Source of the DNA: Wenzhouxiangella sp. 15190
GTDB taxonomy: Bacteria; Pseudomonadota; Gammaproteobacteria; Xanthomonadales; Wenzhouxiangellaceae
Length of the DNA: 64,000 nucleotides
Reading direction: 5' to 3'
NCBI RefSeq assembly: GCF_003417465.1
Contig: NZ_QVMV01000028.1
Coordinates: forward strand, 62,001-126,000
Both the position numbers and the translations under genes were made by a program. Position 1 is the stretch's first letter, and the number at the start of each line of letters is the position of its first letter. Below the pieces are notes generated by a model that made no database searches, was not told where the DNA came from, and saw only the letters and a list, made by a program, of their open reading frames with translations. Shown piece by piece: positions 1-64,000 of this stretch.

Positions 1-2
1 AC

Positions 3-125
3 GCCGACCAGCCCGACTTCCACACCATCGCCAAGACTGCGAAACAACCCCTGCGCGACATGGAATACGAGCAGCTATGCCCGGGTTCCGACGCGCTCAC
101 ATCACTGCAGGATCGCCTGCGCTGA
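3..125 (+). CDS. C-terminal end of an unidentified protein (cut by window edge)
   Basis: An open frame runs in from the left edge and ends at a TGA at 123-125, leaving 40 visible residues that finish in SLQDRLR. The piece is acidic and soluble-looking, with no membrane segment and no motif I can assign. It converges on the EAL-domain gene, whose stop lies 55 bases further on. The short length prevents a family call; the frame itself is supported only by codon composition and the clean stop, so confidence is moderate. Confidence 0.45.
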   Translation, partial: ADQPDFHTIAKTAKQPLRDMEYEQLCPGSDALTSLQDRLR

Positions 126-179
126 AGCATCGCAGCCGCGGCCGGTGGGCATGCGAACCGGGCGCAAGCGGCAGCGGCA

Positions 180-2942
180 CTACTGGTTGTCCGGTCGCCT
201 GACCGGAAGTTCCGGGTGGTTTTTCAACAGCCAGGGTATGTCTTCCAAATCCATGGGCGGGCTGAAGTAGTAACCTTGCGCTTCCGGGCAACCCGCGTTC
301 TTCAGGAATTCCAGTTGATCCGTGCGCTCGATTCCCTCGGCCACGACGCCCATGCCGAGGCGCTGCGCCAGGTCGATGACCGAACTGACGATGCTGGCGT
401 CGGACTCGTCTCGGGGCAGGCCGCTGATGAAGGACTTGTCCAGTTTGACGAAGTCCACCGGGAATTGCTTGAGGTAGGCCAGAGATGAATAGCCCGTCCC
501 GAAATCGTCCACCGCGATCATGATGCCCATATCCCGCAGACTCTGCAGCAGTTGCACGGTCCAGTCCGGATCCATGACCAGCACGCTCTCGGTGATCTCC
601 ACCCGGATCTCTCGCCCCTCCACGCGGTGGCGTTGCATGGATGTCCGTATCGCTTCCAACAACCCCGGATCCTGGAACTGGATGGATGAGAAATTGACAG
701 CGACCCAGCCGAAGGGAACACCATCGGTACGCCACTCGGCAATCTGCCGGCAGGTCTCCTCGAAAACCCAGGCGCCCAGCTCGATGATCATGCCGTTATC
801 CTCGGCTACCCCAATGAAGTTGTTCGGGGGCACCAGGCCGAGTTCGGGATTGTTCCAGCGCACCAGGGCCTCCAGTCCGATGACCCGGCTGTTCGACAGC
901 CACACGGAGGGCTGGAAATGGAGCAGGAACTCCCGGTTGTCGAGCCCGCTGCGGAGCTGGCGCTCGATGAGGAGTTGATACTCCAGCTGTTCGGTCATTT
1001 CCGGAGTGAACACTACAATCTCGCCGCGACCCCTGTGCTTGGCCTCGCGCATGGCCACGTCGGCCTTGCGGAGAAGTTCGTCCAGGTTGGTGCCGTGCTC
1101 CGGCGACAGGGTGATACCGGCACAGACGGTGGGATGAATGGGGAGCTGCTCGATCCGAATGGGGGCGGTCAGACGCGCCATTCGCTCATGGATGATCTCG
1201 ACAGCCTGATCGGTATCGGAAACATCTCCAACTACCATCACGAAGTCGTCGCCGATCAACCGGGCCACGTAATCGTCGCCTTCACAGACTTTTCTCAGAC
1301 GCCGAGCCAGCTCCTCGATCAACTGGTCACCCACCACATGGCCGAAGGCATTGTTCACGGTCTTTAGGCGGTCAAGATTCATGAGGGCAAGGGCCCGGTT
1401 CGAACTCGTTCCGGATTCGTCGGAAACCTTCCCACTCTGAAACCAGTCTCTCAGGGCCTCCCGATTGGGCAAACCGGTAAGGGGATCGTGGTAGGAGAGG
1501 TAATCGACCTTGCGCTCGTAGTCGCGCAGCTGGGATATGTCTTCGAAATTCACCACCAGGTAGGGATCGCCCCCGTGAGGATCCTGTACTTCACTGACGG
1601 CGGCCCGCGACACGAACACGCGGCCCGCCATGGACTGCTGTAGCAGCTCACCGCGCCAATGGCCCTTGGCCTGGATCCCCTGGCGGATGTGATCTTCCTG
1701 CTGCTCGACTTCCAGGAACGGGGGCCGGCTGCCAATGGCGTCATCCCGTTCGCAGCCGATTAGACGCGTGTAGGCTTGATTGACGTCCAGGATCACGAAA
1801 TCCGCGTCGCAAATCATCATTGCCTCGTCGGCGCCACGGAAAGCGGCGGCCACGAGTTCGAGCTGGCGCTCGCTTTCCAGGCGGTCGCTGATGTCGCGTG
1901 CCACGACAAAGGCCTGCGCTTCTCCTCCCGGACTCTGGAAGCGCGCGCTGGTCATGTCCACCGGAATCGAAGTGCCGTCGGCGCGCCTGAATCGTATCGT
2001 TGCTCGAGCACGGCCGGTTCGCTCGCGCTCGGAGAGGGATGCTTCCAGAGCCGGGTCGGAACTGTCCACGACACCATCACGTCCCCGCTCGATGATCTCG
2101 GCTTCCGACAGCTCGAGTGCGGTTTCGGCAGCCGGATTGGCCGCCTCGATGGCACCATCGGGCCGCGTCAGGAACACCATGTCCGGACTATTCTCGAAAA
2201 GCGCCCGGAAACGTGCCTCGCTGGCCGCGATCCGCTGATGGGCTGTCTCTGCCCTGGAAATATAGAATCGCAACAGCAGGAACAGGGTGATGCTCGCAAA
2301 AAGCGTCAGGAGCAGGCTTTCCACCAGGTGCTTGCCAAACTCGGCGGGCAGGATCTCTTGGCTCACTACCACCTCGTAGAAGTCCAGGATCAGGGACAGG
2401 CACAGTAATACGACGCCGAACAGCGCGGCGACGCGAAAAGGATGAACCTGTATCTCGCTCCGGGCAGTCGAAGCGGTAACGGGCTGGTCCTCGATGAGCT
2501 TGGTAACCACGAAGATGAGGAACGCCGAGACTGCGACAAAGGCGGAGCCCTTGAGCATCTGTGCCCACATCCCCTCGCGGGTCAACTGGTCCATGTTGAA
2601 CAGGTAGAGGTCCGAGCCGACGATCCAGGCCAGACCCAGCACGAGATACGCCAGGGCGACCAGCACGGGCAGCCAATGCCGCCGGATGGGCAGGTATTGC
2701 ACCAATAGGTACACCGCCAGCGCCGAGAGCCCGACGAACAGGCTACCCTTGGTCACTTCTTCCACGAACGCGCTCTGGGCCAGGGCGCCGGTAAACAGCA
2801 GGAAGGCATCCGATCCCAGGATCCACAGGAGCCCTACCACCAGGTAGACGAACGCGATTCGGAGGCCGGATCGGGATGAACCTGCGAGCCGTCCCGACAG
2901 CTTCCGTCGCCCCCTTCGTATTCGCGATTCACCATGAGGCAT
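180..2942 (-). CDS. Membrane PAS-PAS-GGDEF(degenerate)-EAL c-di-GMP phosphodiesterase
   Basis: A cyclic-di-GMP signalling protein, predicted to hydrolyse c-di-GMP at the inner membrane. From the chosen ATG (920 aa): about six membrane segments within residues 27-235, PAS domains at about 250-365 and 370-490, GGDEF at about 495-660 and EAL at about 675-915. The GGDEF signature reads IGDDF, so diguanylate cyclase activity is unlikely. The EAL domain keeps EALVRW, the ITES glutamate, DDFGTGYSS, the VKLDKSF lysine and AEGIE, so phosphodiesterase activity is expected. The first two membrane hairpins are repeats of each other: each has a Y-x3-G-x2-WI-x-GSD signature. The frame extends to an ATG at 3053, but those 37 residues look non-coding and are poor in domain features, so MPHGESR is preferred as the start. 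No operon partner is adjacent. Confidence 0.88.
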   Translation of the reverse strand: MPHGESRIRRGRRKLSGRLAGSSRSGLRIAFVYLVVGLLWILGSDAFLLFTGALAQSAFVEEVTKGSLFVGLSALAVYLLVQYLPIRRHWLPVLVALAYLVLGLAWIVGSDLYLFNMDQLTREGMWAQMLKGSAFVAVSAFLIFVVTKLIEDQPVTASTARSEIQVHPFRVAALFGVVLLCLSLILDFYEVVVSQEILPAEFGKHLVESLLLTLFASITLFLLLRFYISRAETAHQRIAASEARFRALFENSPDMVFLTRPDGAIEAANPAAETALELSEAEIIERGRDGVVDSSDPALEASLSERERTGRARATIRFRRADGTSIPVDMTSARFQSPGGEAQAFVVARDISDRLESERQLELVAAAFRGADEAMMICDADFVILDVNQAYTRLIGCERDDAIGSRPPFLEVEQQEDHIRQGIQAKGHWRGELLQQSMAGRVFVSRAAVSEVQDPHGGDPYLVVNFEDISQLRDYERKVDYLSYHDPLTGLPNREALRDWFQSGKVSDESGTSSNRALALMNLDRLKTVNNAFGHVVGDQLIEELARRLRKVCEGDDYVARLIGDDFVMVVGDVSDTDQAVEIIHERMARLTAPIRIEQLPIHPTVCAGITLSPEHGTNLDELLRKADVAMREAKHRGRGEIVVFTPEMTEQLEYQLLIERQLRSGLDNREFLLHFQPSVWLSNSRVIGLEALVRWNNPELGLVPPNNFIGVAEDNGMIIELGAWVFEETCRQIAEWRTDGVPFGWVAVNFSSIQFQDPGLLEAIRTSMQRHRVEGREIRVEITESVLVMDPDWTVQLLQSLRDMGIMIAVDDFGTGYSSLAYLKQFPVDFVKLDKSFISGLPRDESDASIVSSVIDLAQRLGMGVVAEGIERTDQLEFLKNAGCPEAQGYYFSPPMDLEDIPWLLKNHPELPVRRPDNQ

Positions 2943-3176
2943 TTTCAACTGTCCTGACGGAAGCCGTGGAACTTTCCAACGCTGGCTGCCCGATTGCGCG
3001 CATGGCCTTCCAATCGCGCCGACACTCGAGATGGCACCACTGTACCAGAGCATGTAATTGAATGAATCTTCCAGTCGCTGGTTCCTTGAACGCCAAAAAG
3101 GCAGTCAGTAAGCTGGTTCTAAAACTCGCCGACAGGCGGAGGACGGGATATGGAATTCATGCCGCATGGCCAATGC

Positions 3177-3434
3177 TACCTTTGGACATCTTGGCTCGTC
3201 CTCCCGGGCTTGCACGGCCTAGAAGCACTCGAGTAGTTACGCGCCAATCCCGCCACGCAGTACCTTCCGGTGGTCATCCTGACCTCATCCGCTGAGCAGG
3301 AAGACATGTTTGGAAGCTACGAGCGAGGCGCCAACAGTTTCATCCGCAAGCCGGTGGATTTCGAGAAATTCAGCGAGGCCGTACGCCAATTGCAACTCTA
3401 CTGGCTTGTTCTCAACGAATCGCCGTTCAAGTAG
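3177..3434 (+). pseudogene. Decayed response-regulator receiver domain
   Basis: Within the 468-base gap 3054-3521, the frame from 3237 to a TAG at 3432-3434 encodes the end of a CheY-like receiver: [12 protein letters not shown] (beta4 with the Thr/Ser), then [12 protein letters not shown] (the conserved Lys-Pro), then the alpha5 helix ending in [12 protein letters not shown]. In the same frame just upstream, LPGLHGLEALE matches the loop after the phospho-acceptor strand but is interrupted by a TAG at 3234-3236. The preceding LDIL strand is visible only in another frame, implying a frameshift near 3185-3200. The N-terminal third is not recognisable. Kinase-paired single-domain regulators normally have about 140 residues. 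The rest of the gap (3054-3176 and 3435-3521) shows nothing I can assign. Confidence 0.7.
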
Positions 3435-3521
3435 TTCCAAAAGGTCCAGAGCGAGGCAGCGGCATCACCGAAGGAGCGGCTGCGCTGACACGGGTCGTTC
3501 TACCGTGCCCGCCTCAAGCCT

Positions 3522-5165
3522 TCATTCAAAGTCCCGGGGACGGATCATATCGGGCTTGAGAAAGTCCTTTTCGCCGGTATTGGCATGGTCACCGAGCACG
3601 TGTCCATCGGTTTCCCGCGTCTGCCCATAGCGTGAGTGCTGATGGAAGGTCGGGCCGTACAGTTCGCGAGTCTCGGCGACGTCACCCGTGTAGCGGGGAT
3701 CCTGCGGCCGCTCCTGACTGTTCAGGTAATAGGCGACATTCCAGGCTTCCTGATCGCTCAGCGAGTTGGGTTGCCCCAGTGGCATGTTCGACTTGATAAA
3801 ACCCGCTGCAGTGAACAGTCGAACGATACCCGCACCCCAATTATTGGACAGATCGCCCCAGGGCGCGGGGAAGACGGTGCGCCCATCCAGCTGCAGTCCA
3901 TTGCCATCTTCACCGTGGCAGACTGCGCAATTTGCCTCGAAAGTCTCCTTGCCCCGCTCGTAACTGACTTCCTCGGGACGTTCCGGGGCAGGGTAGCCAC
4001 GGCCGTAGATGGGGTGGGCCGGATACATGGGCACACCGGTCGCCATCCAGCGGTGATAGGCGACCAGGGCGAGCATGTCGTCACTGCCGTAGGCGGGCGG
4101 CTTGCCGTTCATCGAGTAGGTGAAGCAACCGGCAATGCGTTCCTCCAGGTTGTTGACATGATCGTTCTTGCCGCGGAAATCCGGCAGAACGACGGCAGCC
4201 GGCCAGGTCGGCCCGCTGAAGGGCAGACGGCCATCGCCCAGATGACAGCTCGAGCAGTTCATGGCGTTGAATACATTCTCGCCGCGTAGTTGCTGGGTGT
4301 TGGTGAACAGATCATGCCCCCGTCGAATCACCCGCTTGAGTTCTGGATGCAGGTCGGTATCGGCCAATTCATCGATAGTGGGCGGGATGTGCACCAGTTC
4401 ATTGTCTTCGGGTGCCGGAAAACCCAACTCGGTCAGTGTGGCGACATATTGCTCGGTGTCTTGCTCGGCAAGCGCACCGGTGGAACCGGCAGCCGCTGAA
4501 ACCGGGGCGGACTCTTCCTGGCTGGTTCCGGGATCCTGCCTCGACAGCCATGCGGCAACCGCACGAATATCCTCTTCGCGCATCCTGCGCGCCATGGTTC
4601 CCATCAGGTCCTGGGGATCATTGTCCCGCGTACCGTCCTGCCAGGCCCGCAACTGGCTTTCGATATAGCCGGCATGCTGTCCGGCGATACCGGGAAAGGT
4701 CGTACCGGCTCCCCGGTTTTCCGGCCCGTGACAACTGTTGCAGGAGACGAGGTAAACCGACCAGTCACCACGCAATGCGATCATCTCGCCGCGTTCCAGC
4801 AGCGCTTCATCCGCATCCCCACCACCCTGGCCGGGCGTCGGCGTCATCTGGCTGTAGAAGGCAGCCAGATCCGCAATCTGTTGATCATCCAATCCGCTCA
4901 CGAAAGGCGCCATCGACGCATTGCTTCTTGCACCGGATTTGAAATCATGCAGCTGCCTGGCAATGTAGCCGGCATCCAGTCCGGCCAGGCGCGGCCAGGA
5001 TTCTCCGCCTTCGATATGCTTGCCGCTGCCATCGGCCTGATGGCACGCGGCGCACGCCGCAGCGGCCTGCTCACCACGCGCGGGGTCACCGGCCGGTTGG
5101 CCAGGCCCCGGGCCAGCAAGCGCAATCAGCCCCGCAAAGAGTACGAAAGGAACCGGTTTCAACAT
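3522..5165 (-). CDS. tsdBA: Tetraheme cytochrome c, TsdB-TsdA fusion (thiosulfate dehydrogenase)
   Basis: A secreted c-type cytochrome of 547 aa with four CxxCH heme sites: CAACH (about residue 36), CNSCH (140), CSSCH (301) and CAVCH (412). The first two lie in a c4-like diheme half that resembles TsdB, an electron acceptor. The last two lie in a half that resembles TsdA, which oxidises two thiosulfates to tetrathionate (or the reverse) in the periplasm. The TsdA signature ERIAGCF followed by SMNGKPP supplies the cysteine that ligates the active-site heme in that family. The start at 5165 gives a clean signal peptide (MLKPVPFVLFAGLIALAGP); an upstream ATG at 5189 would add eight residues before it. 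Divergent from nrdJ, with an FNR-like site in between. Direction of catalysis cannot be read from sequence. Confidence 0.82.
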   Translation of the reverse strand: MLKPVPFVLFAGLIALAGPGPGQPAGDPARGEQAAAACAACHQADGSGKHIEGGESWPRLAGLDAGYIARQLHDFKSGARSNASMAPFVSGLDDQQIADLAAFYSQMTPTPGQGGGDADEALLERGEMIALRGDWSVYLVSCNSCHGPENRGAGTTFPGIAGQHAGYIESQLRAWQDGTRDNDPQDLMGTMARRMREEDIRAVAAWLSRQDPGTSQEESAPVSAAAGSTGALAEQDTEQYVATLTELGFPAPEDNELVHIPPTIDELADTDLHPELKRVIRRGHDLFTNTQQLRGENVFNAMNCSSCHLGDGRLPFSGPTWPAAVVLPDFRGKNDHVNNLEERIAGCFTYSMNGKPPAYGSDDMLALVAYHRWMATGVPMYPAHPIYGRGYPAPERPEEVSYERGKETFEANCAVCHGEDGNGLQLDGRTVFPAPWGDLSNNWGAGIVRLFTAAGFIKSNMPLGQPNSLSDQEAWNVAYYLNSQERPQDPRYTGDVAETRELYGPTFHQHSRYGQTRETDGHVLGDHANTGEKDFLKPDMIRPRDFE

Positions 5166-5237
5166 CTCTGATCGTCCTGCCGCCGGCAAAGGGCATGTTC
5201 ATGTTTGCATTCTGGACCCGGGGTTCGGCATTCCGGC

Positions 5238-5251
5238 TTGATGCAGGTCAA
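5238..5251. promoter_or_regulatory. FNR/ANR-type box between tsdBA and nrdJ
   Basis: TTGATGCAGGTCAA matches the FNR/ANR consensus TTGATnnnnATCAA at nine of ten defined bases. It sits in the divergent gap, about 79 bases before the tsdBA start and 93 before the nrdJ start, and could serve either gene. The same core recurs at 7981 and 17974. Confidence 0.65.
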
Positions 5252-5337
5252 GGGAAAGGCAGATAGCGCGTTCCGACCGTTTGCCCGAGGCGTCGTCGCG
5301 GCGCATGATGGTCGGGACATCCCCGGGGCAGGAGCGT

Positions 5338-7056
5338 ATGTCGCCGACTCTGGACACCGAAATCGCAGCGCATATATGGGCCACCCGATACCAGGCCGCG
5401 GGCGAAGACGATGTGGGCGCAACGCTCGATCGGGTGGCTCGCGCGGCAGCATCGGTCGAGCCATCCGATCGGCCGGGCTGGGCGCGCCGCTTTCGCCAGC
5501 TCATGGAGGACTTGCGATTCATGCCGGCCGGCCGAATCCTCGCCGGCGCCGGCGTCGACCGTCGCGTCACCCTGTTCAACTGCTTCGTGATGGGCCAATT
5601 GGAGGACTCGCTGCAAGCCATCTTCCGCAGCCTGGGCGAGAGCGCCATGACGCTGCAGCACGGCGGCGGGATCGGCCTGGATTTCTCTTCCTTGCGACCA
5701 GCGGGTTGGGTCGCGAAGGATAGCGGCACGGTCGCATCCGGACCGGTGTCGTTCATTCGCGTGTGGGATGCGATGTCCGAAGCGATGCAGTCGGGCGGTA
5801 ACCGCCGCGGCGCCATGATGGCGACACTGCGCTGTGACCACCCCGACATCGAGGCCTTCATCAAGGCCAAGAACCGGCCGGACGTGCTGTCGCACTGCAA
5901 CCTGTCGGTCCAGGTCACCGACGCGTTCATTCATGCCGTACAGCATGATCTGCCCTGGTCCCTGCGTTTTCCCGCCGGCGGCGATGGGCGCGAACACGCC
6001 CGGGTGTCGGCGCGGGCGCTCTGGGCGAAGCTCGCCGCGACCGCCGCCGAAGCGAGCGAACCTGGCGTTCTGTTCGTCGACACCATCAACCGGGAGAACA
6101 ACCTGGCCTATCGTGAATGGATCAGTGCGACCAACCCCTGCGGCGAGGTGCCGCTGCCGGCCTGGGGAGCGTGCAACCTGGGCTCGATCAACCTGACGCA
6201 CTTCGTCAAGCGGGCGTTCACGGCGCAGGCGGCCCTCGACTTCGACGGCATCGGCGAAACGGCGGCACTGGCCGTTCGCCTGCTCGACAACGTGATCGAC
6301 GTCTCCCGATTCCCGCTGGCGGCTCAGGCGCGGGAAGCCCGGTCTACCCGGCGAGTCGGGCTGGGCGTTACCGGCCTGGCCGATGCCCTGATCATGCTCG
6401 GCCTGCGCTACGACCAAACGCCGGCCCGGGACGCGGCAAGGGAAGTACTCGAATGCATGCGCGATCGAGCTTACCGCGCCTCGGTCGAACTGGCGAGCGA
6501 GAAGGGTGCCTTCCCTGCGCTCGACGTGGACGCCTATCTCGAACGCCCCTTCATTCGACGGCTTGACCGGGAACTGCAGCAAGACATCCGGCGTTTCGGC
6601 ATACGAAACAGTCACTCGCTCTCCATCGCGCCGACCGGCACCATCAGCCTGCTTGCAGGTAACATCTCCAGCGGCATCGAACCTGTCTATGCGCCGACGT
6701 TTTCACGCACCGTTCGAACCGGAGAGCAAGACGCGCGGTTCGAACTGGAGGACGCTGCCTGCAGGCGCTGGCGTCTTTCGGGCCTCGAGGGTACGCCTGG
6801 CGCGCTGGTCGTCGCCGGTGACATCCGTCCCGAGGACCATCTGGCCATGCTCGCCGCGCTGCAGCCATTGGTCGACAACGGGATCTCCAAGACGATTCCG
6901 CTGGGCGACTCGGTCGAAGGGGAGGGCGTATCCGATCTATTCCTCAAAGCCCACGGCATGGGCCTCAAGGGCGTGACGGTGTATCGCACCGGCCATGTCC
7001 GCGGCAGCGTCGTGCAGCAATCGGACTGCGCTGCGTTAGGTGCTTGCGAATTATAG
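5338..7056 (+). CDS. nrdJ: Adenosylcobalamin-dependent (class II) ribonucleotide reductase, compact form
   Basis: Reduces ribonucleotides to deoxyribonucleotides with a cobalamin-generated thiyl radical and does not need oxygen. The 572-aa protein shows the substrate-site cysteines in order: FNCFV (about residue 81, redox Cys), NPCGEVPL (about 268, thiyl Cys with its Asn and Glu) and GACNLGSINL (partner redox Cys), then APTGTIS near 430. The C-terminus carries CAALGAC, which may act as the reducing dithiol. The ATG at 5338 is chosen because CAGGAG precedes it by five bases; the frame opens at 5281. The N-terminus shows no room for a full ATP cone. It is separate from the larger nrdJa/nrdJb enzyme at 18-21 kb. 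The upstream FNR-like site suggests use under low oxygen. Confidence 0.9.
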   Translation: MSPTLDTEIAAHIWATRYQAAGEDDVGATLDRVARAAASVEPSDRPGWARRFRQLMEDLRFMPAGRILAGAGVDRRVTLFNCFVMGQLEDSLQAIFRSLGESAMTLQHGGGIGLDFSSLRPAGWVAKDSGTVASGPVSFIRVWDAMSEAMQSGGNRRGAMMATLRCDHPDIEAFIKAKNRPDVLSHCNLSVQVTDAFIHAVQHDLPWSLRFPAGGDGREHARVSARALWAKLAATAAEASEPGVLFVDTINRENNLAYREWISATNPCGEVPLPAWGACNLGSINLTHFVKRAFTAQAALDFDGIGETAALAVRLLDNVIDVSRFPLAAQAREARSTRRVGLGVTGLADALIMLGLRYDQTPARDAAREVLECMRDRAYRASVELASEKGAFPALDVDAYLERPFIRRLDRELQQDIRRFGIRNSHSLSIAPTGTISLLAGNISSGIEPVYAPTFSRTVRTGEQDARFELEDAACRRWRLSGLEGTPGALVVAGDIRPEDHLAMLAALQPLVDNGISKTIPLGDSVEGEGVSDLFLKAHGMGLKGVTVYRTGHVRGSVVQQSDCAALGACEL

Positions 7057-7140
7057 ATCTCCAAGCGCCGGCGCTCGAAGACATGATAGCGCCGGGTGAA
7101 TGGTCGGCATGATTGTGGCGACCGTCGCGAGCACGTAGAA

Positions 7141-7167
7141 TGTGTACATATGCAAGTTGTATACACA
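7141..7167. promoter_or_regulatory. Probable VapB operator (inverted repeat)
   Basis: Imperfect inverted repeat with arms tgtgtacata and tgtatacaca around a 7-base centre, lying 10 bases before the vapB ATG. Type II antitoxins usually autoregulate through such palindromes over their own promoter; the assignment rests on position and symmetry. Confidence 0.5.
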
Positions 7168-7177
7168 CGGAGTCATT

Positions 7178-7372
7178 ATGAGAACCAACATCGTCATCGA
7201 TGACCAGCTGATGGCCGAGGCCATGAAGGCAACCGGCTGCAAGACCAAGAAGGAAGCCGTCGAGGAGGCGCTCAGGCTGCTGGTGCGGCGGAGCGAGCAG
7301 CAGGAAATCCGGAAATTGCGCGGACGCGTCCGCTGGGAAGGCGACCTCGAGGAAATGCGGGGCAGCAAATGA
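7178..7372 (+). CDS. vapB: VapB-type antitoxin
   Basis: A 64-aa protein with the N-terminal MRTNIVIDDQLM strand and a following helix typical of VapB antitoxins (the DUF2191-like group), then a charged C-terminal tail expected to wrap the toxin. It should neutralise VapC and repress the operon through the inverted repeat just upstream. The start at 7178 follows CGGAG at a good distance; the frame is open 12 codons further to an ATG inside the operator, which is unlikely to be used. Its stop overlaps the vapC start by four bases (ATGA). Confidence 0.85.
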   Translation: MRTNIVIDDQLMAEAMKATGCKTKKEAVEEALRLLVRRSEQQEIRKLRGRVRWEGDLEEMRGSK

Positions 7373-7770
7373 TACTGGTCGATACCAGCGTGTGGATCGA
7401 CTACCTCAACGGCACGGAGGATCCGCACACCGACGCGCTCGATGCCGGCATCGTGGACGGTATCGTGGCCATGGGGGATCTGATCTTTCTGGCGATTCTC
7501 CAGGGGATTCGCAATGACCGGGAATACGAGCTTACTCGCCGTAGCCTGGAGACCCTGGACCACTACGAGTTGTTTGGTACGGCGATGGTCGAAAAGTGCG
7601 CGGAGAATTTCCGTGCGCTGCGCAAGCGGGGCGTCACCATCCGCAAGACCGCGGATGTGATCATCGCGACGTTCTGCATCGAGCATCGGATGCCGCTGCT
7701 GTTCACGGACCGGGATTTCGTGCCTTTTGTGGAGCATCTGGGGCTGCGCCAGGCCCAACTGGATGTGTAG
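7369..7770 (+). CDS. vapC: VapC PIN-domain toxin with an altered active-site position
   Basis: A 133-aa PIN-domain protein, expected to cleave tRNA or other RNA using Mg2+. The first acidic residue is present in LVDTSVWIDYL (Asp5), and later acidic positions are present in KTADVIIA and FTDRDF. In this family the segment around GDLI is normally followed by a conserved glutamate (GDLIL-x-E-xLQG); here the codons read GDLIFLAILQG, with Ala42 where Glu is expected. This may weaken catalysis. The gene is translationally coupled to vapB. It ends 37 bases before the dif site, so it is the gene immediately flanking the terminus recombination site. Confidence 0.82.
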   Translation: MILVDTSVWIDYLNGTEDPHTDALDAGIVDGIVAMGDLIFLAILQGIRNDREYELTRRSLETLDHYELFGTAMVEKCAENFRALRKRGVTIRKTADVIIATFCIEHRMPLLFTDRDFVPFVEHLGLRQAQLDV

Positions 7771-7807
7771 CGGGGTGCTCTTTACTGGCTCTCTGCGCCC
7801 GTACAGT

Positions 7808-7835
7808 AGTTCGCATAATGTATATTATGTAAAGT
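7808..7835. other. dif: dif site for XerC/XerD chromosome dimer resolution
   Basis: The 28 bases consist of an XerC arm (agttcgcataa), the central hexamer tgtata and an XerD arm (ttatgtaaagt). Against the Escherichia coli dif site I count 24 of 28 identities, with the centre and both inner arms unchanged. It lies in the AT-richer gene-free gap 7771-8054 between vapC and uspA. Gene direction to the right is mainly leftward, as expected if replication approaches dif from the right. The rest of this gap holds no gene that I can see. Confidence 0.9.
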
Positions 7836-7980
7836 TACGGCTAAGGAGCCCATCGAGCCGGACTGAAAGCACTCTACTTGGATGCTCTTTCTTATATGCT
7901 TATTTTCCAATAGTTACGGACCTTTTTTAATCCTTTTTATCGCTCTGTACAGTTCCCTGCGCCTTCGGTGGGCTCACGGA

Positions 7981-7994
7981 CTGATTCAGGTCAA
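7981..7994. promoter_or_regulatory. FNR/ANR-type box upstream of uspA
   Basis: CTGATTCAGGTCAA, eight of ten matches to TTGATnnnnATCAA, centred about 67 bases before the uspA ATG. That is where a class II activator site at -41.5 would put the transcription start about 25 bases ahead of the gene. Confidence 0.55.
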
Positions 7995-8054
7995 CATGCC
8001 GCGGGGCCTTCCGTGTGACGCTTGGTGTGAATTCACCGCTACAAGGAAATCGTC

Positions 8055-8492
8055 ATGAGCCAGGACAGGAATCTCGTGGTCGCTCTCGATGGATCCGCGC
8101 CGTCATTCGAAGCACTCGATGCAGCGCGCGATCTGGCCAAGGCCATGCGACGCGAGCTCTCGGCGTTGTATGTCTTCCCGCATCATCGTGGCGTATCGGC
8201 CACCCCGTCCGGCCTGGACGAGCAGACTTCGAAACAGAATCTGGAACGGATGAAGGAAAGCGAGTCGCAACAGATTTTCGGCGAGGCCGAGTCCCGTTTG
8301 GGCAAGTCCTTTGCCCACAGGTACGTACTGGCCGGCGACCCGGCCGAGGAAATCATCGCCTTCATGGAAGACAATCCGGGCACTCACCTGGTCATGGGTC
8401 GCCGTGGGCTGTCGAAGATCAAGTCACTTCTGATGGGCAGCGTCAGCAGCAAGGTGGCTTCGCATGCTCCGGGGCTGGTTACGGTCGTCTAG
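8055..8492 (+). CDS. Universal stress protein, single UspA domain
   Basis: A 145-aa cytoplasmic stress protein. The N-terminal VVALDGS strand and the C-terminal MGRRGLSK ... LLMGSVSSK segment form the G-x2-G-x9-G-S/T nucleotide-binding pattern, so ATP binding is likely. AAGGAAA precedes the ATG by a good spacing. The FNR-like box upstream suggests induction at low oxygen, as known for ANR-controlled Usp proteins in Pseudomonas. It ends 7 bases from the stop of the convergent glucan synthase gene. Confidence 0.87.
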   Translation: MSQDRNLVVALDGSAPSFEALDAARDLAKAMRRELSALYVFPHHRGVSATPSGLDEQTSKQNLERMKESESQQIFGEAESRLGKSFAHRYVLAGDPAEEIIAFMEDNPGTHLVMGRRGLSKIKSLLMGSVSSKVASHAPGLVTVV

Positions 8493-8499
8493 TCGATCT

Positions 8500-11400
8500 T
8501 CATGGGCGGCGCACTTCCACGGTCACTTGGTGTGTGTCGCCGTTGTCCTTGAAATCGATGGCGTTGCCCTTGATCGATTTTCCATCCATCTCGATGCGCA
8601 ACGCGTACTCGTTGGCGCCGGTGACCTGCCTGTATTCGATGACGTAGGGAGAAGTACCGGCCCTGAGCGTGACGCGGCAGCGCTTCCAGGCCGGCGGCAA
8701 GCAGGGCTGGATCAGCAGCCAATCACCCTGCCGGCGGAGCCCGAAAACGGCCTCCACGGCCCCGCGCCATGCCCAGGCCGCCGCACCGGTGTACCAGCTC
8801 CAGCCGCCCCGGCCTAGATTGTCGCCCTGGCTGTAGATATCCCCGGCCAGCACGTACGGCTCCAGCCGGTAGTGCCTGGCGTCACGCTCGCTCGCGCTTC
8901 GCTTGACCGGATCGAGAATACCCAGCAGGCGTTCCACCTGGTCGGCCCACCCCAGATGGGCCGCCGCCCACAGTGCCCAGGTTGCCGCGTGGGTATACTG
9001 CGCGCCGTTCTCGCGAATGCCCGGCGGATAGCCGCGGATGTAGCCTGGATCCTGCTGGATGCGGTTGAACGGCGGCCGCAAGAGCTGGATCAGTCGGGCG
9101 TCGTCATCGACGAGCTCCTCCAGCGCAGAGGTCATGGCCATCGCGGCGCGCTCAGGCAATCTGTCGGGCCCCAGCACTGACCAAGCCTGTGCGATCAAAT
9201 CGATGCGGCACTCCTCACTGTCTTGCGAGCCAAGCGGTGTTCCGTCGTCGAACCAGGCGCGCAGGTACCAGCGACCGTCCCAGGCATGCTTCTCCACCCG
9301 TCCGAGGAGCGACTCGGCCAGCTGGTGGAATTGGGTGGCGATTTCGGTCTCTCCGCGGGACTCGCAGATTGGCGCGAATTCCCCGAGCACCCGAACCAGA
9401 AACCAGGCGAGCCAAACGCTTTCGCCGCGGCCCGTGGTGCTGACCCGATTGAATCCGTCGTTCCAGTCGCCGCTGCCGATCACGGGCAGCCCGTGAGGGC
9501 CGACGATGCTGGCGCGGTCGATGGCCCGGCAGCAATGTTCGAAAAGACTGGCCCGGCGTTCGCTCTGTCCGAACTCGGCATAGCGCTCGGCCTCGCCTGC
9601 CGCCAGCGGCGCGCCGTCAAGCCAGGCCACCGGCTCGTCCAGGATGCCGCGATCGCCGGTGGCCTCGATGTAGTGCGCCGTCACGAAGGGCAGCCACAGC
9701 AGGTCGTCGGAGCAGCGCGTTCTGACCCCCCTGAGCGGCGACTCGTGCCACCAATGCAGGACATCGCCTTCCCGGAACTGCCTCGAGGCCGCGAACAGGA
9801 TGTGCTCCCGGGTGGTTTCGGGCGCCAGCCAGGTCATCGCCATGACGTCCTGTAGCTGATCGCGAAATCCGAAACCGCCGCTGGACTGGTAGTAGCCGGT
9901 TCGGCCCCACAGCCTGGAGGTCATGGCCTGGTACGGCAACCAATGGTTGTAGAGCAGATTGAAGGTCTCGTCTGGCGTTTCCATCTCCACCCCCGACAAA
10001 AGCCGCTGCCAGTGCTGCCGGCTTCGCTTCCGGCTCCGGTCACCCTGCCCCTCAGCGATGTATTGCTCGGCCAGTGCCAGGGCGGCTTCGCGTGTCGCGC
10101 CGTGGCCGATCACGAAGTGGACGATGCGCTCTTCGCCGGGCGGCAGATCCAGATGAACCTGCAGCGCCGCGCAGGGGTCGCTGCCCGGCGCGAGTGAACC
10201 ACTCAGGCCGATTCGCCACAGGGCCGCGGGCTGATCGAGGGAACCGCCCTGCCCCAGGAATTCCCTGCGGTCGGTGGTGAAGCCGTGCACGGGAAGATCG
10301 CAGGCAACGAAGGCGTGGCCATTGCCGGCGAAGCGGTCGTAGGGGTTGTTCGCCAGCAACGCGTGGCGCTCGAGGTCCAGGTCGCAGTCCAGGTGCAGCG
10401 CGGTATCGCCGCGACGATTGCCCAGAACCCATTCGAGGTAACAGGTAGCCGTGATCCGGCGTGTCCAGTCGCAGCGATTGGTCAGCGCCAGACGGCAAAT
10501 CTTGACCGGATCGGACTTGTCGACGTCGATATCCAGTTCCTGCTCGAGACCGTTGTCATGGCGCAGAAAACGGCTGTAGCCGATCCCGTGACGAACCTGG
10601 CAGGCCCCCGAGCCCGGCCGGGGCCCCGGCGTGGGCGTCCAGACCCGTCCGGTTTCTTCGTCGCGCAGGTAGATGACCTCGCCGGAGGGATCGGTGACCG
10701 GATCGTCCGGCCAGGCGGTCAGGCGATACTCGCTGCTGTTGCCCGCCCAGGTAAAGCTGCTGCCCGATTCGGTCACAAGCGTGCCGAAACCGGGATTGGA
10801 CAGCACGTTGGACCAGGGGGCCGGCGTGTGTTGTCCCGGCTCGAGATGAATGACGTATTCGCGACCGTCGGCGCTGAAACCGCCAATGCCGTTGCCCTGA
10901 ACCAGGTCATCGGGTCGCGTCAGGGACTGGAGTACCTGGTCGACGTCGTGGGCGTCTCGGGACGACACCAGCGGCGGCAGCCGGGCCGGTTTCGGCACCA
11001 GCAGCTGGCTGTGCAGGTCGGGCCGGTCGAGATCCAGGACCACGCTGGCTGCAGCCAGCAGCGCACGGCGTTGGTCGGCGGAGAGTTCACGACCGGGGAT
11101 GACCGTGACCTGGCCGAGCAGCACCCGCTGGGTTCGCGAACGCACGGACTCGACCAGTTCCTGCAGCCGGTCCCGGCCGGTCTGCTCATAGCCGCCGGCC
11201 ATCTCGTCGATCAGAAGCAGGTCCGAACGCAACTGCCGCCCGGAAATCAGGGTATGTGCCCGAACCAGGCGCTCGATCTGTTCGAGGTCGCCGCGGTTGT
11301 TCACCAGGCCAGCAATGATGGGCCAGTCCCCCGAAACGCCGCGCGACCAGAGCAGCGACTGCACCGCCTCGTCAGGCCGCTCGCCCTTCCACCGCCACTC

Positions 11401-14400
11401 CGGCTGTGGCTCAAGCATGGCCGACATCAACCGCATGGCGAACTGCACCTCGCCGGGCGGCATCTGCAGGTGGTGCAGTTCGAGCGCGGACTGCATGCGG
11501 GCCTGTTCGAAAAGCCAGTTGATGCGGCTCGGGGAACGATAGTGGCTCATTGCACCGAGCAGTTCCTCGCGCGAACGGGCCGTGGCGGTCAGCAGACCGA
11601 TCTCGACGCGCCCGTAGGCTTCGATGGTGACTTCGACGGCCGTGGTGCTGGACGGATTGATCACCGCGCCGGCACTGCCGCTCAAACTCTCGAGCCCGTT
11701 CGACAGACCGGCCGGCCGCTGCAGGCTGCCAGCGCGCCCGATAAACCGCGCGCGGTCGGTCTCCCAGCCGAACCGGGCGGCCACGCCCGCCGGCGGGATG
11801 AGCGCATGGCCGACATAGAGCGACATTTCCTCGTCGCTGCGCGGGCGGCGGCGGAAGACCAGGGTCCGGTCGGCCGGCAGGCATTCGCTCTCGACGAACA
11901 GGCGCGCAAAGGCCGGATGCCGCTCGAAATCGCGCGCCGGCGCCATGGCCAGTTCGGCAAAGCTGGCGATGACCAGGCGGCGCGGCGTTCCCGACTCGTT
12001 GTTGATGACCAACCGGCGCGCCTCGACGTCGTGCTGGCCGGCGATGGCAACATCCAGCCGGCACAGCAGCGAATGGCGCCGGCGCCGGAACTCGACCCGG
12101 TGGGGCGCCTGCACGACCTGGGTCTCGTCGGCCTCGTCCCGCGAGGCGGGATTGGCGGCGAGGGCGAACAACCGGTCCTGCTCCGGCTCGGCAACGTAGA
12201 CCCGGGCCCCGTGCCGCCGGGTCGTGATATCGGGCTGCCAGCGATCGACGGCGATGCCCTGCCACCATCTTCCCCCGCCGCCGCAGGCGTCGACAATGGT
12301 GCTGAAGTTGCCGTTCGACAACAGGCAATAGCGAGCCGCAGCGGTGTCGAGCGGGTTGACCGTCCATTCGACCGGGCTGGCGGCAACGGCCAGGGTACGT
12401 TCGGGCTGCAGACGCATGCGAATGGCCAGCTCGGGGCTGGTCCGCGGCAGGCGCTCGTGCAGCAGCATCGACACGCCGGCAACGTGCCGGTCGGCCATGA
12501 ACCTTCGGACCATGATGTCGTCGTTGAGGTAGTTGTCGATGGCGGCCAGGATCATGCCCTGGTGATGGCTCATCCAGGCTCTCACCACCCGGGCGCGGCG
12601 TGGCTTGTCGCTGGCCCGGCGGCCATAGTCGACCGCCTCGTAGCAGCCGAACAGACCGATGGCGTGTATCTTCGAGAATTTCTTCAGGTTGCCGATCGCG
12701 GCGGCCGGGCGATAAGGCAGGGCCATGATGCTGGCGTACGGCGCCACCACCAGGCGCTCGCCCAGGTCGCGGCGAAAGCCCAGCCCGGGCACGCCGAAGC
12801 TGCGGTAAGCGTAGTGGTGCTCTTCGTTGAGCTGGTAGTAGGCCGATTCCGAAACGCCCCAGGGGATGCTGCCATGCGCCTCGGCGAAGTCCCGGTGCAG
12901 GTCGATCGCGTTGGTGCTGGCCGTCTCGAGCAGGCCGGTTGCCGACGTGGGGCTATACAGCCGCGGCATGAGGTACTCGAACAGGGTCGCGCCCCAGGAC
13001 ATCAGCAGGCGCCGTCCGCCGTAGCGCCGGAACGGTCGCCCCAGGTGCAGCCAGTGGCGCATCGGCACCTGGCCGCGCGAAATGGCCAGCAGGCTGGTCA
13101 GGCGGGCTTCGGAGGCCAGCAAGTCGTAGAAGTTCGAGTCGAGCACCGCGTTGTCGGCGTCGAAACCGATGTGGAACTGGTGCCGCTCGCTGTTGTAGAG
13201 AAAGCCGAAGTCCATCTCTTCGACCCAGCCCTCGGCCTGGCGGGCAAGGTCCGCGCAGTCCTCGGCGAGTTGCTCGTTGGCTTCCCGCGCCTGTTCCAGG
13301 CTACGCTCGATGCGCTCGGCCAGGGCCGCGGGCAGCCCTGCCCCTTCGTCGTGCGCGGCGTTCATCAGGCGCATGGCGCGCCGACTCTGGGCCCCGTGCG
13401 CAGCCGGAGACCACCCGTTCTCGAGCAAGTCGGCAAGCTTCGCCAGGGGCCGACTACCACTTTCCTCGGCACAGCGCCTCAGCATGGGCAGATCGGGCAG
13501 CCAGGGCTGCAGGGATTCAATGGCACGCCGGGCCTGGCGCACCTGCCCGATCAGCTGCGTCAGCCAGGTTCTGAGCTCGGCGATGACATCGGCACTGACA
13601 TCCAGGCGCTGGTCCTCGGCCAGTTCGATGGTGGCCTCGGCCAGTTCGTCGAGTTGATGCTCGTGCCAGATATCCAGCAGTTGGCGGCACTCGGCGGGGC
13701 CGGCCGCCAGCGCCTGGCGATATTGTGCGTGGACGCGGTCGAGCCACTTCGTCAGGGCTTGATGTCCCGGCGCCTGTTCGGCCAGCGGGCGCGCGGTGTA
13801 CTCGATCAGCTCGAGCGTGTCGGCCAGGCCGCGCGCCAGTCTGGTGAGCGCCAGCGGCTGATTCGCCATTTCCTCGAGCGAGCGCGCCAGCGTGACCAGG
13901 GCGACGGCCAGATTGCCGCTGTCGACCGTGGAGACGTAGGCCGGAGACAGTCGCTCGAGATCGTGAATCTCGTACCAGTTGTACCAGTGCCCCCGGTAGC
14001 GCTCGAGCTGCGCCATGCCTTCCATGCTGTTGCGCAGCCAGGCGGTGAGCGTGTGCGGATCGATCCAGCCGAAATCGTGGGCGGCCAGGGCCGCGTTGAG
14101 CGCCATGCCGATGTTGGTCGGCGAGGTACGCGCGGCCAGCACGACTTTCGGGTCGTCCTGGTAGTTGTCGGGCGGCAACCAGTGGGTATCGGGGCCGACG
14201 AAGTGATCGAAGAACAGCCAGGTCCGTCGGGCGACCCGGCGCAGCAGTTGCTCGGCCTCGGGGTCCGGGCGCTCGATCTCGCGCCGGCGCGGACGCTCGA
14301 CGCGCTTGACGATGGCCGGTGCGAACAGCCAGGCCAACGCCACTGGCGCAGCCACCAGCAGCAGCACGGGCTGCGACAGGCCCACTCCTGCAAGCACCGC

Positions 14401-16965
14401 CGCGCCCAGCAGCGGGCAGGGCCACAACTCCCGCCAAAGACTGCGTCGGGCCCGACCGAGGCTGCGATGGACGTGCGCGGCCGTCGTCCACTCCAGCAGG
14501 TGGCGATGGGTGATGAACACCCGCGCCAGCGTGCGGATAACCGCATCGCCGATCATCAGGCTCTGGTACGGCAGCAGCACCAGGCTCAGCAGCCAGTGCT
14601 GGGCCTGCAATCGCAGACCGTGAAGCGTCGCCCGTAGTCTCAGGGCGGTCGCACGCGGTGCCACCAGCAGGTGACTGGCCGAGCCCAGCAGTTCGCTCAG
14701 CAACCCGGCGGCCGGCAGCAATAGAAAGAGCAACGACCACAGCAGGTCGCTGCCGGGCAGGATGCCGCTGAAGGCGATCAGGATGAGCAGCAGCGTGACC
14801 GGCGGCTGCAGGCTGCGGCGCAGGTTGTCGACGATCATCCAGCGGTGGACGAGCGACAGACGGTTGCGGTAGTGCTCACCGTCGGTGCCTCGCACGCGGC
14901 GCCCCAGCCAGGGCAGCAGCTGCCAGTCACCGCGGACCCAGCGGTGCTGGCGGCGCGTCCAGGCGATGACGCTGGGCGGAAATTGCTCCATCAGCACGAT
15001 GTCGGTGGCCAGGCCGGCGCGCGCGAAGATGCCTTCGAGCAGGTCGTGGCTGAGCAGGCTGTTGTCGGGAATGCACCCTTCCAGGGTGGTCTCGATGGCA
15101 CGCCAGTCGTAGATGCCCTTGCCGGCGAAGATCCCCTCGCCGAAAAGGTCCTGGTACACGTCCGAGCTGGCGTGTGTGTAGAGATCGACGGTCGTATCGC
15201 CGGAGAAGGCCCGCGTGAAGGCGTTGTTTCTCGTGGTGTCCGGATCGATCTCGACACGCGGCTGGATGATGCCGTAGCCGGCCTTGAGCGAGCGGCCATC
15301 GGCGCTGTATACCGCACGGCTGAGCGGATGAGCCAGCGTGCCCACCAGCTGCCTCGCCACCCCCGGGGGCAAGCGGGTATCGGCATCGAGCGTAATCACG
15401 TAGCGAACGCCGCCGAGGCGCCCGCGCTCGCCGAAGCTGTCGGTGAAACCCGAGTCCTGGTGTCCGGCAAGCAGCCGGTTGAAGGCCATCAGCTTGCCAC
15501 GCTTGCGTTCACGCCCCATCCAGCAGCCTTCGCGCTCGTTGAATTCGCGCTGGCGGCACAGGAAGAGGAAATCGGCCTCGGGATATTGACGCCTCAGGCG
15601 CTCGATCTGCTGGCGTCCCCGCCGCAGGATGGACCGGTCGGAGCCGAGTGTCGGCTCATCGGCATCGTGCAGGTCACCCAGCACGACCCAGACCAGCTGC
15701 GGATCGTCGTTGGCCAGGAAGTTGATTTCCAGGCGCTCGAAGGCGTGATCGACATCATCGGGGCCGGAGAAGATCACCGGCACGGCCACCGTGCTGCGAT
15801 ACGGCGGCGGAATGCCTGATTCGAAATCCAGACGCGCCAGGGTGCGCGGCGGAATCAGGCGGGTCAGCAGGCCGTTGGCCAGGGTGACGGCCAGGCCCAG
15901 GGCGGGAACCAGCAGAAGCGCCAGGAGCACGGCTGACAGCGCCGCGGAAGCCTGGTGGTGAGCGAGATAGGCGGCCGGCAGTGCCACGGTGACGCCGGCC
16001 AGCGCGAAAACCAGCAGGAAGTAGACCAGACCCGGCCGGTGCAAGGCGAAATCAAGCAGGCGCTTGCCCGGGCGCGGGTGATAGCCGATCTCGCGCTCGG
16101 TCTGCGGCCGTCCGCCGCCGACCAGCCAGTAGCCGACGTGAGCGTGGCGCGAATCGACCGGCGAAGCCCGCGCCAGCGAGACGCAACGCCGGGCGATATC
16201 CGTTTCGGCATGGCTGCTGCCGCGGGCCAGTTCCTCGACCACTCGTCGATAGCGATCCCGGGACTCGAAGTCCATTTCGGCGTAGGCACCGGCGGGGTCG
16301 TCGCGCAGCAGGCGCTCGACGGCGCTCAAGCGCTCGAAGCTCTCTCGCCACTCCTGTCCGGAAAGCGTTCGCAGGCTGATCACGCCGCCGGCGATGCGCT
16401 CGACCAGCCGGCCCTCCTCTTCGTGCCCGGCCCGCACCTGCTCGACCAGGGCCTCACCGCCGTCAACCAGATGTATGGTCTCGGCCAGGATCACGAAAGC
16501 CGGCAGGGCCCAGAGTTCACCGATGCTCAGGGGGCGTTCTGACTGGTAAATCCCGATGGCGCGCTCCATCCAGTCCGGATCGAGCGGCTGGCCGCCCTGC
16601 TCCACCAGGATGGCGGCCAGGGCCTGGACCGCGGGCTCGTGCCGCACGCCCTGGATATCGACTCCGGGCAGGCTGCGCACGTAGGCCTTCGGCAAGTCGC
16701 GACGGACGCCGGCAAGCGCCTCCTCGATCACGTGCTGATTGTCGAGTAGCCATTCCTCGCCGCGCGAGGCGTAACGGCGACCGGACAGGAGTGCGTCGAG
16801 ATCCTCGTACAGCCGGGTCAGCCGCTTGCGCTGTCGATCCAGCTCCCGCCGGAAGCGCCGGCCGTCCGAGCTTCGCTCGCGCGGGCTGCGCGCCAGGGCA
16901 TGAAGGGCGCGTTCCAGCGACTGATGGTCGGGCTCCGGGCTGCCGGTCGGCTGGTCGCTCGACAC
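8500..16965 (-). CDS. Cyclic beta-1,2-glucan synthase (GT84-glycoamylase-GH94)
   Basis: A 2821-aa membrane enzyme of NdvB/Cgs type that makes cyclic beta-1,2-glucans from UDP-glucose; full length for the family. In order: a cytoplasmic N-terminal region, membrane segments from about residue 308, a GT84 domain with ITLDADTRLPPG (about 523), SHDLLEG and QHRWVRGDW (about 673), more membrane segments at about 720-790 and 842-885, a glycoamylase-like domain around 1250-1470 (SERHQFHIGFD, LMSWGATLFEYL), carbohydrate-binding GH94 parts, and a GH94 catalytic domain with GSGDWNDGFN (about 2495). Initiation, elongation, ring closure and chain-length control are carried by one polypeptide in this family. 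The start is a GTG 10 bases after the tandem usp stop, so the two genes form an operon. No ndvA-like exporter is in the window. Confidence 0.9.
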   Translation of the reverse strand: MSSDQPTGSPEPDHQSLERALHALARSPRERSSDGRRFRRELDRQRKRLTRLYEDLDALLSGRRYASRGEEWLLDNQHVIEEALAGVRRDLPKAYVRSLPGVDIQGVRHEPAVQALAAILVEQGGQPLDPDWMERAIGIYQSERPLSIGELWALPAFVILAETIHLVDGGEALVEQVRAGHEEEGRLVERIAGGVISLRTLSGQEWRESFERLSAVERLLRDDPAGAYAEMDFESRDRYRRVVEELARGSSHAETDIARRCVSLARASPVDSRHAHVGYWLVGGGRPQTEREIGYHPRPGKRLLDFALHRPGLVYFLLVFALAGVTVALPAAYLAHHQASAALSAVLLALLLVPALGLAVTLANGLLTRLIPPRTLARLDFESGIPPPYRSTVAVPVIFSGPDDVDHAFERLEINFLANDDPQLVWVVLGDLHDADEPTLGSDRSILRRGRQQIERLRRQYPEADFLFLCRQREFNEREGCWMGRERKRGKLMAFNRLLAGHQDSGFTDSFGERGRLGGVRYVITLDADTRLPPGVARQLVGTLAHPLSRAVYSADGRSLKAGYGIIQPRVEIDPDTTRNNAFTRAFSGDTTVDLYTHASSDVYQDLFGEGIFAGKGIYDWRAIETTLEGCIPDNSLLSHDLLEGIFARAGLATDIVLMEQFPPSVIAWTRRQHRWVRGDWQLLPWLGRRVRGTDGEHYRNRLSLVHRWMIVDNLRRSLQPPVTLLLILIAFSGILPGSDLLWSLLFLLLPAAGLLSELLGSASHLLVAPRATALRLRATLHGLRLQAQHWLLSLVLLPYQSLMIGDAVIRTLARVFITHRHLLEWTTAAHVHRSLGRARRSLWRELWPCPLLGAAVLAGVGLSQPVLLLVAAPVALAWLFAPAIVKRVERPRRREIERPDPEAEQLLRRVARRTWLFFDHFVGPDTHWLPPDNYQDDPKVVLAARTSPTNIGMALNAALAAHDFGWIDPHTLTAWLRNSMEGMAQLERYRGHWYNWYEIHDLERLSPAYVSTVDSGNLAVALVTLARSLEEMANQPLALTRLARGLADTLELIEYTARPLAEQAPGHQALTKWLDRVHAQYRQALAAGPAECRQLLDIWHEHQLDELAEATIELAEDQRLDVSADVIAELRTWLTQLIGQVRQARRAIESLQPWLPDLPMLRRCAEESGSRPLAKLADLLENGWSPAAHGAQSRRAMRLMNAAHDEGAGLPAALAERIERSLEQAREANEQLAEDCADLARQAEGWVEEMDFGFLYNSERHQFHIGFDADNAVLDSNFYDLLASEARLTSLLAISRGQVPMRHWLHLGRPFRRYGGRRLLMSWGATLFEYLMPRLYSPTSATGLLETASTNAIDLHRDFAEAHGSIPWGVSESAYYQLNEEHHYAYRSFGVPGLGFRRDLGERLVVAPYASIMALPYRPAAAIGNLKKFSKIHAIGLFGCYEAVDYGRRASDKPRRARVVRAWMSHHQGMILAAIDNYLNDDIMVRRFMADRHVAGVSMLLHERLPRTSPELAIRMRLQPERTLAVAASPVEWTVNPLDTAAARYCLLSNGNFSTIVDACGGGGRWWQGIAVDRWQPDITTRRHGARVYVAEPEQDRLFALAANPASRDEADETQVVQAPHRVEFRRRRHSLLCRLDVAIAGQHDVEARRLVINNESGTPRRLVIASFAELAMAPARDFERHPAFARLFVESECLPADRTLVFRRRPRSDEEMSLYVGHALIPPAGVAARFGWETDRARFIGRAGSLQRPAGLSNGLESLSGSAGAVINPSSTTAVEVTIEAYGRVEIGLLTATARSREELLGAMSHYRSPSRINWLFEQARMQSALELHHLQMPPGEVQFAMRLMSAMLEPQPEWRWKGERPDEAVQSLLWSRGVSGDWPIIAGLVNNRGDLEQIERLVRAHTLISGRQLRSDLLLIDEMAGGYEQTGRDRLQELVESVRSRTQRVLLGQVTVIPGRELSADQRRALLAAASVVLDLDRPDLHSQLLVPKPARLPPLVSSRDAHDVDQVLQSLTRPDDLVQGNGIGGFSADGREYVIHLEPGQHTPAPWSNVLSNPGFGTLVTESGSSFTWAGNSSEYRLTAWPDDPVTDPSGEVIYLRDEETGRVWTPTPGPRPGSGACQVRHGIGYSRFLRHDNGLEQELDIDVDKSDPVKICRLALTNRCDWTRRITATCYLEWVLGNRRGDTALHLDCDLDLERHALLANNPYDRFAGNGHAFVACDLPVHGFTTDRREFLGQGGSLDQPAALWRIGLSGSLAPGSDPCAALQVHLDLPPGEERIVHFVIGHGATREAALALAEQYIAEGQGDRSRKRSRQHWQRLLSGVEMETPDETFNLLYNHWLPYQAMTSRLWGRTGYYQSSGGFGFRDQLQDVMAMTWLAPETTREHILFAASRQFREGDVLHWWHESPLRGVRTRCSDDLLWLPFVTAHYIEATGDRGILDEPVAWLDGAPLAAGEAERYAEFGQSERRASLFEHCCRAIDRASIVGPHGLPVIGSGDWNDGFNRVSTTGRGESVWLAWFLVRVLGEFAPICESRGETEIATQFHQLAESLLGRVEKHAWDGRWYLRAWFDDGTPLGSQDSEECRIDLIAQAWSVLGPDRLPERAAMAMTSALEELVDDDARLIQLLRPPFNRIQQDPGYIRGYPPGIRENGAQYTHAATWALWAAAHLGWADQVERLLGILDPVKRSASERDARHYRLEPYVLAGDIYSQGDNLGRGGWSWYTGAAAWAWRGAVEAVFGLRRQGDWLLIQPCLPPAWKRCRVTLRAGTSPYVIEYRQVTGANEYALRIEMDGKSIKGNAIDFKDNGDTHQVTVEVRRP

Positions 16966-16975
16966 GTCCGGCCGC

Positions 16976-17911
16976 TCAGTGGCTGCCCTGCAGCAGTTCC
17001 TGCCCTACCCGCATGCCGTCCTGAAGCGCAAGCACCGGGGTGGTGATGCGCGTCAGCAACACCTGGCGAACGGCCTCGCTGCTCCAGCCGCTGCTGCCTT
17101 CACCATGGTGCACGGCCAGTACCAGCAGGTCCGGTCGTTCCCGCTGACAGACCTCGGCAATGGTTTCTACAGGCCGCGCGGAGGCCTCGAGGCGGGTCCG
17201 GATTTCGTGGTGCGATCCCAGGCGATCGCGCAGTTCCTCGAGATAACCGGCGGCCACGCGCCGGTTGCATTCGAGCAGTTCGGACTTGAGCGACGCTTCC
17301 CGCGCCGTCAGCGGCCGGCGGCGCGGCATGAGGGGTTCGCTGACCAGGTGCAGCAGCTCGATCGTCGCGCCACCGCCGGCGTCGAGCGCGCTGGCCACAT
17401 GCAGGGCCACCTCGGCCGGCTGCGAGCCGTCCAGCGATACCATGATGTGGCGGTAGGGCTCGCCGGGACTGGCCTCGTCGGCCTGCCCGCGAACGATCAG
17501 GTAGGGAATTCGGGTGTTGGCCAGCACCTTGTGCACGGTCCCGCCGTAGGGCAGCCCGGAAGCACCTCCGGCGCCCCAGGCCGACAGGACCACCAGGCGA
17601 ATGTCGTGATGCTCGATGAACTGGGCCACCGCTTCGGCCGGGCGGCCGTCGAGCACCTCAGTCTCCGTGGGCGCGCCGGCCAGGCGCTCGTCCCCGACCA
17701 GTTTCTGCAGGTAACGCTGCGCCTCGGCCTTGCGCAATCGCCAGTCCACACAGCCCGCGCTGTGTTCTCCCTGGGCGTCCCTCGGCTCGGACAACACTCG
17801 CAGCAGGAACACCCGACCGGAAAACGCCCGGGCCATCCGTCCTGCATGCACCAACGCCTCCTCGGCAAAGTCCGAACCGTCGAGTGGAACCAGAATTCGG
17901 GAGAAGGGCAT
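16976..17911 (-). CDS. Tandem universal stress protein (two Usp domains)
   Basis: A 311-aa protein made of two Usp domains: the first begins at MPFSRILVPLDGSD and the second at about residue 155 with RHIMVSLDGSQ. Neither half keeps a complete G-x2-G-x9-G nucleotide loop, so an ATP-independent role is possible. It is the first gene of a pair with the cyclic glucan synthase. An FNR-like box is centred about 69 bases upstream of the ATG, and a weak -10 (TAGGAT, minus strand, near 17947-17952) lies at the right distance from it. This puts glucan synthesis under probable oxygen control. Confidence 0.85.
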   Translation of the reverse strand: MPFSRILVPLDGSDFAEEALVHAGRMARAFSGRVFLLRVLSEPRDAQGEHSAGCVDWRLRKAEAQRYLQKLVGDERLAGAPTETEVLDGRPAEAVAQFIEHHDIRLVVLSAWGAGGASGLPYGGTVHKVLANTRIPYLIVRGQADEASPGEPYRHIMVSLDGSQPAEVALHVASALDAGGGATIELLHLVSEPLMPRRRPLTAREASLKSELLECNRRVAAGYLEELRDRLGSHHEIRTRLEASARPVETIAEVCQRERPDLLVLAVHHGEGSSGWSSEAVRQVLLTRITTPVLALQDGMRVGQELLQGSH

Positions 17912-17973
17912 GACCTAACCACAGCTACCTCAAAGCATGAATTCTCATCCTACTACCGAATGATTCACATGCG

Positions 17974-17987
17974 TTGATACAGGTCAA
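17974..17987. promoter_or_regulatory. FNR/ANR-type box upstream of usp-glucan synthase operon
   Basis: TTGATACAGGTCAA, nine of ten matches to TTGATnnnnATCAA, centred about 69 bases upstream of the tandem usp gene. Its core is the same as at 5238 and 7981. Confidence 0.65.
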
Positions 17988-18011
17988 CGGCGTGGATAAC
18001 CACCACGCCGT
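17987..18011 (-). terminator. Hairpin after nrdJb
   Basis: A perfect 9-bp stem (acggcgtgg / ccacgccgt) with a 7-base loop lies 25 bases past the nrdJb stop. No T-run follows on the minus strand, so it may be a weak terminator or an mRNA end-stabiliser. It touches the FNR-like box of the next operon. Confidence 0.45.
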
Positions 18012-18036
18012 TCTGATCAGGCTGGATCAGGGAACA

Positions 18037-18807
18037 CTACCCGCACTTGGAATAACCGCAGGCCAGGCAGGTCTGGCAACCGTCGAGCAGCACCATGGCC
18101 TTGGTGTGGCACTTGTAGCAAAGGGCTGCCGAAGCCGGGTAGGAGCTTTCAACGCCCTGCCCTGCGTTTGCCTTCGTCGTCGCGCTGCTTCCTGATGCCG
18201 GGGGTGCGGCGTTCGCGTCGGCCTGCTTCTGTTCGCGGGCCTCGGCTTCTGCGCGTTTCTGCTCGAGGATGAGTTGCTGTTGTTCGGAAAGCTCCTCGGG
18301 CTCGATCATGCCGATGCGCTTGAGGTGGTTCTCGACCACCGCGCCGATGTCGGCCACGATCGAGGGTACGAAATGACCGCCGGGCTTGAAGTAGCCGCCC
18401 TTGGGGTCGAACACGGCCTGCAGTTCCTCGGCGAGGAAGACCACGTCGCCGCCCTTGCGGAACACCGCGGACATCACGCGCGTCAGTGCCACGATCCACT
18501 GGAAGTGGTCCATGTTCTTCGAGTTGATGAAGATCTCGAAGGGCCGGCGCTGCTCGTGCTCGGTGCCCTGGTTGAGGATGATGTCGTTGATGGTTACATA
18601 CAGGGCGTGGTCATCGAGCGGCGTGCGAATCTTGTAGGTCGCACCTTCCAGGCATTCCATGCCTTCCGGACGCTCGAGTTTCTCGTGCATCCGGATGATC
18701 TCGGCCTTTTCGCGACCGCCCTCTTTCCTGCCGCCAGCCTTCTGTTCTTCCTTCTGCTTGTCCTGGACTTCGTAGTCCACGATCTTCTTGTCGATCCTGA
18801 TGGTCAT
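18037..18807 (-). CDS. nrdJb: Class II ribonucleotide reductase, C-terminal subunit NrdJb
   Basis: The detached C-terminal part of the large cobalamin-dependent reductase, as in Pseudomonas, where nrdJa and nrdJb are separate genes. The 256-aa protein has a charged N-terminus, a TSCPD-type core (CLEGATYKIRTPLDDHALYVTIND), an Ala/Gln-rich linker around residues 175-220 and a C-terminal cysteine cluster CYKCH ... CQTCLACGYSKCG. The cluster supplies the zinc-like site and the dithiol expected to re-reduce the active site of NrdJa. It follows nrdJa in the same direction after a 190-base gap that contains a strong hairpin. Confidence 0.9.
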   Translation of the reverse strand: MTIRIDKKIVDYEVQDKQKEEQKAGGRKEGGREKAEIIRMHEKLERPEGMECLEGATYKIRTPLDDHALYVTINDIILNQGTEHEQRRPFEIFINSKNMDHFQWIVALTRVMSAVFRKGGDVVFLAEELQAVFDPKGGYFKPGGHFVPSIVADIGAVVENHLKRIGMIEPEELSEQQQLILEQKRAEAEAREQKQADANAAPPASGSSATTKANAGQGVESSYPASAALCYKCHTKAMVLLDGCQTCLACGYSKCG

Positions 18808-18906
18808 TTCAATGTTCCTGCAATGATTCTTGATCAGCTGTTTGAATTCGCATTCAACTCGAATCGAAGAGATGTGGCACAGTTACGGCGCCGCAGGCAA
18901 GGCTTT

Positions 18907-18963
18907 GCGGTTACCGGGACCCCGGAGCGTACTTTCGAGTACGTGAGGAGGCCCGGTGACCGC
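18907..18963. repeat. 57-base bipartite palindrome between nrdJa and nrdJb
   Basis: Outer arms at 18907-18918 and 18952-18963 pair over 12 bases with one G-U, and an inner perfect 6-bp stem (cgtact / agtacg, 18928-18943) closes on a TTCG tetraloop. The rest of the gap 18808-18997 shows nothing else. It could be a REP-like element, an RNA processing site or a partial terminator that sets the nrdJa:nrdJb ratio. Confidence 0.65.
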
Positions 18964-18997
18964 GAAACGCAGCATGCGGTGTCGTGACGAAGCCACA

Positions 18998-21142
18998 TCA
19001 AAATTTGCCGTAGTAGCCTTCTTTAAGGGCATCGAAGAGATTGGCTGCCGTGTGCACTTCGCCGTCGTATTCGACTTCCTCGTGACCCTTGGCCTCGACC
19101 TTCGAGCCGTCCTCGAGTTCGAACACGTAGGTGGTCGACTCCAGGTCCTTGTCGGTAACCAGCACGCCCTGGAAAGCCTGCGGGTTGAAGCGGAAGGTCG
19201 TGCAGCCCTTCAGGCCCTGCTCCCACGCGAACAGATAGATGTCCTTGAAGTCCTCGTAGGGATAGTCGGTCGGCACATTGGCCGTCTTTGAAATCGACGA
19301 GTCGATCCACTTCTGCGCCGCCGCCTGAATGCCGACATGCTCCTTCGGCGTGATCGACTCGGCCGTGACGAAGTAGTCCGGCAACTGTTCCTCTTCGTTT
19401 TCCGAATACGGCATGGCCGCCGAATTGACCAGGGTGCGATAGGCCAGCAACTCGTAGGAGTAGACACTGACCTTCTCCTTGCTCTTGCGGCCCTCGCGGA
19501 TCACGTTGCGGTTGTAGTGATGGGCGAAGCTCGGCTCGATGCCGTTGGAGGCGTTGTTGGCCAGCGACAGCGAGATGGTGCCCGTGGGCGCGATCGAGGT
19601 GTGGTGGGTGAAGCGTGCGCCCGTTTCGGCCAGCTTGTCGACCAGCTCGGGCGAGACTTCGGCCACCTTCTGCATGTAACGGCTGTAGCGTGCGTGCAGG
19701 ACTCTACCGGGTACCTTGTCGCCCGGCTTGTAGCCGTCGCGCTTCATCTCGGGACGCTTGCGCAGCATCTCCGGGGTCACCTCGAACTCGTCGTCCATGA
19801 TCGGGGCCGGACCCTTTTCCTCGGCCAGTTCGGCGGCGGCTTCCCAGCCGGCGACGGCCATCTCGCGCGAGACGCGCTCGGTGAACTCCAGCGACTCGGG
19901 CCGGCCGTACTGCGTGCGCAGCATGGTCAATGCCGAACCCAGGCCCAAAAAGCCCATGCCGTGACGGCGCTTGTACATGATTTCCCTGCGCTGTTTTTCC
20001 AGCGGCAGGCCGTTGATCTCGACCACGTTGTCGAGCATGCGCGTAAAGATCTGTACCGTGCGGCGGTACTCGTCCCAGTTGAAGCGCGCATTCTCGGTGA
20101 ACGGCTCCTCGACAAAACGCGTCAGGTTGACCGAGCCGAGCAGGCAGGCGCCGTAGGGCGGAAGCGGCTGTTCGCCACAGGGGTTGGTCGCACGGATGGT
20201 TTCGCACCACCAGTTGTTATTGTCCTCGTTGATGCGGTCGACCAGCACGAAGCCCGGTTCGGCGTAGTCGTAGGTGGAGGTCATGATCATGTTCCACAGG
20301 CGCTTGGCCGGCACCTTGCGGTAGATCTTGCAGGCCACCAGGCCTTCCTCGTTGCTGACGTATCCTTCGGTGGTCGGCCATTCGCGCCAGATCACCTGCT
20401 CGGGGTCATTGAGGTCGGTTTCCTCGGCCTCGCTGTCGAGCACCGGGAAGACCAGCGGCCAGTCGGTGTCGTCGATCACGGCCTGAACGAAGTCGTCGGT
20501 GATCAGCAGCGAACAGTTGAACTGGCGCAGCACGCCGTTTTCGCGCTTGGCGCGGATGAAGTCCATCACATCCGGATGGGACACGTCGAAAGTGGCCATC
20601 TGCGCGCCACGGCGACCGCCGGCCGACGAGACGGTGAAGCACATCTTGTCGTAGATGTCCATGAACGACATCGGGCCGGAGGTGTAGGCGCCCGCCCCCG
20701 AAACATAGGCGCCCTTCGGTCTGAGCGTGGAGAACTCGTAGCCGATGCCGCAGCCGGCCTTCAGCGTCAGCCCGGCCTCGTGCACCTTGCCCAGGATCTC
20801 GTTCATCGAGTCGCGGATGGTGCCCGAGACGGTGCAGTTGATGGTCGAGGTCGCCGGCTTGTGCGCCAGCGCGCCCGCGTTGGACGTGATGCGCCCGGCG
20901 GGAATGGCCCCGCGCCGCAGCGCCCACAGAAATTCGCGATACCAGTGAGAGCGCTTGTCGTCGCCCTCTTCCACATCGGCCAGCGCACGCGCGACACGCT
21001 TGTAGGTGTCGTCGATGTCCTGGTCGATGATTTCCCCCGTTTTCGACTTGAGACGGTACTTTTTGTCCCAGATGTCCAGCGACGCTTCCTGGAAATCGAT
21101 TTCCGGAAGCGCAGCGGTCAAAGCTTCTGCCGAAACGCTCAT
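18998..21142 (-). CDS. nrdJa: Class II ribonucleotide reductase, catalytic subunit NrdJa
   Basis: The 714-aa catalytic subunit of an adenosylcobalamin-dependent ribonucleotide reductase. It has TINCTVSG (redox Cys), KAGCGIGYEFSTLRP, NPCGEQPL (thiyl radical Cys with Asn and Glu) and GACLLGSVNLTR (partner redox Cys), then IAPTGTISLSLANNASNGIEP. The C-terminal shuttle cysteines are missing because they are on NrdJb. AGAGG precedes the ATG by 8 bases. The 289-base upstream gap holds two phased NrdR boxes and a DnaA box, so expression is likely tied to deoxynucleotide level and replication. This looks like the main housekeeping reductase; the smaller one at 5.3 kb is likely conditional. Confidence 0.92.
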   Translation of the reverse strand: MSVSAEALTAALPEIDFQEASLDIWDKKYRLKSKTGEIIDQDIDDTYKRVARALADVEEGDDKRSHWYREFLWALRRGAIPAGRITSNAGALAHKPATSTINCTVSGTIRDSMNEILGKVHEAGLTLKAGCGIGYEFSTLRPKGAYVSGAGAYTSGPMSFMDIYDKMCFTVSSAGGRRGAQMATFDVSHPDVMDFIRAKRENGVLRQFNCSLLITDDFVQAVIDDTDWPLVFPVLDSEAEETDLNDPEQVIWREWPTTEGYVSNEEGLVACKIYRKVPAKRLWNMIMTSTYDYAEPGFVLVDRINEDNNNWWCETIRATNPCGEQPLPPYGACLLGSVNLTRFVEEPFTENARFNWDEYRRTVQIFTRMLDNVVEINGLPLEKQRREIMYKRRHGMGFLGLGSALTMLRTQYGRPESLEFTERVSREMAVAGWEAAAELAEEKGPAPIMDDEFEVTPEMLRKRPEMKRDGYKPGDKVPGRVLHARYSRYMQKVAEVSPELVDKLAETGARFTHHTSIAPTGTISLSLANNASNGIEPSFAHHYNRNVIREGRKSKEKVSVYSYELLAYRTLVNSAAMPYSENEEEQLPDYFVTAESITPKEHVGIQAAAQKWIDSSISKTANVPTDYPYEDFKDIYLFAWEQGLKGCTTFRFNPQAFQGVLVTDKDLESTTYVFELEDGSKVEAKGHEEVEYDGEVHTAANLFDALKEGYYGKF

Positions 21143-21177
21143 GCCGCAACCTCTTGATTATTGTGTGCTAGTTCCGG

Positions 21178-21186
21178 TTATGCACA
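21178..21186 (+). promoter_or_regulatory. DnaA box upstream of nrdJa
   Basis: TTATGCACA matches the DnaA box consensus TTATNCACA exactly, 36 bases upstream of the nrdJa ATG. DnaA control of nrd promoters is known in E. coli; a single box could also occur by chance. Confidence 0.5.
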
Positions 21187-21204
21187 GGCTGTTCACCAAC
21201 TTGT

Positions 21205-21252
21205 TCACAACCCGTTGTGCCAAACCCAACGCTGGAGCACAAGATATTGTGC
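21205..21252. promoter_or_regulatory. Pair of NrdR boxes upstream of nrdJa
   Basis: Two 16-base palindromes, TCACAACCCGTTGTGC (21205-21220) and GCACAAGATATTGTGC (21237-21252), share CACAA and TTGTGC arms and are separated by 16 bases, so their centres are 32 bases (three helical turns) apart. That is the classic layout for the NrdR repressor of ribonucleotide reductase genes. Confidence 0.85.
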
Positions 21253-21431
21253 CAGCCCGACATACCTTACGCCCAAGCCGGGGGCGATTCAAGCCTTGGT
21301 TGCAGCTTACTTTTTGGCTATCGAACGAGATGCCTTCAACGCCCGCCTATCACGGGATTTCACAGGTTCTGACTGGATGAGAGCGAGATCGTTTCGGCCC
21401 TGAACGGGCCCCGGGCGAGATTCGAGCAGTG

Positions 21432-22433
21432 CTACTCGGTTTCGGGTTTGAGATCGCGTTCCATCAGGACCTGGACGCCCTTCTGTGCGCTCCAGCCACG
21501 GAACAGGATGCCGTGTACCTGCTCGGCGATCGGCATCTCGACGCCGGCGCGCTCACACAAACGCATGACTTCCTCGGCGGTCTTGATGCCCTCGACCACC
21601 TGCCCGATTTCGGCCACGGCCTCGTCGACCGGACGCCCCCGTCCCAGCGCCATGCCCAGGCGCCGGTTGCGGGACTGATCGCCCGTGCAGGTGAGCACCA
21701 GGTCGCCAATGCCGGCCAGCCCCATCAGGGTGTGATCGTCGGCACCGAGCGCACGGCCGAGGCGACGCATCTCGGCCAGACCCCGGGTGATCAGCGCGGC
21801 GCGCGCGTTGTCGCCCAGGCCGAGCCCGTCGGCCATGCCGCAAGCGATGGCCAGGACGTTCTTGATCGCACCCCCGAGTTCGGCTCCGACCAGGTCGGCC
21901 GTGTAGTAAGCCCGGAAGTTGTTGCCGTGCAGCAGTTCCGCCCAGGCCTGCCCGAAGTCCGGATCCGTGGCGGCCACGGTCACTGCCGTGGGCAAGGCCT
22001 CGGCCACCTCGCGTGCGAACGAGGGTCCGGTGATCAACGCCAGCGGAATGTTCTCGCCGAAACGCTCGCGCGCCACTTCGTGGAGCAGCCGACCGTTGCC
22101 CGGCTCGAAGCCCTTGCTGGCCCAGGCCAGGCCCGTATCCGCCGTGACGTAAGAGGCCACGCGGTCCAGGGTTTCGCCGAATGCGTGGCTGGGCGTGGCC
22201 ACCAGGAGACGTTCGGCGTCGCTGCAGGCGGCCTCGAAATCGGCGCTTGCATGCAGCGACTCGGGAAACCGGCTGTCGGGCAGATAGCGCTGATTGACGC
22301 GATCGCGCTCCATGGCCGCCGCCCGCTCGGCATCGCGCGCCCAGAGACGCACGTCATGGCCCATGCGGGCAAGCTGCATGGCAAGCGCCGTGCCCCAGGA
22401 GCCGGCGCCGAGAACCGCGATTCGTGTGGCCAC
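21432..22433 (-). CDS. gpsA: Glycerol-3-phosphate dehydrogenase [NAD(P)+]
   Basis: Reduces dihydroxyacetone phosphate to sn-glycerol-3-phosphate for phospholipid synthesis. The 333-aa protein begins with a Rossmann motif (AVLGAGSWGTALA), then KGFEPGNGRLLHE, GPSFAREVA, the catalytic lysine region GGAIKNVLAIACG and GIGDLVLTCTGDQSRNR. The start is a GTG at 22433, only 13 bases after the secB stop, because the longer open frame upstream overlaps secB and has no GpsA sequence. It is part of a rhodanese-secB-gpsA operon, the same order as in enterics minus grxC. Confidence 0.93.
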   Translation of the reverse strand: MATRIAVLGAGSWGTALAMQLARMGHDVRLWARDAERAAAMERDRVNQRYLPDSRFPESLHASADFEAACSDAERLLVATPSHAFGETLDRVASYVTADTGLAWASKGFEPGNGRLLHEVARERFGENIPLALITGPSFAREVAEALPTAVTVAATDPDFGQAWAELLHGNNFRAYYTADLVGAELGGAIKNVLAIACGMADGLGLGDNARAALITRGLAEMRRLGRALGADDHTLMGLAGIGDLVLTCTGDQSRNRRLGMALGRGRPVDEAVAEIGQVVEGIKTAEEVMRLCERAGVEMPIAEQVHGILFRGWSAQKGVQVLMERDLKPETE

Positions 22434-22446
22434 GTCCCGCGCCGGC

Positions 22447-22956
22447 TTACTCGTCGTCGCCGGCCGGCTGCTGCTCGCCCTGGTCCTGCTGCTGCCGGGC
22501 TTCTTCCAGTCGCTGGCGGAAAACGGCTTCGAAGTTGACCGGCTGCAGCGGCGGCATGAAGAAACCGCCGGCACTGACCATCGCGCCGATCTGCGAGCGG
22601 CAGTAGGGGAAAAGCACGTTCGGGCAAAGCACGTTGAGCACGTAGGGAACCTGCTGCTCACTGAAGCCCGAGAGCTGGAAAAAGCCGGCGTACTGGACTT
22701 CGCACAGGAAGGCGGTCTTGTCGCCCTGCTTGGAGGTGACGGTGACCGACAGCGTAATGTGGTTGCGGCCCTCGCCCAGGTTCTCGCTGCGCTGGGACAG
22801 GTTCATGTTCACCTCGGGCTCGCTGCCACCCTGGTCCAGTTCCAGCACGTTGGGCACCTCGAAGGACGCATCCTTGAGGTAGACGTGCTGAACGGCCATC
22901 TGGGCTTCCTGTTCGTTGCCGTTGCCGGCCGCGGCCTGATCGTTTTCTTCTGCCAT
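22447..22956 (-). CDS. secB: Protein-export chaperone SecB
   Basis: Cytosolic homotetrameric chaperone that keeps preproteins unfolded and hands them to SecA. The 169-aa protein has QHVYLKDASFEVPN, the LCPNVLFPYCR segment and GGFFMPPLQPVNFEAVF, all typical of SecB, between a short acidic N-terminus and an acidic/Gln-rich C-terminal tail. A GAAAGTT-rich leader precedes the ATG with a usable AGGAAAG site. It lies between a rhodanese gene and gpsA; glutaredoxin, usually next to it in enterics, is absent. Confidence 0.95.
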   Translation of the reverse strand: MAEENDQAAAGNGNEQEAQMAVQHVYLKDASFEVPNVLELDQGGSEPEVNMNLSQRSENLGEGRNHITLSVTVTSKQGDKTAFLCEVQYAGFFQLSGFSEQQVPYVLNVLCPNVLFPYCRSQIGAMVSAGGFFMPPLQPVNFEAVFRQRLEEARQQQDQGEQQPAGDDE

Positions 22957-23018
22957 GAGATTAACTTTCCTTTGCAGTTATCTGATTTGTTTGAAAAACT
23001 AACTGGGCAGTCTTGCTA

Positions 23019-23531
23019 CTACTCAGTTTCCTTCGCTTCGGATTTCTTGCCGTCCTTCGACTTCTTGCGGCGTTTGCCCTTGCCTTCTTCGGGCTTTCCG
23101 GCGCCCTTGTGGCGCGTGACGGGCTGATGGTCGCTGATCCACTGCGTCAATCCGCCGCCGAGTACGTTGACGTTGGTGAATCCGAGTTTGACCAGGCGAC
23201 CGGCCATCTGCGGCGCCACCTGGTTGTTGCGGCAATAGACCAGCACCGGTCGGTCCTTGAACTTGAGCAGCTGCTGATTGCCGGCCTCGATGCGCGAGGG
23301 CGGCATGTGCATCGCGCCCTGGATATGCCCCTTGGCATAGTCGGTGCTGTTGGACACGTCGAGCACCACCGGATCCTCGCGATTGAGCAACTGGACGGCC
23401 TCGAGGGTGCCCAGTTCCTTCCACTGGCGGAACAGGCGGCTGACTTCGTAGCCGATGAGCACGGCAATAGCCACGCCCAGCGCACCGGTCAGCAACGGGT
23501 GGTTGCCTATGAACTCGAGGACTTGTTCCAT
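23019..23531 (-). CDS. Membrane-anchored rhodanese-like protein (YibN type)
   Basis: A 170-aa protein with one N-terminal membrane segment (about residues 13-30), a single rhodanese domain facing the cytoplasm by the positive-inside rule, and a very basic Lys/Gly/Glu-rich tail. The active-site loop is VLVYCRNNQ, so the catalytic cysteine is present. YibN-like proteins normally stand at the head of the secB-gpsA operon, as here. The sulfur acceptor is not known. Confidence 0.87.
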   Translation of the reverse strand: MEQVLEFIGNHPLLTGALGVAIAVLIGYEVSRLFRQWKELGTLEAVQLLNREDPVVLDVSNSTDYAKGHIQGAMHMPPSRIEAGNQQLLKFKDRPVLVYCRNNQVAPQMAGRLVKLGFTNVNVLGGGLTQWISDHQPVTRHKGAGKPEEGKGKRRKKSKDGKKSEAKETE

Positions 23532-23653
23532 GGAGTGAATCGGCTCGGGTCAAAGCCGCCCATTATCCTTGATCTGGCGCTTTCTTGCCAGCACTGTGCG
23601 CGCCGGCTGTGGGATAATCATTTCGAACTGAATAACGCCAGGGCCAAGGAACG

Positions 23654-25183
23654 ATGTCAAGACCACGACCGCTGCTGCTGCTCATTCTCGATGGCTGGGG
23701 ACATCGGGAGGCCGCCGACGACAACGCCATCACGACCGGCCGGACACCCAACTGGGACGACCTGTGGGCCGGTCGGCCGCGGACGCTGCTGGAAACATCG
23801 GGTGAGTCGGTCGGCCTGCCCGACGGGCAGATGGGCAACTCGGAAGTCGGCCACATGAATCTCGGCGCCGGTCGGATCGTCTACCAGGAGCTCACGCGCA
23901 TCCACAAGGCCGTCGAGGACGGCAGTTTCATGCGCAATCCCGCCCTGCTCGGGGGCGTGGAAAAAGCAAAGCAGGCCGGCGGGTGCGTTCACATCATGGG
24001 CCTGCTCTCGCCCGGCGGCGTGCACAGCCACGAGGATCACCTGCTGGCCACCCTGGAAATGGCCCTGGCCCACGGCGCAGAGCATGTTGCCGTCCATGCC
24101 TTTCTCGACGGGCGGGATGTCGCCCCGCGCAGTGCCGCCGACTCGATCGCACGCCTGGAGGCGGCCGTGGCCAACGATGCACGCGCGCACATCGCCAGTA
24201 TTAGCGGGCGCTACTACGCCATGGACCGCGATCAGCGCTGGGATCGTACCGAACGGGCCTGGAATGCGATCGTCGAGGCAACCGCCGAGTACCGGGCCGG
24301 CACGGCAACCGAGGCGCTGGAGGCCGCCTACGCCCGCGACGAGGACGACGAATTCGTCAAGCCCACGGTGATCGACGGCGGACGGCGGGTGGAAGACGGT
24401 GATGCTGTCCTGTTCATCAATTTCCGCGCCGACCGCGCCCGGCAACTGACCCGCGCCTTCGTGGAGCCGGGCTTCGACGGTTTCGAATGCCGGCGCCCCA
24501 CCCTGTCGGCGATGGTGACCATGACGCACTATCTCGACGGCCTGCCCGTCGACGTCGCCTTCGAGCCGCAACGCTTCGATCACCTGTTCGGCGCCGAACT
24601 GGCCGCCGCCGGCCTGCGCCAGCTGCGCATCGCCGAAACCGAGAAATACGCACACGTCACCTACTTCTTCAACGGCGGCGAGGAGCAGGTCTTCGAAGGT
24701 GAAGACCGCAAGTTGATTCCATCCCCCGGCGTCGCCACTTACGACCTGCAGCCGGAAATGAGCGCGCCCAGGCTGACCGAGGAACTCGTCGAGGCGATCA
24801 ACAGCGGCGACTACGATGTCATCGTCTGCAATGTCGCCAACCCGGACATGGTCGGCCACAGCGGCAAGTTCGAGGCGGCCGTGGCTGCGGTGGAAGCCGT
24901 CGATCGCGTACTGGGCGAAGTGCTGCCGGTACTCGAGGATGTCGGCGGCGAAGCCCTGATCACGGCCGATCACGGCAATGTCGAACAGATGAGCGATCCC
25001 GAAACGGGCCAGCCCCACACGTCGCATACCACCAACCCGGTGCCGCTGGTGTACTTCGGCCCGCGTTCGGTTCAGCTCGCCGACGGCGGCAGCCTGCGCG
25101 ATATCGCCCCGACGATGCTGGCGCTGCTCGAGCTGCAGCGTCCCGAAGTGATGACCGGTCGTACCCTGATCCGCTCGACTTGA
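23654..25183 (+). CDS. gpmI: Phosphoglycerate mutase, cofactor-independent
   Basis: Interconverts 3- and 2-phosphoglycerate in glycolysis/gluconeogenesis, using two Mn2+ ions and a phosphoserine. The 509-aa protein has [12 protein letters not shown] (first metal ligand), [15 protein letters not shown] with the nucleophilic Ser, [28 protein letters not shown], and ADHGNVEQM with the late metal ligands. CAAGGAACG precedes the ATG. Its stop overlaps the TTG start of the envC-like gene (TTGA), a gpmI-envC pairing common in gammaproteobacteria. Confidence 0.95.
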
Positions 25184-26346
25184 GGCGCGTGGGCGCCGCT
25201 CGCTCACGACGCCTTGCGCCGCTGGCGGCGGCGGTCCTGATCGCTTTACCAGTCGATCTCGTGCAAGGCCAGCGGGATCCCGAGGCCGTCGAAGCCGAAC
25301 TGGAGCAGGTTCGCAGCGAGATCGAAGCCATCGAGTCGCGGATCGACGAAAACCTGGGCGACCGCGACCGCCTGCTGCAGCAACTGGCCGAGACCGAGCG
25401 CGACGTGGGCCGGGCCAGGCGCACACAGGCGGAAACCGACCAGGCGCTGGCAGAGGTGCGCTCGGAGATTTCCGAACTCGAGTCGCGCCAGGCGAAGCTG
25501 GAGGGGCGTGTCGGGGAACGCGCTTCCGAGCTGGCCATGCAGCTGGTCACCGCCTACCGCCAGGGTAGCCAGTCGCGGCTGAAGATGCTGCTCAACCAGG
25601 ACGATCCCCGACGACTGTCGAGACGACTGGCCTATCACGGCTACCTGTCGAGGAACCGACTGGCGGCAATCGAGGAATTGCGGGAGTCGGTTACGGAACT
25701 CGAACAGATCCGCAGCGACCTGTCAGCCGAGGCCGATCGGCTTGCGCAGCTGCTGTCCGAGCGAAAGCAGAGCACCCGGCGCCTTGAATCGGCCATGGAG
25801 GAACGTGAGGAAGCGCTGGGTGCAATCGACCAGCGCCTGGCGCGCCACCGCGATCAGCTTGCCGATCTCGAACGCGACGCGGCCGAGCTCTCCCGCCTGC
25901 TCGAACGGTTATCCGACGTACTCGCCGACGTGCCCCCGGAAGTGGACATTCCACCCTTCCCGGAACTGCGGGGCGAACTCGACATGCCTGTAGCCGGCCG
26001 GGTGCTCGAGGCCTTCGGCGACCAGCGCAGCGAGGAACTTCAATGGTCCGGCTGGCTGATCGAGGCCGAAACCGGCGATGAGGTAAAAAGCATCGCCCAC
26101 GGCCGCGTCGCCTACGCCGAGTGGCTCAGGGGCTACGGCCTGCTCATGATCATCGACCACGGCGACGAGTTCATGAGCCTGTATGCCCACAACGAGGCCC
26201 TGATGCTCGACGTCGGCGACTGGGTGGCCCCCGGGGACGTGATCGCCCTGGCCGGGCGATCGGGAGGCGTCGACGAGCCGGCGGTTTACTTCGAGCTACG
26301 GAAGGCCGGCCGGCCGGTGGACCCGGCCGGCTGGATCAATCGCTAG
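25180..26346 (+). CDS. envC: EnvC-like murein hydrolase activator
   Basis: A periplasmic coiled-coil protein of 388 aa that in relatives activates AmiA/AmiB amidases at the division septum. A signal sequence ([19 protein letters not shown]) precedes a long coiled coil (about residues 30-245) and a LytM/M23 domain (about 275-388). The M23 metal site is broken: the usual final His pair is YFELR here and the first His is replaced, so it should not cut peptidoglycan itself, as in E. coli EnvC. The start is a TTG coupled to the gpmI stop; a GTG three codons later is an alternative. Its stop codon lies inside the left arm of a large palindrome. Confidence 0.88.
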
Positions 26347-26488
26347 GAGCCGCTGAAAACTACTGCGCGTGTGCCTGACGGCGTCCGGCGGTGCTCGAAA
26401 TCCTCATGTATTTGCACATACACTGCGGTTCCTGCGCTCCGGCGGCCACCGTCAGCCACCCGCTCGCTACGTTTTCAGCGGCTCCTAG
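26343..26488. repeat. 146-base palindromic element between convergent genes
   Basis: Perfect 18-bp terminal inverted repeats, CTAGGAGCCGCTGAAAAC and its complement at 26471-26488, enclose a longer imperfect palindrome (inner arms about 26373-26409 and 26416-26456) centred on a tgtat-ttgcac-ataca loop. The left arm contains the envC stop and the right arm ends 5 bases before the abgT stop. It probably acts as a shared terminator and looks like a mobile palindromic repeat. Confidence 0.75.
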
Positions 26489-26493
26489 ATCAA

Positions 26494-28068
<1,575 letters not shown>

Positions 28069-28165
28069 AACAAGAGGTCCCCGTCGATTCGTCGTTTTGT
28101 TTGAATTTTTCTAAGCCGAAAGCGCGGAAAACACTACCACAACTACCCGGCCCCGGCCACTGATG

Positions 28166-28489
28166 CTAGCGCTTGCGATGCGGCCCGTGGACAGGCAGCG
28201 GGGTCACCTTTTCGCCGCTCTTGCTGTCGCGAATGGCCGCGGTGCCGCGCTTTTTCACCTCCTCGACGCGGATGACCGAATGCATTGGCAGATGCAGGAC
28301 CTCGACGTCCGCGAATTCCTCACGCAGGCGTTCCTCGGTCGGGTCGATGACCACGCTGTCGTCGGTTTCAAAGACCAGCTCCGAAATTTCGACGAATCCG
28401 TAGGAAAGATCACTGCCGGCGACCTTGCGGCAGTAGAGTTCGTAAACCTGCCCCTGGTTGAGAAAGCTGACCTTGTAGAGCTTGGGCAT
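28166..28489 (-). CDS. DUF1820 family protein
   Basis: A 107-aa soluble protein of the gammaproteobacterial DUF1820 family: it starts MPKLYKVSFLNQGQVYELYCR and continues with YGFVEISELVFE, DPTEERLREEF and LPMHSVIRVEEV. Function unknown. It is the last gene of a tight operon with gspA, gspB and a rhomboid protease (14 bases after the latter), but the family is often found in other contexts, so a secretion role is not implied. Confidence 0.85.
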   Translation of the reverse strand: MPKLYKVSFLNQGQVYELYCRKVAGSDLSYGFVEISELVFETDDSVVIDPTEERLREEFADVEVLHLPMHSVIRVEEVKKRGTAAIRDSKSGEKVTPLPVHGPHRKR

Positions 28490-28503
28490 AACTCGAATGC
28501 GTC

Positions 28504-29202
28504 CTAATCGTCCTGAAGCGTGAGATCAACCAGGGCGGGAAACGGGCGAAGTGCGACAGCCACCATCACGCCGGCGAGGAAGCCGGCGACGTGCGCCCAC
28601 CAGGCCACTTCACCGTCCTGGGTGCCGATAACCGTGTAGATCAGTTGCAGTGTAAACCACGAGCCGATGACCAGGACGGCGGGTACACGCGCGAACTGAA
28701 GGTACAGCCCCAGCGGCAGCCACAACCCCATTCGGCTGACCGGGAATAGCCCGAGATAGATGCCGATAATGGCCGACACGCCGCCGCTGGCGCCGATGAC
28801 CGGGGTGTGGGTGTCGCTCATCTGCAAGGCCAGGAAAAGGTTGGCCAGGGCACCGAGCAGCAGGAAGCTTGCGGCCAGCCCCCAGTGACCGATGGCGCGT
28901 TCGACCGTGATGCCGAATACCCACAGATAGGCCAGATTGCCGGCCAGGTGAAGCCAGTCGCCGTGGAGGAAAAGCGCGGTAACGATGGCCAGCAGTTCCG
29001 GACTGCTCCAGCTGGCAGGCAGTTGCTCGAGCGCAGCCATCACATCGGCCGGCACGAAGCCCCAGACACTCATCCATGCGCCGTTGTCCGCGCCCGGCGA
29101 CGATTCGATAATGATTCGCATGGCGAGCATGATCAGGCTGATGCCGGTCAGCACCCAGGGCCAGGCCAGGCGGCGCCGGCGAAACCCTCGAGCCTGGATC
29201 AT
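28504..29202 (-). CDS. Rhomboid-family intramembrane serine protease
   Basis: A 232-aa membrane protease that cuts substrates inside the bilayer. It has the family signature FLHGDWLHLAGNLAYLWVFG, the GASGG loop with the catalytic Ser, and WWAHVAGFLAG with the catalytic His. Six to seven membrane segments are visible. It overlaps the end of gspB by four bases (ATGA), so it is translationally coupled to a type II secretion accessory gene. Rhombosortases are linked with type II secretion in other bacteria, but the sequence here is an ordinary rhomboid, so any shared substrate is only a hypothesis. Confidence 0.9.
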   Translation of the reverse strand: MIQARGFRRRRLAWPWVLTGISLIMLAMRIIIESSPGADNGAWMSVWGFVPADVMAALEQLPASWSSPELLAIVTALFLHGDWLHLAGNLAYLWVFGITVERAIGHWGLAASFLLLGALANLFLALQMSDTHTPVIGASGGVSAIIGIYLGLFPVSRMGLWLPLGLYLQFARVPAVLVIGSWFTLQLIYTVIGTQDGEVAWWAHVAGFLAGVMVAVALRPFPALVDLTLQDD

Positions 29203-30113
29203 CGCGGCTCGAGCAGGAAACGATGCGATCGGAAATCGACGATTGCACCCTCGCGCCGGATATCGACGATCCGCGCGCCGTCGATCTCGTCACCGGCGAC
29301 ATGGCGCTCGCCGTTGATGAGCACGAACCGCTCCGCTTCGTCGGGCGAATACACGTGGATCGTCAGGGTCAGGTCCGGCAGGCTGCGACGCACGGACAGG
29401 GGCAACTCCCAGGCCCGAACGTACTCGGCCACCTCGTCGTTGAGCGCTTCGCTCCCGGCTTCGGGTTCCTGCCCCCCGGGTTCAGGCGCTTGCTCCCCGG
29501 CGGGCGATGACGCTTCCCGCTCGGGCTGCCGGGTTTCCTCGCGCTCGTCTTCACGCTGCGCGGATTCCTCGCGACGCCTGCTGGCCGCTTCGGCCATCCG
29601 TCGCTCGAGTTCTTCCGTGGCTTCCTCGGCGGATACCGGCGCCGACTCGCGTTGCGGCGGCTCGTCCTGCACCACCGCTTCCTGCTCATCCGGCGGGACT
29701 CGCCGGCGGCGACGACGCTCCCGCGACCGATCGCTTTGTGCTTGCGACTGCTCGGGCTCGGCGGCATCGCTGGCATCGTCTGTCGTGCCCGCATCCGGCG
29801 CCTCGTCCGCCTGTCCCGTCCGGGCCAGTTGCTCAGACTGGCCTGTACCGGGCGCGTCTTGCGGCGAGGCCGGCTCGCTCGCGGGTGCCCGGACCTGGCG
29901 GTCTTCCCCGGCACCCGGCGACCACCAGCCCGGCCGGAAGAGGTAGACGGCCGTGGCCGATACCGCGACCAGGACCAGTGCAATGGCCAGGCCGGGCAGC
30001 AAGCGACGGCGGCGGCGAGGCGGTCTCGGTGGCTCGGGTGAATTCAGCCCCGGCGCGCCGGATTGCTGACGGCGTGCATCGGACTTGCGCAGGGCATCGA
30101 GTATGAAAGACAC
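29199..30113 (-). CDS. gspB: Type II secretion accessory protein GspB (ExeB-like)
   Basis: A 304-aa bitopic inner-membrane protein that works with GspA to insert or assemble the GspD secretin through peptidoglycan. The N-terminus MSFILDALRKSDARRQ is typical of GspB, followed by a basic patch, one membrane segment at about residues 40-60, a long Pro/Glu/Arg-rich low-complexity periplasmic linker, and the C-terminal GspB domain (LPLSVRRSLPDLTLTIHVYS ... RFVLINGERHVAGDEI). It starts 2 bases after the gspA stop. The core gsp genes are outside the window. Confidence 0.87.
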   Translation of the reverse strand: MSFILDALRKSDARRQQSGAPGLNSPEPPRPPRRRRRLLPGLAIALVLVAVSATAVYLFRPGWWSPGAGEDRQVRAPASEPASPQDAPGTGQSEQLARTGQADEAPDAGTTDDASDAAEPEQSQAQSDRSRERRRRRRVPPDEQEAVVQDEPPQRESAPVSAEEATEELERRMAEAASRRREESAQREDEREETRQPEREASSPAGEQAPEPGGQEPEAGSEALNDEVAEYVRAWELPLSVRRSLPDLTLTIHVYSPDEAERFVLINGERHVAGDEIDGARIVDIRREGAIVDFRSHRFLLEPR

Positions 30114-30115
30114 GA

Positions 30116-31660
30116 TCAGGCTCCGTCGTTATCGGTCAGCAGCATCGGTACGCTCTCGTGCGGCGCCCGCAGGAACAGGCGGGTCGCCGGGCCGATGACG
30201 CCGTCCTCGTTGAGGCCATGACGTCGCTGGAAGGCCGCGACCCAATCACTGAACGCCTCATCATAGTTGGCGTCGACATCGCCGGTCCAAGGCTCCGGCT
30301 CCGACTGTGCGGCCAGACGCTTCATGCGCTGCACCAACGCACCCGAATCGCCCTGCTTGAGCACCACCCCCGTATCGGGCCAGGCCACCAGCACATCGCC
30401 TCGCCAGCGTCTATCCAGCCGCGAACGCGGCACACGCCAGTCCTGGCCGCCGTGACGCAGAATGACGTCGTTGCGATTGATTCCGGCCAGAAACACGTGG
30501 GTAGCGGGCGGCTCGACCAGGCGAAGGATCAACGGCAGGTCGATATCCTCGACGAACGACCAGTTACCGCGCAACTGGAGACAGGCCAGCCCCTCGACGT
30601 CCTCGCCCGAGCAGGCTTCGGCGACTTCTTCCGCTTTGATGCCAGGCCAGAGCGCCGCCATTTCCGTCCAGGCACTACCAGCGGCAGCATCTTCGAGCAT
30701 CACTTCCCAGGCCGGATTCCCGACCTCCGGCGACGTTTCCTGCGGTTGAAGCATCAGCCAGGACAGCGCGCCGCCGCCGGCAAGCACGGCCAGCAGGGCG
30801 ACCGCGGCGATGGCGCCCCGCAGCCAGCCGCCGTCCTGCTCCTGTTCCTCACCGGCCACTTCACGGGCCGCCGCCCACACCAGGCCGGCACCGATTCGGT
30901 CCTCTTCCCGGGCGTAGCCGGCCATCAGGGCGCGATCGGCAATGATGTTGACCAGGCGCGGCACCCCTTCGGAAGCCAGGTAAACGGCGCGCAGGCCGTC
31001 GGCGGTGAAGGGGCAGCGCTCGGCACCCGCGATCTGCAGGCGGTGCCGGATATAGGCCTCGGTTTCTTCCTCGTTGAGCGGGTCGAGATGGTAGCGCGCC
31101 GTGATGCGCTGGGCGAGCTGACGCAACTCCGGCCTGGCGAGCACGTCGCGCAGCTCCGGCTGACCGATGAGGATGATCTGCAGCAGCTTGTCGGTCGCCG
31201 TCTCGAGATTGGTCAGCAGGCGAATCTGTTCGAGCCCTTCGCGGCTCATGTTCTGGGCTTCGTCGATGATCAGGACGACGCGCTCGCCCTCGGCGTGGCG
31301 CTCCAGAAGATAGCTGTTGAGCCGCTCCTGAAGCTGCTGGAGGCTGCCGTCGGTACCCTCGATGGAAATCTCCAGCTCGTGGCAGACGGCGCGCAACAGC
31401 TCGGCCGGAGACAGCATGGGATTGAGGATCAGGGCGATGCGCGTATTCTCGGGCACCTGCTCGAGCACCACCCGGCAAAGCGTGGTCTTGCCGGTTCCGA
31501 CCTCGCCGGTCAGCTGTACAAACCCGCCGCTGCCGCCCTGCCCGACCCCGTAGAGCAGATGCGCGAGCGCATCCCGATGGCGCTGGCTCAGATAGACAAA
31601 GCGCGGATTGGGCGTGATCGAAAACGGGCGTTCGGAGAGGCCGTAATAATGTTCGTACAT
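30116..31660 (-). CDS. gspA: Type II secretion ATPase GspA (ExeA-like) with peptidoglycan-binding domain
   Basis: A 514-aa AAA-type ATPase anchored in the inner membrane. It begins MYEHYYGLSERPFSITPNP, has Walker A GEVGTGKT and Walker B VVLIIDEAQN in an AAA domain covering about residues 1-270, one membrane segment near 285-305, a C39-like/unassigned middle periplasmic part, and a C-terminal peptidoglycan-binding repeat (AFQRRHGLNEDGVIGPATRLFL). With GspB it remodels or binds peptidoglycan to seat the secretin. It is the first gene of the gspA-gspB-rhomboid-DUF1820 operon. Confidence 0.9.
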   Translation of the reverse strand: MYEHYYGLSERPFSITPNPRFVYLSQRHRDALAHLLYGVGQGGSGGFVQLTGEVGTGKTTLCRVVLEQVPENTRIALILNPMLSPAELLRAVCHELEISIEGTDGSLQQLQERLNSYLLERHAEGERVVLIIDEAQNMSREGLEQIRLLTNLETATDKLLQIILIGQPELRDVLARPELRQLAQRITARYHLDPLNEEETEAYIRHRLQIAGAERCPFTADGLRAVYLASEGVPRLVNIIADRALMAGYAREEDRIGAGLVWAAAREVAGEEQEQDGGWLRGAIAAVALLAVLAGGGALSWLMLQPQETSPEVGNPAWEVMLEDAAAGSAWTEMAALWPGIKAEEVAEACSGEDVEGLACLQLRGNWSFVEDIDLPLILRLVEPPATHVFLAGINRNDVILRHGGQDWRVPRSRLDRRWRGDVLVAWPDTGVVLKQGDSGALVQRMKRLAAQSEPEPWTGDVDANYDEAFSDWVAAFQRRHGLNEDGVIGPATRLFLRAPHESVPMLLTDNDGA

Positions 31661-31699
31661 CAGTGGGGCATCCGGAGGATCACGCGCTCGATTCTGAGA

Positions 31700-31903
31700 G
31701 TGTTGCTATTAGCTAGTCTTAGAAAATAGCAAATAGTGACTGCTAGAAAATAGTGAATAGAAAATAGAAAATAGACAAAACCTTGCGCTGGCAGACCAAC
31801 CGTCCTCGGATAGCGGTTCGGAAGTGCAGCCACTTGGGAATCATCGAAATTCAACTTCACTACTGTCTATCTCTATTCACTATTTTCTATTCTCTATTTT
31901 CTT
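31700..31903. repeat. AT-rich word-repeat inverted element
   Basis: A run of short words (gaaaatag, tgaatag, caaatagtga) at about 31719-31777 is repeated in inverse orientation at 31862-31903, around an 84-base spacer of ordinary composition. The arms are much richer in A/T than the genome around them. It occupies the 251-base gap between putA and gspA. No coding capacity seen. Confidence 0.65.
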
Positions 31904-31911
31904 CTTTCCAG

Positions 31912-34900
31912 TCATTCCGACAAGGCCATCAGCGATGCGTTGCCGCCAATGGCCGCGGTGTTGTTGGTCAGCGTGCGTTCGGTGACGAAGCGGTACAGGT
32001 AGTGGGGTCCGCCGGCCTTCGGGCCGGTGCCGGACAGGCCTTCGCCGCCGAAAGGCTGGACGCCGACGACCGCGCCGGTCATGTTGCGGTTGACGTAGGC
32101 ATTGCCGACATGGGCGCGATGGGCGATGTAGCGGTAAACCCGGTCAATGCGGCTGTGTACGCCCAGGGTCAGGCCGTAGCCGGTGCCGTTGATCTTGTCG
32201 ATGACCTCGTCGAGCTCGCTGGCCTTGTAGCGCACCACGTGCAGTACGGGTCCGAAGATTTCCCGCTCGAGCCGGTCGATGCCGTCGATTTCGTACGCGC
32301 GCGGCGCAAACCAGTGACCCGGCGGCAGATCGTCGCGCAGCGGTGTCTTCGCGATCAGCTTGGCTTCGCGGTCCATGCGCTCGGCGTGCTCATTGAGCAT
32401 CTCGAGTTGCGCTTCATCGATGATCGGGCCGATATCCGTCTCGAGCAGGCCGGGATCGCCGACGGCGATTTCCTGCATGGCGCCGGAGAGCATCTCGAGC
32501 ATCCGGTCGGCCACGTCGGACTGGACGTAGAGAACCCGCAGGGCGGAGCAGCGCTGGCCGGCGCTGAGGAACGCGGAATGGATGACGTCGGCCACGACCT
32601 GCTCAGGCAGCGCGGAGGAATCCACGACCATGGCATTCTGGCCGCCGGTCTCGGCGATCAGGGTGGCGATCGGGCCCTCGCGTTCGGCCAGCGTGCGATT
32701 GATGATGCGCGCCGTTTCCGTCGAGCCGGTGAATGCCACCCCGGCGATGCGCGGATCGCCGGTCAGGGCCGCGCCCACCTTGCCGTCGCCGGGCAGGCAC
32801 TGAATGACGTCGTCCGGTACACCGGCTTCGTGCATCAGGGCCACGGCTCGCGCGGCGACCAGGGGTGTCTGTTCGGCCGGCTTGGCGACCACGGCATTGC
32901 CCGCCACCAGCGCGGCCACGATCTGGCCGGTGAAGATCGCCAGCGGGAAGTTCCAGGGACTGATGCACACGAACACGCCCTTGCCGTGCATGCGCAGCGT
33001 GTTGGATTCACCCGTCGGCCCGGGAAGTTCGACCGGCTCGGCCAGTTCGTTTCTGGCTTGCATGGCGTAGTAGCGGCAGAAGTCGACCGCTTCGCGAACC
33101 TCTGCAATGCCGTCGAAGAGGGATTTGCCGCCCTCGCGCGCGCAGATGGCCATCAGCTCGGCGCAGTGTTCCTCGTAGAGATCGCCGATACGGTTGAGAA
33201 TATCGGCCCGCTCGGCCGCACCGCGTCCGTCCCAGGCCTGCTGCGCGGCAACCGCCGCGGCCACCGCCTTCTCGACGGAATCCGGTGCCGTCCAGGTCAC
33301 CTTGCCGACCGACAGATCGGTATCGACCGGAGACCTCAGGGTACTTTCTTCCCCGCCCCGGGCGGCTTTTCCGGTGGGCTCGGCTGACCACGTATTTTCT
33401 TCGGCCTTTTCCATGCCCTGCTTGAGCGCGGCCAGTTCGGAATCCCGGGCCATGTTGATACCGCGGCTGTTGCGTCGTTCGCGGCCATACAGGTCACCCG
33501 GCAGCGGAATGCGCGGATGCGACATGCTCGAGTGCGATTGCACCTCGGCGATGGGATCCTCGACCACCTTCTCGACCGGCAACTTTTCGTCGACGATGCG
33601 ATTGACGAAAGAGGTGTTGGCGCCGTTCTCCAGCAGCCGGCGAACCAGATACGGCAGCAGGTCCTTGTGATTGCCCACCGGGGCATAGACGCGGCACTGC
33701 CCGTTGTAGCTGTCGCTGTCGAGCACCTCTTCGTACAGGTCCTGGCCCATGCCGTGCAGGCGCTGGTATTCGTATTCGGTATCGGGGCCGGCCAGTTCCG
33801 CAATGGTGGCGATGGTATGGGCGTTGTGCGTGGCGAACTGCGGATAGAAGCAGTCCGGCATCGACAAGAGCTTGTCGGCACAGGCGATGAAGGACACATC
33901 CGTATTGGCCTTGCGCGTGAACACCGGGTAGTCCTCGACGCCCTCGATCTGCGCCAGTTTGATCTCGGTGTCCCAGTAGGCGCCCTTGGTCAGGCGGACG
34001 GGAATGCGGTGGCCGGTCTCGCGCGCTTGCTCGGCAAGCCAGTCAATGGCCGTCCAGGCCCGCTTCTGGTAGGCCTGCAGGGCCAGGCCGAAGCCGTCCC
34101 AGTCCTCGAGTTCAGGATCGGCGAGCACGGCGGCGATTACGTCGAAGGAGGCATCCAGGCGATCGGCTTCCTCGGCATCGACAGTCAGTGCAATACCGGC
34201 CTTGCGTGCCTGGCGTGCAAGCTTGAGCAGCCTCGGCACCAGCTCATCCATCAGGCGGTGGTGCTTGGCGTGCTCGTAGCGCGGGTGCAGCGCCGACAGC
34301 TTCACCGAGATACTGGGAAGCGCAAAGATGTTGTCGCCTTCCTTGGCCTGGCCGATGGCATCGATGGCCGCGGCATAGGAATCGTAGTAGCGGCGGGCAT
34401 CAGCCGCCGTGAGCGCCGCCTCGCCGAGCATATCGAATGAGTAGCGGAAGCGCTTGTTGGCCTTCTTCTTGGATCGCTCCATCGCTTCCTTGATGGTGCG
34501 TCCCATCACGTACTGGTGGCCCATGATGCGCATGGCCTGGCGAATGGCGGTTCGCACCACCGGCTCCCCGGACTTGTTGGCGATTTTCGACAGCACCGTC
34601 CCGATACTGCGCTTTTCGGAATTCTTGACGCTGACCAGGCGCCCCGTGAGCATCAGGCCCCAGGTCCCGGCGTTGACGAACACCGAGGAACTCTTGCCCA
34701 GGTGAGACTCCCAGTCGGCGTCGGAGAGCTTGTCGGAGATCAGCTTTTCGGCCGTGTCGTTGTCGGGGATTCGCAGCAGCGCTTCCGCCAGGCACATCAG
34801 GATCACGCCCTCCTCCGAGGAGAGATCGTATTCGTGCATGAACGCTTCCATGACGCCGGCGTCACGGCTACGCTCGCGCACGCGCTTGACCAGCTCGAGC

Positions 34901-35067
34901 GCGTTGTCCCTGATGCTCTGCCGTTGATCATTGTTCAACGACAACTCCTCCAGGAGGAAGCGAACGTGCTCGGCCTCGTCTTTCTGCCAGGCATCATCGA
35001 GTGCCTTGCGGCGCTCGTCCAAGGCAAACGGTTCGGTCGTGACAAAGGGGTGGGAAGCTTGACTCAT
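31912..35067 (-). CDS. putA: Bifunctional proline dehydrogenase / glutamate-semialdehyde dehydrogenase
   Basis: Oxidises proline to glutamate in two steps, using FAD then NAD+, at the inner face of the membrane. The 1051-aa protein has a proline dehydrogenase barrel (DAEEADRLDAS, RLTKGAYWDTEI, FATHNAHT, YQRLHGMGQDLY) in about residues 80-480 and an aldehyde dehydrogenase (ETGGQNAMVV, the catalytic Cys in GQRCSALRVLYV) in about 560-1020. There is no N-terminal ribbon-helix-helix DNA-binding domain, so unlike E. coli PutA it should not regulate its own gene. The start at 35067 has GAGG upstream; the longer frame to 35190 adds non-homologous sequence. No proline transporter is adjacent. Confidence 0.93.
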   Translation of the reverse strand: MSQASHPFVTTEPFALDERRKALDDAWQKDEAEHVRFLLEELSLNNDQRQSIRDNALELVKRVRERSRDAGVMEAFMHEYDLSSEEGVILMCLAEALLRIPDNDTAEKLISDKLSDADWESHLGKSSSVFVNAGTWGLMLTGRLVSVKNSEKRSIGTVLSKIANKSGEPVVRTAIRQAMRIMGHQYVMGRTIKEAMERSKKKANKRFRYSFDMLGEAALTAADARRYYDSYAAAIDAIGQAKEGDNIFALPSISVKLSALHPRYEHAKHHRLMDELVPRLLKLARQARKAGIALTVDAEEADRLDASFDVIAAVLADPELEDWDGFGLALQAYQKRAWTAIDWLAEQARETGHRIPVRLTKGAYWDTEIKLAQIEGVEDYPVFTRKANTDVSFIACADKLLSMPDCFYPQFATHNAHTIATIAELAGPDTEYEYQRLHGMGQDLYEEVLDSDSYNGQCRVYAPVGNHKDLLPYLVRRLLENGANTSFVNRIVDEKLPVEKVVEDPIAEVQSHSSMSHPRIPLPGDLYGRERRNSRGINMARDSELAALKQGMEKAEENTWSAEPTGKAARGGEESTLRSPVDTDLSVGKVTWTAPDSVEKAVAAAVAAQQAWDGRGAAERADILNRIGDLYEEHCAELMAICAREGGKSLFDGIAEVREAVDFCRYYAMQARNELAEPVELPGPTGESNTLRMHGKGVFVCISPWNFPLAIFTGQIVAALVAGNAVVAKPAEQTPLVAARAVALMHEAGVPDDVIQCLPGDGKVGAALTGDPRIAGVAFTGSTETARIINRTLAEREGPIATLIAETGGQNAMVVDSSALPEQVVADVIHSAFLSAGQRCSALRVLYVQSDVADRMLEMLSGAMQEIAVGDPGLLETDIGPIIDEAQLEMLNEHAERMDREAKLIAKTPLRDDLPPGHWFAPRAYEIDGIDRLEREIFGPVLHVVRYKASELDEVIDKINGTGYGLTLGVHSRIDRVYRYIAHRAHVGNAYVNRNMTGAVVGVQPFGGEGLSGTGPKAGGPHYLYRFVTERTLTNNTAAIGGNASLMALSE

Positions 35068-35170
35068 CGGGGCCTCTGCATACAGGTTTTCCGGGCGATG
35101 TCCAAGTGTAACCGAAGGCGGCTGGCGGCTGGTGCCAGCCGCCTTCACAAACCGGCAAATGCAATTCCCC

Positions 35171-35200
35171 CTGCCACATCGATGCCGCATGGGCTAGAAT
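35171..35200 (+). promoter_or_regulatory. Possible promoter of the cytochrome oxidase operon
   Basis: CTGCCA and TAGAAT separated by 18 bases resemble -35 and -10 elements, about 35 bases before the DUF2244 start in the putA/cox divergent gap. Weak match; position is the main support. Confidence 0.35.
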
Positions 35201-35235
35201 ATATGTCGTAAATCAAGAAACACGGTTATCAGCCC

Positions 35236-35742
35236 GTGATCGACACCCGGGACTGTCAGAATTCGCGCCGGACCAGCGTGATCGAGGCGCGTTCCAACCT
35301 GTCCATGTCGCTGGATCGGCTGGCCGCCGTGTTTCTGGGTTTGAGCGCGGTCACGCTGCTGGTAGCGCTCGGCCCGCTCCTGCTGGGTTTATGGCCGATC
35401 ATGCTGGCCGCCATCGTGCACCTGCTCATCGTCGGCTGGTGCATGCGGCTGGCCTGGCGCGGCAACTGGGCACGGGAGCGGATGGAAATCGACCGCGACA
35501 CGCTCAGAATCGATCATTTCGACGCCGGGAGAAAGACACACTCCGAGTGGCCTTCCGCCTGGGTACGAGTTGAAGTCGAGGAGCAGCGGATGGGTGAACG
35601 CCGGGTCGTGGTGACCTGTCAGGGACGACGCCAGATCATCGGCGACTTCCTGCCAACCGCCGAGAAACTGGCGCTGGCCGACGCCCTCAAGGAGAGCCTC
35701 AGGCGATTCGATGCCCGGGGTGTTGCAAGCAATTACAGGTGA
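35236..35742 (+). CDS. DUF2244 family membrane protein of the cox operon
   Basis: A 168-aa protein with two close membrane segments (about residues 28-72) followed by a soluble basic domain (RMEIDRDTLRIDHFD ... GDFLPTAEKLALADAL), the layout of DUF2244. These proteins are typically encoded beside aa3-type cytochrome oxidase genes, as here, where coxB begins 8 bases after the stop. Function is unknown; a role in oxidase assembly or stability is inferred from context. The start is a GTG; later starts within the N-terminus are possible. Confidence 0.8.
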   Translation: MIDTRDCQNSRRTSVIEARSNLSMSLDRLAAVFLGLSAVTLLVALGPLLLGLWPIMLAAIVHLLIVGWCMRLAWRGNWARERMEIDRDTLRIDHFDAGRKTHSEWPSAWVRVEVEEQRMGERRVVVTCQGRRQIIGDFLPTAEKLALADALKESLRRFDARGVASNYR

Positions 35743-35749
35743 GTCGAGG

Positions 35750-36631
35750 ATGAAGAGAACGAACGAACTGATTGTGGCCCTGGCCGTGATGGCGGTCATC
35801 ATCGTGGTCACCTGGGGCATCTACGCCGTGGGCGACAACATGCCCGGCGGCGTCACGCCCTTCAGCAAGGACGTCTATCAGCTGCACAACGTCATTCTGG
35901 CCGTGGTCACCGTCATCGGCGTTCTGGTCTTCACGGCCATGTTCACGTCGATCATCGTGCACCGCAAGTCGAAGGGCCAGGAACCGGCCAAGTTCACCCA
36001 CTCGACCGCCGCCGAGATTACATGGACGGCCATCCCGGTGCTGATCCTCGTCATCATGGCCATTCCCGCCACCGGGGTGCTTATCGACATGGAAGAGACC
36101 GGCGGTGCCGACATCAACATCAAGGTAACCGGCTACCAGTGGCTGTGGCAGTACGAATACCTGGAAGACGAAATCGGTTTCTACTCGACCCTCGACCGCG
36201 ACAGCAATGCCGCGCGCCAGATCAACTCCGGTGTTGACGTTCACACCGTCGAGAACTACCTGCTTGAGGTCGACAAGCGACTGATCGTTCCGACCGACAC
36301 CAAGATTCGTTTCCTGCTGACCTCCGGCGACGTGATTCATTCCTGGTGGGTGCCCGAACTGGGCTGGAAGCGCGATGCCATTCCGGGCATGGTCAACGAG
36401 GCCTGGACCCTGATCGAGGAAGAAGGCATTTATCGCGGCCAGTGCGCGGAACTCTGCGGCAAGGACCACGGCTTCATGCCGATCGTGGTCGAAGCCGTGT
36501 CGCCGTCCGAATACCGGCAGTGGGTCGCGGATCGCAAGGCCGAACAGGCGGCTGAAGCGGGCGACGAACCCTCGGAAGTGCAGCAGATCACGGCCGCCGA
36601 CGAACCGGCGCATAACGCTGATCAGGGCTGA
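35750..36631 (+). CDS. coxB: Cytochrome c oxidase subunit II
   Basis: The CuA subunit that takes electrons from cytochrome c. The 293-aa protein has an N-terminal signal-like segment, two membrane hairpin segments (about 45-70 and 88-112), VTGYQWLWQYEY (the aromatic electron-entry region), DVIHSWWVPELGWK (CuA His) and GQCAELCGKDHGFMP, which supplies the two Cys, the Glu carbonyl, the second His and the Met ligand. AGGTGAG precedes the ATG at 35750. No cytochrome c domain is fused at the C-terminus. Leads directly to coxA. Confidence 0.94.
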   Translation: MKRTNELIVALAVMAVIIVVTWGIYAVGDNMPGGVTPFSKDVYQLHNVILAVVTVIGVLVFTAMFTSIIVHRKSKGQEPAKFTHSTAAEITWTAIPVLILVIMAIPATGVLIDMEETGGADINIKVTGYQWLWQYEYLEDEIGFYSTLDRDSNAARQINSGVDVHTVENYLLEVDKRLIVPTDTKIRFLLTSGDVIHSWWVPELGWKRDAIPGMVNEAWTLIEEEGIYRGQCAELCGKDHGFMPIVVEAVSPSEYRQWVADRKAEQAAEAGDEPSEVQQITAADEPAHNADQG

Positions 36632-36660
36632 AGCGCGAACAGGAACGAGGAAACCACTAA

Positions 36661-38274
36661 ATGAGTTACGAAACCACACTGAGCCACGACGAGCACCACG
36701 CCGAGCACCCCACCGGCCTGAAGCGCTGGGTGTTCACCACCAATCACAAGGAAATCGGGACGCTGTACCTGATCTTCTCGCTGATTGCCTTCATGCTCGG
36801 CGGCGCCATGGCCATGGTGATCCGGGCGGAGTTGTTCATCCCCGGGCTGCAGCTGGTCAATCCCGAGTTCTTCAACCAGATGACCACCATGCACGCGCTG
36901 GTGATGATCTTCGGTGCCGTGATGCCGGCCTTCGTGGGCCTGGCCAACTGGATGGTGCCGCTGATGATCGGCGCACCGGACATGGCGCTGCCGAGGATGA
37001 ACAACTGGTCGTTCTGGATCCTGCCTTTCGCGTTCTTCCTGCTCCTGATGACCCTGTTCCTGCCCTCGGGCGGACCGGCATCGGGCTGGACGCTCTATCC
37101 GCCGCTGTCGCTGCAGGGTGGGACCAACATCGCGTTCGTGATCTTCGCCATTCACTTGATGGGCATCTCGTCGATCATGGGCGCCATCAACATCATCGTC
37201 ACCATTCTCAACATGCGCGCCCCGGGCATGACCCTGCTGCGCATGCCGCTGTTCGTGTGGACCTGGCTGATTACCGGCTTTTTGCTCATCGCCGTGATGC
37301 CGGTCCTCGCCGGTGCGGTGACGATGCTTTTGACCGACCGCTTCTTCGGCACCAGCTTCTTCAATGCCGCAGGCGGTGGTGACCCGGTGATGTACCAGCA
37401 CATCTTCTGGTTCTTCGGTCATCCCGAGGTCTACATCATGATCCTGCCGGCCTTCGGCATCATCTCGGAAATTCTGCCGACCTTCTCGCGCAAGCCGCTG
37501 TTCGGCTACACCTCGATGGTTTACGCGACGGCGTCGATCGCATTCCTGTCGTTCATTGTCTGGGCCCACCACATGTTCACCGTGGGCATGCCGCTGGGCG
37601 GCAACCTGTTCTTCATGTACGCGACGATGGTGATCGCCGTGCCCACCGGCGTGAAGGTCTTCAACTGGATCTCGACCATGTGGCGCGGCTCGATGAGCTT
37701 CGAGACACCCATGCTCTTCGCTTTGGGCTTCATTGTGCTGTTCACCATCGGCGGCTTCTCGGGCCTGATGCTGGCCATCGTGCCGGCTGACTTCCAGTAT
37801 CACGACACCTACTTCGTGGTGGCCCATTTCCACTACGTGCTGGTGACCGGCTCGGTCTTCGCGATCATGGCCGGGGTCTATTACTGGCTGCCCAAGTGGA
37901 CCGGCTACATGTACAACGAGAAGCTGGGCAAGATTCACTTCTGGTGGTCGGCCATTTCGGTCAACGTCCTGTTCTTCCCGCAGCATTACCTGGGCCTGGC
38001 GGGCATGCCGCGACGCATTCCCGACTACGCGGTGCAGTTTGCCGAATTCAACATGATCTCCTCGATCGGCGGGTTCGCTTTCGGCCTCGCCCAGCTGTTA
38101 TTCATCTACATCATATGGCAGGCGGCCCGTGGCGGCGAACGTGCTACCGACCAGGTCTGGGACGGCGCGCGCGGCCTGGAATGGACCGTGCCCTCCCCGG
38201 CGCCGCTGCATACCTTCGACACGCCGCCGAAGGTCGACGACAGCGTAACCGTCCACTCCGACACCCTGGCCTGA
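36661..38274 (+). CDS. coxA: Cytochrome c oxidase subunit I
   Basis: The catalytic proton-pumping subunit holding heme a and the heme a3-CuB centre. In the 537-aa protein, MHALVMIF (heme a His), [15 protein letters not shown] (CuB His and Tyr cross-link region with the D-channel Glu), WAHHMFTVG (CuB His pair) and [14 protein letters not shown] (heme a3 and a His) are all present, with twelve membrane segments. The GHPEVY glutamate makes it an A1-type heme-copper oxidase. GAGGAAA lies upstream. It is followed by a 44-aa membrane peptide rather than by the copper chaperone gene cox11. Confidence 0.95.
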
Positions 38275-38290
38275 GAGGCGGAGGACAGCT

Positions 38291-38425
38291 TTGAGCGACC
38301 AGCATGATCCGGAGGGAACCCGAGCGAGACGACGCCGTGCCGTTCGCACGGCGCTCTTGCTGGCCGCGGTCGTGTTCATGATCTACCTCGGCTTCATTCT
38401 CAGTGGTGTGCTCAAAGCGGGATAA
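38291..38425 (+). CDS. Small single-span membrane protein in the cox operon
   Basis: A 44-residue open frame with a TTG start at 38291 and GGAGG seven bases ahead. It has a polar, Arg-rich N-terminus (TRARRRRAVRT) and a single hydrophobic helix (ALLLAAVVFMIYLGFILSG), giving an N-in topology. Small peptides of this type occur between coxA and the cox11/coxC genes in other proteobacteria and are thought to help oxidase assembly, but I cannot name it. The ribosome site, codon phase and location support it; it is too short for homology-free certainty. Confidence 0.7.
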   Translation: MSDQHDPEGTRARRRRAVRTALLLAAVVFMIYLGFILSGVLKAG

Positions 38426-38497
38426 TCGAAAAACCACAGGTAATGACCGGGCTGGCAACCGCGCCAGCCGAACAAGAAACTGAATCAGGGAACCAAC

Positions 38498-39355
38498 ATG
38501 GCAGAACACTACTACGTACCCCACACGGCCAAGTGGCCCATCGTCGGCTCGATCGGCCTGTTCGTGATGATGCTCGGCGCGGGGAGCTGGCTCAACCAGG
38601 CAGCAATCGGCCCCTGGTTCACGCTGGCCGGCTCGGTGATCGTGCTGGTCATGATCTTCGGCTGGTTCGCCCAGGTCATTGGCGAATCCGAACAGGGGCT
38701 CTATAACCGGGCGGTGGACGGCTCATTCCGTCAGGGCATGATCTGGTTCATCTTCTCGGAAGTGATGTTCTTCGCCGCCTTCTTCGGCGCATTGTTCTAT
38801 GCCCGCATGTTCGCCGTGCCGTGGCTCGGCGGCGAAGGTGCCGGCGCAATGACCAACGAACTGCTCTTTCCGGAGTTCGATGCGGCCTGGCCAACGGCCG
38901 GCCCGGCGCAGCTTGGCGGCGATTTCCAGATCATTCCCGCCTTCGAACTGCCGTTGCTCAACACCCTCATCCTGCTGACTTCGGGCCTGACCATCACGCT
39001 CGCGCACTGGGCGCTCAAGAAGGCCAAGCGTGGCGCCCTCGTCGGCTGGATGGCCGCCACCGTGGCCCTGGGCTCGATCTTCCTCTACTTCCAGGCCTCG
39101 GAGTACGTCCATGCCTACCAGGATCTCGGCCTGACCCTTGGTTCCGGCATCTACGGCTCGACGTTCTTCATGCTCACCGGTTTCCACGGCCTGCACGTGA
39201 CCCTGGGCACCATCATGCTGATCGTCATCACTCTGCGCTGCATGGCCGGCCACTTCTCGAAGAAAAACCACTTCGGCTTCGAGGCCGTGGCCTGGTATTG
39301 GCACTTTGTCGACGTCGTCTGGCTGGGCCTGTTCGTCTTCGTCTACGTCATCTGA
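38498..39355 (+). CDS. coxC: Cytochrome c oxidase subunit III
   Basis: A 285-aa polytopic subunit that stabilises the catalytic core of the oxidase. It begins with YYVPHTAKWPIVGS, has seven membrane segments, the EVMFFAAFFGALFYAR helix and the end motif FEAVAWYWHFVDVVWLGLFV, all typical of subunit III. It is the last gene of the DUF2244-coxB-coxA-small peptide-coxC run and is followed by a hairpin terminator. No cox11, cox15 or ctaB is in the window. Confidence 0.94.
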   Translation: MAEHYYVPHTAKWPIVGSIGLFVMMLGAGSWLNQAAIGPWFTLAGSVIVLVMIFGWFAQVIGESEQGLYNRAVDGSFRQGMIWFIFSEVMFFAAFFGALFYARMFAVPWLGGEGAGAMTNELLFPEFDAAWPTAGPAQLGGDFQIIPAFELPLLNTLILLTSGLTITLAHWALKKAKRGALVGWMAATVALGSIFLYFQASEYVHAYQDLGLTLGSGIYGSTFFMLTGFHGLHVTLGTIMLIVITLRCMAGHFSKKNHFGFEAVAWYWHFVDVVWLGLFVFVYVI

Positions 39356-39378
39356 CGAATCAGCGACAAGACAGAAAA

Positions 39379-39408
39379 GAGAGTGCCGGCCTTTGTGCTG
39401 GCACTTTC
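39379..39408 (+). terminator. Hairpin terminator after coxC
   Basis: gagagtgccggc and gctggcactttc form a 12-bp stem with two G-U pairs around a 6-base loop, 23 bases after the coxC stop, ending in TTTCGT. Confidence 0.6.
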
Positions 39409-39435
39409 GTATCTAAAATCTGTAAAAGAATGATA

Positions 39436-39657
39436 TGTCCACAGATGAACACAGATAAACACAGATAAAAGAAAACAAGAGAGTTGTTCTGGAGAAGGTC
39501 GGTATGGCTTTTGCCGATTATCTAGCAGGCCGGCTTATCCCGACATTGAAGTAAGGGTACCTGTACCTGATCGCGCCTCATCAAGCTCCGTAAGGCCAAT
39601 CATTCTTCACGTTTATTATCTTTTCAATCTGTGTTCATCTGTGTTCATCTGTGGACA
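39436..39657. repeat. Word-repeat inverted element (acagatgaac family)
   Basis: The left arm, about 39436-39475, repeats acagatgaac / acagataaac after tgtcc. The right arm, 39621-39657, is its near-perfect reverse complement (ctgtgttcat words, ending in tgtggaca). The arms flank a 145-base spacer without coding signal. It fills most of the 332-base gap 39356-39687 between convergent coxC and a lipoprotein gene. Confidence 0.75.
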
Positions 39658-39687
39658 AATTATTTTTCTTTTTTGAATCCTCTCCCT

Positions 39688-40137
39688 TCACCCTCTACCG
39701 GCAACGGTCTCCCAGCGCGCCGAGATCAACATCCAGTCGCCGTCGTCCAGCCGCCATCCCGTCGTGACCCGGTACCAGCTGCCGGTGTCGGGGATCAGGC
39801 CGCTGCCGCCGGTCAGAACCGCATGCATGGTGGCCGTCGCCCTGCCCTCGCCCTGAAGCTCGATTTCGATGTCGAACAGGCGCGCCTTGAGAGACTCGTG
39901 CGCCAGCATTTCCCGCCTGAGCAGCAATCGGGCGGCGCGGCGGTCGAGATTGCGCGTGGCCGCGCTGAAGTCCTCGGCAACGGGCGAGAAGAAGGATCGG
40001 GCGTTGCCCTCGGCCAGGTCGGCCTGCATGGTCTCGATCCGGTTACGGATCCGCTCCTCGTCCGGCAGGGGCTCGTTGCAGGCGGCCAGCAGCAAGAGAC
40101 AGACACCGCACAGCCCGGCGCTGCGCAGCAGGCTCAC
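39688..40137 (-). CDS. Putative lipoprotein, NTF2-like
   Basis: A 149-aa predicted outer-membrane lipoprotein with signal peptide and lipobox LLAAC (Cys at residue 20). The remaining alpha+beta pattern, with an early acidic helix (RIRNRIETMQADLAEGN) and C-terminal strands ending WRLDDGDWMLISARWE, resembles SnoaL/NTF2-like folds. Its start overlaps the stop of the GCS2-CBS gene by four bases, so the two are co-translated. The role is unknown. Confidence 0.72.
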   Translation of the reverse strand: MSLLRSAGLCGVCLLLLAACNEPLPDEERIRNRIETMQADLAEGNARSFFSPVAEDFSAATRNLDRRAARLLLRREMLAHESLKARLFDIEIELQGEGRATATMHAVLTGGSGLIPDTGSWYRVTTGWRLDDGDWMLISARWETVAGRG

Positions 40138-42056
40138 TTGAGCTGATCCTCGCTCAGGTAGGTCTCGAGCAGGCGCGAAGCCACGACGATCAGGTCGTAT
40201 TCGGTAACCAGGCCGACCAGCTTTCCGTCTTCGACCACCGGCAGGCTGCTGAGGCGATTGTCGCGCATGAGCCGAATGGCTTCGACCGTCGTGGTTTCGG
40301 GAGAGACCGTGATCGGGTCCGGACGCATGATGTCGCGCACGGTGACCGTATTGTCATTGCGATTGCCGCGGGCAATCAGCCGCAGAAGCTGGCGATGCGA
40401 GACCAGGCCGAGGAGCTGGCCGGAATCATCCTCCACCGGCACATGCCGCACATGGCGCCACTCCATGAGACTCGCGGCAAAGTCGACGATGTCGTCAGGC
40501 CTGACGGTAAACAGATCGGTGGCCATGAACTGGCCGACGCTGCGATAGCTGTCGCGCCAGTCCTGCTGGGTACAGATTTTGGCCAACTCCCATTCGGAGA
40601 CAGGTCTGCCGGTTTCGGACTGCTCGACCATCGATGAAACCAGCGCGCGCAGGCGCTCGTGTTCATTGCCTTCCTCGCGCATATTCTCCAGCGATTCGAG
40701 CTGCCAACGTGCACCGGTGCGCCGATTGTCGACGCGGGCCCGGATCACGCCCAGGTAACGATCGATATCCCGTTCATCGATGCCGGCCTCCGACAGGCCC
40801 TCGCGCGCCATCGGCAGCAGTTCGTCGATGATCAGCTCCTGGGCCGTGACCTGGTGATTATCGAACCAGACCTGCTGGGCGCGCAGGCCCTCACGTGCGG
40901 CGGCGAGAAAGTTGCTCTTGACGTCGCTGAAACTCAGGTGCTCCCGAATGTCGTCGACAGTGTGCGAAAGGCGCGACATCATGCCGAAGAAAAAGGCGGC
41001 ATTGGCCACTTCATCCAGCACCGTGGGGCCCGACGGGATCACGCGATTTTCGATCCTCAGGTGCGGTTTGCCGTTGTCGGATATGCCGTAACAGGCGCGA
41101 TTCCAGCGATAGACGGTACCGTTGTGCAGGCACAGCGCGCGCAGCCTGGGCACCTCGCCACGCGCGACCATGCCGATGGGGTCTTCCTCGAATTCGGTGG
41201 TCAGGACGACCCGGAATCGGGCAATGTCTTCCTTGAAGATCTCGATGACCGAATTGTCGATCCAGTGGTCGCCAAAGTGCACCCGTGGCTTGTGCCCGCG
41301 AGCCGCGTGGGCTTCGGAGCGAGCGTCGATGGAATGTTCGAACACGGCGATGCGCGTCTCGTGCCAGAGACGCTTTCCCAGCAGGATGGGCGAATTAACA
41401 CAACTGGCCAGCAAGGGGCCGGTGACGGCCTGGGCAATGTTGTAGAGGTGGGCGAATTCATCGGCACCGACCTGGAAATGAATCTGGAAACTGGTATTGC
41501 AGGCTTCCAGCATCAGGTTGTCGTGGTTGATGCTGAGCTGGTCGATACCCTTGATGGTAAAGTTGAAATTGCTGCCCCTGAGCCTGAGCAGCGCCTCGTT
41601 GAGCGCAAAATAGCGCGCGGTGGGCACCATCGATTCGAGCGAGATGTGCTCCCGCGTAAGCGTGGGCAAAATGCCCACCAGTGCGATCCGGCTGCCGACC
41701 TTGTCGGCTTTCTCTCGAGCGATCCCGAGTACCTCGTCGGCCTCTCGCTCGAGCTGCCGAAGGCAGTCCCCGCCAAGCTCCAGCGGCGAGAGATTGGCCT
41801 CGAGGTTGAACAGGCCCAATTCGTGCGTGAAGCGCGGATCTTCGATCTTTTCGAGAATCTGCATGGACGTCAGCGCCGGGCGGGAAGACTGGTCGACCAG
41901 GAACATTTCCTGTTCCGCTCCGATTCGTCGAATTCCCGACTCGATCATCCCCCCCTCGAGCATGTCCTCGAGGGCGCGCACTTCATCGAGTAGCGCCTTC
42001 ATGAAGGCGCGGCGCGTGTGCTCGTCCGTCGTCTGTTCGACGTCTTGTTCACCCAT
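40134..42056 (-). CDS. GCS2-type glutamate-cysteine ligase-like enzyme fused to two CBS domains
   Basis: A 640-aa cytoplasmic protein. Residues about 30-460 form a glutamate-cysteine-ligase-like (GCS2) domain: RIGAEQEMFLVD, LFNLEANLSPLEL, CNTSFQIHFQV and LRIENRVIPSGPT contain the acidic metal/ATP positions. Residues about 500-640 form a CBS pair (DLFTVRPDDIVD ... DPITVSPETTTVEAIRLMRD ... LSSLPVVEDGKLVGLVTEYD), a regulatory module that usually binds adenine nucleotides. The ligase product is not known; carboxylate-amine ligation is the family chemistry. The start at 42056 is favoured over the frame opening at 42227, which overlaps fadD; neither has a strong ribosome site. Confidence 0.8.
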   Translation of the reverse strand: MGEQDVEQTTDEHTRRAFMKALLDEVRALEDMLEGGMIESGIRRIGAEQEMFLVDQSSRPALTSMQILEKIEDPRFTHELGLFNLEANLSPLELGGDCLRQLEREADEVLGIAREKADKVGSRIALVGILPTLTREHISLESMVPTARYFALNEALLRLRGSNFNFTIKGIDQLSINHDNLMLEACNTSFQIHFQVGADEFAHLYNIAQAVTGPLLASCVNSPILLGKRLWHETRIAVFEHSIDARSEAHAARGHKPRVHFGDHWIDNSVIEIFKEDIARFRVVLTTEFEEDPIGMVARGEVPRLRALCLHNGTVYRWNRACYGISDNGKPHLRIENRVIPSGPTVLDEVANAAFFFGMMSRLSHTVDDIREHLSFSDVKSNFLAAAREGLRAQQVWFDNHQVTAQELIIDELLPMAREGLSEAGIDERDIDRYLGVIRARVDNRRTGARWQLESLENMREEGNEHERLRALVSSMVEQSETGRPVSEWELAKICTQQDWRDSYRSVGQFMATDLFTVRPDDIVDFAASLMEWRHVRHVPVEDDSGQLLGLVSHRQLLRLIARGNRNDNTVTVRDIMRPDPITVSPETTTVEAIRLMRDNRLSSLPVVEDGKLVGLVTEYDLIVVASRLLETYLSEDQLK

Positions 42057-42216
42057 TGCAGGAAGCGCCCCGTGGCTGGCTTTCCGGCGATCATAAACGT
42101 CCCCCGTGAAAGGGGCAAATGCCTGGCGTCTCCCCGCGTCCGGATGCTTGTTTCGGACGACCTCCTGTGCCAAGCTTTGCCGACACTGAAACAGAACCGT
42201 ACAGGATGGAGGCCCG

Positions 42217-43905
42217 ATGAGCGACAAGCCCTGGCTCGAACACTATCCGGAAGGGGTGCCGGCCGAGATCGACATGCAGGAATTCGATTCGGTCGTCGAC
42301 GTGATCGACACCAGCTGCAACGAATTCCGGGACAAGGTCGCTTACGTTAATTTCGGTGTCGAACTCACCTTCGGACAGGTCGATCGCTACAGCGCGGCGT
42401 TCGCCGCCCGCCTGCAGGCCATGGGCCTGGAGAAGGGTGATCGTATCGCCATCATGATGCCCAACGTGCTGCAGTACCCGATTGCGGTCTTCGGAGCACT
42501 GCGCGCGGGACTGGTGGTGGTCAATACCAACCCGCTCTACACGGCGAGGGAACTCAAGCATCAGCTCAACGATTCGGGTGCCACGGCGATCGTAATCATG
42601 GACAACTTCGCCAGCGTCCTCGAGGCGGTCATCGACGATGTCCAGATCGAACATGTCATCCTCACGCGCATGGGCGACATGCTCGGCGGTCTCAAGGGCG
42701 CCCTGACGAACTTCGCCGTTCGCTACGTCAAGAAAATGGTGCCGGCCTACAGTCTCCCCAACGCACGGCCATTCAACGCGGTGCTCAGGGAAGGCGCGGA
42801 TGAGCGCTTCCAGCCGGTCAAGGTCGGCCACGAAGACATCGCCTTCCTGCAGTACACCGGCGGAACCACCGGCGTGTCGAAAGGCGCGGTGCTCACGCAC
42901 GGCAACATGGTGGCCAACATGCAGCAGGCCTCGGCCTGGCTGGGTGGTCGGCTCACTATCGGCGAGGAAACCATCGTCACCGCCCTGCCCCTCTATCATA
43001 TCTTCGCGCTGACGGCGAACTGCCTGGTCTTCATCAAGCTCGGCGGCCGCAACCTGCTGATCACGAACCCGCGGGATATGGCCGGATTCGTCAAGGAACT
43101 GGGCAAGGTGAAATTCACCGCCATCACCGGGGTGAACACCCTGTTCAATGGCCTGCTCAACACGCCCGGCTTCGAGGATCTGGACTTCTCCAGCCTGCGC
43201 ATGACGCTCGGTGGCGGCATGGCCGTACAGCGGGCGGTCGCAGAGCGCTGGCAGAAGGTCACCGGGGTCACGCTCGTCGAGGCCTACGGACTGACGGAAA
43301 CCTCGCCGGCGGCCTGCATCAATCCAATGGATCTCGAGGAGTACAACGGCGCCATCGGGCTGCCCATATCGTCAACCGAGTGTCGGGTGATCGATGCCGA
43401 CGGCAATCCCCTGCCACAGGGCGAGACCGGAGAGTTGTGCGTGCGGGGTCCGCAGGTCATGAAGGGCTACTGGAACCGCCCGGAGGAGACCGCCAAGGTG
43501 CTCGGCGACGACGGCTGGCTGCGCACCGGCGACATGGCCAAGATGGACGAAAACGGCTATTTCTATATCGTCGACCGCAAGAAGGACATGGTGCTCGTCT
43601 CGGGCTTCAACGTCTATCCCAACGAGGTCGAGGACATCATCGCCGGCCATCCGAAGGTGCTCGAAGTCGGCGTCATCGGTGCACCGGACGAGAAATCCGG
43701 CGAAGTCGTCAAGGCCGTCGTGGTGCGCAAGGACGATTCGCTGACCGTCAAGGAACTGCGCGAATACTGTCGCAAGGAATTGACCGGCTACAAGGTTCCC
43801 AAGTACGTCGAGTTCGTCGACGAACTACCCAAGACCAACGTCGGCAAGATCCTGCGGCGCGAACTACGCGATCTCTACGGCGAGGCCCGCAGTTCCGAAG
43901 ACTGA
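42217..43905 (+). CDS. fadD: Long-chain fatty acid-CoA ligase
   Basis: Activates fatty acids to acyl-CoA with ATP at the inner membrane, the entry to beta-oxidation. The 562-aa ANL-family enzyme shows the P-loop-like [37 protein letters not shown] and a C-terminal KVPKYVEF ... [14 protein letters not shown] with the adenylation lysine. GGAGG precedes the ATG. It is transcribed alone; the matching fadJ-fadI pair is at 57-60 kb. Ends 19 bases from convergent dinB. Confidence 0.93.
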
Positions 43906-43924
43906 ACCAACGACAAGCGCGCCG

Positions 43925-44992
43925 CTATTCGAGCAGGTCGGATTCATCCGGCCGCTCCGACAGTCCCGACACGCCGACACCGATCAGGCGCACGGCAAAC
44001 TGCCTGCGCCAGCCGGCCCAGCTTTCCAGCAACTCGCGTGCGCCCGACAGGATTCGCTCGGCGCTGCGCGTATGCCCGCCCATGGACTGGCTGCGCGTGA
44101 TGGTGGAGAAACCGCTCGATCGCAGCTTGATCGTGACCGTGCGCGCGTAGAGTCCACGATCGGCCAGACGCCGGGCCACCTTGTCGGCCTGGTCGGCCAT
44201 GACGCTCGCCAGGCCTTCGATATCGTGCCGATCTTCCCGGAAAGTGGTTTCCTGGCTGATCGAACGGCGCACGCGTTGGGAGCTGACTTCCCGCTCGTCG
44301 ATGCCGGTTGCACGCTCGATCAGCTCCACCGCATGGTCACCGAACAGTCGGGAAAGCACATCCAGGCTCGTTCGCCGCAGCTGGCCGACGGTGAACACAC
44401 CGATATCGTGCAGCTGCGCGGCGGTTCTCGGACCAATGCCCCATAGGCGACGGATCGGCAACGGATCGAGAAAGCGCTGCACCTGGTCGGGCGGGATATG
44501 GACCAGGCCGTCGGGCTTGTCGTAGTCGGAAGCAATCTTGGCCAGCAACTTGTTGTGCGCCATGCCGACCGAGGCAGTCAGACCCGTCTGCTCGGCGATG
44601 CGTCGCTTGAGCCGGCTGCCGATTTCGGGCAGCGGCTCGCCGTGGACATTCACTCGTTCACTGACGTCGATAAAGGCTTCATCGAGACTGAGGCCTTCGA
44701 TTCGCTCGCTGAAGGCTCCGAGCAGATCGAACACTTCGCGGGAAACTTCGCGGTAACGCTCGAAACGCGCCGAAACGAAGACGCCCGAGGGGCACAAGCG
44801 CCGGGCTCTCGCTCCGGGCATGGCCGAACGCACGCCGTATTGCCGGGCCTCGTAGCTGGCGGCCGCGACAACACCTCGGCTGCTCCCCCCGCCGACCATG
44901 ACCGGACGACCACGCAATTCCGGATGATCGCGCTGTTCAACACTGGCATAGAAGGCATCCATGTCGACATGGATGATGGAGCGGTTAGTCAA
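43925..44992 (-). CDS. dinB: DNA polymerase IV (Y-family)
   Basis: Error-prone lesion-bypass polymerase, 355 aa. It starts SIIHVDMDAFYASVEQRD (first catalytic Asp), has the SLDEAFID catalytic acidic pair, GLTASVGMAHNKLLAKIAS, the helix-hairpin-helix WGIGPRTAAQL and a little-finger domain (RRSISQETTFRED). The aromatic in SLDEA-F replaces the usual Tyr. The C-terminus lacks an obvious QLxLF clamp-binding tail. No LexA box was visible upstream, where an AT-rich repeat element lies. Confidence 0.93.
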   Translation of the reverse strand: MTNRSIIHVDMDAFYASVEQRDHPELRGRPVMVGGGSSRGVVAAASYEARQYGVRSAMPGARARRLCPSGVFVSARFERYREVSREVFDLLGAFSERIEGLSLDEAFIDVSERVNVHGEPLPEIGSRLKRRIAEQTGLTASVGMAHNKLLAKIASDYDKPDGLVHIPPDQVQRFLDPLPIRRLWGIGPRTAAQLHDIGVFTVGQLRRTSLDVLSRLFGDHAVELIERATGIDEREVSSQRVRRSISQETTFREDRHDIEGLASVMADQADKVARRLADRGLYARTVTIKLRSSGFSTITRSQSMGGHTRSAERILSGARELLESWAGWRRQFAVRLIGVGVSGLSERPDESDLLE

Positions 44993-44995
44993 TTC

Positions 44996-45130
44996 TCAAT
45001 GACCGAATCTTCAATGGCCGAAACGAATCGCGGCACTTCAAATGCCAAAAAATGCCAAAGTTGCGTTCTGATCATTGGGTCATTGACTCATTGGTCCTTG
45101 TTTGTAAATTGATGTATTGAACCAATTGAA
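44996..45130. repeat. AT-rich word-repeat region upstream of dinB
   Basis: Words such as tcaatgacc, tcaatggcc and their complements (ggtcattga, cattgg) occur on both sides of a centre containing aaatgccaaa twice; TCAATGACC at 44996-45004 is complemented at 45078-45086. The right end (tgtaaattgatgtattgaac, then caattgaaaattaaat) is strongly A/T-rich. Same style as the elements at 31.8 and 39.5 kb. Confidence 0.55.
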
Positions 45131-45132
45131 AA

Positions 45133-45471
45133 TTAAATCGTTCGGGTCGGCTTGTCGCTGTCGAGCATGCCCGCCAGCAGCGACACGATGGTGCTCTGCG
45201 CCTGCTGACCCTCGGTGCTGTCGGAAAACTGCACACCCACGCCGCTGTTGGCCGTCTGTCGTCCGCCGGAAGGCGTCAGCCAGGCCACCTTGCCGGGAAT
45301 TGCGATGCGTTCTTCACCCATCAAGCCGAGCAGGATCAATACCTCGTCACCGAGCTGGAACTGCTTGCGCGTGGGCACGAACAGGCCGCCGTTGATGAGA
45401 AACGGCATGTAGGCGCCGTAGAGCTCCTGCTTGTTTTCGATGTTGTATGAAAGAATGCCTTTCTGGGCCAT
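45133..45471 (-). CDS. pilZ: PilZ-domain protein (type IV pilus-associated)
   Basis: A 112-aa soluble protein. MAQKGILSYNIENKQELYGAYMPFLINGG, FVPTRKQFQLGDEVLILL and IPGKVAWLTP match the small PilZ family encoded next to holB in pseudomonads and xanthomonads, which interacts with pilus biogenesis ATPases. The RxxxR and D/NxSxxG c-di-GMP motifs are not clearly present, as in Pseudomonas PilZ itself. It is the last gene of the fab-pab-tmk-holB operon, starting 4 bases after the holB stop. Confidence 0.87.
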   Translation of the reverse strand: MAQKGILSYNIENKQELYGAYMPFLINGGLFVPTRKQFQLGDEVLILLGLMGEERIAIPGKVAWLTPSGGRQTANSGVGVQFSDSTEGQQAQSTIVSLLAGMLDSDKPTRTI

Positions 45472-45475
45472 GAAA

Positions 45476-46426
45476 TCACTTCCGCGCCGGTTGAGCCGCT
45501 TCCCATTCTAGCAGCCAACGACCCAGAAGCAGGTCCTGGCGGACCACGCCTCTTTCCGCTTCCCGATGACCGTCCAGGGCCATCTGCCAGAGTCGGGCCA
45601 GTTCACGGCGATCGATTCGCTCGGGCAGGTGTCTGTCGGGCGGCTGCCAGCCACCGGCTCCGCTGGCGCGCGCCATGATGACCGCCAGCCATCGCGCAAT
45701 CCAGGTCCAGCTCGCCGCAGGATCGACCTGCCAGCGTTCCAGCACCTCGGCATGGGGACGCCCCTCGAGGAGGTCGTCGAGCAGCGACAGGCCCGTTTCC
45801 AGCCCGCCTGACTCGAGCATTTCAAGCGCCGCCAGCGGCGCCCCGCCCCCGAGTTCGAGTACGGCTTCCCGGTCCGCCTCGCTCGCTTCCGGAAACGATT
45901 CGGCCAGCCAGGGCTCGGCCACCTCGCGCGCGGGGGCCCTCAGCGCCAACTGCTGGCAGCGTGAACGGATCGTGGCCGACAACCGTGCCGGTTGCTCACT
46001 GAGCAGGATCAACCAGGCGCCCGACGGCGGTTCCTCCAGCGTCTTGAGGAGGGCGTTGGCGGCATTACGGTTCATGGCGTCGGCCTGCGGCATCAACCCG
46101 ACCCGGTTTCCGCCCAGGGAAGCGGTCAACTGCAGGCGTTCGATCAGGTCGCGGACCTGGTCGACGCCAATGCCTTGCTTGTCTTCGGGAATCTCGACCT
46201 TGAACCAGTCGGGATGCGTGCCGCCTTCGAACAGACGGCAGCTCTGGCAGCTACCGCAAGCGCCGGACTCGCCCGGCCGGGTACACAGCAGCAGCTGCGC
46301 CAGCCAGTCTCCGAGGACGCGCTTGCCGATACCGCGCGGACCATGGATCAGGGGCGCGTGTCCCAGGCGTCCGCTTTCGACCCGCTCCCACAGCGCACGA
46401 CAGGTTGTCTCCAGCCAGGGCAACAT
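45476..46426 (-). CDS. holB: DNA polymerase III subunit delta prime
   Basis: Clamp-loader subunit, 316 aa. It has a degenerate P-loop GPRGIGKRVLG, a zinc module (CTRPGESGACGSCQSC), then NAANALLKTLEEPPSGAWLILL and the TIRSRCQQL sensor, all typical of delta prime. Its ATG overlaps the tmk stop by one base. Its product works in the replisome; tmk upstream makes dTTP precursor. Confidence 0.92.
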   Translation of the reverse strand: MLPWLETTCRALWERVESGRLGHAPLIHGPRGIGKRVLGDWLAQLLLCTRPGESGACGSCQSCRLFEGGTHPDWFKVEIPEDKQGIGVDQVRDLIERLQLTASLGGNRVGLMPQADAMNRNAANALLKTLEEPPSGAWLILLSEQPARLSATIRSRCQQLALRAPAREVAEPWLAESFPEASEADREAVLELGGGAPLAALEMLESGGLETGLSLLDDLLEGRPHAEVLERWQVDPAASWTWIARWLAVIMARASGAGGWQPPDRHLPERIDRRELARLWQMALDGHREAERGVVRQDLLLGRWLLEWEAAQPARK

Positions 46427-47055
46427 CAGTTCACTCTCTCTTTCAGGGCTTCCTCGATGGCCGCAGTGACGTCATCGAGCGAACGGGTGGCATCGATGAC
46501 GACGAACCTGTCCGGCTCCAGCCCCGCCTGGGCGAGATAGGCCTGGCGCACCCGCTCGAGAAATTCAGGACGGCTCTGCTCCATGCGATCGGGCCCGCCG
46601 TCGCGACCGCGAATGCGTTCCATACCCACGGCCACCGGCACATCCAGCAAAAGCGTCAAGTCGGGCCGCAGATCCGGATGAACCAGGTCGGCCAGGGTTT
46701 CGACCGCATCCGAACCCAGCTGCCGACCGGCGCCCTGATACGCTCGACTGGCATCGGTGAATCGATCGCAGACGACATCCCTGCCCTGCTTCAGCGCGGG
46801 CCGAATGACGCCGGCGAGATTCTCCTGACGGGCGGCGAACATCAAAAGCAACTCGGTCATGGGTGTCAGCGGCCCGCTTTCCGGGTCGAGCAACAGCCCT
46901 CGAATGCGCTCGGCGGCGTCCGTGCCGCCGGGCTCGCGCGTGATGATGACCTCGCGGCCGCGTGCGGCCAGCCAGGAACGGACGGTCTGCATGGCCGTCG
47001 ACTTCCCGGCCCCCTCACCGCCCTCGAGTGTGATGAAGCGGCCACGACGCATCAT
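46426..47055 (-). CDS. tmk: Thymidylate kinase
   Basis: Phosphorylates dTMP to dTDP. The 209-aa enzyme starts MMRRGRFITLEGGEGAGKST (P-loop), has the DR motif in VVCDRFTDASRAYQGAGR and the LID-adjacent LLLDVPVAVGMERI. It overlaps mltG by four bases upstream and holB by one base downstream, so it is translated as part of a coupled chain. Lengths and motifs are those of E. coli Tmk. Confidence 0.95.
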   Translation of the reverse strand: MMRRGRFITLEGGEGAGKSTAMQTVRSWLAARGREVIITREPGGTDAAERIRGLLLDPESGPLTPMTELLLMFAARQENLAGVIRPALKQGRDVVCDRFTDASRAYQGAGRQLGSDAVETLADLVHPDLRPDLTLLLDVPVAVGMERIRGRDGGPDRMEQSRPEFLERVRQAYLAQAGLEPDRFVVIDATRSLDDVTAAIEEALKERVN

Positions 47056-48047
47056 CGCCCCCGGATATAGCGGTCGACGGCGGCATTGTGCTCCGCCAGG
47101 GTGTTGGAGAAATGGTGGCTACCGTCTCCGCGGGCGACGAAATACAGGGCCGTACCCTCGGCCGGTCGGGCGGCCGCTTCCAGCGAGGCGCGTCCGGGTA
47201 GCGCGATCGGCGTGGGCGGCAGGCCGTGCCGGGTATAGGTATTCCATGGATGGTCGGTGGTCAGGTGGACCCGGCGCAGTCGACCCGCGAAATCCTCGCC
47301 CAGCCCGTAGACGACGGTGGGATCGGTCTGCAACCGCATGCCTTTCCGGAGTCGTCGCACGAAAACCCCGGCGATACGCGAACGCTCGTCGGGCCGGCCG
47401 GTTTCGCGCTCGATCAGCGAGGCGAGAACGAGTAGTTCATAAGGATCATCCAGGGGCAGGTCATCGTCCCGCTTGCTCCAGGCCGCCTCCAGCGCACGCG
47501 ACATGTCGGCGTACGCCCGTTCGAGCAGTTGCAGGTCGCTCGATCCCCGGACGAAGAAATACGTCTCCGGAAGAAATCGTCCTTCGGCCTCGCAACCACC
47601 GCAGTCAAGATGCTGCATGAGCTCCGCCTCCGTGAGATCGGCCGCAACCTTGCGCAATCTGGAGTCGGCGGTCAGTTCGGAGCGCAATTCGCTGACCGTC
47701 CAACCCTCGACGATGGTGAACCGGTGCTTGCGCACTTGACCCGTGACGATCCTTTCGAGCAATTGCGAAACGCTCATTCCCGGATCGATGCGGTATTCAC
47801 CGGCCTTGAGCACGGGCGATTCCACGCGTCCCAGCAGGCGCCAACGCCAGTCGAAGCGGCTCACCCCCAGCAGCTCCAGCTGTCGCACCATGCCCCGGAA
47901 GCTGGTGCCGCTGTCGAGCCACAGGTTGACCGGACCGTCTTGGGTCAGCGGGCGCTGGCGAAACTGCTGCCAGTCCTGCAGCAGCCAGGCCGCCACGCCG
48001 GCGACGAGCACGGCGATCAGCAGGATCCCGATGATCAGTCTTCGCAT
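47052..48047 (-). CDS. mltG: Endolytic murein transglycosylase MltG
   Basis: Inner-membrane enzyme that cuts nascent glycan strands and sets their length. The chosen start gives 331 aa with a membrane anchor (about residues 3-22), a LysM-like part (TIVEGWTVSELRSEL), the catalytic EAEGRFLPETYFF (Glu), LIERETG and MRLQTDPTVVYGLG ... GLPPTPIALPG. Starting at 48047 overlaps pabC by 13 bases; the frame opens at 48086. Overlaps tmk by four bases. Confidence 0.92.
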   Translation of the reverse strand: MRRLIIGILLIAVLVAGVAAWLLQDWQQFRQRPLTQDGPVNLWLDSGTSFRGMVRQLELLGVSRFDWRWRLLGRVESPVLKAGEYRIDPGMSVSQLLERIVTGQVRKHRFTIVEGWTVSELRSELTADSRLRKVAADLTEAELMQHLDCGGCEAEGRFLPETYFFVRGSSDLQLLERAYADMSRALEAAWSKRDDDLPLDDPYELLVLASLIERETGRPDERSRIAGVFVRRLRKGMRLQTDPTVVYGLGEDFAGRLRRVHLTTDHPWNTYTRHGLPPTPIALPGRASLEAAARPAEGTALYFVARGDGSHHFSNTLAEHNAAVDRYIRGR

Positions 48048-48853
48048 TCGAACAGTTCGTCCCAGAGTCGCTGCCAGCGGCGGCACGTTTCGCTGATCGC
48101 CAGGCTACGATCATCGAGTGTCCGCACGGGCCGGATACCGGCGACCGAGTTTATCACCATGACACTCCCTGACCGTTGCAGGCTCTCGGCATTCAGTTCG
48201 CGGATGGCCAGATCACGGCCGACACGCCCCTGCAACCACTCGAGACCGACGCCCGCCACGCCCGCACCCGCAAGCCGGGGCGTGACCGCCTCGCCATCGA
48301 TGAAGAGTATCAGGTTGCCGGCAATCGCCTCGACCAGGCGGCCGTCGACATCGAACAGTACCGCCTCGTCCACGCCCGCCCGGCGGGCGTGTTCGGCGGC
48401 CAGAACCTGCTCCAGGCGGTTGCCGTGCTTGATGCCGCCCAGCTCCCGCCCTGCCGAAAGACTGACGGGGCTGGTGTGCACGGCGATGCCCCGGGCCCGA
48501 TCCTGAGCGATAGTCGTTGGCCATGATCGGCGCACCAGGATACGGCGCGGCGAGGGTTGCGCCAGCGGTTCATAAGCGCGGCCGCCGCTGCCACGCGTGA
48601 GGGTGATGCGAACGACCGCACGGCGTTGACCTTCAACCAGCCGGGCGCACTCGGAGGCAAGCAACTCGGGATCGGGTTCCGGTATCAACAAGCGCCGGGC
48701 ATCGCGCACCAGGCGCGCCATGTGCAGGTGCCAGAGCGGTGCCCGGCCGGACACGAAGCCAACCGTCTCGAAGAGGTGGTCGCCATAGAGCAGCCCGCGG
48801 TCGTCCAGCGGCACGACATCGCAGGGTTCACCGTTGACCAGCGCCTCAGTCAT
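48035..48853 (-). CDS. pabC: Aminodeoxychorismate lyase
   Basis: PLP enzyme that converts 4-amino-4-deoxychorismate to p-aminobenzoate and pyruvate for folate. The 272-aa fold-type IV protein shows LLYGDHLFETV, the PLP lysine in GGIKHGNRLEQVLA, and the EAIAGNLILF segment. It overlaps pabB by 8 bases and mltG by 13. The partner genes pabB/pabC are adjacent, and pabA is not in the window. Confidence 0.9.
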   Translation of the reverse strand: MTEALVNGEPCDVVPLDDRGLLYGDHLFETVGFVSGRAPLWHLHMARLVRDARRLLIPEPDPELLASECARLVEGQRRAVVRITLTRGSGGRAYEPLAQPSPRRILVRRSWPTTIAQDRARGIAVHTSPVSLSAGRELGGIKHGNRLEQVLAAEHARRAGVDEAVLFDVDGRLVEAIAGNLILFIDGEAVTPRLAGAGVAGVGLEWLQGRVGRDLAIRELNAESLQRSGSVMVINSVAGIRPVRTLDDRSLAISETCRRWQRLWDELFECED

Positions 48854-50179
48854 GACCGATGGCGGCCAGCAGCCCGCGGGCCTTGTCCTCGGTTTCGGCC
48901 AGTTCGGCCGCCGGATCGGAATCGGCCACGATACCCGCGCCGGTGCGGAAGGTAATACGTTTGCCGCCGACCACCATGGAACGGATCAGGATATTGAGGT
49001 CCATGCGACCATCCCGCCCGAGGTAGCCCAACGCGCCCGTATAACAGCCGCGCCCGTGGCGTTCGAGTTCGGCGATGATCTCCATGCAGCGCACCTTGGG
49101 GCAGCCGGTAATGGTGCCGCCCGGGAAGACCGCCCGGATGACGTCCGCGGCCGTGGCCCCCTCGTGCAACAGCCCGCGCACGTTGGAGACGATATGGTGT
49201 ACGTGGGCGTAGGACTCGATCACCATCAGCTCGTCGACCTCGACGCTGCCCACGCGACACACGCGGCCGAGGTCGTTGCGCTCCAGGTCGATCAGCATGA
49301 TGTGTTCGGCACGCTCCTTGGGATGGGACACCAATTCGCTGGTCAGCCTGGTATCAGCTTCGTCGGAATTTCCGCGTGGTCGCGTTCCCGCGATGGGGCG
49401 GGTCTGGACGCGTTCGCCATCGATGCTGACCAGGCGCTCGGGCGAGGAAGAAACCACGGTGCCGCCGGGCAGCCGGGCCAACGCGGCGAAAGGCGCCGGA
49501 TTGGATCCCGCAAGGGCCCGGTAGAGCGAAGCCGGATCGATCGTATCCTCGCCCGTTGCTTCCCATCCACGCGAGAGATTCACCTGGAAGACATCACCGG
49601 CGCGGATGTACTCGCGAATGCGCTCGACCCCGGACTTGAAACGCTCGCCCGGGTCGGCACTCAAGGCCAATTCAGGCGGCGTGGCAAGCTGCAGATCGTC
49701 GCCGTCTCGTAACTGCCCGACTTCGTCCCCCGCCCGTTCCAGTTCCACCCGATCCTCGGCCACCAGCCAGTAGCGCTCTTCCATGTGGTCGTACAACAGG
49801 GCCGAGCGACAGCGCCGGGCCAGGGCCACAGGCAAACCGTCACGGGAGGGCGGAAGACGGAGTCCGGGTTCGATTTCCGCGGCCAGCTCATACCCCAGGT
49901 AGACGAACCAGCCACCGCAAAACGGAAACCGGGGATCGATCGAATCCGTTGCGGCCCGGGACTGGCGGTTGGCCAGCTCAGCCAGAAATCCGGGGCCGGC
50001 GCCAACGTCGGCCTGCTCGAGCACCAGGGGCGCTTCGTCGGCAGCGCGCAACAACATAGACCAGCGTCCGAGCTTGCCGGCCGAAGCCGAACTGGCAAGC
50101 AGGAAAGGCCACCGATCGGGAAACTGTCGGTGAAGGGCGAGCAACGACGCGGGCGCCGTCAGCTCACGCGCCGCACAGG

Positions 50180-50183
<4 letters not shown>
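48846..50183 (-). CDS. pabB: Aminodeoxychorismate synthase component I
   Basis: Forms 4-amino-4-deoxychorismate from chorismate and ammonia. The 445-aa chorismate-binding enzyme has [56 protein letters not shown] and [18 protein letters not shown]. The PIAGT signature and the folate neighbours separate it from TrpE. No glutaminase domain is fused. It overlaps fabF by four bases. Confidence 0.91.
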
Positions 50184-51427
<1,244 letters not shown>

Positions 51428-51451
51428 GTGCGGCTCCGTTGTTCAATGACG

Positions 51452-51488
51452 AGTGATTGTCCGAGCAGACCCACGTTCGACAATCACT
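51452..51488 (-). terminator. Hairpin between acpP and fabF
   Basis: agtgattgtc (51452-51461) and gacaatcact (51479-51488) form a perfect 10-bp stem with a 17-base loop; the stem includes the acpP stop. Likely lowers fabF relative to acpP or protects the acpP message. Confidence 0.5.
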
Positions 51489-51723
51489 TGTCGACGTTGG
51501 CCTTGATGTAGTCGATCGCCTGCTGAACGCTGGTGATCTTCTCGGCCTCTTCATCGGGGATTTCGCACTCGAATTCTTCTTCCAGAGCCATGACCAGTTC
51601 CACCGTATCCAGTGAGTCGGCACCCAGGTCATCGACAAAAGAGGCGCTGGGAGTGACTTCTTCTTCCTTGACGCCGAGCTGTTCGATCACGATTTTCTTG
51701 ACGCGTTCTTCAATGCTGCTCAT
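51484..51723 (-). CDS. acpP: Acyl carrier protein
   Basis: Carries the growing acyl chain on a phosphopantetheine arm. The 79-aa acidic protein begins [18 protein letters not shown] and contains the [12 protein letters not shown] site with the modified Ser. The start at 51723 has GAGGAAA upstream; a longer frame to 51816 is not homologous. Set between fabG and fabF, with its own hairpin after the stop, as is usual for this very highly expressed gene. Confidence 0.97.
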
Positions 51724-51841
51724 TGGTGATTTCCTCGTTGATAAGGGTTGCCCAAAGCGGGCACATTGTAGTGAACAAATTCGCTCACTGCCAGTTTTCA
51801 GGTGCCGGAACGACACCCAGTGTGCTCCGGCCCTGACGAAG

Positions 51842-51886
51842 GTTTAAAACAAATAAATCAATAAATTGAAAAATTAAGTTAAAGCT
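51842..51886. other. A/T-rich stretch between fabG and acpP
   Basis: Tandem-like aaataaatc, aataaattg and aaaattaag words in an otherwise GC-rich operon. It may hold the acpP promoter; no arms in inverse orientation were seen, so it is not called a repeat element. Confidence 0.4.
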
Positions 51887-52636
51887 TTATGTCATATACA
51901 TGCCGCCGTTGACATGCAGGGTCTGGCCCGTCAGGTAGCCGCCGGCGTCGCTGGCGAGGAAGCCGACGGCCGCCGCAACGTCCTCAACCGCGCCCAGGCG
52001 ATTGAGCGGAATCGAGTCGGTCAGACGCTCACGCTGCTTCTCGTCGAGTTCGGCCGTCATGTCGGTTTCGATAAAGCCGGGTGCGACGACGTTGGCCGTG
52101 ATGCCGCGGCTCCCCAGTTCATGGGCAACCGAGCGCGAGAATCCGGCCAGGCCCGCCTTGGCGGCCGCATAATTGCTCTGACCCGGGTTGCCGCTGTAGC
52201 CGACCACCGACGAGATACCAATGATGCGGCCGGACTTTTCCTTGAGCATGCCCCTCAGACAGGCGCGCGTCATGCGCATCGCGCCCCTGAGGTTGGTATC
52301 GAGCACCGCATCCCAATCGTCGTCCTTGAGTCGCATCAGCAGTTGATCGCGCGTGATGGCCGCATTATTGACCAGCACCGTCACGGCGCCCGCGCGTTCC
52401 TTGATGGTCGCGACCGTCTCGTTGATGGCATCGGAATCGGTGACGTCGAGCACCAGGCCGCGCCCCTCGCCCAGCCGCTCGGAAATTCGCTCGGCCCCGT
52501 TCGGCGAGGTGGCGGTACCGAACACGTCACCGCCCATGTTCTTGAGCCAGTCGGCCGTCGCCTGACCAATGCCGCGACTGGCGCCGGTAACCAGGACCAC
52601 GCGGCCGTCGATACGATTTGCCGTCTCGGGCGTCAT
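51887..52636 (-). CDS. fabG: 3-oxoacyl-[acyl-carrier-protein] reductase
   Basis: NADPH-dependent short-chain dehydrogenase that reduces 3-ketoacyl-ACP. The 249-aa protein has the cofactor motif VTGASRGIGQA, NNAAITRD, the catalytic Ser in ISSVVGYSGNPGQ with YAAAK, and the FabG end GGYLTGQTLHVNGGMYM. The ATG at 52636 follows AAGGAG and overlaps the fabD stop (TGATG); a GTG one codon earlier is possible. Confidence 0.95.
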   Translation of the reverse strand: MTPETANRIDGRVVLVTGASRGIGQATADWLKNMGGDVFGTATSPNGAERISERLGEGRGLVLDVTDSDAINETVATIKERAGAVTVLVNNAAITRDQLLMRLKDDDWDAVLDTNLRGAMRMTRACLRGMLKEKSGRIIGISSVVGYSGNPGQSNYAAAKAGLAGFSRSVAHELGSRGITANVVAPGFIETDMTAELDEKQRERLTDSIPLNRLGAVEDVAAAVGFLASDAGGYLTGQTLHVNGGMYMT

Positions 52637-53580
52637 CACTGCGACTCCTTGTAATTACTGATCGTTTCCTCGAGGGTATCGGGGTTCTCCAGCGAAACCC
52701 AGCGAGCCTGACGCTCGATGCGACGCCCCAGACCGCAGAGCACTTTTCCCGGCCCGCATTCGGCCAGGTCCATGATACCTGCGTCACGGATCGCCCGCAC
52801 CGATTCGGTCCAGCGTACGGGACTGGTCAGCTGCTGTACGAGCGCGTTTCGTATGCCCTCGGCATCTCCATGCACGGCGACATCGCAATTGTGAATGACC
52901 GGGATGGCCGGCGCGCCAATTTCCGTGTCGGCCAGAATCCTGCGCATGGCCTCGGCCGCCGGCTGCATCAACGGGCTGTGCGAAGGCACACTGACCGGCA
53001 GTTTGACGGCCCGCCGCGCGCCCGCCTCGCTGCATTTGTGAAGCGCGCGCTCCACGGCGGCGGCATGTCCCGCAATCACGATCTGGCCGGGCGAATTGTG
53101 ATTCGCCGGCACCACCACCTGGTCTTCGGCCACTTCACGGCATATGGCGGTAACGACTTCGTCTTCGAGCCCGAGAATGGCGGCCATTGCGCCCACCCCT
53201 TCGGGCACGGCGGCCTGCATCTGTCGACCGCGCTCGGCGACCAGGGCGACGGCAGTGGAAAAATCCAGCGCTCCGGCCACAACCAGTGCCGAATATTCAC
53301 CCAGGCTGTGTCCGGCCAGGCGCGCGGGAACCGGTCCGCCCAGGTCCTGCCAGATCCGCCACACCGCGGTGGCGCCGGTGAGCACGGCCGGCTGGGTGAT
53401 CTCGGTGCGATTGAGCACTTCGTCCGGCCCCTCGCTGACCACCTTCCACAAGTCGGTGTCCAGAACTTCGCCGGCCTCTTCGAACGTCTCCCGAACCCGA
53501 TCGTATCGGTCGGCCAGTGTTTGCAGCATGCCCACCGACTGCGAACCCTGCCCCGGAAACAGCAATGCAAAATCCGTCAT
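52636..53580 (-). CDS. fabD: Malonyl CoA-acyl carrier protein transacylase
   Basis: Transfers malonyl groups from CoA to ACP. The 314-aa enzyme starts ALLFPGQGSQSVGML, has the nucleophile in AGHSLGEYSALV, the catalytic His in PVSVPSHSPLMQPA and GPGKVLCGL at the end. It stands between fabH and fabG with the usual spacing. Confidence 0.95.
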   Translation of the reverse strand: MTDFALLFPGQGSQSVGMLQTLADRYDRVRETFEEAGEVLDTDLWKVVSEGPDEVLNRTEITQPAVLTGATAVWRIWQDLGGPVPARLAGHSLGEYSALVVAGALDFSTAVALVAERGRQMQAAVPEGVGAMAAILGLEDEVVTAICREVAEDQVVVPANHNSPGQIVIAGHAAAVERALHKCSEAGARRAVKLPVSVPSHSPLMQPAAEAMRRILADTEIGAPAIPVIHNCDVAVHGDAEGIRNALVQQLTSPVRWTESVRAIRDAGIMDLAECGPGKVLCGLGRRIERQARWVSLENPDTLEETISNYKESQ

Positions 53581-53636
53581 GCGTCCTCCCCTGGCAATGA
53601 AATGCTATGGAATGAGTGCGGCTAGTGGAAAGGCGA

Positions 53637-54602
53637 TCAGTAGGCGACCAGCGCCGCGCCCCAGGTGAAGCCACCGCCGAAAGCCTCCAGCAGCAGCTTG
53701 TCACCGCGCTGGATGCGCCCGCTGCGAAGTGCTTCGTCCAGAGCCATCGGCACGGAAGCCGCCGAGGTATTGCCGTGGCGATCGACGGTGACCACGACCT
53801 GGTCCATCGACATCTTCAGCTTCTTGGCCGTCGCCTTGATGATGCGCAGATTGGCCTGGTGCGGAATCAGCCAGTCAAGGTCTTCCTTGTCGAGATCGTT
53901 GGCCGCAAGCGTTTCGTCGACAATGCGGCCGAGGGTGTTGACTGCCACCTTGAACACCTCGTTGCCCTTCATCGACACCGAAACGCCACCGCGCTCCTCG
54001 GCCTTGAACCCGCGCGAGACGCCGACATCGACCTTGAGCAAGTCGCTGTAGCCGCCGTTGGCGTGAATATGCGTCGACAGGATGCCCGGGTTCTCGTCGG
54101 CGGTCAGCACCGCCGCGCCCGCCCCGTCGCCGAACAGGACGCAGGTCGAGCGATCGTTCCAGTCGAGCATGCGCGTGAGCGTTTCGGCACCGACAACGAG
54201 CACATTTCGGGCGTTCCCGTTGCGGATGTACTGGTCGGCCACCGACAGTGCATAGATGAAGCCGGAACAGGCTGCATTGATATCGAAGGCGCCGCACTCG
54301 GCCATGCCCATTCGGTGCTGGAGCAGGCAGGCCGTCGACGGAAAGATGACATCCGGCGTCGTCGTACCAACCAGGAGCAGATCGATATCGCCGGGCTTAA
54401 GACCGGCATCCGCCATCGCCTGGCGGGCCGCCATTTCGGCCAGATCACAGGTCGTCTGGTCCTCGGCGGCGACATGCCGCTCTCGGATACCGGTTCGATC
54501 CTGGATCCACTGATCGCTGGTGTCGACCATCTGTTCGAGATCCTTGTTCGTCAGGATCTTCTCGGGCAGATAGCGTCCGGTTCCAATGATGCGAGCGTAC
54601 AT
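53637..54602 (-). CDS. fabH: 3-oxoacyl-[acyl-carrier-protein] synthase III
   Basis: Starts fatty acid synthesis by condensing acetyl-CoA with malonyl-ACP. The 321-aa protein begins [19 protein letters not shown], with the Cys in [12 protein letters not shown], His in IPHQANLRI and Asn in HGNTSAAS. The start at 54602 has AGGGAC upstream; the frame extends to 54737 without homology. Confidence 0.96.
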
Positions 54603-54627
54603 TGTCGTTATTGTCCCTGCATATCGA

Positions 54628-55629
54628 TCAGTAGCCGGCCCAAAACGCTTGTTCGAGCTCCGGAATGAGGTTGCGGCGGGCTTCCAGCGAGGCCAGGCTG
54701 ATGGCCGATGCGAAGCCGCGTTCGCAGGCACCGCCATGACTCTTGATCACGACACCGCGCACACCCAGAAGCGGGGCCCCATTATGCCGGGAAGGGTCGA
54801 GCTTGTCATACAGGCGTCTGAGCGGTTGCCGGGTCAGCGGCGTACGCCAACCGCCCATTTCCTCGCGCAGACGCCCGAAAAGCAGGCGCACCATGCCTTC
54901 GGCGCTCTTGAGCAACACGTTGCCGGCAAAGCCGTCACAGACAACCAGATCGACCGCTCCGGTGAACACCTGGTCGGCCTCCACGAAGCCCTCGAACACC
55001 AGGTCGGTCTCCGCGTCGATCAACCTGGCGGCCTCGCGAACCACGTCGGGTCCCTTGTTCGCCTCGTGACCGATGTTAAGCAGTCCGATGCGCGGCGAAC
55101 GGCCACGCAGAACGCGCACCGCTGTATGGCCCAGCTGGGCGAACTCGCACAGGCGATGCGCATTGACACCGACGTTTGCGCCCAGATCGAGCACCCACAC
55201 GGGACTGGCCGCTGTCGGCAGCGCCGCCATCAGTACCGGCCGCTCGATGCCTGGCAGCATGCCCAACACCTGTCGCGACAGGGCCATCAGGGCGCCGGTG
55301 TTGCCGGCGCTGACGACCGCTGAGCTCAGGCCGTCGACGACTCGCTCGAGCGCGACCTGCATGCTGCTCCCACCACCGCGGCGAAGCGCCGTGGCCGCGC
55401 CCGCGTCCATCGGCAGCACATGATCGGCGGCCACCAGTTTGATGCGATCGCCCTCGGTCAGCCCGGCCGACTTCAGCGCCTCACGCAGCTGGCGAGGATC
55501 GCCGACCAGATCGACACGCAGCGCGGCATCGTCCTTCAGGGCGTGAGCCACTGCGGCCAGTGCGGTGTCGAGCCCGCCGTCGCCGCTCATCACGTCGACG
55601 GCGACACTGGCAGATTCCTGCGCAGCCAC
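54628..55629 (-). CDS. plsX: Phosphate acyltransferase PlsX
   Basis: Makes acyl-phosphate from acyl-ACP for phospholipid synthesis, at the membrane surface. The 333-aa protein has [46 protein letters not shown] and [15 protein letters not shown], all characteristic. The start is a GTG shortly after rpmF. In this operon it links ribosome protein L32 and the fab genes, as in many bacteria. Confidence 0.94.
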
Positions 55630-55646
55630 GATTCAGGTCGGGTCGA

Positions 55647-55859
55647 TCAGCCCTGGGATTCTTCGAGTTCTTCTTCGTCGATTTCGGGGGCCACTTCCAC
55701 GACCTGCCGACCACGGTAGAAGCCTTCGGCGGAGACGTGGTGGCGACGATGGATTTCGCCGGTGGTGGATTCTTCCGACAGCGCCGGACCGCTCAGGCGG
55801 TCATGCGAGCGGCGCATGCCCCGCTTCGACGGGGTCTTTCGATTCTTCTGAACAGCCAT
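55647..55859 (-). CDS. rpmF: 50S ribosomal protein L32
   Basis: A 70-aa ribosomal protein, [20 protein letters not shown] with [18 protein letters not shown]. It is the cysteine-free form without a zinc ribbon, as in E. coli. The C-terminus has an added acidic tail ([10 protein letters not shown]). It lies between yceD and plsX in the standard order. Confidence 0.96.
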
Positions 55860-55878
55860 TGTTCACTACTCCTTGGGG

Positions 55879-56391
55879 TCACTTGTCCTTGTCGCGGTTC
55901 TTGCGCATTTCGTCGGCCAGTTCGGCAAAGGGCCGGTAGGTATCCGACGTCGGCGCCTCTTCCCCCACTCGGGAGGACGCCGGGTCGATCGGCACCAGCG
56001 GCAACCCCAGCAGAACCTCCTCGCCGATGAGGCGAACCAGCTCAACCTTGTTGTCCGGGCACAGCAGCGGCTCGTAGTCCTCGGGCAGCGAATCGGCCGT
56101 TCGGTCGTCGGGCACGATGCCCACCGTCGAACGGCTCTCGATCGGATACTCGAAAACCTTCAGGGTCCGCTGACAGCGAAGCGACACTCGCCCGCTGACA
56201 GCAACCTCTGCCCGAACCTGGCGTTGTTCGTCGTACCCGAATACAATCCGGAACCCGATTTCCGCATCGCCGGGATCGGCTATCATGCCTTCCAGGCGAG
56301 ACAAACGCGCCAACGGGACCGTACCGCTGAATTCCCGCCCGGCGGCTGCCGCCTTGTGCGGGTCGATCCAGTCTGGAAAGTCTCGCGACAT
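55879..56391 (-). CDS. yceD: YceD family (DUF177) protein
   Basis: A 170-aa protein of the DUF177 family, which in bacteria and plastids is linked to 23S rRNA maturation. It has VSGRVSLRCQRTLKVFEYPI, DNKVELVRLIGEEVLLGLPLVP and a C-terminal basic end RKNRDKDK. One Cys is kept from the usual C-x2-C..., with a second in LCPD. It is the first gene of the rpmF-plsX-fab cluster, divergent from maf. Confidence 0.88.
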   Translation of the reverse strand: MSRDFPDWIDPHKAAAAGREFSGTVPLARLSRLEGMIADPGDAEIGFRIVFGYDEQRQVRAEVAVSGRVSLRCQRTLKVFEYPIESRSTVGIVPDDRTADSLPEDYEPLLCPDNKVELVRLIGEEVLLGLPLVPIDPASSRVGEEAPTSDTYRPFAELADEMRKNRDKDK

Positions 56392-56438
56392 AAGCCGCTC
56401 ATTGTACCACTCAAACAGCTTTCACAACACTTTGCGCG

Positions 56439-57029
56439 ATGCCTGAATCTCACTCCCCGCACCCGATCGTGCTCGCCTCCGGCTCCCCCTATCGTGCCGA
56501 ACTGCTCGCCCGGCTCGGACGGGACTTCGAGCAGCTCTCGCCGGATATCGACGAATCTCCCACCGAGGGGGAATGCGGAGAGGCCCTGGCGGGGCGTCTC
56601 GCCGGGTCCAAGGCCGCCACCGTCGCCGGCTACCGCCCCGGAGCAATCGTGATCGGATCCGACCAGGTGGCCGAGTGCCGCGGTCGCCTTCTGGGCAAGC
56701 CCGGCAACCGCGATCGCGCCATCGAGCAGCTGTCGTTTTGCAGCGGTTCGGAAATCATCTTCCACACCGCTGTCGCCGTCCGCCGTGACCATGAGGCATT
56801 CACTGACTCGGTGCCCACCCGTGTCGCAATGCGCTCCCTGCAACGGGACCAGATCGAACGTTACGTCGACGCCGACCGGCCCTTTGACTGCGCCGGCGCC
56901 ATGAAGAGCGAGGCATTGGGAATCAGCCTGGTCGAGTCCATCAACAGCGATGACCCGACCGCACTGGTCGGTTTGCCGCTGACGAGGGTCGTCACGCTGC
57001 TGGCCCGATTGGGTATCGACCTGCCGTGA
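56439..57029 (+). CDS. Maf-family nucleotide pyrophosphatase (YceF type)
   Basis: A 196-aa hydrolase of non-canonical nucleotides. The IVLASGSPYRAELLARLG start, the GSDQVAECRG loop with the catalytic Asp, and the FDCAGAMKSEALGISLVE segment are those of the YceF subfamily, which favours m7GTP. Divergent from yceD, as in E. coli. Confidence 0.9.
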   Translation: MPESHSPHPIVLASGSPYRAELLARLGRDFEQLSPDIDESPTEGECGEALAGRLAGSKAATVAGYRPGAIVIGSDQVAECRGRLLGKPGNRDRAIEQLSFCSGSEIIFHTAVAVRRDHEAFTDSVPTRVAMRSLQRDQIERYVDADRPFDCAGAMKSEALGISLVESINSDDPTALVGLPLTRVVTLLARLGIDLP

Positions 57030-57101
57030 ACCACCGGTAACGCACAAACCCGGGAGCAAGGTGATAAGCTAACCATACGCACCAGAATGGAGTAGTTTCG
57101 G

Positions 57102-59087
57102 ATGGCATCAACTGCCTCGCAAACCGGCGCCGGCAGGCACTGGCGGCTGGAATCCGATCTCGAAGGCATCGCCTGGCTCTACCTCGACCGCGAAGACGAA
57201 AAAACCAACAGCCTCAGTTCGCAGGTGCTCGAGGAACTCGACACGATCATCGGCCGGCTCGAAGCCGACCACCCCACGGGCCTGGTGATGATGTCGGGCA
57301 AGCCCGGGAATTTCATTGTCGGCGCGGACGTACGCGAATTCGACGCCACCGACGATGTCGATGAGCTGCGCAGCAACGTCCGGAACGTCCACGCATTATT
57401 CCAGCGCATCGACAATCTGCCCTTCCCCACCGTGGTCGCCTTCGAGGGCTACTGCCTGGGCGGCGGTCTGGAACTGGCGCTGTGCTTCGACTACCGCATC
57501 GCACTCGACGCCGATCACACCCGCATCGGCTTTCCGGAAGTCAACCTCGGCATCTATCCCGGTTTCGGCGGATCGGGGCGCAGCATTCGCGCCATCGGCG
57601 GCCTGCAGGCGATGCAGATCATGCTCACCGGCAAGATGCTTCGGGCCCGGGCCGCAAAAGGCCTCGGCCTGATCGACCAGACCGTCGACATTCACGGTTC
57701 CCTGCGCTGGTCGGCGCGCAACGCGGTCCTCAAGAAGCGCAAGTCGCGCAAGCCGGGCCTGACCGCACGCGCCACCACCTGGGGCCCGGTGCGCAAGATT
57801 CTCGCCGGGCAAATGCGCAAGCAGACCGCCGGCAAGGCTCGCAAGGAACACTATCCCGCTCCCTACGCGCTGATCGACGCCTTCGAGGCCGAAGGCGACT
57901 CCTGCTCCGGCATGATCCGCATCGAGGCCGAAGAGGTTCCCAAGCTGCTGGCCGGTGAAACCTCGCGCAACCTGCGGCGCGTCTTCCGCCTGATGGAGAT
58001 GCTCAAGGGTCAGGGCAAGCGCAGCGATTTCAGCGCGCGACGCGTGCACGTCATCGGCGCCGGTGTCATGGGCGGCGACATTGCCGCCTGGTGCGCTTCG
58101 CGCGGACTGGAGGTCACTCTCGAGGACCGCGAGATGAAGTACATCGAGCCGGCGCTCAAGCGCGCCGGCAAGTTGTTCAAGCGCAAGCTCAAGACGCCGA
58201 CGGCCGTTGCCGCCGCCAAGTCCCGGCTCATCGCCGACGTCGAGGGCAAGGGCGTGTCCCAGGCCGACGTGATCATCGAGGCCATCTTCGAAGACCGCGA
58301 CGCCAAGCGCGAACTGTTCACCAAGGTCGACAAGAAAGCCTCGCGCGGGGCGCTGATCGCCACGAACACCTCGGCCATTCCCTTGTCCGAACTGGCCGAC
58401 GCGCTGAACGATCCATCCCGCCTGATCGGCCTGCATTTCTTCAACCCGGTGGCCAAGATGCCGCTGGTCGAAGTCGTCTACGACGCCAAGCTGTCCGACG
58501 GCGACCGGGTCAACGACGGCTCGAGCTTCGCCACCCAGATCGGCAAGTACGCCCTGCCCGTCACCTCCACCCCCGGCTTCCTGGTCAACCGCGTACTCGG
58601 CCCCTACATGCGCAATGCCATGAAGATGCACCGCGAAGGGGTACCCAAGGAAGCGCTCGACAAGGCGGCCGAGCAGTTCGGCATGCCGATGGGGCCGGTG
58701 GAACTGGCCGATACCGTCGGCCTGGATGTCGGGCTGGGCGTCATCAAGACCCTGATGGGCGACGACGCCGGCGAAGACCGCAAGGTTCTCGAGGAAATGG
58801 TGGAAGCCGGCAAGCTGGGCAAGAAGTCGGGCGAGGGTTTCTACCGTTGGAAGGACGGCAAGCCCCAGCGCGAAGACGACGCCCACAAGGGCCACGACCT
58901 CAAGAAGCTGGCCGAACAGCTCATGCAGCCCTATTTCGACGAGTGCCGATCCTGTCTGGCCGACAAGGTCGTCGAGGATGCAGACCTGCTCGACGCCGGC
59001 ATGATTTTCGGTACCGGGTTCGCGCCCTTCCGCGGCGGCCCGATGCATTATCTCGAAACCCGTGAAGCCGACAAGGAGGCGTCCTGA
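57102..59087 (+). CDS. fadJ: Multifunctional beta-oxidation enzyme (FadJ-like): enoyl-CoA hydratase/3-hydroxyacyl-CoA dehydrogenase
   Basis: Catalyses hydration and NAD+-dependent oxidation steps of beta-oxidation. The 661-aa protein has a crotonase domain (about 15-200) with GNFIVGADVREFD, GGGLELALCFDYRI and GFPEVNLGIYPGFGGS (catalytic Glu residues), and a hydroxyacyl dehydrogenase (about 310-640) with HVIGAGVMGGDIAAW and GLHFFNPVAKMPLVE. Slightly shorter than E. coli FadJ. It overlaps the thiolase gene by one base. Confidence 0.93.
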   Translation: MASTASQTGAGRHWRLESDLEGIAWLYLDREDEKTNSLSSQVLEELDTIIGRLEADHPTGLVMMSGKPGNFIVGADVREFDATDDVDELRSNVRNVHALFQRIDNLPFPTVVAFEGYCLGGGLELALCFDYRIALDADHTRIGFPEVNLGIYPGFGGSGRSIRAIGGLQAMQIMLTGKMLRARAAKGLGLIDQTVDIHGSLRWSARNAVLKKRKSRKPGLTARATTWGPVRKILAGQMRKQTAGKARKEHYPAPYALIDAFEAEGDSCSGMIRIEAEEVPKLLAGETSRNLRRVFRLMEMLKGQGKRSDFSARRVHVIGAGVMGGDIAAWCASRGLEVTLEDREMKYIEPALKRAGKLFKRKLKTPTAVAAAKSRLIADVEGKGVSQADVIIEAIFEDRDAKRELFTKVDKKASRGALIATNTSAIPLSELADALNDPSRLIGLHFFNPVAKMPLVEVVYDAKLSDGDRVNDGSSFATQIGKYALPVTSTPGFLVNRVLGPYMRNAMKMHREGVPKEALDKAAEQFGMPMGPVELADTVGLDVGLGVIKTLMGDDAGEDRKVLEEMVEAGKLGKKSGEGFYRWKDGKPQREDDAHKGHDLKKLAEQLMQPYFDECRSCLADKVVEDADLLDAGMIFGTGFAPFRGGPMHYLETREADKEAS

Positions 59088-60526
59088 TGCCCGACAAGAA
59101 CCTGCGCCGAATCGCCATTGTCGGCGGCAGCCGCATCCCGTTCTGCCGATCCGGCACTCTGTACGCCGACCAGACCAACATGGACATGCTCACCGCCGCT
59201 TTCCAGGGCGTGGTGGATCGCTACAACTTGTCCGGCAAGAAACTCGACCAGGTCATCGCGGGCGCCGTGACCACCCACTCCAAGGACTGGAACCTGGCCC
59301 GCGAGGCCGTGCTCTCGACGGACCTTTCGCCGCTGACGCCGGCGGTTACCATGCAGCAGGCCTGCGGCACCAGTCTGCAGGCAGCCATCCTGGCCGGCAG
59401 CCAGATCGCCTCGGGTGAAATCGAATGCGCCCTTGTCGGCGGTACGGACACGACCTCGGACGTACCAATCGTATTCAAGCGCCGCTTCGCCCAGCGACTG
59501 ATGCAGCTCAACAAGGCGAAAACCTTCGGTCAGCGACTGAAAGCATTCAAGGGGTTCAGCTTTTCCGAACTGGCGCCGCAGCCGCCGCGCAATTCCGAGC
59601 CGCGGACCGGCCTGTCGATGGGCCAGCACTGCGAACGCATGGCGCGCGAGTGGAACATCACCCGCAAGGAACAGGATGACCTGGCGCTGGAGTCCCACCA
59701 TAAGGCCGCCGAGGCCTGGGACTCGGGCTTCTTCGATGACCTGGTCAAGCCGCACAACGGCGTCCTGCGCGACAACATCGTGCGCCCGGACACGACGATG
59801 GAGAAACTCTCCAGTCTCAAGCCGGCCTTCGATCGCTCGAAACACGGCACCCTGACCGCCGGCAACTCGACCACGCTCAGCGACGGCGCAGCCGCGGTTC
59901 TGCTGGCTTCCGAGGACTGGGTTCGCAAACACGACCTGCCGGTTCTGGCCTGGCTGACGCATTCACGCACGGCAGCGGTCGATTTCGTCGACGGCGACGA
60001 GGGCCTGCTGATGGCACCCACCGTGGCCGTTGCCGAAATGCTGCAACAAGCCGGCCTCAAGCTGCAGGACTTCGACTTCTACGAAATCCATGAAGCCTTC
60101 GCCGCCCAGGTGCTGTGCACGCTCAAGGCCTGGGAGAGCGAAATCTACTGCACCGAACGCCTGGGCCTGGATGGCCCGCTGGGCAGCATCGATCGCAGCC
60201 GCATGAACGTCCACGGCGGCTCGGTCGCCATGGGTCATCCCTTCGCCGCCACCGGGGCGCGAATCGTCGCCACCCTGGCCCACATTCTCGAGAAAGCCGG
60301 TTCCGGCCGGGGCCTGATCTCGATCTGCACGGCCGGCGGCATGGGCGTGTCAGCGATCCTCGAGCGCGACAACAACGGTTCGGGCGGCGGCACGTCGAAG
60401 AAGACGACCCGAAAGAAGAGCCCGAAAAAGAAGGGCGCGAAAAAATCCGGCAAGAAAAAAACCGCCACGAAAACGAGCCCGTCAGCGGCCCCGGGCGATG
60501 AATCGACCGGGGCCCGGGAAGACTGA
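59087..60526 (+). CDS. fadI: Acetyl-CoA acyltransferase (FadI-like thiolase) with a lysine-rich tail
   Basis: Cleaves 3-ketoacyl-CoA to acetyl-CoA and a shortened acyl-CoA. The nucleophilic Cys is in TMQQACGTSLQAA, the HEAFAAQVL, NVHGGSVAMGHPFAATGAR and CTAGGMG motifs are complete, and the enzyme fold ends by about residue 430. The remaining 45 residues form an extra tail dominated by lysine (KKTTRKKSPKKKGAKKSGKKK) and ending in an acidic stretch. The tail is not usual for thiolases. Translated with fadJ (TGATG). Confidence 0.92.
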   Translation: MPDKNLRRIAIVGGSRIPFCRSGTLYADQTNMDMLTAAFQGVVDRYNLSGKKLDQVIAGAVTTHSKDWNLAREAVLSTDLSPLTPAVTMQQACGTSLQAAILAGSQIASGEIECALVGGTDTTSDVPIVFKRRFAQRLMQLNKAKTFGQRLKAFKGFSFSELAPQPPRNSEPRTGLSMGQHCERMAREWNITRKEQDDLALESHHKAAEAWDSGFFDDLVKPHNGVLRDNIVRPDTTMEKLSSLKPAFDRSKHGTLTAGNSTTLSDGAAAVLLASEDWVRKHDLPVLAWLTHSRTAAVDFVDGDEGLLMAPTVAVAEMLQQAGLKLQDFDFYEIHEAFAAQVLCTLKAWESEIYCTERLGLDGPLGSIDRSRMNVHGGSVAMGHPFAATGARIVATLAHILEKAGSGRGLISICTAGGMGVSAILERDNNGSGGGTSKKTTRKKSPKKKGAKKSGKKKTATKTSPSAAPGDESTGARED

Positions 60527-60588
60527 ACGCACGTTCGCACCCACTGACTACCGCCCTGCTCTTCCAGGGCGGCCTGGTCGTCCTGGCT

Positions 60589-61077
60589 GTGGGCCTGGGA
60601 TGGTTGTCCGGCTTGTCTCCCTGGCGGGACATCGAATTGACCTGGCCGGCGCTGGCGATCGGCCTGGCGGCCACGCTACCGCTCGCTGCAAGCCTGGTCG
60701 CCTTGCCTGCAGCCCGCTGGCAGTGGGCCGAACAACTCACCAGCCTGGTTCGCCGCTTCCTGCGAATCCTTTTTCACAATGCCTGGCCGGGCGCGGTTCT
60801 CATCGTTTCAATCCTTGCGGGTATCGGCGAGGAACTGCTTTTCCGCGGCGTCCTTCAATACGGTCTGACGGAGAACTGGAATCCGCTCGTCGGTATATTA
60901 CTCGCCTCGCTCCTGTTCGGTGCCGCCCACGCCGTATCGTCGAGCTACTTCGTTCTGGCAACACTGATGGGGCTGTATCTCGGCCTGCTGTATCACTGGT
61001 CCGGGAACCTGCTGGTGCCCATCGTCGTCCACGCGCTCTACGACTGGGTTGCGATCCACTTCTACCTGCGCCGCTAG
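60589..61077 (+). CDS. CPBP-family intramembrane metalloprotease
   Basis: A polytopic membrane protein of at least 162 aa with the CPBP (Abi) motifs: GIGEELLFRGVLQYG (Glu pair), LFGAAHAV (His) and VVHALYDWVAI (His-Asp). Such enzymes are glutamic/metallo-type intramembrane proteases, similar to CAAX proteases. The start is uncertain: the GTG at 60589 has no ribosome site, and the open frame upstream (from 60502) encodes a plausible membrane start (ALLFQGGLVVLAVGLG), so a CTG at 60523 that overlaps the fadI stop is possible. Confidence 0.85.
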   Translation: MGLGWLSGLSPWRDIELTWPALAIGLAATLPLAASLVALPAARWQWAEQLTSLVRRFLRILFHNAWPGAVLIVSILAGIGEELLFRGVLQYGLTENWNPLVGILLASLLFGAAHAVSSSYFVLATLMGLYLGLLYHWSGNLLVPIVVHALYDWVAIHFYLRR

Positions 61078-61156
61078 GGCCTCCCTGAGTCATTCTTAAT
61101 GAACTTGAGCGGCGATGGGTTACCATGTCGTCGCAAGGGTCAGGAAAGGGAACGCA

Positions 61157-62866
61157 TTGGAACGCATCGGTCGCTACAAAATCGAGCGCGAACTCGGTCG
61201 GGGTTCGATGTCGATCGTCTATGAAGCGTTCGATCCTCATATCAACCGTCATCTCGCGGTCAAGGTGTTGCGCGAGCAATATGCGCGCGATCTCAAGAGC
61301 CGCCAGCGTTTCCTGCGAGAAGCCCGTTCGGCCGGCAGCCTCAGCCATGCCAATATCGTTACCGTCTTCGATGTCGGTCAGTACGAGGGCCTGCCGTTTT
61401 TGGTCATGGAACGCCTCAGGGGCCAGAGCCTGGAGGAGTATCTGAACGACGGCGGCCATCTGGATACCCGCGAAATCCTGGAGATTGGCATCCAGCTGGC
61501 CGGCGCCCTCGACTATGCCCATGGCTGCGGCGTGATTCACCGCGACGTCAAGCCGTCCAACATCTATTTCGATCCGGAATCCGGCCTGGTCAAGCTGGTG
61601 GACTTCGGCATCGCCGCCATCGGCGACGCCAAGCAAGTCGGCGGCGGGGAACCCGAAACGATCGTCGGCACCCCCAAGTACATGGCGCCGGAGCAAATCC
61701 AGGGCGGCGAATTCGACGGCCGAGCAGACCTGTACGCACTCGGTGTCGTACTCTACGGCCTGCTCACCGGAGCCGTCCCCTTCAAGGCCGAATCGATCGG
61801 CGCCCTGATTCATCAGATCGTTCATCGCCCGCCGCCCCGCCTGCAGCCGAAAGACGACCGCACACCGGTCGACCTGATCGAACTGGTCCATCGCCTGCTG
61901 GCCAAGGACCCCGAGGCACGACCGGCCAGCGGCTCGCTGGTCCTCGAAGAACTGCAGGAGATTCGCGCCGACCTCGACCGTGGCCTGCTCAATACCGTGC
62001 GCAGTCAGCCGGGCACCTGGCGCTGGCTGGCGGCGCTCTGGCTTGCCCTGGCCGTCGTGCTCGGCGGCGGTCTGGTATGGGTCTATCACAGCCAGACCCG
62101 TGCCATGACGGAATCCACCTACGGCTACGCCGACGCTCTGGTAAGCGTCGTCGCACGGGAGACCGCCGAAGCGATGATGCTCGACGACACGACGGCACTG
62201 TCCAACCTGGTCTCCGATTTTTCCGTCAACCCCCGCATCACCTACCTGCATATCAGCGATCGTAACGGACAAGTCCTGGCTTCGACCGATCCGTTCCTGC
62301 AGGGCGAGCCCCGCCCAAAGCCGGGTCGAGCCACGATCGAACGTGAACAGGGCGGCGTACGGCTACTGGCGAGAGAGGACGGCAATCTGGAATTCCAGAC
62401 ACCGATCCGCTTTCAGGCCCAGCGCATGGGCGAGGTCCAGCTGGGTATCGACGGCGATCAGCTCGAATCCGCCGCACAGACGACGCTCACGATGCTTGCG
62501 CTCATCTTTGCCATCACGCTGGTGGTGGTCGGAATCGGGTTCAGTCTGCTGGTCCGGCGCCAGCAGCGCTCCATTCAGCGGGTCAGTCGCGGCCTGCAGC
62601 GCATCGCCCGCGGCCAGTACGACGCCCGGCTGGAGAGCAACCGACAGGACGTCTTCGCGCCGCTCTTCCGGGTGTTCAACGACATGGCCAATCGGCTCGA
62701 AGAACGCCACGGTTACCTGCAGCACAAGCCGGCGCGTCGCCCGTTACCCCATCCCGGTGATCGCACCGACATCGATGGCGACGACACGATGGAGATGGAT
62801 TGGTCGATCGACGAGACCGACAATGTCCTGCCGCTTTCGGAGCGGAAAAAATCGGGCGGGGACTAG
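61157..62866 (+). CDS. Membrane Ser/Thr protein kinase with periplasmic sensor and HAMP-like C-terminal region
   Basis: A 569-aa protein with a full Hanks-type kinase (about 3-265): LGRGSMSIVYEA, AVKVL lysine, VIHRDVKPSN, VDFGIAAI and YMAPEQ. One membrane segment (about 288-312), a periplasmic domain (313-442) containing a PAS/Cache-like stretch ITYLHISDRNGQVLAST, a second membrane segment (444-468) and a HAMP-like region (470-525, VSRGLQRIARGQYDAR) then follow, before a charged tail. The TTG at 61157 has AGGAAAGGGA in front; an in-frame ATG at 61115 is an alternative. It ends 2 bases from the convergent lipoprotein gene. Confidence 0.88.
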   Translation: MERIGRYKIERELGRGSMSIVYEAFDPHINRHLAVKVLREQYARDLKSRQRFLREARSAGSLSHANIVTVFDVGQYEGLPFLVMERLRGQSLEEYLNDGGHLDTREILEIGIQLAGALDYAHGCGVIHRDVKPSNIYFDPESGLVKLVDFGIAAIGDAKQVGGGEPETIVGTPKYMAPEQIQGGEFDGRADLYALGVVLYGLLTGAVPFKAESIGALIHQIVHRPPPRLQPKDDRTPVDLIELVHRLLAKDPEARPASGSLVLEELQEIRADLDRGLLNTVRSQPGTWRWLAALWLALAVVLGGGLVWVYHSQTRAMTESTYGYADALVSVVARETAEAMMLDDTTALSNLVSDFSVNPRITYLHISDRNGQVLASTDPFLQGEPRPKPGRATIEREQGGVRLLAREDGNLEFQTPIRFQAQRMGEVQLGIDGDQLESAAQTTLTMLALIFAITLVVVGIGFSLLVRRQQRSIQRVSRGLQRIARGQYDARLESNRQDVFAPLFRVFNDMANRLEERHGYLQHKPARRPLPHPGDRTDIDGDDTMEMDWSIDETDNVLPLSERKKSGGD

Positions 62867-62868
62867 AT

Positions 62869-63999
62869 TCAGCCGCTTTGCAAGGATTCCAGTTTCTGTT
62901 GGGCCCGATGAGCCCGCTCGAGATACCGAATCGCCGGCTCGAAATCCGGATTGATCCGGACGACACGGTTCCACAATTTCACCGAGAGTTCGACCTGCTG
63001 ATCGCGCCAGGCCGTAAGCGCCAGATCATGATAGTGCTCGACCAGCAAACGCTCGAGCCGTGACAGTCTTGCCCCGTGCGCCCGGGACAGATCGACCGAC
63101 TGTTCCCGCGCCGCGATCAGCGTCTCGAATGCTGCCCGCTCATCACCGCGAGCCAGTAATTGCTCGGCCTCCCCGAGCTTCAGGCGTGCGTCGACGTGGC
63201 TGCGCTGCCGGGCGAATTCACCCTCATTGGCCAATCCCCCCAGCCAGGGCGACGCCTGCCTGAGATACTGATCGGCACTGTCCGGGTCGTCCTCCCGGCA
63301 TGCATCCTGCGCCAAATGCACTGCGGCGCGGGCCAGAGTAGCTCTCCCGGGGTCATTGAGCTCGTCGGCCCGGGCCGCGCTGAGCAGCATTGAATATGCC
63401 TGGCCATGCGCTTCTCGCTCGACGAGCCTTCGTGCGCTCTGGTTCGGGTCGGCGCTGCCATCGGACTCGGCCGGAGCATCCGCCTCCGGGGGCGCCTCGG
63501 TGCTTGCCGCGCGGTCACTGGCGGATGTATTCGGAACCTTGAGCCGCTGACCCGGCTGCAGCAATCGGGGGATTTCGATGTCATTGAGCTTCGCCAGCGA
63601 GTAAAAAAGCAGGCCATTTCCGATACTACGCTCGGCGATGACCGACAGACTTTCGCCGGCCCTGACTTCGATCTGCTCGAATTCCGTACCCAGCAACTCC
63701 TCCGGGGGCTGCCGGATCTGGGCAAGTAAGAGCTGGGCCGTCACATCGCCCGGACGCTCATCGGCAATCTGCTCGAGCAGGTCCTCGGCCTGTGCCTCTT
63801 CGCCTTCCTGCAACAGGCCGATGGCGGCGCCGACCGTGACGGAAGGCGCTTCCTGCTGGCCATCAGGAACCTGATCCACGGAGGGCTCCGAAGTGGTTTC
63901 ATCCGAGGGGCGGCTCTGCCACGACTGGCAGCCCGCCAGCGTGAGGCAGACCGCGGCCAGCACGAAGTATCGGAGTTGGACGCGTCGCTCGGACAACAT
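62869..63999 (-). CDS. LysM-domain lipoprotein with TPR-like helices
   Basis: A 376-aa predicted lipoprotein with lipobox LTLAGC (Cys 24). A short TPR-like helix pair is followed by a LysM domain (about 108-155: VRAGESLSVIAERSIGNG, then LLQPGQRLKVP), a Ser/Ala/Pro/Glu-rich linker, and a longer C-terminal helical part that looks like TPR repeats. It probably binds peptidoglycan in the periplasm. It converges on the membrane kinase and begins at the right edge of the window, so its promoter is not visible; the ATG is complete. Confidence 0.82.
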   Translation of the reverse strand: MLSERRVQLRYFVLAAVCLTLAGCQSWQSRPSDETTSEPSVDQVPDGQQEAPSVTVGAAIGLLQEGEEAQAEDLLEQIADERPGDVTAQLLLAQIRQPPEELLGTEFEQIEVRAGESLSVIAERSIGNGLLFYSLAKLNDIEIPRLLQPGQRLKVPNTSASDRAASTEAPPEADAPAESDGSADPNQSARRLVEREAHGQAYSMLLSAARADELNDPGRATLARAAVHLAQDACREDDPDSADQYLRQASPWLGGLANEGEFARQRSHVDARLKLGEAEQLLARGDERAAFETLIAAREQSVDLSRAHGARLSRLERLLVEHYHDLALTAWRDQQVELSVKLWNRVVRINPDFEPAIRYLERAHRAQQKLESLQSG

Positions 64000-64000
64000 T

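Follow-up and report, generated by a model that had tools for sequence, protein, structure and literature searches.

Wenzhouxiangella sp. 15190 carries what is almost certainly its chromosomal dif site at positions 7808-7835 (plus strand) of the window, the 64,000-nucleotide stretch of DNA analyzed here. This identification is based on the sequence of the site, its uniqueness in the genome, the polarity of the octamers around it and the presence of genes for XerC, XerD and an FtsK gamma domain; it sets the position of the replication terminus and delimits the two replication arms in the genus. We further suggest, as a tentative reading, that dif in Wenzhouxiangella may act as a one-way door: foreign DNA would enter repeatedly and on the XerC-arm side only, giving a hypervariable zone of approximately 16 to 73 kb that ends at dif and a frozen flank on the XerD side, with a polarity set by dif and not by the replication arm. 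Such a pattern, if true, would mean that the orientation of dif decides where the genome takes up new DNA at the terminus, and it would be directly testable in strain collections.

The 28-mer AGTTCGCATAATGTATATTATGTAAAGT is identical to E. coli dif at 24 of 28 positions, as the earlier note had claimed, while the runner-up in the window (its own reverse complement excepted) matches at 16 of 28. The site is intergenic and has the 11-6-11 layout of the dif consensus. Based on alignment with E. coli dif, it consists of a putative XerC-binding arm (AGTTCGCATAA, 7808-7818, plus strand), the central region TGTATA (7819-7824, plus strand) and a putative XerD-binding arm (TTATGTAAAGT, 7825-7835, plus strand). 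GC content is 0.25 within the 28-mer, compared with 0.49 for the surrounding 284-bp spacer. The site is unlike E. coli dif at four outer-arm positions (1, 4, 24 and 27 of the 28-mer), and it is in the outer arm that proteobacterial dif sites vary (PMC2731167). This is an ordinary dif, as proteobacterial sites of this form are already well described (PMC2731167; review PMC5357621), and it is like the E. coli/gammaproteobacterial dif used by XerCD and FtsK in being an AT-rich, intergenic 28-mer found once per chromosome. No paper in the literature searched mentions dif in this genus.

The host genome is 3.13 Mb in 55 contigs and is 99.8% complete. The window lies within contig C26 (276,158 bp), where dif occupies bp 69808-69835. 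A search of all contigs with a 19-bp or 16-bp core and up to 3 mismatches recovered nothing beyond this site and its complement; a second or better dif-like 28-mer, for which the earlier note had advised looking, was not found in any contig. Of 61 genomes searched, that of the window plus 60 relatives, 53 contain the dif core, and an identical 28-mer is present in Wenzhouxiangella sediminis XDB06, a member of the same genus, and in two gammaproteobacterial MAGs. The recombination machinery is also encoded: XerC on C32 (348.6 bits) and XerD on C30 (348 bits), both over the cut-off, and a single FtsK gamma domain on C49 (E-value: 1.8e-29). From established knowledge of these proteins, XerC is predicted to bind the left arm of the 28-mer and XerD the right. 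At division, the FtsK motor would load on GGGNAGGG-type octamers and travel to dif from either side, and contact of its gamma domain with XerD would then cause the two dif sites of a chromosome dimer to recombine. The convergent GGGNAGGG octamers and the genes for XerC, XerD and FtsK gamma are likewise shared with the E. coli/gammaproteobacterial system; unlike that system, the 276 kb contig has no matS-type site (zero occurrences of GTGACRNYGTCAC).

FtsK-orienting octamers change polarity at dif, both in the window's genome and in four relatives. On the 276 kb contig, 49 of 56 GGGNAGGG octamers are aimed at dif and seven are aimed away. Counted on both strands, as the earlier note had proposed, they are strongly biased (15:0 left of dif and 7:34 right, Fisher p = 1e-8), and the best single polarity split, at 68919-72043 on the contig, has dif inside it. 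Within the window, octamers run towards dif from the left at 3986-3993 (GGGCAGGG, plus strand) and 6919-6926 (GGGNAGGG, plus strand). From the right, 14 GGGNAGGG octamers run towards it on the minus strand between 10043 and 58559, with starts at 10043, 10247, 13336, 17003, 18155, 25954, 31536, 38191, 39840, 42983, 46779, 53546, 57420 and 58552. The earlier note had listed the octamer at 3986 and the first five of these, as CCCTNCCC, with the claim that all octamers noticed point to dif. Every one is present and does so, but the list missed the one at 6919 to the left, nine more to the right and two plus-strand octamers aimed away (14414 and 54789), such that the claim applies to 16 of the 18 in the window.

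Among the 42 patterns of this composition (a single A, six G and one free position), GGGNAGGG is the commonest on the contig and its polarity is among the highest; GGGGAGNG (14:0) and GGANGGGG (21:2) have higher ratios than GGGNAGGG (49:7) but far fewer sites. The most polar octamer on contig C26 is GCAGGGCG, with 59 copies towards dif and 7 away, and GGGCAGGG (34 towards and 4 away) stands behind it. GCAGGGCG resembles known RAG-type polar motifs. In 200-kb stretches of four genomes of the same genus (G027, G018, G017 and G026), the best octamer split also brackets dif, the nearest octamers lying 1.0 to 2.1 kb to the left and 0.9 to 5.2 kb to the right.

A switch in GC skew at dif, another expectation of the earlier note, was observed in sign but not in exact position. 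Mean skew is +0.009 left of dif and -0.031 right of it (block permutation p = 1e-4), but it is near zero for approximately 30 kb on either side (contig positions of roughly 30 to 100 kb), a two-segment fit puts its best change point near 99 kb on the contig, approximately 29 kb to the right of dif, and within the window alone there is no clear switch at the site. Skew by itself would thus not locate the terminus at this base. The flat skew and the 29 kb offset are not unusual, because dif and skew shift points were found to be correlated but not coincident in a survey of 641 organisms (PMC3025954). G027, a single-contig relative, was sampled in 20-kb pieces: skew stays positive between 0.2 and 1.82 Mb and negative between 1.90 and 3.3 Mb, the one exception being the sample at the contig start, and dif (1.868 Mb) lies within the interval where the sign changes. 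Because no dnaA motif was found at the start of the relatives' contigs, the roughly mid-contig position of dif in G018, G026 and G027 was not used as evidence. The earlier note had named three results that would count against a terminus dif (a better dif elsewhere, no skew switch and unbiased octamers); all three were looked for and the terminus dif withstood each.

An alternative explanation is that the 28-mer is an attachment site, or the remnant of one, left by an XerCD-using element, and that the working dif is elsewhere. In favor of this are the variability of the left flank and the vapBC toxin-antitoxin pair at 7178-7770, the end of which is 37 bp from the 28-mer. This explanation is nevertheless very improbable for three reasons. 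First, the nearly complete genome holds no other site. Second, both arms of the 28-mer are well conserved. Third, octamer polarity switches at the 28-mer. A chance match can be dismissed, as matches of at least 24/28 to E. coli dif are expected, under an iid model, 9e-8 times in the window and 4e-6 times in the 3.13 Mb genome, and conservation of the site extends through the genus and order.

The placement of vapBC beside a dif-type site is similar to that in the pdif modules with toxin-antitoxin genes of Acinetobacter plasmids. A second dif flanking vapBC was sought in the window and none was found; in this respect the pair is unlike a pdif module. None of the dif-flanking stretches examined in relatives gave a match to VapC.

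The two sides of dif differ in gene content and in conservation. To the right, a conserved XerD-side flank starts at 8055-21142, with genes encoding a universal stress protein, an NdvB-like 2821-aa protein, a universal stress protein, a TSCPD protein and a class II ribonucleotide reductase; it is collinear to the right of dif in G018, G008, G003 and others. To the left is a variable XerC-side zone, comprising window positions 1-7807 and bp 54051-62000 of contig C26. Its dif-proximal part (1-7807) is not collinear with relatives and carries genes for a GGDEF/EAL protein, a cytochrome c protein and a second class II ribonucleotide reductase, as well as vapBC. When the neighbors of dif were compared in approximately 25 genomes from the genus, each oriented according to its dif arms, those on the left were nearly always different, while those on the right fell into few classes, the commonest being the universal stress protein encoded here at 8055-8492. 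Of 91 pairs of genomes with at least 1.5 kb on either side of dif, 43 share homology on the right only, 4 on the left only, 3 on both sides and 41 on neither; the number of independent flank events behind these counts is uncertain, because the pairs are not independent and several of the genomes are incomplete MAGs. Nine disjoint pairs gave 7 right only, 0 left only and 2 both (sign test p = 0.016).

Right-flank collinearity across the genus extends over 100 kb and starts within 250 bp of dif. Over 100 kb, the window's genome has 66 reciprocal best hits with G018 on the right and 5 on the left, and 61 and 15, respectively, with G027. Collinearity on the left returns at -15.8 kb in the window's genome, -18.5 kb in G027 and -72.8 kb in G018. 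In comparison with W. sediminis (L017, a record with 744 bp to the left of dif), the alignment covers window positions 7797 to 15033 at 84% identity, with its left end at dif. In G017, the block found right of dif in the window's genome is instead on the left, past 37.7 kb of variable zone, and another block begins 5.6 kb to the right of dif. In G026, conservation on the left is limited to isolated shared genes at -2.0 and -12.6 kb until a conserved run begins at -37.9 kb. Because the zone is on the XerC side in G017 despite the swapped blocks, and also in G026, it is the XerC arm, rather than any one block, that the long zone tracks. The zone is on the same side of dif in all five genomes. 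Proteins from it include type I restriction-modification, reverse transcriptase, PIN and transposase families, whereas the right side in the five genomes consists mostly of shared genes, such as those for SecB and glycerol-3-phosphate dehydrogenase.

A mechanism for this asymmetry, which we rate a little short of an even prospect, is that dif in the genus forms a sharp boundary between a conserved XerD-side flank and a replaceable XerC-side zone through repeated integration of elements matching only the XerC half. In the known Xer-exploiting phages of V. cholerae, attachment sites agree with dif over its XerC half but become divergent in the direction of the XerD half (PMC5357621). From the geometry of strand exchange, integration of such elements would leave an intact dif with the XerD-side flank and place the element on the XerC side. 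This arrangement is found in two genomes of the same order, G043 and G057, in which a half-site is located 6.3 and 7.2 kb left of dif, respectively, with a Zot-encoding filamentous prophage between half-site and intact dif (L069 4533-10832 and L070 about 5330-12540). The variable zone would be like the integrative mobile elements exploiting Xer (IMEX, such as TLC- and VGJ-type phages and the gonococcal genetic island) in that element DNA would sit on the XerC side of an intact dif, a fixed side. It is unlike them in two ways. First, no half-site was detected left of dif within 69 kb in the window's genome or within 80 kb in the four relatives of the genus, so that the left zones of these five genomes lack the hybrid attachment site expected at the far end of an element. 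Second, no phage or integrase family was identified among the window zone proteins scanned. Because the search turned up no attachment remnants in the genus, we only infer that XerCD-borne elements produced the one-sided zone.

The chief competing explanation is that ordinary insertions, deletions and terminus-centered inversions replaced the left flank with no involvement of XerCD, the right flank having persisted because its genes are under selection or by chance in a small number of lineages. We regard this as evenly poised between true and false. It agrees with the lack of half-sites in the genus, with the transposase and type I restriction genes of the zones, which are mobile by other routes, and with the blocks swapped around dif in G017. 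It also agrees with the genus of G048, in the same order, where half-sites occur on both sides of dif, both flanks vary and the one-sided pattern is not seen. Two observations stand against it: the boundary coincides with dif to approximately 10 bp in the comparison with W. sediminis, and a swap of the flanking blocks does not move the zone from the XerC side.

Half-sites of the reverse kind, with an intact XerD arm and a diverged XerC arm, were observed 6 to 7 kb to the right of dif in G064 (G064:C1:2534562), G092 (G092:C40:60844) and G077 (+7.3 kb). It is possible that these represent elements of opposite handedness. Separately, three MAG contigs end approximately 70 bases or less from dif (G011:C188, G001:C242 and G028:C307), and G028 has dif on two contigs, C194 and C307. 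These ends and the double dif of G028 may reflect mixtures of strains with differing left flanks.

Two different class II ribonucleotide reductases flank dif in the window. For the left one (5281-7056), only its paralogue was matched near dif in relatives, while the right one (18998-21142) is conserved there. In two relatives, G027 and G022, an interruption of approximately 0.9 to 1.1 kb divides the conserved ribonucleotide reductase gene (L055, about 6134-7029 right of dif; L058, about 2755-3878 right of dif), with homology resuming at the break; the interruption resembles an intein or a comparable insertion.
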